Shown here piece by piece: positions 1 to 35,190 of a stretch of DNA of 35,190 nucleotides. The notes beneath the pieces are model-generated. The model searched no databases. It worked only from the letters and a program-made list of their open reading frames with translations, and was not told the DNA's origin. The stretch lies in contig JAERSW010000061.1 in NCBI GenBank assembly GCA_016845305.1, forward strand, positions 1 through 35,190. The letters run 5' to 3'. Source of the stretch: Acidimicrobiales bacterium. Its GTDB lineage: Bacteria > Actinomycetota > Acidimicrobiia > Acidimicrobiales > MedAcidi-G1. How positions within the stretch are numbered: the first letter of the stretch is position 1; each line of letters opens with the position of its first letter. A program made the translations under genes and the position numbers.

Positions 1-84
1 CTCTAGGGGGCGTACAATAAGTTCACAGGTCAGGGCCGGTCTTTCGAGGCTGGCCCTGTTCGCGTCCAAAGCCAGGGGTTCGGC
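1..84. other. flank of the IS, with a hairpin
   Basis: No gene is recognised here. CAGGGCC at 31-37 and GGCCCTG at 52-58 can form a hairpin with a 14-nt loop. No T-tract follows it. The minus-strand translation does not continue the amidase interrupted at 1448, so the two flanks of the IS do not look like the two halves of one gene. Confidence 0.3.
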
Positions 85-112
85 TGAATCTCCCCGGGTT
101 TCGTAGAGGCTC
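85..112. repeat. IS terminal inverted repeat, orfB side
   Basis: The repeat starts TGAATCTCCCCGGGT and matches the reverse complement of 1420-1447 with a handful of mismatches. It lies 3 bp beyond the orfB stop codon, as expected for the right end of an IS3-family element. Confidence 0.75.
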
Positions 113-115
113 TAG

Positions 116-1069
116 CTATTGAGTCACGGCCTCGGCGGCCGGGACATCTTGACTGTAGAAGGCGGTCTCGTGGGCTGCTGGGGTGGTGAACTTCCGGCGG
201 CCGTCGAGGATCTCGCCGTGGCGTCGTCGGTAGTTGAACCAGTCGATGTATTCGAGGGTGGCGAACTCGACATCCTCGAGGCCCGCCCAGGGGCCCTGGG
301 GGTAGATCAGCTCCCACTTGTAGAGCCCGTTGAACGATTCGATCATGGCGTTGTCGTAGCTGTCGCCCTTGGAGCCGACCGACGCGACGATCTCGTTGTC
401 GGCGAGGCGCTGGGAGTAGCGCACCAAGAGGTATTGGACTCCGCGGTCGCTGTGATGGGTCAACTGGGACAGGTCCGCTCCCTCACGTCGGCGGTTGTGG
501 ACCGCCATCTCCAGGGCGTCGATCGCCAGATCCGACCGCAGCGACCGAGACGCTTGCCAGCCGACGAAGAACCGAGAGTAGGCGTCGATGATGAACGCCA
601 CGTACACCCACCCGGCATGGGTCTTGACGTAGGTGAGGTCGGCCAGCCAGAGCCGGTTCGGGGCCGGCGCGGTGAAGTCCCGGTCGACCAGATCGGTGGG
701 CCGCTCCACACGGTCGTCCACGATGGTGGTCTTGACCCAAGCTCGGCCTCGACGCACACCCGACAAGCCCATCTGGGCCATCAGCCGTTCAACGGTGCAG
801 CGGGCGACACGGATGCCGTCCACGTTGTTGAGGTGGTCCCACATCTTGTCGGCGCCATAGGCCACGTAGTTCTCCGCGTGCACCCGGGCGATCACCGGCA
901 TCAACTCGGCGTCACGGACCGCCCGCGCCGAGGGTGGACGGTTGCGGGCCGCGTAGAAGGTGGAGGGAGCGATCTTGACGCCGTGCTCGGTGAGCACCCG
1001 ACAGATCGGCTCGACTCCCCACACCTTCCCAGCAGTGCGGCGATGACGGTGTGTGTCGATGAACGTCAC
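116..1069 (-). CDS. IS3-family transposase OrfB (DDE integrase)
   Basis: This 317-aa protein is the catalytic half of an IS3-type transposase. It has an N-terminal HTH_21-like part (about 1-120) followed by an rve/integrase core (about 135-300). The catalytic DDE triad is visible: D144 in WLADLTYV, D208 in HHSDRG and E244 in AMIESFNG. The GTG start at 1069 overlaps the restored-frame orfA stop by four bases (GTGA). In this family OrfB is normally made as an OrfAB fusion by programmed -1 frameshifting. OrfB itself looks intact, but the damaged orfA probably prevents transposition unless OrfA is supplied in trans. Confidence 0.9.
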
Positions 1070-1397
1070 GACCTGGGCAGTCGCGGGTCGAGCTCCCGCG
1101 CGAAGAAACTCGACGCCGCTTTGAGGATCTCATTGGCCCGACGAAGCTCGCGGTTCTCCTTCTCGAGCTCGAGCATCCGCTGACGCTCGTCGATCGTGAG
1201 CCCGCCCCGAACCCGCCGTCGACCTCGGCCTGGCGCACCCACTTGCGGACCGTCTCCGGGATCGGGCCGAGTTTCTCAGCGACCGAACTGATCGCTTCCC
1301 ACTGCGACCCGTACGCGTGCTGGTGCTCGAGCACCATCCGCACCGCCCGCTCGCGCATCTCCGCCGGGTACCTCCCCGGCCGGCGTTGATCTGTCAT
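1066..1397 (-). pseudogene. IS3-family OrfA, frameshifted
   Basis: Translation from the ATG at 1397 gives a clear IS3 OrfA helix-turn-helix protein (opening MTDQRRPGRYP, then [13 protein letters not shown]). The family sequence then jumps to another frame around 1205-1217: [18 protein letters not shown], and on through the leucine-zipper region to [11 protein letters not shown] and a TGA at 1066-1068. One missing base in the G-rich stretch GGCGGGTTCGGGGCGGG explains the jump. The unshifted frame runs on into meaningless sequence. Either this is a real inactivating deletion or a homopolymer sequencing error. The second zipper half is otherwise well preserved, so the lesion is recent. Confidence 0.8.
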
Positions 1398-1419
1398 GGC
1401 TCCATCCTCTCAAGGGTTG

Positions 1420-1447
1420 GAGCATCCACCAGACCCGGGGAGCTTCA
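1420..1447. repeat. IS terminal inverted repeat, orfA side
   Basis: Read on the minus strand it starts TGAAGCTCCCCGGGT. It lies upstream of the orfA start (1397) and pairs with 85-112. The M20 amidase remnant begins immediately outside it, at 1448. Confidence 0.75.
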
Positions 1448-1634
1448 GTCCGAGCTCCTGCATCCACCCGACGACGAGGTCGCGGCCGGCGCGGTCTTGG
1501 TCGGCAAGCGCGAGCCGCGAGCAGCCTGTGGTTCCGTCGATGGCGCCGATCCTTGCCAACTCGTCGAGCCGATCGAGAAGGCGGGCGTTGTCGATGTGAA
1601 GACCCGTGAGCTAGCGCGTCGCCCTGGCGCTCAT
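1448..1634 (-). pseudogene. M20-family amidase (allantoate/carbamoyl amino acid hydrolase type), N-terminal remnant
   Basis: Minus-strand translation gives a recognisable N-terminus of the Zn-dependent hydantoinase/carbamoylase amidase family: DNARLLDRLDELARIGAIDG, then SRLALADQDRAGRDLVVGWM. Members hydrolyse N-carbamoyl or ureido compounds such as allantoate. The reading frame starts at an ATG (1634) preceded by GGGGGG, but has an in-frame TAG at codon 8 (1611-1613). It is cut off by the end of the IS at 1447, so all metal-binding residues are missing. The ATG overlaps the stop of the preceding small ORF (ATGA). The gene was evidently the last of this minus-strand operon before the IS arrived. 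Family assignment is from remembered sequence patterns. Confidence 0.6.
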
Positions 1635-1810
1635 GGGTGCCCCCCAGTGCTTCTCGGGGCCGGGCGCTCGAGGCCGGCTCGCACTCTCGGCAGTGTCAGC
1701 GAGGACGCGTCGAGCCAGACGTTGGTGTCGTCGATTCCGCCATGGTGTTTGGGTGGTCGAACCGCAGACGTGCCTTCGGTCGGCATGCACCTGGTCGCGT
1801 ACTCAGCCAC
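1631..1810 (-). CDS. small unknown ORF between SRPBCC gene and amidase remnant
   Basis: This 59-codon frame starts at GTG 1810, with GGAGG ten bases upstream, and overlaps the end of the SRPBCC gene. It ends in a TGA that overlaps the amidase ATG (ATGA). It fills the gap between two co-directional genes with coupled overlaps at both ends, which argues for a real gene. The product has no signal peptide or membrane segment, contains PPKHHGGIDDTNVWLDASS, and is not a family I recognise. It could also be the trimmed end of a larger gene. Confidence 0.35.
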   Translation of the reverse strand: MAEYATRCMPTEGTSAVRPPKHHGGIDDTNVWLDASSLTLPRVRAGLERPAPRSTGGHP

Positions 1811-2417
1811 TGCTGCGCGCCCTCCAGATGAAGATCATGACGGTGAGTGCGGCCACCGCCGCTGCAGCCGCACGGCGCTCTCTGGGCAAGACGAGCGCAC
1901 CAATGTCGACCACATCGCTGCCCTCCCGCGTGCCCTCCGGGGGCGCGGCAACCGACTCGGCGCCCGCTGTGGCCTCGGATTGCAGCTCACTCGAAAGGTT
2001 CTCGACGAACTGATCGATGAGCCGGCCGGAGACATCTGTGATCGCGCCGCGTCCGAATTGTGCGATCTTTCCCGTGATAGCGAGTTCCGTTCTGATACTG
2101 ACGGTTGTGGCCGCAGCATCGCCTCGCAAGTGAGCGTGGATCACTGCCTTGGCGGTACCGGCAGACTTCGTGTCACGGCCCTCGGCTTCGATCACGGCCT
2201 GCCGTGCTTGTCGATCTTGGCTAAGAAATCGTGCCGCGCCGGCGTACTGGCTCGTGATGGGACCGACCTTGATCCGGACAGTGCCGAGGTAGTCCTCGCC
2301 GTCACGACCGGTGAGCGACGCGCCGGGCATACAGGGCGCGATCCGCTCGAGGTCCGTGAGTGTGTTCCATGCCTCGTCGATCGGGAGGAGAACCTGGAAC
2401 TCGTTGTCAATGTCCAT
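1803..2417 (-). CDS. CoxG-like SRPBCC protein with C-terminal membrane anchor
   Basis: The 204-aa product belongs to the CoxG/START-like SRPBCC superfamily: MDIDNEFQVLLPIDEAWNTL, then PCMPGASL and DYLGTVRIKVGPI. In carboxydotrophs CoxG recruits the CO dehydrogenase to the membrane, and related genes accompany many molybdenum hydroxylases. The C-terminus has one hydrophobic helix (AAAAAVAALTVMIFI), consistent with membrane anchoring. I place the start at ATG 2417 rather than GTG 2426, because AGGAG sits about ten bases from the ATG but only two from the GTG. It probably partners the molybdenum hydroxylase encoded at 10481-14240, although it lies in the Rieske operon. Confidence 0.8.
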   Translation of the reverse strand: MDIDNEFQVLLPIDEAWNTLTDLERIAPCMPGASLTGRDGEDYLGTVRIKVGPITSQYAGAARFLSQDRQARQAVIEAEGRDTKSAGTAKAVIHAHLRGDAAATTVSIRTELAITGKIAQFGRGAITDVSGRLIDQFVENLSSELQSEATAGAESVAAPPEGTREGSDVVDIGALVLPRERRAAAAAVAALTVMIFIWRARSSG

Positions 2418-2434
2418 TGGAGACACTTCTCCTG

Positions 2435-2725
2435 TCAGGGTCGGGCGTTCACGTACTGGTAGCCGAAGCGACCTTTGATGCAGAGGTTGCCCCAGGTCAC
2501 CGAATGGTCATCGGGGCTGGTGCACTTGACGATCTCGTTGTCCTGGACGTGCAGCTCGAGGTTGCAGCCCACCCCGCAGTACGAGCACACGGTCCGAGTG
2601 GTCGTCTGGTCCTCGGGGCGCCAGTTGCCTGCGTTTCGGAGGTCGAACTCGGTCTTGAACTGCAGGGCGTTGGTGGGGCATACCGCCACGCAGTTGCCGC
2701 AATAAACACAGGCCGAGTCCGGCAA
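2435..2725 (-). CDS. di-[4Fe-4S] fragment related to formate dehydrogenase alpha subunit
   Basis: The 96-aa product carries two cluster-binding sets. C6, C9, C12 and C16 form a bacterial-ferredoxin motif. C47, C50, C54 and C82 form the Fe4S4 motif that begins molybdopterin oxidoreductases (TVCSYCGVGCNLELHVQDN, then GNLCIKGRFG). This order is that of NAD-linked formate dehydrogenase alpha subunits, but the protein stops right after the second motif and has no catalytic domain. The start is uncertain: TTG at 2725 has no good ribosome site. Homologous-looking residues (HGVSTEFDIALPDS) continue in frame upstream to the TAA that ends the reductase gene. It may be a working electron carrier for the neighbouring Rieske oxygenases, or a gene fragment. 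Confidence 0.55.
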   Translation of the reverse strand: MPDSACVYCGNCVAVCPTNALQFKTEFDLRNAGNWRPEDQTTTRTVCSYCGVGCNLELHVQDNEIVKCTSPDDHSVTWGNLCIKGRFGYQYVNARP

Positions 2726-2773
2726 GGCGATGTCGAACTCTGTGCTGACACCATGGGCACGGTGAGTCGCGGC

Positions 2774-3988
2774 TTAGCCATCGTCGGCTCCGAAGCTGGT
2801 AGTCGCGAAGTCCGTACTCTCAGACCAGTCATCGGCGCCCGACATCATCCGCCCTCTGAGCTGCATGAGGGCCACCGTCCCGTCGATCGCGAGCGCACCG
2901 ATGAGCCGATCTTCTCGCCGATAGAGCGCGAGATAGTCGGCGTGATCAGCGCCGCAGGAAATCTCGACCAGTTCGTCGGCGTGTGTCCGGCCGGCGAACT
3001 GGATCCGGTGGCCGTACTGGTCGGACCAGAAATACGGAATCGAGTCGCAGACGCGTGGCGAATCGCCATTGACGATGTTGTGGGCCACGACCGTCGCTTG
3101 CTCGACGGTGGTCGTCCAGTGCTCGATTCGCATCGATTCGCCGTAGCGGGGGTTGGTCCACTGCGCCACATCACCGAGGGCGTAGACACCGGCGGGCCCT
3201 GCGCGTAGGTACTGGTCGCAGGCAACGCCGTTGGAGATGTCGAGTCCCGAACCGTCGAGCCACTCCACATTGGGAACGACACCGATACCGACAACGACGA
3301 GGTCTGCCGGCAGGCGCCGGCCGTCAGCCAGCGTGACAGCCTTCACGGATTCGTCGCCTTCGAGCCCGTCGACGCCGACCCCGCAGAGCACTGTCGTGCC
3401 GTTGCGAGCGTGCAGCCCGGCGCAGGCCGCGCCCGCTTGGCGGCCGATGGCTCGCTCGAGGGGGTGCTCGAGCGCCTCCACGACCGTGACGTCGACCCCC
3501 AGCTGTCGAGCGGACCCGGCCACTTCCGCGCCGATGAAGCCAGCTCCCACGACGACGACTCGCGATGCGGCGTCCAACGCGGCGCTGATCGCGGTTGCGT
3601 CCTCTCTCGTGCGGATGGTGTGCACGCCGGCGAGCCGGTCAGCTCCAGGAATCTGGCGGGGGCGGGCACCCGTCGCGATGACCAGGTGTGCGTAGTCGAA
3701 CGCCCCGCTCTTGGTGATCACGGTTCGGCTCGCGCAATCAACACCCGTGGCTGGGGTGTCGACATGGACCTCGATGCCGTTGTCGGTCAACTCACGTGCT
3801 GTCCGGAACTCCGTGTCCGCTGGGCTCTGCTTGCCGGTCAACACCTCCTTTGAGAGGGGCGGACGGTCATAGGGCAGATGCGTTTCTGCACCGAGGAGCC
3901 AGATCGAGTCGGTGTACCCGGCTTTCCGCAGGCCTTCCGCGACACGCAGCCCGCCCAGGGAGGCGCCCACGATCACCGTTCCGGTCAT
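2774..3988 (-). CDS. FAD-dependent ferredoxin reductase (Rieske oxygenase electron-transfer type)
   Basis: The 404-aa length and architecture match the NAD(P)H:ferredoxin reductases of three-component Rieske or P450 systems (BphA4/HcaD-like). An N-terminal FAD-binding motif (VIVGASLGGLR, from residue 5) is followed by a central NAD-binding motif G148-A-G-F-I-G153. The second FAD contact GVYALGDVAQW contains D273. The C-terminal domain about 320-404 is the usual reductase dimerisation region. Its likely job is to pass electrons from NAD(P)H through a ferredoxin to the two oxygenases at 4817-6960. It starts 3 bp after the hydrolase stop codon. Its TAA is in the same frame as the downstream di-cluster fragment. 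Confidence 0.88.
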   Translation of the reverse strand: MTGTVIVGASLGGLRVAEGLRKAGYTDSIWLLGAETHLPYDRPPLSKEVLTGKQSPADTEFRTARELTDNGIEVHVDTPATGVDCASRTVITKSGAFDYAHLVIATGARPRQIPGADRLAGVHTIRTREDATAISAALDAASRVVVVGAGFIGAEVAGSARQLGVDVTVVEALEHPLERAIGRQAGAACAGLHARNGTTVLCGVGVDGLEGDESVKAVTLADGRRLPADLVVVGIGVVPNVEWLDGSGLDISNGVACDQYLRAGPAGVYALGDVAQWTNPRYGESMRIEHWTTTVEQATVVAHNIVNGDSPRVCDSIPYFWSDQYGHRIQFAGRTHADELVEISCGADHADYLALYRREDRLIGALAIDGTVALMQLRGRMMSGADDWSESTDFATTSFGADDG

Positions 3989-3991
3989 GTC

Positions 3992-4804
3992 TCAGTCTCC
4001 GAGAAACTCGCTCAGGTGAGTGGCGAGCGAGCCCGGGTTGTCGACCGGTATCACGTGACCTGCGTCCGCGATCTCGACCAGCGTGCTATCGGGCACGGAC
4101 TCGTGCATGCGCTTCATTACCTCGGCGCGTACGAACGTGTAGCCGGCATGGACGAGCAGCGTCGGTGCCTCGACCCTCGATAGGGCGTCCCAGTGGTCAC
4201 CGTTTCGGAATGGCCAACGCTCGAAGAAGACCGGATCATGCTTCGGGGCGATGCGACCGGCGTGATTCGGGGCGAACGCGCCGTAGGTGAGCGCCTTGGT
4301 AGCAGAGTCGGGTGCCCGCGGGTTCGATTCCTCGACCCATGCCAGCGCGTCAACCATTGATTCGAACTCGGTCGGGCGAGGAGGAACGTCAGACTCGGCA
4401 GCTTCAAAGGATGGCTCGATGTCGACGAGCGCGAGATGTGCGACACGGTCCGCGTTGGCCACGCAATACTCGAGCGCGACGAGTGCCCCCCATGACGAAC
4501 CGACCAGGGACACCTTGTCGCTACCCAACGCGTCGATCTGAGCGCTCAGATCCAAGGCGTGGTCAGCCGTGTCGTAGGCGCCGGAAGACGACCGAGCACT
4601 GTCACCGTGTCCCCGCATGTCGACTGCGACGACGCGACGCGGCGCCAGAGCGGCGGCGACATCGTGCCATCCCCAAGCCGAGCCGGTCACACCGTGCAGA
4701 CACACGATCGGCGTACCCGAACCCCCATAGTCGATCGCGTGTAATGGTCCGGTCGGGCCTTCGACAAATGAGTGCGTGATCGGACCGAGACGTACTGGTG
4801 CCAT
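3992..4804 (-). CDS. alpha/beta hydrolase
   Basis: This is a 270-aa alpha/beta-hydrolase fold enzyme. It shows an oxyanion-hole HG (H37-G38 in CLHGVTGSAWGWHDV), the nucleophile elbow G-S-S-W-G with S104, and a catalytic histidine H250 in DAGHVIP. The strand after the oxyanion hole has VVAVDMRGHGDSA, typical of esterases, C-C hydrolases and haloperoxidase-like members. The ATG at 4804 has GAGGG seven bases upstream. It sits between the Rieske oxygenases and their reductase, where it probably cleaves an ester, lactone, amide or ring-fission product of the pathway. The exact substrate cannot be read from the sequence. Confidence 0.85.
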   Translation of the reverse strand: MAPVRLGPITHSFVEGPTGPLHAIDYGGSGTPIVCLHGVTGSAWGWHDVAAALAPRRVVAVDMRGHGDSARSSSGAYDTADHALDLSAQIDALGSDKVSLVGSSWGALVALEYCVANADRVAHLALVDIEPSFEAAESDVPPRPTEFESMVDALAWVEESNPRAPDSATKALTYGAFAPNHAGRIAPKHDPVFFERWPFRNGDHWDALSRVEAPTLLVHAGYTFVRAEVMKRMHESVPDSTLVEIADAGHVIPVDNPGSLATHLSEFLGD

Positions 4805-4816
4805 GGGTGTCCCTCG

Positions 4817-5887
4817 TTACGACGCTGGGGCGAGCTGGTAGGTGCCGTTTGAGATCTCAATAAGCCAGCGCCGATACTCGAGGGTGCCGGCATCCGCGCC
4901 CTTGACGTGCATCTCGGCCGCCAGGTCATCGGGAAGCTCCTCGGGTCGTTGGGATTCGACGACTGGCTTGTCCTGCTCCAGGATCAGGGCCTGGAGATCG
5001 CGGAACTCCTGGTCCTGGTCCAGTGCATAATTTCGGGACTGGATCGTGAAGCACCGGGAACGACGCGGCTCCACCGGCGCGACGGCGACGAACAGCGTGT
5101 AATCCTGACCCTCCGAGCCGGCGCTGGAGTGCAACAGCATCGTGTTCGGCATAAAAATGCGGTACCGCTTCCATGCCTCGTACGTCTCGCCACTGGTGGC
5201 CACTCCCTTGTTCTTCGGATTGTCGGTGAACTCGAGAAAGGGCCCGGCGTCGATTCGGATCTCGCCGCCATCGCGGCGTACGGAGTAGTCGGCGATCGCC
5301 GCATCGTTTCGATCACCCAGTACGCCGTGGTGCACGTGTGCGAAGTGAGAGAAGTCGAAGTAGTTCTCCAGGCGCCGAGCCATCGAGCAGCGCCAGTCGT
5401 AGGGCTCGTAGAAGAGATGCGTGTAGTCCCGGTCTTCGAGGACGGGGAGCTCGGGCACGGGGAACTTCGGTTCGGGGTCGAGGCAAGCCCACACTAGGCC
5501 GGCCGACTCCGCGGCCGGGAACGATTCCACACCGACGTTGAGGCTCCCCGACAGATCGGGTCGGGCCGGGATGTCGACCACGGTCCCTGACTCATCGTAG
5601 GCCCAGCCGTGATAGGCGCACCGCAGGCACCCCTGGTCGATCCGGCCCAGCGCCAGCGAGGCGCCCCGATGACGACAGAGATCGCGAAACACTCGAATCG
5701 AGCCGTCATGTCGCCAGATCGCGAGACGCTCCCCCATGAGCTCGCCCTGCACCGGTTGGTCGTCGGTGATGTCGGCAGAGAACGCTACGGGATGCCAGAA
5801 GTGGCGGAGGTGCTGATGGAGTCGGCTCTCACCGGCGACGTCGAGGTGGGTCTCGGTCGTGACGGCGGGCTCTGGGCCGCTGCTCAT
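4817..5887 (-). CDS. Rieske non-heme iron oxygenase, alpha subunit (second copy)
   Basis: The 356-aa protein is a VanA/dicamba-monooxygenase-size oxygenase component. The N-terminal Rieske domain binds [2Fe-2S] through C71-x-H73 and C90-x2-H93 (CxHx16CxxH). The mononuclear iron motif is N175-x2-D178-x2-H181-x4-H186 in ENYFDFSHFAHVH. The C-terminal part contains EQDKPVVESQ, as in demethylase-type relatives. The start at ATG 5887 is chosen because it overlaps the stop of the upstream oxygenase (ATGA); an in-frame extension to 6043 lies wholly inside that gene. The two oxygenases are diverged paralogues and could form a hetero-oligomer or act on successive positions of one substrate. Oxidative demethylation or ring hydroxylation are both possible. 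Confidence 0.9.
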   Translation of the reverse strand: MSSGPEPAVTTETHLDVAGESRLHQHLRHFWHPVAFSADITDDQPVQGELMGERLAIWRHDGSIRVFRDLCRHRGASLALGRIDQGCLRCAYHGWAYDESGTVVDIPARPDLSGSLNVGVESFPAAESAGLVWACLDPEPKFPVPELPVLEDRDYTHLFYEPYDWRCSMARRLENYFDFSHFAHVHHGVLGDRNDAAIADYSVRRDGGEIRIDAGPFLEFTDNPKNKGVATSGETYEAWKRYRIFMPNTMLLHSSAGSEGQDYTLFVAVAPVEPRRSRCFTIQSRNYALDQDQEFRDLQALILEQDKPVVESQRPEELPDDLAAEMHVKGADAGTLEYRRWLIEISNGTYQLAPAS

Positions 5888-6960
5888 TGCTTCACTTCGG
5901 CCGCGAGTTCGCTGAGCCACTGCCGATAGCCGAGTGTGATCGCATCCGCAGTCTTGACATACATCTCCTCGCCGAGCCGCGACGGAATCACGTCGGGGGT
6001 CAGAGACTCGACAATCGGTTTGTCCTGAGCGAGGATCTCCCACTCGAAATCGAGGAACTCCTTATCGGCCTCCTCATCCGTCGCGTAGTTGCGCCCGATG
6101 AACCAAAACGACTTCGTCCTGTTTGCCGAGATCGGTGAAGCACTCATGAACAGCACGTAGCGGGCGCCGCCCTCGAAGTGCCGGTCGAGGAGCACGGTGT
6201 GCGGCATGCTGATCCAGTACTCGTTGCGGGCGGTGATGAGGTCACCGACGTCGCTCAAATGCTTCTTCATCTTGCCAGAGGGAGGCTCGACCACCGTCGC
6301 TGTACACCGCAGCGAGCCATCCTCACGCCAGGTCTCATGCACACCAACCTCGGCATGGTCTCGCGACCCCAGATAGCCGTCGTGGACCCATGCGAAGTGT
6401 CCGAAGTCCACGTAGTTCTCGAGACGCCGGACCGACGCGCAGTCCCACTCGTAGGGATCACAGGAGATGACCCTGAACTCGGGATCCTCAAGATGGGGAA
6501 AGTCGGGAATGTCGAACGCCGGGTCGTCAGTGAGGCTCACCCATATCAGGCCGTGGCGCACCACACAGGGGTAGCGGCGCAATCCGACGGCGAGGCCCTC
6601 GCTCACCTCGGGGTTGGCCGGCACCTCGACGACGGTACCTTCGGAGTCGTAGGCCCATCCGTGGTATGCGCAACGCAAGCAGCTCCCTTCGACCGTGCCC
6701 AACGACAGCGACGCCCCGCGGTGCACGCAGCGGTCGTCGAACGCAACGAGACCGCCATTGATGCGGGCAAGAACGAGCCGGCGGTCCAGAAGCGTCGCTA
6801 GCTGGGGGGAATCGCCGACATCGTCGTCTCGAGCCACAGGATGCCAGAACTGGTCCAAGCAGTCGTAGAAGCGATGGTCGCCCTGAACGCCATGTTCGGT
6901 ATCGGTGAGCATCGCGTCCCCCTCGTCGGCAATGTCGTCAGGGCACCATAGGAACTTCAC
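5884..6960 (-). CDS. Rieske non-heme iron oxygenase, alpha subunit (first copy)
   Basis: This oxygenase has up to 358 aa, with Rieske ligands C78-x-H80 and C97-x2-H100 and mononuclear iron ligands in N182-x2-D185-x2-H188-x4-H193 (ENYVDFGHFAWVH). It shares the short VanA-like architecture of its downstream neighbour and ends by overlapping that gene. Two starts are possible: GTG 6960 with AAGG upstream, or ATG 6912 with GAGGGGG upstream. Homology only becomes obvious after about residue 27, so the ATG is equally plausible. It is the first gene of the minus-strand operon running to the IS. A good promoter lies just upstream, divergent from the XRE-cupin regulator that may control it. Confidence 0.9.
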   Translation of the reverse strand: MKFLWCPDDIADEGDAMLTDTEHGVQGDHRFYDCLDQFWHPVARDDDVGDSPQLATLLDRRLVLARINGGLVAFDDRCVHRGASLSLGTVEGSCLRCAYHGWAYDSEGTVVEVPANPEVSEGLAVGLRRYPCVVRHGLIWVSLTDDPAFDIPDFPHLEDPEFRVISCDPYEWDCASVRRLENYVDFGHFAWVHDGYLGSRDHAEVGVHETWREDGSLRCTATVVEPPSGKMKKHLSDVGDLITARNEYWISMPHTVLLDRHFEGGARYVLFMSASPISANRTKSFWFIGRNYATDEEADKEFLDFEWEILAQDKPIVESLTPDVIPSRLGEEMYVKTADAITLGYRQWLSELAAEVKQ

Positions 6961-6974
6961 AGGTAGCCTTGTAG

Positions 6975-7004
6975 TTGCATCCTACGATGTTGTATTGCTG
7001 TAAT
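6975..7004 (+). promoter_or_regulatory. candidate promoter of the XRE-cupin gene
   Basis: TTGCAT (6975-6980) and TGTAAT (6999-7004) are 18 bases apart and point towards the regulator start at 7028. They overlap the divergent Rieske promoter, so one bound regulator could affect both directions. Confidence 0.35.
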
Positions 7005-7007
7005 CAA
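6979..7007 (-). promoter_or_regulatory. sigma70-like promoter of the Rieske operon
   Basis: On the minus strand TTGATT (7002-7007) and TAGGAT (6979-6984) are separated by 17 bases, 19 bp before the GTG 6960 start. The fit to -35/-10 consensus is good. The -35 box overlaps the inverted repeat at 6993-7009. Confidence 0.5.
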
Positions 7008-7009
7008 TA
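6993..7009. promoter_or_regulatory. inverted repeat TATTG-N7-CAATA, candidate operator
   Basis: This exact 5-bp inverted repeat is centred between the divergent XRE and Rieske promoters and overlaps elements of both. A likely ligand is the XRE-cupin protein encoded next to it (autoregulation). TATTG/CAATA half-sites also occur at 10460-10470, in the BMP gene promoter. Confidence 0.35.
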
Positions 7010-7027
7010 ATCACTGGAGGCCTCGGC

Positions 7028-7588
7028 ATGGACGCAGACGAGACTGAGATCGCACCACAGCTCGGTCCCTCGCTGCGGCGGCGCCGCAAGGCAGCTGGCT
7101 TGACCATGAAGCAGCTCGCGGAGGAGTGCGATCTGTCACAGCCGTTCCTCTCGCAGATCGAGAACTCACGGGCGATGCCGAGTCTCATCGCTCTTCACCG
7201 CGTCGCGCAGGCTCTGAAGACGACGACGGTTGCCCTCCTCGAGCACTCCTACTCAGCGATCACGCTCGTCCGCAACGGTGAGGGTGAACGATTCGTACTC
7301 GCAGACGGGGCCACCACCCGGTTCCTGACCCCCGGGGAGGGGCACCGCCTGGAGGCCAACGAGAGTACGGCCGCGCCGGGCGTGGCGATGTCGCACTCGA
7401 TCGTCCATGATGGCCAAGAACTGATCCGAGTGCTCGAGGGTGAGCTCACCGTGCACCTCGAGGGCGAGGATCCGGTGGTGCTCGAAACCGGCGACACAAT
7501 GTCCTACCCAGCGGTCACGCCACACCGTTGGAGCTCGGGCGACGCGGGGGCGAGATTCTTGATTGTCTCGAGCCCCCCGTCGTTCTAG
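7028..7588 (+). CDS. XRE-family regulator with C-terminal cupin domain
   Basis: The 186-aa protein has an N-terminal HTH_3 domain (about 13-70: LRRRRKAAGLTMKQLAEECD, then LSQPFLSQIENSRAMPSL). A cupin_2 domain (about 105-180) follows, with the HxH-poor variant ELIRVLEGELTVHL and ETGDTMSYPAVTPHRW. Such regulators sense small ligands through the cupin and usually control the adjacent catabolic or transport genes. The ATG has GGAGG nine bases upstream. It is transcribed away from the Rieske operon across a 67-bp region holding overlapping promoters and an inverted repeat, so it is the best local candidate for the island's pathway regulator. Whether it represses or activates cannot be told. Confidence 0.88.
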   Translation: MDADETEIAPQLGPSLRRRRKAAGLTMKQLAEECDLSQPFLSQIENSRAMPSLIALHRVAQALKTTTVALLEHSYSAITLVRNGEGERFVLADGATTRFLTPGEGHRLEANESTAAPGVAMSHSIVHDGQELIRVLEGELTVHLEGEDPVVLETGDTMSYPAVTPHRWSSGDAGARFLIVSSPPSF

Positions 7589-7637
7589 CTCTGGCCAGGG
7601 CTCTCGCGCCCGGATGTCTACCGGCGCACCCAGCCAC

Positions 7638-8402
7638 CTACTGCATGTGGGCGCCGCCGTTGACGAGAAACGACTGTCCAGTGATGAACTCCGCTCCGGG
7701 AGAGGCAAGGAATAGCACGATCCCAACCATGTCCGCAGGCACCGATGTTCTCTTGAGGACCCTTTGAGCCACGACGGCGTCGTCGTGGCCCGGCTGGTGA
7801 TCCAGCAGGTGTTCGTCAGGGATGAAGTCCGGAGCAACGGTGTTGACGGTGATTCCGTACTCCCCAAGTTCCTTGGCCAAGGACCGTGTAAACCCAAGCG
7901 AGGCCGACTTGGAGGTTACGTAATGCAGGAAGTGGGGGACGCCTTTCCACACCGTGTTGGAGGAGATGTTGACGATCGCCCCCGATCCCTGCGCCTTCAT
8001 GGCCGGAGCGACGGCTCTGGCGCACAGCCAGGGCCCACGGACATTGACGGCCATGCAGGTGTCCCACTCATCCGGATCGATGTCTTCGAACGGCGACCGG
8101 GTCACGCTCTTGAAGAAGGCCGCATTGTTGACGAGAACGTCGACGGTGCCGAACTCCCGTGATGCAGCCTCTGCCATGGATTCGGTGGCTTCGACGCTGC
8201 TGACATCGGCATCGACGCCGATGGCAGCTGCGCCCTCGGCGCGTAGGGCCGACGCGAACTCATCCGATCCTGCGATGTCAACGGCAACAACATTCGCGTC
8301 ATGATCCGCGAAGGCCCGGGCGTAGGTGCTCCCTATGCCGCCGCAGGCCCCAGTGATGATGACCGTCTTGCCCTTAAGGTCTGGATCCATCGGTGTGTCC
8401 AT
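7638..8402 (-). CDS. SDR-family dehydrogenase
   Basis: This is a classical short-chain dehydrogenase/reductase of 254 aa. It has the cofactor motif T17-G18-x3-G22-I-G24, NNAA at 92-95, and catalytic N120, S147/S148, Y161 and K165 (YVTSK). D42 at the end of the second strand (VVAVDIAG) favours NAD(H). The start is at ATG 8402, or at the in-frame ATG 8390; the longer reading frame to 8576 would run into the neighbouring gene and is not used. It is about half identical by eye to the upstream SDR, so the pair is a tandem duplication. It probably oxidises an alcohol intermediate or reduces a ketone in the pathway. Confidence 0.87.
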   Translation of the reverse strand: MDTPMDPDLKGKTVIITGACGGIGSTYARAFADHDANVVAVDIAGSDEFASALRAEGAAAIGVDADVSSVEATESMAEAASREFGTVDVLVNNAAFFKSVTRSPFEDIDPDEWDTCMAVNVRGPWLCARAVAPAMKAQGSGAIVNISSNTVWKGVPHFLHYVTSKSASLGFTRSLAKELGEYGITVNTVAPDFIPDEHLLDHQPGHDDAVVAQRVLKRTSVPADMVGIVLFLASPGAEFITGQSFLVNGGAHMQ

Positions 8403-8406
8403 CGGC

Positions 8407-9159
8407 CTAGTGGAAGCCCGACCCGCCGTTGACCCAGACGTTCTGTCCGGTGACGAAGTCCGACAGCGGTGAAACGAGGTACAGCAGAGTTCCGACCATG
8501 TCCTCGGGCTCCATCGTTCGTCGGAACGCTCGCTTACTGGTGATGATCTCGTCGACTTGAGGTTGCTGCGCGGCATACTCCTCGTCGTGAGGGATGTAGT
8601 CGGGCGTCAACGTGTTCACGGCGATCCCGGCTGGCCCGAGCTCCTTAGCCAGGGACCGGGTGAGGCCCCAGATCGCGGCCTTCGAGGCAACGTAGTGAGG
8701 GAAACCGGGTGTCCCATCGTTGACCGTCATCGAGGCGATGTTGACGATCTTGCCGCTGCCCTGCGCCTTCATAGGAGGTACTACGGCTCTGCTGCAGAGC
8801 CACGGACCCTTCACATTGACGTTGAAACACAGATCCCATTCATCGAGCGGCACGTCCTCCATCGGGCCGTGAGTGACAGCCATGTAGAACGCGGCGTTGT
8901 TCACCAACGCGTCGATTCTCCCGAATCGCTCGACCGCAACGCGGGCCATATTCTCGGTCGACGCAGCGTCGCTGACGTCCGCCTTCACCGCGACAGCCTC
9001 GCTTCCGAGCTTCTCCACCGCCGAAGCCACGTCGCTGCAATCGGCCAGGTCCGCGGCTATCACTCGTGCACCTTCTCGCGCCAGGCCTTCGCAATAGGCC
9101 TTGCCGATGCCCTTGGCTGCACCCGTGACGATCACGACCTGATCTTCGACTAGCCCCAC
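8407..9159 (-). CDS. SDR-family dehydrogenase
   Basis: This 250-aa classical SDR has G13-x3-G17-I-G19, NNAA at 87-90, and catalytic S143, Y156 and K160 (YVASK). D37 after strand two suggests NAD(H). The GTG start at 9159 is fixed by a strong AAGGAG five bases upstream. It shares long stretches with the next gene downstream (for example VKGPWLCSRAV / VRGPWLCARAV and RSLAKELG), indicating tandem duplication followed by divergence. The two may act on stereoisomers or on successive intermediates. Confidence 0.88.
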   Translation of the reverse strand: MGLVEDQVVIVTGAAKGIGKAYCEGLAREGARVIAADLADCSDVASAVEKLGSEAVAVKADVSDAASTENMARVAVERFGRIDALVNNAAFYMAVTHGPMEDVPLDEWDLCFNVNVKGPWLCSRAVVPPMKAQGSGKIVNIASMTVNDGTPGFPHYVASKAAIWGLTRSLAKELGPAGIAVNTLTPDYIPHDEEYAAQQPQVDEIITSKRAFRRTMEPEDMVGTLLYLVSPLSDFVTGQNVWVNGGSGFH

Positions 9160-9193
9160 TGTCGCTCCTTTAGCTCAGGGATTAGCGGCCGGC

Positions 9194-9229
9194 ACCGCCC
9201 AGCGGATGGAGGGACATCCGATGGGCGGT
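9194..9229. terminator. hairpin after the BMP gene
   Basis: Two 15-bp arms (9194-9208 and 9215-9229) pair with one mismatch around the 6-nt loop GAGGGA. It lies between the stop of the substrate-binding protein gene (9264) and the start of the SDR pair (9159). No T-tract follows, so it could be a terminator or an mRNA-stabilising stem that separates high lipoprotein expression from the SDR genes. Confidence 0.5.
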
Positions 9230-9263
9230 ACCACTGCCTGACTCTCGTCGATACGAACCGCTG

Positions 9264-10397
9264 TCAGAATCCGCCGTCGTAGGGAACCTCGAGCGTGCCC
9301 GCATTGAGCGCCGCGATCGCCTCGTCATAGGCCGCGAGCACGTCAGAGGGCACCTCGCCCGCATACCCGGGATTGAGGATCACTTCCACGGCTCCCGACG
9401 CCACGCCGTGACGGTAGAGCTGCCCGGGGTTGAATGTGCCAGCCTCAATGTCGGCCACCATTGCTTCCCAGACCACGTCTGTGTGCCAGACCACCGACGT
9501 CAGGACTACCTCGGTGTTCACCACCGACATGTCTCCGACGTAGCCGATCACCGACAGTCCATTCTCGGCGGCAGCTTCGATCGCACCAAGGGCTGGTCCC
9601 TGGCCACAGGTCGAGAACACATCTGCGCCCTGCTCAGCCTGGGCGAGGACGGCCTCCTTGTTGAGCGCCACGTCGTTCCAGTCTCCAGAGGCTGCCGTTT
9701 GCAAGGCGATGGTGGGATCGACGCTCTGGGCCCCGGCGATGAACGCCGCGTGCATGGCATGACAGACGGGGACGTCCTGGCCCGACAGCGAACCGAGTAC
9801 GCCGGTCTCTGTCACGCCAGCGGCGAGAATTCCGGCGAGGTAGGACCCTTCGTAGAACGGTTGGTCGTAGTCGGCGACGTTGTCTGATGTGCCGCCGATT
9901 CCTCCAGCCCAGGCGAAGTTCACGTCGGCGTTTTCGGGTCCGAGCGTCTGCAAGATGGCATCCATGTAGTCGAAGCCGTGGCCGATGACGAGATCAGCGC
10001 CGTCGTCGATCACGCCCTTGGCAGCGCGGATGAACCCGTCGGCCTCGAGGCCAACGTTCTCCTGCGAGATCAGGTTGATCCGTCCGGCGGCCTCGAGCGC
10101 TTGCGCTCCTTCGAGGGCCCGCTGGTTCCAGGACAGGTCGTTCGCCGCGAAACCAAGAAGGAGCGCGACGGTGACAGGTTGATCGTCGCCTGTCGGCTTC
10201 TCAGCCGCGGGTTCATCGGCCGCGGGTTCATCGGCCGCGGGTTCTTCGGTCGCCGGTTCTGCGGCCGTGGGCTCTTCGGCCGACGGCTCCTCAGCAGCAG
10301 GCTGTTCAGCCGATGTGTCGTCATCGTCACCACAGCTTGTGGCAACGAGCGCGAACAGAAGAAACGTCGCGACTATCCATCGCAAGCGAGTCTGCAT
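9264..10397 (-). CDS. BMP-family ABC transporter substrate-binding lipoprotein
   Basis: This is a 377-aa periplasmic-binding protein of the BMP/PnrA (basic membrane protein, nucleoside-binding) family. A lipoprotein signal peptide (MQTRLRWIVATFLLFALVA) ends in TSC with lipidated C22. A flexible Glu/Pro/Ala linker (about 27-75) built from five-residue repeats follows. The binding domain starts at VTVALLLGFAANDLSW and includes DGADLVIGHGFDYMD and VIGYVGDMS. The start at ATG 10397 is backed by AAGGGGGGAGAT. BMP proteins bring nucleosides, purines or related molecules to a two-permease plus double-ATPase importer, which is encoded at 14492-18061. It has its own palindromic promoter and a hairpin after it. 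Confidence 0.9.
   Translation of the reverse strand: MQTRLRWIVATFLLFALVATSCGDDDDTSAEQPAAEEPSAEEPTAAEPATEEPAADEPAADEPAAEKPTGDDQPVTVALLLGFAANDLSWNQRALEGAQALEAAGRINLISQENVGLEADGFIRAAKGVIDDGADLVIGHGFDYMDAILQTLGPENADVNFAWAGGIGGTSDNVADYDQPFYEGSYLAGILAAGVTETGVLGSLSGQDVPVCHAMHAAFIAGAQSVDPTIALQTAASGDWNDVALNKEAVLAQAEQGADVFSTCGQGPALGAIEAAAENGLSVIGYVGDMSVVNTEVVLTSVVWHTDVVWEAMVADIEAGTFNPGQLYRHGVASGAVEVILNPGYAGEVPSDVLAAYDEAIAALNAGTLEVPYDGGF
10196..10315. repeat. 15-bp tandem repeat encoding the BMP linker
   Basis: Eight imperfect 15-bp units run from 10196 to 10315. Two units are identical (GTTCATCGGCCGCGG at 10211 and 10226). On the coding strand each gives about EPAAD or EPTAE. Such repeats make the length of the linker after the lipid anchor prone to change. 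Confidence 0.7.
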
Positions 10398-10425
10398 ATC
10401 TCCCCCCTTGAGGAAGCCCATGTGG

Positions 10426-10470
10426 ACATTGATACTACCAATGTTACAGGTAACATTGATATTGTCAATA
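10426..10470 (-). promoter_or_regulatory. palindromic promoter/operator of the BMP gene
   Basis: On the minus strand a consensus -35 TTGACA (10463-10468) and a -10 TAACAT (10441-10446) are 16 bases apart. Between and over them lies the perfect inverted repeat AATGTTACAGGTAACATT (10440-10457). A second repeat ACATTG-N7-CAATGT (10426-10444) and a third TATTGTCAATA (10460-10470) overlap it. This nesting is typical of a TetR- or GntR-type repressor site covering the promoter. No gene of either family is in the window, so the regulator is elsewhere or is the XRE-cupin protein. Confidence 0.65.
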
Positions 10471-10480
10471 CCCGCCGTGC

Positions 10481-10975
10481 TCAAGCTTCGCGAGTGCCAG
10501 CGAGCTCGACCGCTGCCTCGACAATCGACTGGTAGCCGGTGCATCGACAGAGGTTGCCGGAAAGGAGCTCTCGAATCTCTGGTTCGGTCATGCCCTGTTC
10601 GAGCTCACCGGCGATGCTCATCAGGAAGCCAGCAGTACAGAATCCACATTGCAGTGAGAAATGATCTGCAAAGGCCTGCTGGACCGTGCTCAGTGTGCCG
10701 TCCGGTTCTGCGAGGCCCTCGATGGTGGTGATGTCCGCCTCGTCGGCTTGCACCGCCAACGTGAGACACGACCGCGCAGCAGTCCCATCGATCAGCACGG
10801 TGCACGCGCCACAGACCCCATGCTCGCACCCAACGTGCGTGCCGGTCAGTCCGAGCCCCTCCCGCAGGAAGTCCGAAAGCAGCAGTCGCGGAGGCACCGC
10901 TGCGCTCTCGGTCGACCCGTTGACCCGGAGTCGGATAGGCACTCGACGGTTCTCAGCCGTAGTGTCGCTTGTCAT
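10481..10975 (-). CDS. molybdenum hydroxylase small subunit, 2x[2Fe-2S] (CoxS-like)
   Basis: The 164-aa protein is the iron-sulfur subunit of a xanthine/CO-dehydrogenase family enzyme. The plant-type ferredoxin cluster uses C50, C55, C58 and C70. The helical second cluster uses C110, C113, C143 and C145 (CGFC, then NLCRC). It passes electrons from the molybdenum centre of the large subunit to the FAD subunit. Its start overlaps the end of the FAD-subunit gene by four bases (ATGA), so the three subunits are translationally coupled in the order large, medium, small. Confidence 0.93.
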   Translation of the reverse strand: MTSDTTAENRRVPIRLRVNGSTESAAVPPRLLLSDFLREGLGLTGTHVGCEHGVCGACTVLIDGTAARSCLTLAVQADEADITTIEGLAEPDGTLSTVQQAFADHFSLQCGFCTAGFLMSIAGELEQGMTEPEIRELLSGNLCRCTGYQSIVEAAVELAGTREA

Positions 10976-11820
10976 CGTCGTCCTCCGCAGTCTGCGAGCG
11001 CCAAGATCACGAGCTCCCCCAGCAGCTCCAATCGGTATGTCCCGTCGGCCTGCCCATCGCTGGTCGGCGATGGGACATCGGTCGCGATGGCATCATCGAG
11101 CGCGCTCTGCGAGTAGTCCCCCGACTCGATCAAACGCTCGGTTGCGGTCATCCGCACCGGAGCTGACGCGACGCCGAAGGCTCCGACGCTGGCACGAGGA
11201 GTCCCGTCGCCCGAGGTGCCGCGGATAGCAACGCCGGCGATGGCGAAATCGCCGCTACGTCGAGCGTACTCACGGACCGACGACTGTATGCCGGGCGTGT
11301 CCACGGGGAGTCGAACCTCGGTCAGGAGGTCGCCTTCCTCGAGCGCGGTCCAGAAGGGTGCCAGGTAGAAGTCGCGAGCAGCGATCACGCGTTCACCTGT
11401 CCTGTTGCGGACGATGAACTCCGCATCGGTCGCCACTGCGACTGCGGGAAGCTCCGACGAAGGATCGCCGTGCGCAAGTGATCCACAGACCGTTCCCCGA
11501 TTGCGGATCTGGGGGTGACCGACCCAGCGAAGTGCTGCGGCGACTAGTGCGCATGACCGGGCCGCGACCACAGAGCGCTCGGCCTCGCGTTGGCGCACTC
11601 CCGCACCGATACAGAGCTTGTCATCACGCACCTCGATGAAGTCGAGCTCATCCAGTCGGGAGATGTCGACAAGCAGGGTCGGGCTCGCCAGCCGAAAGTT
11701 CATGAGCGGGACGAGGCTCTGGCCGCCCGCGATTACCTTGGCATCGGGGTCAGAAGCCAGGGCGCTGACAGCGTCCTGGACCGACGACGGTCGCACGTAG
11801 TCGAAAACCGCGGGCTTCAT
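10972..11820 (-). CDS. molybdenum hydroxylase FAD subunit (CoxM-like)
   Basis: This is the 282-aa FAD-binding middle subunit of the hydroxylase. The two flavin-binding signatures are visible: A31-GGQSLVPLMNFRLA near the N-terminus and GTVCGSLAHGDPSSE (about 109-123), equivalent to the TxGG/AHADP motifs of CoxM. A CO-dehydrogenase flavoprotein C-terminal domain follows (about 175-280). Reading-frame overlap with both neighbouring subunit genes shows an operon. Confidence 0.92.
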   Translation of the reverse strand: MKPAVFDYVRPSSVQDAVSALASDPDAKVIAGGQSLVPLMNFRLASPTLLVDISRLDELDFIEVRDDKLCIGAGVRQREAERSVVAARSCALVAAALRWVGHPQIRNRGTVCGSLAHGDPSSELPAVAVATDAEFIVRNRTGERVIAARDFYLAPFWTALEEGDLLTEVRLPVDTPGIQSSVREYARRSGDFAIAGVAIRGTSGDGTPRASVGAFGVASAPVRMTATERLIESGDYSQSALDDAIATDVPSPTSDGQADGTYRLELLGELVILALADCGGRR

Positions 11821-14240
11821 GTCCTGTCCTTCGACCCGCGGATGGCTGCCCGGATCGTCATGGGGGTCACCGGAGTCTCCGTAATGTCGAGGTGGTAGTC
11901 AGCGAGCGCAAAGCACACGGCGTTGGTGATCGCCGCTGGGGGCCCGATCGTGCCAGCCTCGCCGACACCCTTGATCCCCAGCGGCATCTCCGGCGCAGGG
12001 GACTCGAAGTGCTCGGTCTGTACCGGGGGGATCTCGCTCATCGTGGGAACCAGGTACTCCATGAACGAGGCAAACTGAGGCTGGCCGGTTTCCGGGTCGT
12101 AGGGCAGGTTTTCGTACATCGCGCCCGCAATGCCCTGCGCGACGCCGCCCACGATCTGGCCTTCGACGACATTCGGATGAATGATCGTGCCGCAATCGTG
12201 GACCACGAAGTACTCCTCGATCGAGATGTGTCCGGATCGCAGGTCAACCGCGACGACGGCCGCGTGGGCGGCGTTGGACCAGGTTGCGGCCGCATGGATT
12301 CGCCCCGACTCGTCAGGGAAATGCTCGAGGGCATAGGGCTCATAGGTCGCGGCTGCGTCGAGCCCGCCTTCCAGTCCCTTCGGGAGCTCGATAGTGCGGA
12401 TAACCCCTGCCGTGGCCACCTCGGCCCAGGTCACTGCCGTCCCTCCAGGCGACCCGCGAACCGTAAACGCTCCATCTTCCAGCACAACATCGGCTGCAGC
12501 GGCCTCAAGCTTGTGCGCAGCGATGACGCGGGCCTTGTCCAAGACGACTTCGGCGGCCTTGACCACGGATCCAGCCATCACAACGGCACCGCGGCTGCCC
12601 CATGCCCCGAGCCCATAGGGAGCGCGGTCGGTGTCGCCCATCACGACAGCCACGTCGTCGAGATTCATGCCAAGAGCGTCAGCGGCAAGCATTCGCGTCG
12701 TGACCACCATCCCCTGCCCGATCTCGGCGACGCCGACTGCGACGGTCGCGCCGCCATCAGGCTCGATCCGAATCGTCGCGGCGTCGTAGCCCGCCCAATG
12801 TCCGGTCGTCGCGAAATACGTCGGGACGCAGGGCTCGACATAGTTCGTGTAGCCAACTCCAACCCGAACCTTTGGGTCGTCCTCGAACCGCGCCTGAACC
12901 CGCTGGAGCGCCTCGGTCCCGAGCTCGATCACTCGCTCGAACGTCTGTTGATGGCTCCCGGAGTCGATGCGCCCGCCCCCCGGCATCGTGTAGGGCATCT
13001 GACTCTGCTGAAGGATCATGGGCGCACGGACGTCGTTTGGATCCTTTCCGACGAGGCGGGCCACTCGCTCGATAACACGCTCCATCACGAAGACGCCTTC
13101 GGGTGCACCGAAACCCCGATACGCCCCCGCCGGCGTCTTGTTGGTCACCACGCACGTCGTGGAGACCTCCAGGTTCGGGAAGTCGTATGAGCCCGTCATC
13201 ACCCCGCCGCTTACGAGCGAAGGGCACGTGCCCGCCATGAACACCTCACCCGACCCGACATCACAGATCACGTGGCAGCGCATCGCATGAATGTGACCCT
13301 CATCGTCATAGCCCACGTCAACCACATGGCGTTGATCGCGAGCGTGAACACTTGCCACGAGATGCTCGGCCCGGTCTTCGATCCAGCGAACCGGTCGCCC
13401 AAGCTTCATGGCGAGGTGGGCAACGACGATCTCTTCTGAATACACGTGGGTCTTGCCACCGAAGCCACCCCCGACCCGCGGACACACCACGCGCACGTCG
13501 GCCTCACGCAGCCCCAACAGCATCGCGTAGGTCGTTCGCGCGATGTGGGGACTCTGGTGGGAGACCCACACGGAGAGTCGCCCATCTCGGTACTCCGCGA
13601 CAACGCCACGCGTCTCCATCGGCAACGGGGTCTGGCGCTGGACGACATAGGTCTCAGTGAACCGGTGCGGGGCCGCATCAAGCGCCGCCCGAACCTCGGG
13701 CCGGTCACCCACGAGGTCGACGACCTTGTTGTCCCCCCACTCGGGATAGAGCAACGGAGCCTCGTCGGAGGTTGCTTGTTCGACCGTCATGACCGGAGAG
13801 AGCTCGTCGATCTCCAACGTCGCCGCAAGTGCCTCCACGGCATCCTCAGCGGCGTAGCGGTCGGTCGCAGCAACGGCTGCAATCGGCGCGCCGACATAGC
13901 GAACGACGTCACCCCGCAGTGGCCGCTGGTTCACGGGCTTGTTGATGACGATGTAGTCGGGGTACGTGCCAACGTCGTCGACGTCATCGGCAGTCACCAC
14001 CGCCTCAACGTCAGGGGCCTGCCGCGCCGCCGTCACGTCAAGGCTACGGATTCGTCCATGCGCGACCGGACTACGAAGAAACGCGACATCGAGCATCCCG
14101 ACGCGGCGAACATCACCGACGTACGTAGCCCGACCCGTCAGCACGCTCAGATCCTCGTCGCGCTGCACGGTGGTGCCCATGACGCCGGGCCGACCCCGCA
14201 CCGCCTCGTGAAGCTCGAGCGCCTCAGGTTCGGTCGCCAT
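11817..14240 (-). CDS. molybdenum hydroxylase large subunit (xanthine/CO dehydrogenase family)
   Basis: The 807-aa catalytic subunit binds the molybdenum cofactor. Family motifs include GGGFGGK (257-263), the active-site loop A373-YRGFG and the general-base glutamate E761 in GVGEAGTIGPP. CO dehydrogenases have AYxCSFR (form I) or AYRGAGR (form II) at the loop. AYRGFG here lacks the catalytic Cys and matches neither, so this is more likely a hydroxylase of an N-heterocycle or aldehyde. The gene follows a ferredoxin gene closely and overlaps the FAD subunit. Together with the nucleoside/purine-type importer, the natural guess is hydroxylation of an imported purine- or pyridine-like ring. Confidence 0.9.
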   Translation of the reverse strand: MATEPEALELHEAVRGRPGVMGTTVQRDEDLSVLTGRATYVGDVRRVGMLDVAFLRSPVAHGRIRSLDVTAARQAPDVEAVVTADDVDDVGTYPDYIVINKPVNQRPLRGDVVRYVGAPIAAVAATDRYAAEDAVEALAATLEIDELSPVMTVEQATSDEAPLLYPEWGDNKVVDLVGDRPEVRAALDAAPHRFTETYVVQRQTPLPMETRGVVAEYRDGRLSVWVSHQSPHIARTTYAMLLGLREADVRVVCPRVGGGFGGKTHVYSEEIVVAHLAMKLGRPVRWIEDRAEHLVASVHARDQRHVVDVGYDDEGHIHAMRCHVICDVGSGEVFMAGTCPSLVSGGVMTGSYDFPNLEVSTTCVVTNKTPAGAYRGFGAPEGVFVMERVIERVARLVGKDPNDVRAPMILQQSQMPYTMPGGGRIDSGSHQQTFERVIELGTEALQRVQARFEDDPKVRVGVGYTNYVEPCVPTYFATTGHWAGYDAATIRIEPDGGATVAVGVAEIGQGMVVTTRMLAADALGMNLDDVAVVMGDTDRAPYGLGAWGSRGAVVMAGSVVKAAEVVLDKARVIAAHKLEAAAADVVLEDGAFTVRGSPGGTAVTWAEVATAGVIRTIELPKGLEGGLDAAATYEPYALEHFPDESGRIHAAATWSNAAHAAVVAVDLRSGHISIEEYFVVHDCGTIIHPNVVEGQIVGGVAQGIAGAMYENLPYDPETGQPQFASFMEYLVPTMSEIPPVQTEHFESPAPEMPLGIKGVGEAGTIGPPAAITNAVCFALADYHLDITETPVTPMTIRAAIRGSKDRT

Positions 14241-14242
14241 AC

Positions 14243-14428
14243 TCAGTCCTCGATGGAGATCGCTTCAACAGGACAGCACACGACCGCTGACTCGACCTTC
14301 GGCCGGTCGCGCTCATCTGCCTCGGCGGCCACCGCCTTACCGTCAGAGTCGAGGCTGAACAACTCAGGGGCGATGCCCAGGCACATGCCGGAGCTGATGC
14401 ACCGTTCTCGGTCAACCGTGATTCGCAC
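14243..14428 (-). CDS. [3Fe-4S]-type ferredoxin
   Basis: This 61-aa monocluster ferredoxin is of the type that serves actinobacterial P450s and Rieske oxygenases: C10 and C16 (RCISSGMC) with C52 before Pro (CCPVEAI). The middle position normally held by the second cysteine of a 4Fe cluster is not Cys, so a [3Fe-4S] cluster is expected. I use GTG 14428, because AAGGGGG lies five bases upstream and the family begins MRITVDRERC. The ATG at 14464 would add twelve residues and has no such site. It may carry electrons to the Rieske oxygenases from the reductase at 2774, or work with the hydroxylase downstream. Confidence 0.85.
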   Translation of the reverse strand: MRITVDRERCISSGMCLGIAPELFSLDSDGKAVAAEADERDRPKVESAVVCCPVEAISIED

Positions 14429-14466
14429 AGCATCCCCCTTCAATCTCAAGTCTTGCCAACTCATTG

Positions 14467-14494
14467 ATCATATCTATATTGCACTCTCTGTCTA
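14467..14494 (-). promoter_or_regulatory. promoter of the ferredoxin/molybdenum hydroxylase operon
   Basis: On the minus strand TAGACA (14489-14494) and TATGAT (14467-14472) are 16 bases apart, about 40 bp before the GTG 14428. The -35 box overlaps the stop codon of the upstream permease gene. The hydroxylase operon could therefore be transcribed separately from the transporter genes. Confidence 0.5.
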
Positions 14495-15445
14495 GAGCGG
14501 CACACCCAGCGCTGCTGGCGCCGCGGACCGGCGCCCCCTTATCGAGGCGACGACGAGCACAAGCAGCGTGGTCACGTACGGCAGCATCTGGAAGAACTCG
14601 ACCGGCACATTCGAGTCGAGCCCTCCGCTGGCCGCCTGGACGCGTAGCTGGAACGAGTCAGCTACCCCGAACACGAATGCTCCGGCAAGTGCGCCGGGAA
14701 TAGTCCAGCGGCTCAAGATGACCATGGCGATCGCGATCCAACCTCGCCCAGCGATCAGTCCGAACGAGTACAGCTGCAGCTGGCCGAGGACCAGAACGGC
14801 GCCCCCCAGCCCAGCCAGCCCGGCCCCGGTCAGTACCGCGACCCAGCGCACCTGTGCCACGGACTTCCCCGCCGCCGCGACGGTTTCGGGATCCTCTCCC
14901 GCCGCGCGAATTGTCAAGCCAATCGCCGACCGGTGCAGCACCCACCATGCGCCGACACACGTAGCCAAGGCGACGTAGACCACCGTGGGTTGTTGAAAGA
15001 GGATCACACCAACCGCGGGGACCGATGAGAGTCCCGGGATGTCAACCGGCTCGAATCCGTCGATGCGAGGTGGTGACTCGGCGTCGCCGAAGATGGAGTC
15101 GTAGACGAAGTCGGAGCAGCTGACACCCAGTAGTACGAGCATGATCCCGGTCACGATCTGGTCGAGCTTCAAATTTATTGTCAGCGCCGCGTGTAACGCA
15201 CCGAGTCCCATTGCCGCAACGACGGCGGTCATCATGCCAACCCACGCGCTATTGCCGTACCACTCACCCAAGAAGGCACCCAAGGCGCCCACGGTGAGCA
15301 TCCCTTCCACACCAAGGTTCAAGACTCCAGAGCGTTCCGTCACGGTCTCGCCCACAGCAGCGATAGCCGTTGGAAGCGCGAGGCGGACACCAGCGCCCAG
15401 CAGGGGGATGATCGCCCCTGCGCCGACAACTGCCGACCAGTCCAT
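14492..15445 (-). CDS. BMP-type ABC transporter permease
   Basis: The 317-aa integral membrane protein belongs to the BPD_transp_2 family, with about eight to ten hydrophobic helices. It carries the hallmark ERSGVLNLGVEGMLTVGALG (about 37-56), shared by PnrD/YufQ-type nucleoside permeases. It forms the second half of the permease heterodimer and is the last of three transporter genes. It is separated by 22 bp from the first permease gene. Confidence 0.9.
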   Translation of the reverse strand: MDWSAVVGAGAIIPLLGAGVRLALPTAIAAVGETVTERSGVLNLGVEGMLTVGALGAFLGEWYGNSAWVGMMTAVVAAMGLGALHAALTINLKLDQIVTGIMLVLLGVSCSDFVYDSIFGDAESPPRIDGFEPVDIPGLSSVPAVGVILFQQPTVVYVALATCVGAWWVLHRSAIGLTIRAAGEDPETVAAAGKSVAQVRWVAVLTGAGLAGLGGAVLVLGQLQLYSFGLIAGRGWIAIAMVILSRWTIPGALAGAFVFGVADSFQLRVQAASGGLDSNVPVEFFQMLPYVTTLLVLVVASIRGRRSAAPAALGVPL

Positions 15446-15467
15446 CAGCTCACCTCGGCTTCGTGGT

Positions 15468-16514
15468 TCACGACCGGCCTTGCTGGTCCATGACGAGAAC
15501 GACGAGGATGGCGACTGCCTGGATCATCGGCACAATGAACGCGGACAGACCATCGGATCGTTGAACCGTCTCACCGCCCACTGTGAGCATTACGACGAAT
15601 GCCGAGGCAAGCAGGACACCGAGCGCCCGCATTCTGGCAACCAAGACGACGACGATCGCAGTGAAGCCGAGGCCGCTGTTCAGGCTCTGCACGATCCGGC
15701 CCTCGATTGCGACGGTCTGGATGACGCCCGCCATTCCGGCGCATGCGCCTGACAACGCCATGGCGACCGTCGCCGTCCGGGCGATCGCGATTCCGCTCGC
15801 CCGTGCGACCTCTTCGCTGGCTCCTAGCGCCTGGAGCCTGAATCCGAATGGGGTGTGGTCAACGAGTAGCCACAACAACGGCACCACGGCGAGCGCTATG
15901 AGGAGACCGATGTGAACGTCAACGACTTGTAGTTCGGGGAGCTTCGTCGATTCGGGCAATCGCGCCGACTGTGGCAGGAAGCCATCACGCCAGGGGTCTC
16001 TGACCAAGTAGCGCAGGATGAAGTCGGCCACGAAGATCAACAGCAGCGAGCTAAGGACTTCGCTCACTCCGTAGCGTCCGCGCAGGACGCCGCTGAGGGC
16101 GCCCCAGGCGGCACCGCCTACCGCCCCGAGAACGAGCACGGCTACGACGCCAACCAGCCGCGGCGCGCCGGAAAGCTCGATGCCGACTCCTCCTCCGACG
16201 ATGGCTCCAGCAATCATCTGGCCATCCGCCCCGATGTTGTAGAGACCGCCGCGAAACGCGATGGCGAGACCGCACGACACCAGCAGCAGCGGAGTCAGCG
16301 CAAGCAGGTACTGCTCGAAGTTCGAGACCGACTCAAAGGGCGTGCGGGTGATGTTCCACGCAACCGAGAAGGGGTTCGCCCCCGCAGCGATCACAACGGC
16401 AGAGACGATCAAGAACAGCGCAATCCCTACACGGACCACAGCCCGCGACGCCATCATCGCCCGGCGAGCTGTGGTCGGGGCTTCGACCGTTAGGGATTCT
16501 GCGGAGGCGGTCAT
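15468..16514 (-). CDS. BMP-type ABC transporter permease
   Basis: This 348-aa BPD_transp_2 permease resembles PnrC/YufP. Its hallmark is CGLAIAFRGGLYNIGADGQM, followed by VSEVLSSLLLIFVADFILRY. About ten hydrophobic segments are visible after a cytoplasmic N-terminus of some 25 residues. The ATG at 16514 overlaps the stop of the ATPase gene (ATGA); the longer frame to 16589 would lie inside that gene. It forms the channel with the downstream permease for the BMP binding protein at 9264-10397. Confidence 0.9.
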   Translation of the reverse strand: MTASAESLTVEAPTTARRAMMASRAVVRVGIALFLIVSAVVIAAGANPFSVAWNITRTPFESVSNFEQYLLALTPLLLVSCGLAIAFRGGLYNIGADGQMIAGAIVGGGVGIELSGAPRLVGVVAVLVLGAVGGAAWGALSGVLRGRYGVSEVLSSLLLIFVADFILRYLVRDPWRDGFLPQSARLPESTKLPELQVVDVHIGLLIALAVVPLLWLLVDHTPFGFRLQALGASEEVARASGIAIARTATVAMALSGACAGMAGVIQTVAIEGRIVQSLNSGLGFTAIVVVLVARMRALGVLLASAFVVMLTVGGETVQRSDGLSAFIVPMIQAVAILVVLVMDQQGRS

Positions 16515-18061
16515 GGCGCCACGTGGGCTACATGACTTCCACCCATAGCCTGTCCGATCTCGGCCCTCGATCCGCCCGGGTCGGACCACGCACCGACGAT
16601 CCTCCCCCGGTACATCACCAGAACCCGGTCCGAAACCTCCAGCAGTTCATCGAGATCAGATGAGATCAACAGGACGCCAACTCCCCTATCTGCCTGATCG
16701 AGCAACGCCTGACGAACGAACGCCGCGGCACCAACGTCGAGGCCTCGTGTTGGTTGCGCCGCGAGCAAGAGCCGAGGATTGGAGTCGAGGCAACGGGCCA
16801 ACACCACCCGCTGCGCATGGCCCCCTGAAAGAGATTCGACCGTAGTCACCGGTTTGGCCTTCACGGAAAAGTCTCTGATCAGGCGAACCGCCTGTTCGCG
16901 GACCTCGCGATGGTCAATTCGTCCACGCCGAGCGAACGGCCGCTTCGAGATCGTCAACAGCGCGAGGTTCCGCTCCACGGACCACGATCCGATGACACCA
17001 GATCGGTACCTATCTGACGGGATCACGCTGAGCCCCTCACTCATGCGCGTGCCCGGCGTCGCCGACGTTACGTCCCTTCCTCCAACGACTACAGCGCCAG
17101 AGTCGACACGAACAGTTCCGACGATTGCTCCCTCGAGCTCGACCTGTCCATTTCCCTCGACGCCTGCGATTCCAACCACTTCACCAGAGCGGACCTCAAA
17201 ATCGACGCCTGCGATTCCCACGGCCCCGCCAAGCGAGCGGGCGCGGAGATCATCCACGCGCATAATCACATCGTCAGCACTGCGGTCAGATCGACACTCT
17301 CGGCTCACGACGCGGCCCGCAGCCTCAGACCCGACCATCATCTCCGCCAACTCACGCACCGACGTATCAGCTGGCGACACCTCGCCAACCTTTCTGCCCT
17401 GCCGCAGCACCGTGATCCGATCCGAACCCCGCATCACCTCATCAAGATGATGCGTGATCACGACAATCGAACGACCGGCATCTGCGAGTTGGCGCATCTG
17501 GTCGACAAAGCGCTCAGCTTCTCCAGGCGTCAGAACTGCGGTCGGCTCATCAAGGATGAGAATCCTCGCCTCGTGATAGAGGGCCCGAAGGATCTCGAGC
17601 CGCTGGCGATCCCCCACCGACATCTGCCATACTGATAGCCCGCGCGGAACCTCTAGTCCGAACTGCTCGCTGAGAGCCGCGATTCGGTCGTCAATCTCTC
17701 GCAGCTCCTTGGGTCGAACCAGGCGCTGCCCGGACAGCCCCAACGCAATGTTCTGTGCCGCGGTTAGCGTGGGGACGAGCCGGAAGTGCTGGTGCACCAT
17801 CCCGATCCCAAGGCTGGCAGAGTCTTGAGGTGACCGAATCTCCGCTGGCGTGCCATGGATCGCTATTGATCCCTCATCGGCGCGATGAAGCCCGAACAAG
17901 ACGCTCATGAGCGTCGACTTGCCCGCACCGTTCTCGCCCAGAAGCGCATGAACTTCGCCACACGCGATATCGAAATCAACGCCGTCGAGCGCTACCAAGC
18001 GCCCAAAGGTTTTGGAGACCCCGCGCATGTCCACCGCTGGGGGAAGCGAGCCTTTCGTCAA
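16511..18061 (-). CDS. BMP-type ABC transporter ATPase, two nucleotide-binding domains
   Basis: This 516-aa tandem ATPase is of the nucleoside/sugar importer type. NBD1 has Walker A GENGAGKS (42-49), Q-loop VHQHFRLVPTL, signature MSVGDRQRLEI and Walker B ILILDEPTAVL. NBD2 has the family's degenerate Walker A (GVEGNGQ), the signature LSGGHAQRVVLARCL and LLLAAQPTRGLDV. I start at TTG 18061, which has GGGGGG a few bases upstream and gives the usual family length; an open frame continues to 18205 without homology. It is the first gene of the transporter operon. Confidence 0.88.
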   Translation of the reverse strand: MTKGSLPPAVDMRGVSKTFGRLVALDGVDFDIACGEVHALLGENGAGKSTLMSVLFGLHRADEGSIAIHGTPAEIRSPQDSASLGIGMVHQHFRLVPTLTAAQNIALGLSGQRLVRPKELREIDDRIAALSEQFGLEVPRGLSVWQMSVGDRQRLEILRALYHEARILILDEPTAVLTPGEAERFVDQMRQLADAGRSIVVITHHLDEVMRGSDRITVLRQGRKVGEVSPADTSVRELAEMMVGSEAAGRVVSRECRSDRSADDVIMRVDDLRARSLGGAVGIAGVDFEVRSGEVVGIAGVEGNGQVELEGAIVGTVRVDSGAVVVGGRDVTSATPGTRMSEGLSVIPSDRYRSGVIGSWSVERNLALLTISKRPFARRGRIDHREVREQAVRLIRDFSVKAKPVTTVESLSGGHAQRVVLARCLDSNPRLLLAAQPTRGLDVGAAAFVRQALLDQADRGVGVLLISSDLDELLEVSDRVLVMYRGRIVGAWSDPGGSRAEIGQAMGGSHVAHVAP

Positions 18062-18401
18062 GAGACCCCCCACGTACCGATTCCGAGCATTGGTGACGAC
18101 AATACTGCTCTCAACGCCGATAGCCAGCACGCCTAGGCGATCGCCGCCACCAGCGACCCGCGTGCCGCCAGCTTGCGCCTTGCGGGCGGGCCCACGAGCA
18201 ACCACGGTGACGCAACCACCTCGGCCGCTGTCCTAGTCGGCTACGCAGAGAAGTCAGGGATCACAGAGGCGCGAGCGCGCCCGCTGGAATCCGACGACGC
18301 CCGACACACCCGTGCGGTGCCACGTGCTTCACGACGCAGCAAGTGCGGCGTCTGCAGGCCGAAGCACTCGACACCAGGAGCCCCAATGTCCACCAGCGCA
18401 G

Positions 18402-18597
18402 CCGGGGGCCATGGGTAGCCGCGGGTAGGCCGCCTCAGATACATCGGTCGGACACGCGACGGGAATCCGAACATCGGGAGCACACCTCTCTCGGCGAGGT
18501 GCTGACTGAGGGCCTCTTGTCGAACTGGCATCTCCAGCGAATCGTCGATGCGACGAAGAAGGCTGTCTTCGGCATCGTCGGTCTGAAGCGGCCACAT
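18402..18597 (-). pseudogene. remnant resembling a DUF1998-type helicase C-terminal region
   Basis: The minus-strand translation contains MPVRQEALSQHLAERGVLPM followed by FGFPSRVRPMYLRRP and TRGYPWPPAALVD. These resemble, from memory, the conserved 'LLPMFGFPTRVR' block between the helicase core and DUF1998 domain of large DEAD/DEAH helicases (MrfA/YprA-like, also seen in DISARM-type defence genes). Homology fades after the last Asp. Upstream it stops at a G10 tract (C10 on the plus strand), and no helicase core precedes it, so only a fragment remains. It lies exactly where composition changes and may be a scar of an older gene split by insertion of the island. Confidence 0.45.
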
Positions 18598-18638
18598 CAC
18601 CCCCCCCCCGAGGATGTCAAGCCCACCGCCAGCGCGAC

Positions 18639-18648
18639 TTGACGCCCC
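18639..18648 (+). promoter_or_regulatory. TTGACGCCCC element upstream of hydrolase 1
   Basis: TTGACGCCCC lies 37 bp before the ATG at 18676. The same element is found 38 bp before the paralogue at 20104, each followed by GTGGTGGCCT just before the start. It resembles a -35 box, but no clear -10 follows. The conserved spacing suggests the genes were duplicated with their promoter. Confidence 0.4.
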
Positions 18649-18675
18649 TGCCACTGGGTGGTGGCCTCGTCGACC

Positions 18676-19365
18676 ATGTCCGGCTACCGACCTGAGCATC
18701 TGGTCCTCATCCCCGGGGCGTACTCGACGAAGGCAACGTGGGATCTCCTGATTCCCCACCTCCCCGGCGGCGTCACCGCCCACCCCGTCACCTACCCGGC
18801 GATCGATGACCTCCACGGGATCGCCGATGCGCTGCTGGCCGACCTTCCCGAGCACTTCGCAGTCGCCGGCCAGTCGCTCGGCGGACAGGTGGCCCTGGCT
18901 GTCCACGACCGAGCGCCGGATCGCGTCGACAACCTCATCGTCATCGGCATGTCGGACGGGCCCGAGATCGACCAAGGCGTCAGCCAGTCCCTGCAGACCC
19001 AGAAGGCGGTCGGCTTCGATGCCTTCGCCGAGGGCTTCATCCACACCCTGGGATTCGAGGGGGCCGCTGCCGACGTGGCCCGGGCTCGCTTCCACGAATA
19101 CGGAGCGGAGCGCGCCGATGCCCATCTTCGGGCGATCCTGTCGCGACCCGACTGGTCTGACTCGCTGTCGGCTCTAGCGGTGCCATCCCTGTTCATCGGG
19201 ATGACCGCCGACCAGGTGGTCCCGACGCAGGGCGTCCGAGAACTGGCCGCGAGGGCAGCGGGATCCGACTACCGGGAGATATCCGACTGCGGCCACACGC
19301 CCCACGTCGAGCGACCCGCTGATCTGGCGGCCACCATCGTCGACTGGTGGGACTCCTTGGGCTGA
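18676..19365 (+). CDS. alpha/beta hydrolase, paralogue 1 of 3
   Basis: This compact 229-aa alpha/beta hydrolase shows the nucleophile elbow G-Q-S67-L-G, an acid candidate D179 (TADQVVP) and H207 in DCGHTPH. The ATG at 18676 (MSGYRPEHLVLIPG) is chosen because the two paralogues begin at the equivalent place. The GTG at 18658 would add six residues not shared in meaning. It resembles PGAP1/EstA-like and salicylate-binding-type esterases: short cap, HERP-type C-terminus. The substrate is unknown. The gene is about 60% like the one at 20104, and both share upstream sequence. Confidence 0.85.
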   Translation: MSGYRPEHLVLIPGAYSTKATWDLLIPHLPGGVTAHPVTYPAIDDLHGIADALLADLPEHFAVAGQSLGGQVALAVHDRAPDRVDNLIVIGMSDGPEIDQGVSQSLQTQKAVGFDAFAEGFIHTLGFEGAAADVARARFHEYGAERADAHLRAILSRPDWSDSLSALAVPSLFIGMTADQVVPTQGVRELAARAAGSDYREISDCGHTPHVERPADLAATIVDWWDSLG

Positions 19366-19382
19366 CCAGCCTCGGAGCCGCC

Positions 19383-19967
19383 TCAGGGGGTCCGGCCGCA
19401 GAGGGCGAGCAGGCGGTCCATGGTCGATGACCCATCGGCCACGTCGACCTCGGTCGCGAGGAAGCCATTCGGCCGAAGGACGCTCTCGAAGTACCCGCCG
19501 CTGAAGTCGATGGCCGCCTGGGCGAGCTCGTCCGGTGGGTCGATGTCCTGACCGGTGCCCCGGGCCAGGTCCCAGGCGTGGACCAGGAGGTCCCAGGCCA
19601 GGTGACCGAGCACGAACTCGACGGTCTTCATGCCCGTGTGGTGGCCGGCCGGACCGTGGATGTCCTCGATCCCGTCGACCACCTCGCCCATGGCGGCCAG
19701 CGCCGAGGTGACCGTCGCCCGCGGGTCGTCACCGGCCAACTCGGCGTACCGGTCGCTCGTGATGGCGGCGGGGGCTCCCGAGCCCTGCCATTCCTGTCCC
19801 TGCAGCGACGGGACCCGAACCAGGTGGCCCGAGGCCACGTGGCCGATCAGGCTGCGAACCGGCCACTCAGCGCAGGGCGTGGGATCGTCCAACTGGCCGT
19901 CGTCCATCCCATCCAGCACCTGCCCGAAGATCTCCGCTGCGCCTCGCCACTGATCCCGCGGATCCAT
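19383..19967 (-). CDS. TIGR03086-type DinB/mycothiol-dependent-isomerase fold protein
   Basis: The 194-aa protein has the actinobacterial TIGR03086/TIGR03083 pattern: an N-terminal helix with TPCAEWPVRSLIGHV (metal-ligand His) and a later LGHLAWDLLVHAWDLARGTG (second and third His). The fold is that of DinB and mycothiol-dependent maleylpyruvate isomerase. Most members are uncharacterised, metal-binding, possibly thiol-dependent enzymes. I use ATG 19967 rather than 19988, because GGGGGAGGCGGG between them serves as ribosome site. It converges on hydrolase 1 and diverges from hydrolase 2. Confidence 0.85.
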   Translation of the reverse strand: MDPRDQWRGAAEIFGQVLDGMDDGQLDDPTPCAEWPVRSLIGHVASGHLVRVPSLQGQEWQGSGAPAAITSDRYAELAGDDPRATVTSALAAMGEVVDGIEDIHGPAGHHTGMKTVEFVLGHLAWDLLVHAWDLARGTGQDIDPPDELAQAAIDFSGGYFESVLRPNGFLATEVDVADGSSTMDRLLALCGRTP

Positions 19968-20065
19968 GGTCCCGCCTCCCCCACTCATGTCGACCGGGCC
20001 CGTCCCGGACGATCGCCGGCGAACGTATGCCCCCCCGAGACGGGATCAAGCAGAGACCCGGCTGC

Positions 20066-20075
20066 TTGACGCCCC
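20066..20075 (+). promoter_or_regulatory. TTGACGCCCC element upstream of hydrolase 2
   Basis: This copy matches the element at 18639, 38 bp before the ATG at 20104, here extended into a run of eight C (20072-20079). It is followed by the same GTGGTGGCCT just before the gene. Confidence 0.4.
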
Positions 20076-20103
20076 CCCCTGACGCGTGGTGGCCTTCGGC
20101 GCC

Positions 20104-20793
20104 ATGAGCGGATACCGACCCGACCACGTCGTCCTCCTGCCCGGCATCATGGCGATCGAAGCCTCGTGGGACCTCCTGGTGCCCCACCTCCCCGACGGCC
20201 CCGAGGTCCACCGCGCCGTGTACCCGGCCGTCGACGATCTGCTGGCTCTCGCAGACGCGGTCCTGGCCGACCTACCCGGACGGTTCGCCCTGGTCGGCCA
20301 CTCGTTCGGCGGACAGGTGGCCCTCGCCGTCCACCACCAGGCACCCGAGCGGGTCGAGAACCTGGTCGTCGTCGCCCAGACGGACGGGCCGGAGTTGGAC
20401 GCCATCGTCACCGGAACCCGCTCCGTGCTCGACGAGCACGGCTTCGACGGCGTCGTAGCGGGCTTCATCCAGAACCTGGGGCTCGAGGGCGACGCGGCCG
20501 ACCTGGCCGACGGCCGCATGCGCGAGTACGGCGAGGCCCGCTTTCGGGCGCACGGCTCGGCGGCCCTGACCCGGCCCGACTGGTCGGCGTCGCTGGACGC
20601 ACTGGCCGTCCCGTCGCTCTTCGTCGGCCTCACCGACGACCAGATGATCCCCGCGGAAGGGGTCCGTGCCCTGGCCGCCCGGGCCACCGGCTCCACCTAC
20701 GTGGAGATCCCCGACTGCGGTCACGCCGTGCACGTGGAACGACCCGCCGAACTGGCCGCCGCCATCGTCGGCTGGTGGGACGCCCTGGGCTGA
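20104..20793 (+). CDS. alpha/beta hydrolase, paralogue 2 of 3
   Basis: This 229-aa protein is collinear with the one at 18676. It has the elbow G-H-S67-F-G, acid candidate in LTDDQMIP, and histidine in DCGHAVHVERP. Length, start (MSGYRPDH) and end (GWWDALG) match its paralogue residue for residue. It ends two bases from the convergent ZIP gene. Function beyond an esterase/hydrolase fold cannot be inferred. Confidence 0.85.
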   Translation: MSGYRPDHVVLLPGIMAIEASWDLLVPHLPDGPEVHRAVYPAVDDLLALADAVLADLPGRFALVGHSFGGQVALAVHHQAPERVENLVVVAQTDGPELDAIVTGTRSVLDEHGFDGVVAGFIQNLGLEGDAADLADGRMREYGEARFRAHGSAALTRPDWSASLDALAVPSLFVGLTDDQMIPAEGVRALAARATGSTYVEIPDCGHAVHVERPAELAAAIVGWWDALG

Positions 20794-20795
20794 CC

Positions 20796-21692
20796 TCAGT
20801 GGTCTTCGTCCGCGTGGTCCTCTTCTGGGTGGCCCTCTGAATGGTCCTCGTCCGAGTGGACCCCGTGGTCCTGGTGGCCGTGCCCGTGCTCGAGAACGCC
20901 GGCACCGTTCAGGGCGACGAGTAGCACCGACAGGACCACCGCGCTCGACAGCACGTTGCGCACTGCGCGCCGGCCGACCTCCGGGTTGTGGATGGCGGGA
21001 AGGGTGTCGACGGTCGCCACGTAGACGAAGGTCCCCGCCGAGAAGAGCAGCACGAGGGCCAGGGTCGACGGGTCGGCGCCATCGAGCAGGAGGGCCGACG
21101 GCACCAGAGCCGCCGGCGTCGCCAGGGTGAACAGCAGCAGGCCCCGGACGGCCGTCCGGCGACCGCCGGGCTGGTGGAGCAGGAAGATCCCGAGGCTGAG
21201 CGCCGCCGGCACCCGGTGGACGGCCACGGCGAAGGCGACCAGCAGCGAGAACGACGCCTCGCCCGAGGCCGTGGCCGCGCCGATCGCCAGGCCGTCGGCC
21301 AGGGCGTGCACGGACAGCCCGATCGCCGCCAATCCGCCCGAGCCCGGATGGTGGACGTGCTCGTGGCCGTGGCCCTCCTCGTGGTCGTGGTGCTCCTCGT
21401 GGACGGCGTGGCCGATGCCCAGGCCCTCGAGGAGCAGCAGCATCAGGAAGCCGGCGAGCGCTGCGAGGCCGAGGACGGCCGGATCGAGGTCGAATCGGCC
21501 GCCACCCGTGCTGGCCGTGTGGAAGCCCTCCGGAACGACGAGGACGAAGGCCGACGCCAGGAGCAGCCCCGAGGCGAGGCCGGTCAGGTCCGAGAGGCGG
21601 GAGAGGGTGAGGCGGGTGGCGAACGCCTGCGGAAGCAGCCCGGCGCCGAGCGACGCCACGACGAGCAGCACGACGGCGACCAGGACCTCCAT
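20796..21692 (-). CDS. ZIP-family metal transporter
   Basis: This 298-aa ZIP transporter has about eight membrane helices and the metal-site motifs SVHALADGLAIGA (TM4, H and D) and HRVPAALSLG (TM5). A histidine-rich cytoplasmic loop (about 98-116, HEEHHDHEEGHGHEHVHH) precedes TM4, and the C-terminus is a second His/Asp/Glu-rich tail (about 267-298). ZIPs bring Zn2+, Fe2+ or Mn2+ into the cytoplasm. The start ATG 21692 has TAGTTT exactly six bases before it, so the transcript is probably leaderless. A 21-bp palindrome just upstream is a candidate metalloregulator operator. Confidence 0.9.
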   Translation of the reverse strand: MEVLVAVVLLVVASLGAGLLPQAFATRLTLSRLSDLTGLASGLLLASAFVLVVPEGFHTASTGGGRFDLDPAVLGLAALAGFLMLLLLEGLGIGHAVHEEHHDHEEGHGHEHVHHPGSGGLAAIGLSVHALADGLAIGAATASGEASFSLLVAFAVAVHRVPAALSLGIFLLHQPGGRRTAVRGLLLFTLATPAALVPSALLLDGADPSTLALVLLFSAGTFVYVATVDTLPAIHNPEVGRRAVRNVLSSAVVLSVLLVALNGAGVLEHGHGHQDHGVHSDEDHSEGHPEEDHADEDH

Positions 21693-21698
21693 CCCCCG

Positions 21699-21704
21699 AA
21701 ACTA
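21699..21704 (-). promoter_or_regulatory. leaderless -10 (TAGTTT) of the ZIP gene
   Basis: TAGTTT on the minus strand ends six bases before the ATG at 21692, matching the TANNNT-N6-start pattern seen at five other right-half genes. Confidence 0.5.
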
Positions 21705-21708
21705 TCGG

Positions 21709-21729
21709 GAATGGTTCCTGTTTCCATTC
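21709..21729. promoter_or_regulatory. 21-bp palindrome, candidate metalloregulator operator
   Basis: GAATGG-N9-CCATTC is a perfect 6-bp inverted repeat directly upstream of the ZIP -10. Length and position suit a Fur/Zur-type dimer site that would repress uptake when metal is plentiful. No regulator gene of this type is in the window. Confidence 0.45.
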
Positions 21730-21805
21730 GACGTCCCCCGTCGTCACTGGCCGGCCCGGGCGCCAGGCGGCCAATGCTGCGAGGTATTCGCTACGATCTT
21801 CCTCC

Positions 21806-22402
21806 ATGAGCACGGCCCAGAGAGTGCGCGATCGGATCGATGCCTCCCCGGAGAGATCGTTCGTCACCGCTCTGACCACGGACGGACCACGCCGCGCCGT
21901 CGAGAGCGAGCTGTCCCGCCTGGCCCAGCGCGGCGACCTCCTGCGCGTTCGCCGAGGCCTCTACTGGAAGGGCACCCCCACCCGCTTCGGGGTGGCACCA
22001 CCGCGCCCCGTCGAGATCGCCCTCGAGGTCGCCGGCCCGGGTTCGGGACCCGCCCGGCTCTCGGCCGTCTCGCACCTCGGCCTGACGACCCAGGTCCCCT
22101 CCATCGACACCATCGCCGTCCCCGGGCGTGTTCCCACCCCGCCGGATGCCATCCACTTCGTCGCCCGGTCGATCGAACGCCGCATCCACGACCTCTCCCC
22201 GACCGAGGTCGCAGTGCTCGAAGTGCTCCGCGACGGACCCGGCCTCCTCGAGTCGCCCTGGGCGTCGTTCCTCGATCTGATCGCCGAACTCGTCGACGCC
22301 GCTCGCCTCCGCCCCGACGTGATCCTCGACCAGCTCGAGCACGAGCACCACGTCGCCGCCCGGACGCGGTGGCGTCTCGTCGCCGACTCCCTCGACAAGT
22401 GA
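21806..22402 (+). CDS. AbiEi-type antitoxin-like HTH protein (DUF6088-like)
   Basis: The 198-aa protein starts with a winged-helix segment (SFVTALTTDGPRRAVESELS) followed by QRGDLLRVRRGLYWKG. This is the pattern of AbiEi/DUF6088 antitoxin domains of type IV toxin-antitoxin systems. The C-terminal half has SAVSHLGLTTQVP, typical of the same family. Such proteins repress their operon and neutralise an AbiEii nucleotidyltransferase. The expected toxin gene is absent; only a 23-codon frame overlaps the 3' end. A TACGAT box lies eight bases before the ATG. Confidence 0.72.
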   Translation: MSTAQRVRDRIDASPERSFVTALTTDGPRRAVESELSRLAQRGDLLRVRRGLYWKGTPTRFGVAPPRPVEIALEVAGPGSGPARLSAVSHLGLTTQVPSIDTIAVPGRVPTPPDAIHFVARSIERRIHDLSPTEVAVLEVLRDGPGLLESPWASFLDLIAELVDAARLRPDVILDQLEHEHHVAARTRWRLVADSLDK

Positions 22403-22470
22403 GCGAACCGCTCCGCACGCGCCCCCACGAACTCGAGGTCTACGTACTCCGGGTCGCCGAGCTGCTCTAG
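22399..22470 (+). pseudogene. 23-codon ORF overlapping the antitoxin, possible toxin relic
   Basis: A GTG at 22399 overlaps the antitoxin stop (GTGA), as AbiEii genes usually do. The frame (MSEPLRTRPHELEVYVLRVA, then ELL) stops after 23 residues. The following sequence belongs to the convergent lipoprotein gene region. It may be the trimmed start of a lost AbiEii toxin or chance. Confidence 0.3.
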
Positions 22471-22510
22471 CCCCTCCGTGCCACCCACCGCTCGGTGGCG
22501 TCGAGTGGAC

Positions 22511-22822
22511 TCAGTCGTCCGGCCAGCACATGGTCACGTAGGGGGCCGCCGCTCCGTCCTTGACCTCCTGCGGCCACGACTCGTAGTCGGCCAGCCGGAA
22601 CGCCGACATCAGGCCGTCGAGGGTGCACCGGCACACGTCGGTCACCGAGATCGACGGGTCGTCCGCGGCCTTGGCCGTGACCGCCTCGCAGATCCCCATC
22701 CACAGCCCCTGGTAGTCGTCGGGCCAGGCCTCCTCATCGTCGCTCCCCCCGCACCCGACGACGGCCGCCAGGGCGACCACCAAGGCGAGCAAGCCAGCGG
22801 AGACGGCCGGGAGTCGACGCAT
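22511..22822 (-). CDS. small lipoprotein of unknown function
   Basis: The 103-aa product has a lipoprotein signal peptide: MRRLPAVSAGLLALVVALAA then VVGC, with C28 as lipid site. A short acidic stretch and a compact domain with four further cysteines follow (GICEAV, VCRCTL, TMCWPDD), which could form disulfides outside the cell. No family is recognised. The start at ATG 22822 fits the signal peptide; in-frame codons up to 22993 would be untranslated or overlap the divergent MFS gene. CAGACT lies six bases before the ATG, a loose version of the leaderless -10. Confidence 0.65.
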   Translation of the reverse strand: MRRLPAVSAGLLALVVALAAVVGCGGSDDEEAWPDDYQGLWMGICEAVTAKAADDPSISVTDVCRCTLDGLMSAFRLADYESWPQEVKDGAAAPYVTMCWPDD

Positions 22823-22901
22823 CCCCGGAGTCTGGCAGCAGGCGGGCGGCTCCCGGCGAACCGATCGGGGAACGACGCCCGGCCGACGGTGGCGTGACGA
22901 A

Positions 22902-22907
22902 TACGGT
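22902..22907 (+). promoter_or_regulatory. leaderless -10 (TACGGT) of the MFS gene
   Basis: TACGGT is followed by six bases and then the GTG at 22914. No Shine-Dalgarno sequence is present. Confidence 0.5.
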
Positions 22908-22913
22908 GCCGGG

Positions 22914-24137
22914 GTGACCAGCCACGCCCACCGGGACGCACCGACGCCCCACGGATGGGCGGGGGTGGCGGCACTCGGCCTCGTCACCATCACGTCCTAC
23001 GGGTCGTGGATGTACGGCTTCGGCGTCCTGATCGGACCGATCCACGACGACACCGGGTGGAGCACCACCGTCCTCGGCACCACCTTCGGGATCGCCATGC
23101 TGCTGACCGGCATCGGGGCGTTCCTCGGCGGTCGGCTGCTGGACCGCTACGGCGGACCGGGCCCGTTCCTGCTCCAGGCGGCGGCCGGCGGCGGCCTGCT
23201 CCTGGCCGCCATGTGGGCCGACCGGGTGTTCACGTTCGGCGCCCTGTACTCCCTGGGGGCCGGCATCACCGGCGCCACCGGCTTCTACCACGTGACCACC
23301 GCGGCAGCCGCACGGCTCCGCCCACGACGACCCGACCAGTCGATCGCCGTGGTGACCCTCATCGGCGCCTTCTGCAGCCCCATCTACCTGCCGCTCACCG
23401 CGTGGATGACGACCACCTGGGACTGGCGGACCGCCGGACGGGTCCTGGCCCTGCTCTCGGTCGTCGGCGGCCTGGTCGCCGCACCGGTCACCGCCCACGC
23501 ACGGAGTTCGCAGACCGGGCCGTCGCTGCGTCCGGTCGACGCCATCCGCGACACCGTGGCCCGCCCGGCCGTCCGTCGCATGCTGGCCGCCTACCTGGCC
23601 ACCGGTGTGGCGTTCGCCTCGGTGCTCGTCTACCAGGTCCCGATCCTCACCGCCTCGGGCATGACCCTGGCCATGGCGGGCTCCATCGCCGGCCTTCGCG
23701 GCCTCTTCCAGTTCTTTGGACGCCTCGGCCTCACCGGCCTGATCGAACGCCACGGTTCGGGCACCCTGCTGCGTCTGGCCTTCCTCACCAGCGCCGTCGG
23801 CATCGCCTTCCTGCTCGTCGGGACCGACCCGGCAGGTGTGGCCTTCGCCGTGCTGGCCGGGATCTCCATGGGCGCGACCACCCCGCTGCAGAGCGTGCAC
23901 GCCCGCAGCCACTTCGCCGAAGGCGACCTCGGCCTCCTGATGGGCCTCCAGGGACTGGCCATGGGCGTGGCCGGGGCCCTCGGGCCGATCCTGGGAGGGG
24001 CCATGCAGGACCTGACCGGAAGCTGGGTGCCGACGATCGTCATGGGCTCGGCGACCATGGCCCTGGGCGCCCACCTGCTCAGGCCCGACGGGAGCCGGTC
24101 GCCCCGGCCGGGATCGCCCCCACCCACCGGCCGGTAG
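22914..24137 (+). CDS. MFS transporter
   Basis: This 407-aa major facilitator superfamily protein has about twelve hydrophobic helices. The loop between TM2 and TM3 reads GGRLLDRYGGP, a variant of the MFS signature GxLaDrxGrr. It resembles the monocarboxylate/oxalate-formate-like actinobacterial MFS proteins in its opening helix (SYGSWMYGFGVLIGPI). The substrate and direction of transport are not readable. The start at GTG 22914 is supported by TACGGT six bases upstream. Confidence 0.85.
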   Translation: MTSHAHRDAPTPHGWAGVAALGLVTITSYGSWMYGFGVLIGPIHDDTGWSTTVLGTTFGIAMLLTGIGAFLGGRLLDRYGGPGPFLLQAAAGGGLLLAAMWADRVFTFGALYSLGAGITGATGFYHVTTAAAARLRPRRPDQSIAVVTLIGAFCSPIYLPLTAWMTTTWDWRTAGRVLALLSVVGGLVAAPVTAHARSSQTGPSLRPVDAIRDTVARPAVRRMLAAYLATGVAFASVLVYQVPILTASGMTLAMAGSIAGLRGLFQFFGRLGLTGLIERHGSGTLLRLAFLTSAVGIAFLLVGTDPAGVAFAVLAGISMGATTPLQSVHARSHFAEGDLGLLMGLQGLAMGVAGALGPILGGAMQDLTGSWVPTIVMGSATMALGAHLLRPDGSRSPRPGSPPPTGR

Positions 24138-24140
24138 GTT
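24135..24140 (+). promoter_or_regulatory. leaderless -10 (TAGGTT) of the DDN-like gene
   Basis: TAGGTT overlaps the stop of the MFS gene and lies six bases before the ATG at 24147, so the reductase can be transcribed on its own as a leaderless message. Confidence 0.5.
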
Positions 24141-24146
24141 CGATCC

Positions 24147-24578
24147 ATGCCCAGCGATCGACAGTTCAAGAACATCAATCGCCTCCACCGGACCCTGCTG
24201 AAGTTGAGCTTCGGGGGCTACGGATGGGCGGCCGCCAAGATGCCCGTCCTCGAGTTGACGACCACGGGCCGCAGGTCCGGCCAGCCCCGCTCGGTGATGC
24301 TGACCACCCCGTACGGCGAGGGCGACGTGCGGGTGATCGTCGCCTCCCGGGGCGGCGACCACCGCCACCCCGACTGGTTCCTGAACCTCCGCGAGAACCC
24401 GGCGGTCACCGTGACCACCAAGGGCTCCAAGGATCGGCCGATGACCGCACGGATCGCCACCGACGAGGAGCGGGAACGGATCTGGCCGCTCATCACGAAG
24501 GACTTCGCCAACTACGCCGGCTACCAGGCCAAGACCGACCGGGTCATCCCCCTCGTCTTCCTCGAGCCGGCCGGCTGA
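24147..24578 (+). CDS. F420H2-dependent quinone reductase-like (DDN family) protein
   Basis: This 143-aa protein belongs to the deazaflavin-dependent nitroreductase family (PF04075-like). Its pattern is VLELTTTGRRSGQPRSVMLT, HPDWFLNLRENPAVTV, and a C-terminal FANYAGYQAKTDRVIPLVFL. In mycobacteria Ddn and relatives reduce menaquinone or nitro-compounds with F420H2, so the host probably makes F420. The length is standard. It follows the MFS gene by 9 bp but has its own -10. Confidence 0.88.
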   Translation: MPSDRQFKNINRLHRTLLKLSFGGYGWAAAKMPVLELTTTGRRSGQPRSVMLTTPYGEGDVRVIVASRGGDHRHPDWFLNLRENPAVTVTTKGSKDRPMTARIATDEERERIWPLITKDFANYAGYQAKTDRVIPLVFLEPAG

Positions 24579-24603
24579 CCACCGGGCCGCGCCCACGACC
24601 CCG

Positions 24604-25449
24604 GTGGCCCGTCCGCGCTCCACGCCCGTCCGGTGGGCGCTCCGGCTCCTGCTGGTGCCCGTCGGGCTCCTGACGGTCGTCGGGCTCGGCATCGTCGCCG
24701 TCCTCGTCGACGACGCCGTCCGCGGTGGGGGGCCGTGCACGTCGGCGGTGCTACCCAAGGCGGCGGTCGTGTTCGACGTGGTCACCGTCTGCGCCACCGG
24801 CGACGTCGACGATACCTCGCTGGTCCACGCCGCGGCCGTCGCCGCCCAGTGGCTCGACAACGACGCCGACGGCACCCCCGACGACCCGGGCCTCATGGCC
24901 GCCCTCGCCGACGGGCGACCTGTCGTCGTCATGACGCCCGAGGAGCTCACGTTCTGGCCGGGCGTCCGGGCCATGGTCGCCCTCCGGGGCCGCACCTTCC
25001 AGGACCTCGGGGCGCACGAGACCGACCCGCCGTGGGGGCGCGACGCCGCCCCCGAGGAGGTCCACCACGTCATCGTCAACGCCGGCTGGCAGCGGTACCT
25101 CCCCTACGTGTTCAGCGAGGACGCCGACGACAACAGCCTCCTGTACCGGGCGTGGCGGGCCGCGTGGGGCGGGGGCCTGCACTGGTACGACGACCCGACG
25201 TGCGACGACGCCTGCCGGGTCACCGAGTACGTCTACCTGGCCACCGCCGCCTACCTCGGTTCCGACGCCGACCTCCAGACCGACGAGCTCCGGGCCCTCG
25301 ACCGGGAGGAGCTCCGCCTCCGCAGCCCGGCCACCGTCCAGATCTTCGAGTCGACCGACTACCGCTACCCCACCACGGCCTGGCCCGACGGCCAGTACCC
25401 GCACGCCGCCGCCTTCTCGTTCCAGGGCCTCGACGGCCGGCACGACTGA
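24604..25449 (+). CDS. membrane-anchored hypothetical protein with Asp-rich calcium-type loop
   Basis: The 281-aa product has one N-terminal hydrophobic helix (about 12-36), acting as signal anchor or signal peptide. An extracytoplasmic domain follows, with the EF-hand-like loop D85-N-D-A-D-G-T-P-D-D and a His/Glu-rich middle (GAHETDPPWGRDAAPEEVHH). C45, C63, and the pair in TCDDACR (about 200) could form disulfides. No family name comes to mind; WLDNDADGTPDDPGLMAALA looks like a conserved motif. The GTG at 24604 is the only reasonable start. It is followed by two strong hairpins. Confidence 0.7.
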   Translation: MARPRSTPVRWALRLLLVPVGLLTVVGLGIVAVLVDDAVRGGGPCTSAVLPKAAVVFDVVTVCATGDVDDTSLVHAAAVAAQWLDNDADGTPDDPGLMAALADGRPVVVMTPEELTFWPGVRAMVALRGRTFQDLGAHETDPPWGRDAAPEEVHHVIVNAGWQRYLPYVFSEDADDNSLLYRAWRAAWGGGLHWYDDPTCDDACRVTEYVYLATAAYLGSDADLQTDELRALDREELRLRSPATVQIFESTDYRYPTTAWPDGQYPHAAAFSFQGLDGRHD

Positions 25450-25487
25450 GCCCACGGAGCCGCCGGACCCCACGGCCCGACGGCGAG

Positions 25488-25529
25488 GGGTCCGGGGCCC
25501 CGCCGCCGAGCGAGCGGGACCCCGGACCC
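25488..25529. terminator. GC hairpin between convergent genes (first)
   Basis: GGGTCCGGGG (25488-25497) pairs perfectly with CCCCGGACCC (25520-25529) across a 22-nt loop, 39 bp after the stop at 25449. Confidence 0.55.
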
Positions 25530-25534
25530 GGGTT

Positions 25535-25580
25535 CCGCCACGGACCGGACCGAGGGTGGATCGTCCCCGGTCCGTGGCGG
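25535..25580. terminator. GC hairpin between convergent genes (second)
   Basis: A perfect 14-bp stem, CCGCCACGGACCGG (25535-25548) with 25567-25580, has an 18-nt loop. With the first hairpin it separates the gene ending at 25449 from the minus-strand gene ending at 25641 and is probably bidirectional. It has no U-tract. Confidence 0.6.
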
Positions 25581-25640
25581 CAGCGTCCCGACCGTCGACC
25601 GTGACCACTCGGGGGACGGATCGGGACGCCGGATCGTCGA

Positions 25641-26123
25641 TCAGTCCACGGTCGTCACCACCGGGTCGGGCGACGCCCAGGCCTCCCTCACCGCCCTGGT
25701 GAGGCTGCGGCGGGTCAAGGGCGAGTGGACCGGGTGCGTGCCGACCAGCAGCTCGTTCAGCGACGCGACCTTCGGCTTCGGCACCTCGACCACGATCGGC
25801 GTCGACGGATGTCGCCGCTTCAGGGCCCGCAGCACCGTCTGGTTCTCGGGATCCGAGATCCGCAGTGAGAACAGGATCACGTCGGCGAGGCTCGCCGCCG
25901 GACACCCTTCGCCCGCCACCAACGGGCACCGGGACCCCGGATGGTCGTCCGGACCCCCACAGCCCACCGCCTCGAAGCCGGCTTCCTCCAGCACCTGGAC
26001 CATCGAGTCGCGCACGGCCCCGTCGGACTCCTCGACCAGCACCCGTGGGTCGGTCCGCCACCGGCTGAAGCGGGGCGCCTCGAACCGTCGGTTGAACCTC
26101 ATACGACGCAGCACGTCATTCAC
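25641..26123 (-). CDS. receiver-like protein lacking the phospho-Asp (pseudo-receiver 1)
   Basis: This 160-aa protein looks like a response-regulator receiver fold without output domain. It has DPRVLVEESDGAVRDSMVQV at the N-terminal strand/helix. At ADVILFSLR the phosphorylatable Asp of a receiver would follow the hydrophobic strand, but S86 is found. It is paralogous to the protein at 31968 (shared PRV.., DV.F.SFR/SLR, W(A/S)xPDP tail). GTG 26123 has AGGA spaced five bases. It is 21 bp downstream of the cupredoxin gene on the same strand, and its paralogue sits in front of nirK, so these proteins appear linked to copper redox carriers. No known family name. Confidence 0.6.
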   Translation of the reverse strand: MNDVLRRMRFNRRFEAPRFSRWRTDPRVLVEESDGAVRDSMVQVLEEAGFEAVGCGGPDDHPGSRCPLVAGEGCPAASLADVILFSLRISDPENQTVLRALKRRHPSTPIVVEVPKPKVASLNELLVGTHPVHSPLTRRSLTRAVREAWASPDPVVTTVD

Positions 26124-26144
26124 CCCTTTCCTCGCCAGGTCCCA

Positions 26145-26609
26145 TCACGAGACCGACAGCTCCCCGACCATCCCGGCCTCGCGGTGGCCCGGGATGCTGC
26201 AGTACAGGACGTAGCGCCCCGGGGCGAGGCGCACGGAGCCCTCGTCCACATCGCCGGGATGCGCCCGCAGCTCGAAGTCGTCGACACCCTCGATCCGCAG
26301 GTCGTGGAACGTGGCACCGTCGTTGCGCATCCGCAGCGTCACCTCGGCACCCGACTCGATCCGGGCCGGCGTGTAGGAGAACTCGTCGGCCACCACCAGG
26401 CCGTCCCCGCCCGGATCGGTGGAGCCGCCGTCGTCGCCGCCATCCGACAGGGCGGCCAGCACCAGCAGCCCCACGGTCAACACCAGGACGAACCCGATGA
26501 ACCCCGGGAGGATGGCGAACTCCCACGCCAGACGACCCGACGGGCTGGCGCCGGTCCGCCGGGATCGACGCACGGGGACCGGGAGTTTCGACGGACTCGT
26601 GGTGGGCAT
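26145..26609 (-). CDS. membrane-anchored blue copper protein (cupredoxin)
   Basis: This 154-aa protein has an Arg-rich N-terminus, one transmembrane helix (about 31-54) and a short Gly/Asp linker. A plastocyanin-like domain (about 72-154) carries all four type 1 copper ligands: H102 in TFHDLRIEG, and C137, H142 and M147 in YCSIPGHREAGM. The positive-inside rule puts the copper domain outside the membrane, where AioBA-type enzymes and NirK work. It is a likely one-electron shuttle between them or to a terminal oxidase. The start ATG 26609 has TACGTT six bases upstream. Confidence 0.87.
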   Translation of the reverse strand: MPTTSPSKLPVPVRRSRRTGASPSGRLAWEFAILPGFIGFVLVLTVGLLVLAALSDGGDDGGSTDPGGDGLVVADEFSYTPARIESGAEVTLRMRNDGATFHDLRIEGVDDFELRAHPGDVDEGSVRLAPGRYVLYCSIPGHREAGMVGELSVS

Positions 26610-26615
26610 GGCCTC

Positions 26616-26621
26616 AACGTA
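26616..26621 (-). promoter_or_regulatory. leaderless -10 (TACGTT) of the cupredoxin gene
   Basis: On the minus strand TACGTT is followed by six bases and the ATG at 26609. Two GGGACC-type sites lie 24 and 109 bp further upstream. Confidence 0.5.
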
Positions 26622-26644
26622 CGAATCCCGCCGGAGGCCGGTCA

Positions 26645-26658
26645 GGGCCGAAGGTCCC
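26645..26658 (-). promoter_or_regulatory. DevR-like box A
   Basis: The minus strand reads GGGACCTTCGGCCC, close to the actinobacterial DosR/DevR half-palindrome (GGGACTnnnGTCCC). It is in the 196-bp divergent region between the cupredoxin and aioB genes. Confidence 0.5.
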
Positions 26659-26729
26659 GACCTTTCAGCCACCCTCCGAGACCGTCTCCCTGACCATGCC
26701 CGGCAGCCGGCCGGGAACGTGACGACAAG

Positions 26730-26743
26730 GGGACCTTCGCCCC
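26730..26743 (+). promoter_or_regulatory. DevR-like box B
   Basis: GGGACCTTCGCCCC has the same ten-base core GGGACCTTCG as sites A and C. It lies 63 bp before the aioB start. Confidence 0.5.
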
Positions 26744-26805
26744 TGATCGCCGTCGACCACCCTCCGTACCGTCCGATCGACCAGCCACGTGCCGATCGGA
26801 GTGCC

Positions 26806-27357
26806 ATGCCCCTCACCCGCCGAGAGTTCATGATCGCCGGCAGCGCCATCGGCGCCGCCCTCGGAGGCGGCATCGTCGCCCCGGTCGCCCTCACCTGGGA
26901 ACGCGACGCCTCCGGTGACGTCGCCGCGGTCACCGCCCGGTTCCCCGAACGGACGGTCGGCCGGTGGTCCGAGCTGGTCGTCGGCGAGTCCACCACGTTC
27001 GACTACCCCGCCGAGGGCCAACCCAACGTGCTGGTCCGCGTCGGTCGACCGGTCGCCCACGGCATCGGGCGCGAGCACGACCTCGTCGGCTTCTCGTCGA
27101 CCTGCACCCACATGGGTTGCCCACTCACCGAGTACCGCGCCGACACTGCCACCCTCGGCCCCTGCCCGTGCCATTTCACGACGTTCGACCTGGCTGCCGA
27201 CGGCATCCCGGCCTTCGGCCAGGCCACCCAGCACCTGTCGCGGGTGCTCCTCCGCCTCGACGGCGACGAGGTCGTCGCCTTCGGGCTCCGCCGCCCCATC
27301 TACGGCCACGCCGATCCGCTGCACGGCGTGGGCGTCCGAGTCCTGGCGTCGACGTGA
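26806..27357 (+). CDS. aioB: AioB-like Rieske subunit, Tat-exported
   Basis: This 183-aa protein is the Rieske iron-sulfur subunit of an arsenite-oxidase-family enzyme. The Tat signal is TRREFMIAGSAIGAALGGG. The [2Fe-2S] ligands are C100-x-H102 and C120-x2-H123, with C105 and C122 placed for the family's disulfide (CTHMGCPL, then CPCHFTTFD). In AioAB it accepts electrons from the molybdenum subunit and gives them to cytochrome c or a cupredoxin. ATG 26806 has GGAG six bases upstream. Its stop overlaps the start of the large-subunit gene (GTGA). The Tat signal on the small subunit would carry the large subunit, which has none, across the membrane. Confidence 0.9.
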   Translation: MPLTRREFMIAGSAIGAALGGGIVAPVALTWERDASGDVAAVTARFPERTVGRWSELVVGESTTFDYPAEGQPNVLVRVGRPVAHGIGREHDLVGFSSTCTHMGCPLTEYRADTATLGPCPCHFTTFDLAADGIPAFGQATQHLSRVLLRLDGDEVVAFGLRRPIYGHADPLHGVGVRVLAST

Positions 27358-29858
27358 CCGCCACGGTCCCCATCCCGCCGCCGGACGCCACGTCGTCCAC
27401 GACCTGCTGCGAGTACTGCCCCATGGCCTGCGGCTACCGGGTCTTCACGTGGCCGCTGGGCAGCGACGGCGGCCCTGCCGCTGCCGACAACGCCCTCGGC
27501 CGGGACCTGCCCGTCGGCCCACTGGCCGGCGGATGGACCACGGAGAACATGCACACCGTCGTGCGCGTCGACGGCGAGGAACGCAACTGCGTCGTCCTCC
27601 CCGACCCCGACGCCACCGTCGTCAACCCGGGTGGCGGCCACTCGGTCCGCGGCGGCGCGCTGGCCCGCAAGCTGTACCGACACGACGGCCCGACGTCGGA
27701 CCGGCTCACCACCCCACTGCTCCGCGTCGACGGCACCCTCGTCCCCGTCCCGTGGGACCTCGCCCTCGACCTGGTCGCCGACCTGTCACGCCACGTCGTC
27801 GACCTCCACGGTCCGCTGGCGTGGGGCATGAAGATCTACTCGTACGAGTTCTTCGAGAACACGTACGCAGCCAGCAAGCTCGCGCTCGCCTCGATCCGCA
27901 CCCCGAACTGGTCACCACACCACGCTCCCGCCGAGGGCGACGACGTCCCGGGCCTCAGCGACGCCGGCATCGACGCCTTCGGCGCCTGCTTCGCCGACGA
28001 CCGGGCCGCCGAGGTGATCCTCATCGCCGGGTCCGACCCGTACGAGACGAAGTCGGTGCGGTTCACCCAGTGGCAGTCGGCTGGCGGCGCCCGCCTCGTC
28101 GTCGTCGACCCCCGTCGCACCTTCACGGCGGCCTGGGCCGAGGCCAACGGCGGCCTGCACCTCCAGGTCGAACCCGGCACCGACGCGTTTCTCTACTCGG
28201 CGATCGTCCGCGACGTCCTCGAGCACGGCTGGGAGGACCACGCCTTCGTCCGCGACCACACGGCGACCCGCGCCCTCCTCGACACCGAACCGAAGTGGCG
28301 CCGGGCCCGATTCGGACGAACCCGCGCCGAGCTCCTCGACGAGCTCCGCTCCGACCCCGACCTCTCCCTGACGGGTGCGGCCCGCATCACCGGCGTGCCG
28401 TCGGAGAAGATCCGCGAGGCGGCGCTGCTCCTGAGCGGAGGCACCGGCCCCCAGCCCCGCACCAGCGTCCTGTTCGAGAAGGGCGTCTACTGGACCCACA
28501 ACTACGAGAACACCGCGGCCATCGCGAACCTCGGCCTGGTGCTCGGGGCGACCGGCCGGGAGGGTCGGGCCACGGCCCGGATGGGCGGCCACCAGCGCGG
28601 TGGCGTCAAGGCCGCCGGCTACCCGCACGACCTGTCACCGCACTCCGTCGACGGACATCCCGTCGAGATGGACACCGAGCGGTGGCTGGTCGAGGGCAAC
28701 ACCCGTCTGCGGTGGGTGGTCGGCACCAACTGGCTGGGCGCCACGGCGGGCACCTCGGCGCTGCGGGCCCGCGTCGCCGAGCTGGTCGGCACCGGCGACC
28801 CGGTCACCGTCGCCGACCTCGACCACGCCCGTCAGCGCCTCGTGGAGCGGATCGACGCCGGTGGCATGGTCCTCGTCCACCAGGAGACCTACCCCAACGA
28901 CAGCACCCGGTACGCCGACGTGGTCCTCCCGGCGGCCACGTGGGGCGAGGAGGACTTCACCCGGGCCAACGCGGAGCGCCGGGTCCGCCTCTACCAGCGG
29001 TTCATGGATCCGCCCGGCGCCGCCCGGCCCGACTGGTGGATCTTCGCCGAGGTCGGCCGACGCATGGGCTACGACGGCTTCGACTGGCCGGACGCCAACG
29101 CCGTCGCCACCGAGGCGCTGCCCCGGACCGCCGGGAGCCGCAAGGACTGCGCGGTCCTCGTCGACGTGGCCGAGGCGTCCGGTCGTCGCGTCCACGAGGT
29201 GCTCGCCGACGTCGGCACCACCGGCTTCCAGGCGCCCCTGGGCCTCGACGGCGGCACGATCACCGAGACGCCCCGTCTGCACGCCGACCTGCGCTTCAAG
29301 ACCGACAGCGGCCGGGCCAACTTCGTCCACGTCGACCTCGACGCGGTGCGCACCCGCAACCGGGTCCTGGCCCCCCGACACGACCGGGGCGAGGTGTGGG
29401 TGTTGAACGGTCGGGTCAACGCGCTGTGGAACAACCTGTCCGACTACGTCCGTCGCCCCCTCGCCATGGAGCGCTGGCCGGCCAACCTGCTCGAGGTCAA
29501 CCCGCTCGACGCCCGGCGCTGGGGCCTGGACGCCGGCGACCTGGTGGCCGTCGAGAACGCCGAGGTGCTCGACCACGTCGGCGCCACCATCTCGGGTGGA
29601 TTCACCGCGGTCGTGTACCCGACCGACGTCGTCCCGCCCGGCGTGACGTTCACGTACTTCCTCTACCCGGGGTCCGACGCCAACGACGTGGTGGCCGCCG
29701 ACACGTCGTTGCAGCCGCTGAACCTCCGCTACCCGTTCAAGCTCGGTAGGGGCACCGTGCGCCGCCTCGGGCGCGCACCCGGAATCGAGGGCATGTCGTT
29801 CGCCCCCCGCAACCTCGTCCCGTCCACCGACACCGGAGCCCACGACCATGACCACTGA
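27354..29858 (+). CDS. aioA: AioA-like molybdopterin oxidoreductase (arsenite oxidase family)
   Basis: The 834-aa length fits AioA. The [3Fe-4S] ligands C19, C22 and C26 (CEYCPMACGYRV) and S97 in place of a fourth cysteine (HSVRGG) are as in arsenite oxidase. MKIYSYEFFENTYAASK and NPYES-like SDPYETKSV are family hallmarks. Of the arsenite-site residues, by my alignment from memory, H189, R409 and H413 are kept, but the Glu is Asp (D197), and GGHQ is followed by RGG instead of EGY. The substrate might therefore be arsenite, another oxyanion (iodate reductase IdrA is a close relative), or unknown. The last residues are His/Asp-rich (AHDHDH). Confidence 0.85.
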   Translation: MTATVPIPPPDATSSTTCCEYCPMACGYRVFTWPLGSDGGPAAADNALGRDLPVGPLAGGWTTENMHTVVRVDGEERNCVVLPDPDATVVNPGGGHSVRGGALARKLYRHDGPTSDRLTTPLLRVDGTLVPVPWDLALDLVADLSRHVVDLHGPLAWGMKIYSYEFFENTYAASKLALASIRTPNWSPHHAPAEGDDVPGLSDAGIDAFGACFADDRAAEVILIAGSDPYETKSVRFTQWQSAGGARLVVVDPRRTFTAAWAEANGGLHLQVEPGTDAFLYSAIVRDVLEHGWEDHAFVRDHTATRALLDTEPKWRRARFGRTRAELLDELRSDPDLSLTGAARITGVPSEKIREAALLLSGGTGPQPRTSVLFEKGVYWTHNYENTAAIANLGLVLGATGREGRATARMGGHQRGGVKAAGYPHDLSPHSVDGHPVEMDTERWLVEGNTRLRWVVGTNWLGATAGTSALRARVAELVGTGDPVTVADLDHARQRLVERIDAGGMVLVHQETYPNDSTRYADVVLPAATWGEEDFTRANAERRVRLYQRFMDPPGAARPDWWIFAEVGRRMGYDGFDWPDANAVATEALPRTAGSRKDCAVLVDVAEASGRRVHEVLADVGTTGFQAPLGLDGGTITETPRLHADLRFKTDSGRANFVHVDLDAVRTRNRVLAPRHDRGEVWVLNGRVNALWNNLSDYVRRPLAMERWPANLLEVNPLDARRWGLDAGDLVAVENAEVLDHVGATISGGFTAVVYPTDVVPPGVTFTYFLYPGSDANDVVAADTSLQPLNLRYPFKLGRGTVRRLGRAPGIEGMSFAPRNLVPSTDTGAHDHDH

Positions 29859-30159
29859 CCCACCAGCCCACCCACCGACGCGCATCGTCGAGACCCGCGC
29901 GGAACCCCGTCTGGTCGACGCCGACGGCGAACGGCGACTCCGGACCGTGGTGGCGGCCACCCTCGCCTCGGCCGTCGTCCTCACCGGGTTCCTCGCCCTC
30001 GTCACCTACCTCGTCGCCCCCGAGCACGGGGTGGTCGCCGCCCTCGCCGTCGGCGGCCTGTCGGGCATCTGGGTGTCGGTCCTGGGAGGCGGCGTGGTCG
30101 GCAACGGCATCCACGAAGCCCGGCACGAGCGGGCCGAACGTGGTAGGTCCGGGGCGTGA
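29848..30159 (+). CDS. small two-helix membrane protein in the aio operon
   Basis: The 103-aa protein has a hydrophilic N-terminus of about 30 residues and two transmembrane helices (about 33-57 and 62-83, the latter VVAALAVGGLSGIWVSVLGGG). It ends in a charged tail. The gene overlaps the end of aioA by 11 bp and the start of the response regulator by four, so it is translated with the module. I do not recognise the family. It could be a membrane docking partner for the exported enzyme or an accessory to signalling. Confidence 0.65.
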   Translation: MTTDPPAHPPTRIVETRAEPRLVDADGERRLRTVVAATLASAVVLTGFLALVTYLVAPEHGVVAALAVGGLSGIWVSVLGGGVVGNGIHEARHERAERGRSGA

Positions 30160-30800
30160 ACCTGCGCGTCTTCCTCGTCGACGACCACGACGTCGTCCGC
30201 CGCGGCCTGACCGCGCTGGTCGACGCCGAGGAGGACCTCAAGGTGGTCGGAACGTCGGGATCGGCCGCCGGAACGCTCGAGGCGATCGCCGACTGCCGGC
30301 CCGACGTGGCCGTGCTCGACGTCCGCCTCGGCGATGGCAACGGCGTGGAGGTGTGCCGCGACGTCCGCTCCGCCCACCCGGAGGTGGCGTGCCTGATCCT
30401 CACCTCCTTCGAGGACGACCAGGCCCTCGTCGAGGCCAGCCTGGCCGGAGCCGCCGGCTACGTCCTGAAGCGCGTCCAGGGTGGCGAACTGCTGTCGGCC
30501 ATCCGCCTCGTCGGGGCGGGACGCCGCCTCCTCGATCCCGGCACCACCCGACTGGCGCTGCGTCGACTCCGTGAGAGCGGCGAGGCGGCGGTCGGCGAGC
30601 TCTCCGGGCAGGAGCGCCGGATCTTCGACCTGATCGGCGACGGCCTGTCGAACCGGGAGATCGCGGCTCGCATGTACCTGGCCGAGAAGACGGTCAAGAA
30701 CTACATCACCAACCTGCTCCGCAAGCTCGGCATGTCGCGACGCACCGAGGCCGCAGCGTTCGCCGCCCGTCTCGACGAGCGCCGCAACGGACCGGGCTGA
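30156..30800 (+). CDS. NarL/DevR-type response regulator
   Basis: This 214-aa regulator has an N-terminal receiver domain with acidic pocket D9/D10 and phospho-acceptor D55 (VAVLDVRLGD), a later K105, and a C-terminal LuxR-type HTH (about 148-205: LSGQERRIFDLIGDGLSNRE, then MYLAEKTVKNYITNLLRKLG). The helix TVKNYITNLLRKLGM is like that of mycobacterial DevR/DosR. It starts at GTG 30156, overlapping the small membrane protein gene. It is the natural candidate to bind the GGGACCWTCG boxes in the two divergent promoters of this module. Its partner kinase is the convergent gene. Confidence 0.9.
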   Translation: MNLRVFLVDDHDVVRRGLTALVDAEEDLKVVGTSGSAAGTLEAIADCRPDVAVLDVRLGDGNGVEVCRDVRSAHPEVACLILTSFEDDQALVEASLAGAAGYVLKRVQGGELLSAIRLVGAGRRLLDPGTTRLALRRLRESGEAAVGELSGQERRIFDLIGDGLSNREIAARMYLAEKTVKNYITNLLRKLGMSRRTEAAAFAARLDERRNGPG

Positions 30801-30824
30801 CCACCGCCCCGACCCAGGCCAGCG

Positions 30825-31844
30825 TCAGGCGCCGGCGCCGGGCATGGGCACCGACCACTCCACCACCGTGCCGCCCATCGGGTTCGGGTAGGCGCTGAAC
30901 GTGCCGTCGTGGCGGGCGGCCCGATCGGCGAGGTTGGCCAGGCCGCTTCGACGGGTCGGCTCGTCGGCGATGCCGACCCCATCATCCACGATCTCCACCA
31001 CGAGGCGGTCGGCCACGTCGATCCGCAGGTCGACCGTCGAGGCCCCGGCGTGGCGGGCCACGTTGGTGAGTCCCTCGCGCACCACGGCGACCGCCTCCTC
31101 GACCAGGTCGTCCGGCACGCCGGTGTCGAGCGGCCCGGTGAAGTGGCAGCGCGGCTCGATGCCGAGCGTGCGGACCACGTCACCCACCAGGTCGTCGACC
31201 CGACTCCGCAGGCCCGACCGGGCGTGCACCGGCGACGACAGGTCGAAGATGACCGTCCGGATGGTCCGGATGGTCCCGTCGAGCGCGGCGACCACCTCGC
31301 CGAGGCGTTCGGGCTGCGGGCTGGTGGCCTGCAGGGCCTGCAGGCCGATGCCGGCGGCGAACAGCTCCTGAATGACGGTGTCGTGCAGTTCGCGGGCGAT
31401 CCGCTCGTGGTCCTCGGCCAGGTCGCGTGAGCGTTCGGCCCGGCGGAGGCGCTCCTCGGCATCGACCCAGTCGGTCATGTCCCGGACCGCCGCCAGCGTC
31501 CGTGTCCCGCCCTCGAACGGCGCCAGGCTGACGTGGACGGGGATCGACGTCCCGTCGGCCCGCTGTCCGAGCAGTCGACGCCCGATGCCCATGGGACGTG
31601 CCAGCGGATCACCCTCGAACGTGGCCCGATGGCCGACATGGACGTCGCGCAGGTCGTCAGGGACGAGGTCCTCCACGGACCGACCCATCAGGGCGTGCGC
31701 CGGATAGCCGAACAACAGGTGGGCCGCCTGGTTGGCGGCACGGATCCGTCCTCCCCGTTCGACGACGATCAGGGCGTCCGGGGACCCCTCCCAGAGTTCC
31801 TCGACCGAGACCCCGTAGGTCGGCTCCGCTGGCGCCCGCTCCAC
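30825..31844 (-). CDS. PAS sensor histidine kinase, DevS-like
   Basis: This 339-aa kinase has an N-terminal PAS domain (about 13-125), a HisKA_3 dimerisation region with phospho-acceptor H154 (ERIARELHDTVIQELFA) and a HATPase_c domain (REGLTNVARHAGAS, DDGVGI). There is no membrane helix, so it senses a cytoplasmic signal. The HisKA_3 block is like DevS/DosT, but the heme-binding GAF domains are absent. It is convergent with the response regulator and diverges from the pseudo-receiver/nirK operon over a region with two DevR-like boxes. The GTG start at 31844 has TACGCT six bases upstream. Confidence 0.9.
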   Translation of the reverse strand: MERAPAEPTYGVSVEELWEGSPDALIVVERGGRIRAANQAAHLLFGYPAHALMGRSVEDLVPDDLRDVHVGHRATFEGDPLARPMGIGRRLLGQRADGTSIPVHVSLAPFEGGTRTLAAVRDMTDWVDAEERLRRAERSRDLAEDHERIARELHDTVIQELFAAGIGLQALQATSPQPERLGEVVAALDGTIRTIRTVIFDLSSPVHARSGLRSRVDDLVGDVVRTLGIEPRCHFTGPLDTGVPDDLVEEAVAVVREGLTNVARHAGASTVDLRIDVADRLVVEIVDDGVGIADEPTRRSGLANLADRAARHDGTFSAYPNPMGGTVVEWSVPMPGAGA

Positions 31845-31850
31845 GGTTCG

Positions 31851-31856
31851 AGCGTA
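31851..31856 (-). promoter_or_regulatory. leaderless -10 (TACGCT) of the kinase gene
   Basis: The minus strand reads TACGCT, then six bases, then GTG at 31844. No ribosome site is visible. Confidence 0.5.
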
Positions 31857-31890
31857 CGACGGAGCGGTCGACGGCGCCCGGTGCCGAACC

Positions 31891-31904
31891 GGGACCTTCG
31901 TCCC
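31891..31904 (+). promoter_or_regulatory. DevR-like box C
   Basis: GGGACCTTCGTCCC is the most symmetrical copy, GGGAC-N5-TCCC. It lies 27 bp (start to start) from box D, in the divergent region between the kinase and the pseudo-receiver/nirK operon. Confidence 0.55.
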
Positions 31905-31917
31905 GACTTCGACGGCC

Positions 31918-31931
31918 GGGACGATGGTCCC
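31918..31931 (+). promoter_or_regulatory. DevR-like box D
   Basis: GGGACGATGGTCCC is an exact inverted repeat (GGGAC-N4-GTCCC). Its reverse complement, GGGACCATCGTCCC, matches boxes A-C at nearly every position. It lies 36 bp before the start at 31968. Confidence 0.55.
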
Positions 31932-31967
31932 TGTTCACGGGGACGTCGCTGGCCCGAGGCTCCACCC

Positions 31968-32426
31968 ATGGAACACGCCACGGACCAGCCCACCGATGTG
32001 CCCGTCGACGACGTCCCCGTGGCGCAGCCCCGCGTCGTGATCACCGGCCCCGACGACGCCCTCCGCGACACCGTCATGGACCTGCTGTCCGCCTCGGGCT
32101 TCGACGTCGTGGACTGCGAATGCCACGACGGTGACGACAGTTCTCCCCTGGCCGAGGCGGACGAGCGGATCCGACCGAGCGACGTCCTCTTCTTCTCGTT
32201 CCGAGAGGCCACCGAGGCCCGACGTGACGCCTGTCGCGCCGCCCGACGCTGCCACCCGAGGAACCCGGTCGTCATCGAGCTCCTGAACCCGCGGACGTTC
32301 CGCTACGCCGACCTCCTCCGTGGCGCCCGGATCGTCTGCGCCCCGGCATCCCGGGAGTCGTTGCGCGAGGCCGTCCTCGACGCCTGGTCGGCGCCCGACC
32401 CCATCTACGAGACCCTCCGGAGGTAG
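31968..32426 (+). CDS. receiver-like protein lacking the phospho-Asp (pseudo-receiver 2)
   Basis: This 152-aa protein is a paralogue of the one at 25641-26123. After a Pro/Val-rich lead it has QPRVVITGPDDALRDTVMDL, then SDVLFFSFRE, where S77 replaces the phosphorylated Asp, and the tail WSAPDPIYETLRR. It lacks an output domain. The start at ATG 31968 fits, with GAGGCT six bases upstream and boxes C and D before that. It ends four bases before the nirK-like gene, so the two are co-transcribed. It may sense something other than phosphate or act as a scaffold in control of copper enzymes. Confidence 0.6.
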   Translation: MEHATDQPTDVPVDDVPVAQPRVVITGPDDALRDTVMDLLSASGFDVVDCECHDGDDSSPLAEADERIRPSDVLFFSFREATEARRDACRAARRCHPRNPVVIELLNPRTFRYADLLRGARIVCAPASRESLREAVLDAWSAPDPIYETLRR

Positions 32427-32430
32427 CGCG

Positions 32431-33957
32431 ATGACCGGACCCGCCCGCCGACGAGGGGCCGTCCGGCTCCTCACCACCATCTTCTCGTTCGCCCTCGCCG
32501 CAGCGTCCTGCGGCACCACGTCCTCCGGCGATCCCGGTGCCGGGTCTCCCCGCCTGGCACCGAGCACCGGGATCGCCGGAACCTCCGCCCCGGGGGCGAC
32601 TGACCCGATCCTCCCCGACCTGGTCCCGGTCGCCGAACTGCCCGACGCCGGGGCCGACGAGATCCACGCGACCACCGCCCCGGCCGTCCCACCGGCCGCC
32701 GAGCGCACCGACCAGCGCCGCTTCGCCGTCCACCTCGAGGTCACCGAGGCGCTGTGCCCCCTCGACCCGGCCAGCGGCACGTCCACCGAGGTCTGGGGCT
32801 ACCGGATCGCCGGCAGCCACGACGACGTCTGCGGATCGCCGGGACCGGTCCTGCGCGGACGCGTCGGCGACCTGGCCGTGGTGACCCTCACCAACCCGGC
32901 CGCCAACCAACGGGCGCACAACATCGACTTCCACGCCGTCACCGGCCCAGGCGGAGGAGCGGCCGGGCTGACCGTCGGCCCCGGCGAGACCCGAACCATC
33001 GCCGTGCGGCTGCTCTACCCGGGGGCCTTCATGTACCACTGCGCCTTCGGCGACGTCCCCCGCCACATCGCCCACGGCATGTCGGGCATGTTCATCGTCG
33101 ATCCGGCCGGTCCGTTGCCTCCGGTCGACCATGAGTGGGCCGTCGTCCAGTCGGAGTGGTACGTCGGTCCCACCGGCGACGACGGCGAGGCGATCTACGA
33201 CCCCGTCGGCCTGTTCGACGAGGTGCCCCGCTTCGTGACCCTCAACGGGCGCACTGACGCCCTCGTCGACGATCGGGCCCTCCGGATGCGGGTCGGCGAG
33301 CGGGCCCGCCTCTATCTGGTGAACGCCGGTCTGAACCTGGCCTCCAACTGGCATCCCATCGGGTCGCACTGGGACTTGGTGTGGCCCGAGGGCGCCACCC
33401 ACCCGGCCAACCGGACGATCCGCGGCTCGCAGAGCACCCTGGTCGTCGCCGGTGGCGCGACCGTGACCGAGCTGGTGGGCGTGGTGCCCGCCACGGTGCT
33501 TCTCGTCGACCACGCACTGGTGCGGACGTTCGCCAAGGGGGCGATCGGCCACGTGGTGATCGACGGCCCCGGGAATCCCGAGGTCTACGCCGAGGTCGCC
33601 CCCGACGAAGCCCCGGCGGCCGCTCCACCCGACGCCGTCGATCCCGTCGCCGGGGAGGGTGCCGTCGTCATGCCTGCCGGAGCCTGGAACCCGGCCAATG
33701 CGGCGACCGCCTACCTGCCCGGCGACCTCGTGGTCCCGGCCGGCACCACCATCACCTGGCGCAACGACGACACCGTCGTCCACACCGTCACCTCCGGACC
33801 GGTCCGCGACAACCGGGCCACCCCGGACGGACGCTTCGATTCCGGCGACATCGACCCCGGCGGATCCTTCTCCCGGACGTTCGACGAGCCCGGGAGGTAC
33901 CCGTACCACTGTGCGCCGCACCCCTGGATGGCCGCCCGCATCGTCGTGACGAACTGA
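32431..33957 (+). CDS. nirK: copper nitrite reductase (NirK-like) fused to a C-terminal cupredoxin, lipoprotein
   Basis: The 508-aa protein has a lipoprotein signal (lipidated C27), a Pro-rich linker and the two cupredoxin domains of NirK. Type 1 copper: H163, C204, H212, M217. Type 2 copper: H168, H203, H361. Catalytic D166 lies in HNIDFHAVTG and H313 in PIGSHWDLVW. A third domain (about 415-508) has another complete type 1 site: H451, C494, H497, M500 (YHCAPHPWM). It should reduce nitrite to nitric oxide outside the membrane, with the tethered cupredoxin as built-in donor. GGAGG precedes ATG 32431. Confidence 0.88.
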   Translation: MTGPARRRGAVRLLTTIFSFALAAASCGTTSSGDPGAGSPRLAPSTGIAGTSAPGATDPILPDLVPVAELPDAGADEIHATTAPAVPPAAERTDQRRFAVHLEVTEALCPLDPASGTSTEVWGYRIAGSHDDVCGSPGPVLRGRVGDLAVVTLTNPAANQRAHNIDFHAVTGPGGGAAGLTVGPGETRTIAVRLLYPGAFMYHCAFGDVPRHIAHGMSGMFIVDPAGPLPPVDHEWAVVQSEWYVGPTGDDGEAIYDPVGLFDEVPRFVTLNGRTDALVDDRALRMRVGERARLYLVNAGLNLASNWHPIGSHWDLVWPEGATHPANRTIRGSQSTLVVAGGATVTELVGVVPATVLLVDHALVRTFAKGAIGHVVIDGPGNPEVYAEVAPDEAPAAAPPDAVDPVAGEGAVVMPAGAWNPANAATAYLPGDLVVPAGTTITWRNDDTVVHTVTSGPVRDNRATPDGRFDSGDIDPGGSFSRTFDEPGRYPYHCAPHPWMAARIVVTN

Positions 33958-33995
33958 CGGGGAGGACGACGGGCTCCTGTGGAAGACTCGGCGCC

Positions 33996-34694
33996 ATGGC
34001 AGGGCCTCGACCGGACCACCTCGTCCTGATCCCCGGGGCGGGCTCGTTCGCCTCCATCTGGGACCCGGTCGTCGCCGGCCTCCCGAGCGGCATCACCGTC
34101 CATCCCGTCGACCACCTCGCGCTCGACGACCTCGGAGCGATCGCCCGGGCACTCGTCGGCGACCTGCCCGACCGGTTCGCCCTCATGGGCCACTCGTTCG
34201 GCAACCACGTGGCCCTCGCCGTCCTGGCGGCCGCCCCCGAGCGGGTCGAGAGCCTCGTGGTCGTGGCCACCTCGACCGGCCCGGAGATCGACGTGCGGAT
34301 GGACGCCATGCTGGCCCGCCTCGCCGACGAGGGCTACGACGCGGTCGTCGAGGGCTACCGCACCGCCTACCTCGACGCCGGCCAGGACCCGGCACTCGTC
34401 GACGAGATGGTCGGGACGATGCACGCCTACGGCGCCGAACGGTTCACCGCCAACATCCGGGCGCTGCGGAACCGACCCGACTGGGCCGATCCGCTTGGCG
34501 CCCTCACCGTTCCGTCGCTGTTCGTCGCAGCCGCGGACGACACCACCACGCCGCCGGCCGGCGTCCGCGCCCTCGCCGACCTGGCACCGGGCTCGACCTA
34601 CGTGGAGATCCCCGACTGCACCCACGCCGTCCCCACCGAGAAGCCGTCCGAGCTGGCCGCCATCGTCACCGACTGGTGGGCCGCCACGAGCTGA
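33996..34694 (+). CDS. alpha/beta hydrolase, paralogue 3 of 3
   Basis: This 232-aa member of the same family as 18676 and 20104 has S67 in G-H-S-F-G, AADDTTTPP for the acid, and histidine in DCTHAVPTEKP. Its opening MAGPRPDHLVLIPGAG aligns without gaps to the other two. The ATG 33996 is chosen on that basis; a longer frame upstream lies inside the nirK gene. It is 38 bp after nirK on the same strand. Esterase or acyl hydrolase activity is likely, substrate unknown. Confidence 0.85.
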   Translation: MAGPRPDHLVLIPGAGSFASIWDPVVAGLPSGITVHPVDHLALDDLGAIARALVGDLPDRFALMGHSFGNHVALAVLAAAPERVESLVVVATSTGPEIDVRMDAMLARLADEGYDAVVEGYRTAYLDAGQDPALVDEMVGTMHAYGAERFTANIRALRNRPDWADPLGALTVPSLFVAAADDTTTPPAGVRALADLAPGSTYVEIPDCTHAVPTEKPSELAAIVTDWWAATS

Positions 34695-34745
34695 GGCCCG
34701 GCCCGCCTCCATCTCCAGCGATATATCCCCGATGGGCCGTCGCTC

Positions 34746-34751
34746 TATACT
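34746..34751 (+). promoter_or_regulatory. leaderless -10 (TATACT) of the vapBC operon
   Basis: TATACT lies exactly six bases before the ATG at 34758, with no Shine-Dalgarno sequence between. Confidence 0.55.
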
Positions 34752-34757
34752 CGCGAC

Positions 34758-34964
34758 ATGACGAAGCGACTGGTGGACATCGACGACGACCTCCTCGCCG
34801 AGGCCCGCGAGGCCCTCGGCACGGACACCATGAAGGCCACGGTGAACCAGGCGCTCAAGCGCGTCTCGGATGAGACCATCCTGCGTCGGCACGCCATCCG
34901 TCTCATGACCATGGAGGGCATGGATCTCGACGACCCCGAGGTCATGAAGGGCGCCTGGCGGTGA
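34758..34964 (+). CDS. vapB: VapB-type antitoxin
   Basis: This 68-aa antitoxin (DUF2191/VapB-like) has an N-terminal ribbon-helix-helix segment (TKRLVDIDDDLLAEAREALG, then TMKATVNQALKRV) and a C-terminal tail for toxin binding. Its stop overlaps the toxin start (GTGA). VapB represses its own promoter together with VapC. Confidence 0.88.
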   Translation: MTKRLVDIDDDLLAEAREALGTDTMKATVNQALKRVSDETILRRHAIRLMTMEGMDLDDPEVMKGAWR

Positions 34965-35190
34965 CGACCCCCCGGTACCTGGCCGACAAGAGCGCGCTCG
35001 TCCGCCAACCCGTGGACGAGGTCGCCGACCACCTCCTCCCCCGGATCGCCCTCGGCCTCGTGGCGACCTGCCCGATGGTGGACCTGGAGGTTCTCTACAG
35101 CGCGAGGAACGCCCGGGAGTACGCCCACATCGTCGAGGAACGGTCCCGCCACCCCCAGGTGACCATCGATCCGACGGTCACCGACCGGGC
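34961..35190 (+). CDS. vapC: VapC-type PIN-domain toxin, 3' part outside window
   Basis: The first 76 codons of a PIN-domain ribonuclease are present: opening TTPRYLADKSALVR with catalytic D9, and TCPMVDLEVLYSA with conserved E43. The rest of the acidic site would lie beyond 35190. The GTG start overlaps the vapB stop by four bases, which fixes the pairing. Confidence 0.85.
   Translation, partial: MTTPRYLADKSALVRQPVDEVADHLLPRIALGLVATCPMVDLEVLYSARNAREYAHIVEERSRHPQVTIDPTVTDR

Follow-up and report, generated by a model that had tools for sequence, protein, structure and literature searches.

The window, i.e., the whole 35,190-nucleotide stretch of DNA that was analysed, carries a nine-gene locus that we interpret, with roughly even confidence, as a redox module under DevR/OsdR-type (low O2 or NO) control, built around an exported molybdoenzyme. 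Judged by phylogeny and active-site residues, the molybdoenzyme and its Tat-dependent Rieske subunit represent a third AioA/IdrA clade beside the iodate reductase IdrA, and the "AioA" of the window is by descent no arsenite oxidase. We regard the enzyme as exported and as acting on an oxyanion, probably by reducing it.

Organization of the locus

An ORF check found all nine genes open and intact, confirming both the gene content and the positions given by the initial annotation (Table 1). Transmembrane (TM) segments and signals across the nine genes were read by eye. The 2-TM gene starts 11 bp before the end of the enzyme gene and is itself overlapped by 4 bp by the regulator gene, so that the regulator and molybdoenzyme genes are part of one run of overlapping genes. 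The gene set is only partly kept in relatives, nirK being the least conserved member; in the closest relative, L046 (78% identity), nirK is missing and the rest of the module is complete. Nearly all members from Acidimicrobiia in this comparison are metagenome-assembled.

Table 1. Genes and predicted regulatory sites of the module, in window coordinates.
Feature	Position	Strand	Basis
Pseudo-receiver 1	25641..26123	-	Predicted CheY-like fold; AlphaFold, Foldseek, alignments
Membrane-anchored cupredoxin	26145..26609	-	One N-terminal TM and H..C..H..M type-1 Cu set (by eye)
Predicted DevR/OsdR-type palindrome	26645..26658	.	1 mismatch to GGGACN4GTCCC
Predicted DevR/OsdR-type palindrome	26730..26743	.	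1 mismatch to GGGACN4GTCCC
Rieske [2Fe-2S] small subunit, AioB/IdrB-like	26806..27357	+	TIGR02694; twin-arginine start TRREFM (by eye)
AioA-like molybdopterin catalytic subunit, assigned to third AioA/IdrA clade	27354..29858	+	TIGR02693, trees, active-site counts
Small 2-TM Gly-rich membrane protein	29848..30159	+	Homologues in L046, L047
DevR/OsdR-like response regulator, NarL/DevR-type	30156..30800	+	Best solved match DevR 3c3w
Cytoplasmic PAS histidine kinase	30825..31844	-	PAS+HisKA_3+HATPase; DevS/DosT-like ATPase
Predicted exact DevR/OsdR-type box GGGACCTTCGTCCC	31891..31904	.	Motif scan
Predicted exact DevR/OsdR-type box GGGACGATGGTCCC	31918..31931	.	Motif scan
Pseudo-receiver 2, first gene of nirK-holding unit	31968..32426	+	Identity to pseudo-receiver 1
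NirK with C-terminal cupredoxin	32431..33957	+	Lipobox-like start (by eye); TIGR02376, Copper-bind, Cu ligands

A third clade of the AioA/IdrA family

Both subunits exceed the cut-offs of curated arsenite oxidase models (TIGR02693, 430 bits versus 359, for the catalytic subunit; TIGR02694, 103 bits versus 95.7, for the Rieske subunit). The catalytic subunit, in which no signal of its own was seen by eye, carries the CxxCxxxC cysteines of a 3Fe-4S cluster with Ser in the fourth position, which together with the Rieske small subunit identifies it as a member of the AioA/IdrA family of MopB. In a midpoint-rooted tree, it falls into a clade of 24 rows (SH-aLRT 99), mostly from Acidimicrobiia and Chloroflexota, Dehalococcoidia included. 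The neighboring IdrA-side clade comprises 54 rows (99), and a branch of 100 separates the four true AioA from both. This branch places the enzyme outside the AioA clade (4-5 reference rows), and the split into two neighboring clades, supported by 99 each under the midpoint root, places it outside the IdrA clade. A careful 24-row tree gave 91/92 for the window clade (not starred), 100/98 for the IdrA group, and 100/100 for both together versus the AioA group, which consisted of the four AioA and one divergent Cytobacillus row. The arsenite oxidation implied by the initial Aio-type label is doubtful because the enzyme groups with iodate reductase rather than with AioA in the trees.

Directly after the first substrate His, the window clade has His (24/24), the IdrA side Asp (54/54) and AioA Asn (4/4). 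Eighteen diagnostic columns were defined as fixed in AioA (4 rows), conserved at ≥90% in IdrA and differing between them; the window clade is IdrA-like in 15, AioA-like in none and neither in three, and the window enzyme alone scores 14, one and three. At the substrate positions (residues 195/203/419/423 of AioA), the window clade has H, D, R, H throughout (24/24), so that the full AioA set of His, Glu, Arg, and His is broken by an Asp in place of Glu. This Asp, at the one substrate position where the clade departs from AioA, is nearer to the Glu of AioA than Ser, the commonest residue on the IdrA side.

IdrP-like genes were found at none of the 26 window-clade loci versus 50 of the 55 IdrA-side loci, a distribution explained by one change over 76 rows of the tree; the idrP1-idrP2 pair that accompanies idrAB of iodate reductase is thus absent from the clade loci. 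The cited section of PMC8692401 ties IdrP1/P2 to iodate reduction in published models, and that of PMC11445184 reports the highest idr expression of an aerobic bacterium under static culture with iodate. The sequence does not settle in which direction electrons flow through the window enzyme. Counting against an iodate-type reductase are the His, Arg, and His that its substrate site shares with AioA, the Asp nearer to the Glu of AioA, and the clade-wide lack of IdrP1/P2. No match to acr3 was found in the host genome.

An exchangeable electron carrier beside the enzyme

The proposed link between enzyme and cupredoxin gained support from the related loci. Of the 22 scorable loci, 13 encode a membrane-anchored carrier divergently next to the enzyme; the slot holds a cupredoxin in six, a cytochrome c in seven and nothing recognised in nine. 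Cupredoxins occupy it in L046, L047, L052, L054, and L058. The carriers differ within each of the sister pairs L051/L058 and L054/L056, and the tree requires at least four changes of carrier type over 13 rows. Because the same slot holds either a cupredoxin or a cytochrome c across loci, the cupredoxin is a natural, and the probable, partner for electron exchange with the Rieske and molybdoenzyme subunits. In sequence, both this small cupredoxin, whose SoxE/Copper-bind matches are weak and below cut-off, and the C-terminal domain of NirK keep the H...C-H-M set.

Two-component system and DevR/OsdR-type boxes

The module does possess its own two-component system, as initially described, consisting of a Response_reg+GerE regulator and a PAS+HisKA_3+HATPase kinase. 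The best solved match of the regulator is Mycobacterium tuberculosis DevR (3c3w, E 2.4e-64), and the kinase ATPase resembles those of DevS (E 5.5e-20) and DosT (6.2e-20). With a receiver and LuxR-type HTH nearest to DevR and a DevS/DosT-like ATPase, the pair is DevR/OsdR-like. The PAS domain best matches another multi-sensor kinase (10jx, E 9.8e-16), followed by FixL (E 3e-13). The residue aligned with the FixL His, which has a heme role in FixL, is kept in eight of 11 aligned kinases (missing in L056, L059, and L068), and the FixL Arg occurs among these only in the window kinase. Since 10jx outranks FixL and His and Arg are unevenly kept, heme binding and O2 sensing by this kinase are guesses.

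Each of the two divergent promoters contains predicted palindromes of the GGGNC-N4-GNCCC type; the two between the kinase and pseudo-receiver 2-nirK are exact boxes. Across 16 loci, 19 GGGMCN4GKCCC sites fall within 3,283 bp of module promoters versus five within 263,499 bp elsewhere in these loci, and none of 2000 Markov resamplings reaches 19; these figures are not independent, because the regions were picked and bounded by eye after the motif had been seen and the loci are related. For L161 and L201, the gap between cupredoxin and pseudo-receiver (one site each) was included because sites had been seen there, L059 (no site) and loci without a recognised carrier were left out, and the palindrome at 26730..26743 misses the pattern and is outside the 19. 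Exact boxes number seven genome-wide versus four in a reversed control, and the window has nine sites with at most one mismatch versus 5.3 expected; with counts so little above control or expectation, only the location of the boxes is informative. L046 has four exact GGGACN4GTCCC sites, all within its two promoters, and boxes also occur in the carrier promoters of L049, L052, L054, L056, and L058; L050, L051, and L059 have a two-component system and no box in the promoter tested. In the cited section of PMC5069765, the Streptomyces OsdR palindrome AGGGCCGATCGGCCCT is described as agreeing well with the DevR palindrome, narG2 is preceded by a predicted site AGGGACCTTCGGCCCC, and nar2 is down in an osdR mutant.

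Two pseudo-receivers

The pseudo-receivers and the 2-TM protein matched no family above cut-off in a profile search. Pseudo-receiver 1 is predicted to adopt a (beta-alpha)5 fold (AlphaFold, mean pLDDT 74), for which the best solved match is a receiver domain (Foldseek, E 1.2e-6). The phospho-acceptor Asp is absent, as all six aligned members have Ser (S86) where beta-3 ends. Three Cys (CxGP...CxL...C) are kept in most aligned relatives, and linked relatives occur in L046, L047, and L050. Pseudo-receiver 2 shares 32-35% identity with pseudo-receiver 1, and L046 has a relative of it in the same place (57.5%).

NirK as a probable local addition

NirK scores 221 bits with TIGR02376, under the curated cut-off of 296, and matches Copper-bind at its C-terminus. 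Alignments to 1kbv and other solved NirKs indicate that the type-1 and type-2 copper ligands and the catalytic Asp and His are retained. The initial annotation had joined NirK to the module and suggested oxyanion oxidation coupled to nitrite reduction. What stands is a shared probable regulator, a link that the initial annotation had not proposed: nirK follows pseudo-receiver 2 after a gap of 4 bp, and the promoter ahead of this pair is the one that holds the two exact boxes. A conserved chain with the enzyme is unsupported, because nirK is linked to the enzyme only in the window (one of 26 clade loci; stretches of 3-20 kb, several ending at contig ends) and the closest relative has the module without it. 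Within these stretches, all 25 other loci are without a linked nirK, and 22 of these 25 are without a linked relative of pseudo-receiver 1, which is the outcome that the initial annotation had named as refuting its proposal. In L046, no nirK follows pseudo-receiver 2, and its draft genome gave no NirK match. No NirK match came from the draft genomes G577, G096, G578, G579, and G580, each of which carries the enzyme. Where other enzyme carriers have nirK, it lies on other contigs of the draft genomes. Relatives of the window NirK have their own fused cupredoxin away from the module, so the C-terminal cupredoxin is not special to the module. The best reading is that nirK was recruited locally into the regulon of the enzyme module.

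Proposed mechanism and alternative explanations

In the proposed mechanism, the PAS kinase would sense low O2 or NO, and the phosphorylated regulator would turn on cupredoxin-pseudo-receiver 1, Rieske-enzyme-2TM-regulator, the kinase, and pseudo-receiver 2-nirK together. After export of the Rieske and molybdenum subunits by the Tat system, electrons would pass from the cupredoxin via the Rieske subunit to the molybdenum site, which would reduce iodate or a similar oxyanion, with NirK as a second terminal reductase in parallel. The pseudo-receivers would probably be phosphorylation-independent, possibly metal-binding or redox-tuned, modulators of module signaling. More tentatively, we suggest a third functional AioA/IdrA class: an oxyanion reductase, exported, wired to cupredoxin or cytochrome c and DevR-switched at low oxygen, whose substrate would be neither arsenite nor simply iodate, here with nirK on the same switch and the pseudo-receivers in signaling.

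The alternative that the enzyme is a divergent arsenite oxidase serving detoxification or energy supply, passing electrons from As(III) through the Rieske subunit and cupredoxin/cytochrome c to an aa3 oxidase (or to NirK at low oxygen), appears unlikely. In its favor, the host has an aa3-type oxidase, the cut-offs of both arsenite oxidase models are exceeded, and the substrate site keeps its His, Arg, and His together with an acidic residue. Homologues from Halorubrum, known to oxidise arsenite, and from a Dehalococcoidia bacterium are peroxidase-less outgroups of IdrA in the cited section of PMC8692401, and the window clade likewise holds Chloroflexota and Dehalococcoidia. However, the enzyme is placed on the IdrA side, and the model name does not discriminate, as an Azonexus homologue in an idrABP1P2 arrangement bears the same label. 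No arsenic genes were seen by eye in the window or among the related-locus genes listed, acr3 (the one arsenic gene searched) has no match in the genome, and the DevR-type switch would point to low oxygen, not arsenic.

We consider it improbable that the real module is the cupredoxin/2-TM/two-component/pseudo-receiver unit, a low-oxygen or NO carrier system with another partner, in which the Rieske-enzyme and NirK are independent passengers, gained or lost. Three genomes of the same family (G181, G247, and G156) have kinase, regulator, 2-TM, cupredoxin, and pseudo-receiver genes with no Rieske-enzyme between 2-TM and cupredoxin; G247 and G156 have no enzyme match at E ≤ 1e-60. Inspection by eye showed 2-TM-like proteins in the enzyme-less module of L161, L201, and L202. 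Since three relatives have the module with the enzyme missing, carrier and two-component system can serve something else. Against the passenger status, members of the enzyme clade well beyond this family also have a carrier in this divergent slot; slot and boxes both recur there, so enzyme, carrier, and box travel together. Still less probable is the initially suggested exported dissimilatory couple, from oxyanion oxidation via cupredoxin to NirK. It draws on the linkage and common DevR-type boxes in the window genome and on the fused cupredoxin of NirK, which could accept electrons, and has against it the single linked locus, the five enzyme-carrying drafts without NirK, and the NirK relatives with their own cupredoxin elsewhere.

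Comparison with known systems

IdrABP1P2 (Pseudomonas sp. SCT, Denitromonas) resembles the window system in its neighboring catalytic clade, Tat-Rieske small subunit, 3Fe-4S Cys and Ser, and an HQR motif (53/54 IdrA-side rows) where AioA has HQE. The window clade differs in lacking IdrP1/IdrP2 (26/26 loci), in HH rather than HD, in an Asp fixed where IdrA varies, in its divergent cupredoxin/cytochrome c slot, and in DevR-type control. AioBA (Rhizobium NT-26 and others), whose electron partners are cupredoxins or cytochromes c, shares the family, the Rieske partner, and the substrate His, Arg, and His; the window enzyme, however, lies outside the AioA group, with Glu changed to Asp, HN to HH, and HQE to HQR, and neither an aioXSR-like set nor ars genes were seen by eye near it.

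DevR/DevS-DosT (Mycobacterium) and OsdR/OsdK (Streptomyces) are akin in regulator, kinase ATPase, and palindrome type. Whereas the DevS/DosT sensor domain is a GAF domain, the window sensor is a PAS domain, and the genes it would control locally encode a MopB enzyme, a cupredoxin, and NirK; the kinases of L059 and L068 may be of the GAF type. OsdR/OsdK further shares a link to respiratory genes (Nar2), according to the cited section of PMC5069765. Three-domain copper nitrite reductases, as far as described in the cited sections of PMC6400189 and PMC13324648, likewise have a further redox domain fused to the NirK core; in the window NirK, the extra cupredoxin is C-terminal. By description, the unassigned clade that Reyes-Umana et al. 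place between AioA and IdrA (PMC8692401, cited section; Halorubrum, a Dehalococcoidia bacterium) takes the same place relative to IdrA, with Chloroflexota members and no cytochrome c peroxidases; that section describes neither regulation nor a carrier swap.

Implications

Curated family models label this enzyme an arsenite oxidase. If it instead reduces iodate or another oxyanion at low oxygen, gene surveys assign it to the wrong cycle. Its clade stands between arsenite oxidation and iodate reduction, and its substrate therefore bears on the change of function within the family. Direct predictions follow from the module: carriers replace each other at a single slot, the switch is of the DevR type, and one genome has placed a nitrite reductase under it. 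If this is true, DevR/OsdR-type control, described in mycobacteria and Streptomyces, would extend to Acidimicrobiia.

Organization of the module

All nine module frames are open and intact in the 2.92-Mb draft genome from which the window derives. Gene spacing suggests four transcription units with two divergent promoters (see table), the regulator and kinase genes being convergent. By eye, a twin-arginine start is visible on the Rieske subunit but not on the catalytic one. IdrB and IdrA are likewise described with a Tat start on IdrB and none on IdrA in the available part of PMC8692401. The transposase and the formate-dehydrogenase-like fragment near the left edge are possible signs of mobility or truncation.

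Transcription units of the module and positions of other features
Feature	Sequence	Position	Direction	Remark
Unit 1: cupredoxin-pseudo-receiver 1	window		leftward	divergent from unit 2
Unit 2: Rieske-enzyme-2-TM-regulator	window		rightward	overlaps of 4, 11 and 4 bp
Unit 3: kinase	window		leftward	divergent from unit 4
Unit 4: pseudo-receiver 2-nirK	window		rightward	4-bp gap between the two
IS3-like transposase	window	116-1069		left edge; by eye
Short formate-dehydrogenase-like fragment	window	2435-2725		by eye
Three similar alpha/beta-hydrolase genes	window	18658-19365, 20086-20793, 33996-34694		last one directly after nirK
VapB/VapC-like toxin-antitoxin pair	window	34758-35188		cut by window end; by eye
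Second, divergent COX1-like protein	G000:C42	48272-49486		about 3 kb from aa3-type oxidase gene
Enzyme-less module	L161	6041-9129		
Enzyme-less module	L201	5160-8269		
Enzyme-less module	L202	5512-8854		
Idr-like locus of G181	L009	3027-9587		two di-heme peroxidase-like genes ahead of Rieske and catalytic subunit, then a small MOSC-like gene (by eye)
Cupredoxin, NosD-like and multicopper proteins near another pseudo-receiver	L163 (G581)	6108-9203		by eye
DevR-type palindrome directly before same-type nirK	L165 (G128)	about 9537		G128 is of the window's family

Distribution of the enzyme

Relatives of the molybdoenzyme are rare. The order sample has them at E <= 1e-60 in 5 of its 298 genomes, counting the window's own and the Idr-like one of G181; the class sample, with these two again counted, has them at E <= 1e-100 in 16 of 395. 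A scan of 84,980 species, one genome each, with two peptide patterns gave 86 relatives, of which 80 were kept and 25 have at least 50% identity; members lacking the two peptides would escape such a scan. Linkage and carrier counts below cover the named-record loci and the window, and the 82-row tree, parsimony and active-site counts also cover plasmid records and G181. Some loci duplicate one another, for example L007 and L047, which are one contig; gene calls in the relatives are heuristic. Since most genomes are drafts, missing matches and placement on a different contig are weak evidence throughout. Among the matches listed, to the extent that the sources were accessible and with subscription papers largely outside, the literature on iodate reductase, arsenite oxidase, DevR, Acidimicrobiia and NirK with a C-terminal cupredoxin does not describe this gene set.

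The enzyme belongs to a branch adjoining IdrA

The profiles name the window enzyme an arsenite oxidase, with equivalog scores that pass. We dropped this identification by name, as an Azonexus homologue in the idrABP1P2 arrangement, flanked by two cytochrome c peroxidases, a Rieske gene and moaA, bears the identical label. In both a 24-row and an 82-row tree, the window protein groups with mostly Acidimicrobiia and Chloroflexota proteins adjoining IdrA, and the AioA proteins of NT-26, Nitrobacter, Thermus and Acidiphilium lie beyond a fully supported branch; both trees are midpoint-rooted, and support for the window clade in the 24-row tree is only 91/92. The 82-row tree has no more than four true AioA and omits the short or broken rows L061, L068, L106, L117, L121, L122 and L123; the divergent row of Cytobacillus, a fifth, is present in the 24-row tree alone. 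In the available part of their paper, Reyes-Umana et al. (PMC8692401) placed homologues of Halorubrum and a Dehalococcoidia bacterium as an unassigned clade outside IdrA.

The tree split coincides with the distribution of the IdrP peroxidases. None of the 26 clade loci (the window and 25 others, some short) has an IdrP-like match, whereas 50 of 55 IdrA-side loci do; parsimony requires one change over 76 rows. Four of the five IdrA-side loci without a match begin less than 1.1 kb from a contig edge. The fifth, L121, has 9 kb upstream with no IdrP match, and its enzyme lacks an open frame. The residue following the first substrate His is His in all 24 clade rows, Asp in all 54 IdrA-side rows and Asn in the four AioA. 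At the position of the AioA Glu, all 24 clade members have Asp, and the IdrA side has Ser (30), Asp (12), Ala (6), Glu (4), Pro (1) or Gly (1). The pocket of the clade thus matches neither AioA nor IdrA. The window's genome has no acr3 match, which makes arsenite oxidation less likely while still being compatible with it. Five other Molybdopterin-family proteins were found in the genome; the four scanned, one of them in part, all stayed below the nitrate reductase cut-offs, and the fifth resembles NuoG on reading.

Exchange of the carrier beside the Rieske gene

In 22 loci, window included, we could score the slot that lies divergently beside the Rieske gene; L053, L061 and L062, cut too close, and L068, outside the scan, were left out. 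A membrane-anchored cupredoxin occupies the slot in six (the window, L046, L047, L052, L054 and L058) and a membrane-anchored single-heme cytochrome c in seven (L048-L051, L056, L057 and L114). The motif scan found neither carrier there in nine (L055, L059, L060, L063-L067 and L098), and L098 has a heme protein downstream. Of four relatives' carriers submitted to Pfam, those of L046, L050 and L051 exceed the copper or cytochrome c cut-off, and that of L052 has only a SoxE match below it. The carriers are unlike within the sister pairs L051/L058 and L054/L056, and carrier type requires at least four changes over 13 rows by parsimony. No other observation speaks as strongly for the carrier being the redox partner of the enzyme as this swapping in one slot, which also supports the tie between cupredoxin and Aio-type enzyme proposed in the initial annotation.

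A probable DevR-type switch and its candidate palindrome

The best solved match of the regulator is M. tuberculosis DevR (E 2.4e-64), and the kinase combines a PAS domain (best match 10jx, FixL next) with a DevS/DosT-like ATPase. A FixL-type heme sensor is at most tentative on the kinase alignment counts: 8 of the 11 aligned kinases retain the PAS His that corresponds to that of FixL, and the Arg of FixL occurs in the window only. The two-component system is linked in 8 of the 26 clade loci (the window, L046, L047, L050, L051, L056, L059 and L068).

The intergenic regions of module loci share a common palindrome. The 123 bp that separate the kinase from pseudo-receiver 2-nirK hold both exact GGGACN4GTCCC sites of the window, and the gap from cupredoxin to Rieske holds two sites with one mismatch; the closest relative, L046, has four exact sites, every one in its two promoters. 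The relaxed GGGMCN4GKCCC occurs 19 times in 3,283 bp of promoter DNA (20 regions, 16 loci) against 5 times in the remaining 263,499 bp; the regions were picked and delimited by eye once the motif was known, and the loci are related to each other. Resampled promoters gave a mean of 0.13 sites and a maximum of 3 in 2000 trials. Two regions with one site each had been added owing to sites already found there, L059 was omitted, and the tested promoters of L048, L050, L051, L057 and L114 contain no relaxed site. As a genome-wide regulon marker the box was dropped, with seven exact sites versus four for the control. Five of the seven are outside the window, four of these within called frames and the other (C68) next to the starts of divergent genes. 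According to the accessible part of PMC5069765, Streptomyces OsdR recognises palindromes of the same type, and the osdR mutant has the Nar2 nitrate reductase down.

NirK and the single-chain proposal

The initial annotation had suggested that the cupredoxin could join enzyme and NirK into one exported chain, for example one coupling oxyanion oxidation to nitrite reduction. The window NirK aligns with complete copper ligands, and the same C-terminal cupredoxin occurs in all four scanned relatives. nirK follows pseudo-receiver 2, whose promoter holds the exact boxes, so co-regulation with the module is likely here. Among the stretches examined, however, enzyme and nirK are linked in the window only, and conserved linkage was abandoned; a conserved enzyme-NirK chain is not likely, judging from these sequences. 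NirK was found in five of ten draft clade genomes (G000, G052, G094, G581 and G582), four of which carry it on a different contig from the module, and no match was found in drafts G096 and G577-G580. L080, on the IdrA side, has a partial match of only 82 aa.

A single dedicated chain is further disfavoured by three genomes of the window's family (G181, G247 and G156). In these, the order of kinase, regulator, 2-TM protein, cupredoxin and pseudo-receiver is unchanged but the Rieske-enzyme pair is absent, so the carrier-plus-switch unit is able to exist by itself. G247 and G156 have no enzyme match, and G181 has, on a separate contig, an Idr-like enzyme accompanied by two genes resembling cytochrome c peroxidases.

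A box ahead of nirK genes elsewhere was discarded as a general feature, two of nine loci having one in the upstream region. G128 has no match to the molybdoenzyme or pseudo-receiver 1. Near nirK in L166, L167, L171 and L172 we read a Rrf2-type-looking regulator gene. The pseudo-receivers are not specific to the module: 32 of the 298 genomes of the order sample contain a relative, and by eye the nine loci inspected outside the window's family have other neighbours. L203, L204, L205, L207 and L210 represent a wider family of receivers without the phospho-Asp and with CxGP...CxL...C cysteines.

Proposed mechanism

Most likely, the kinase and regulator would become active at low O2 or in the presence of NO, and the active regulator would induce both divergent promoters; the sequences themselves suggest the steps as far as the promoters, the sensed signal being our inference. 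The Rieske-enzyme pair would be exported, and the cupredoxin would pass electrons to a molybdenum site that presumably reduces an oxyanion, direction and substrate being likewise presumed. In the window's species, NirK would operate in parallel.
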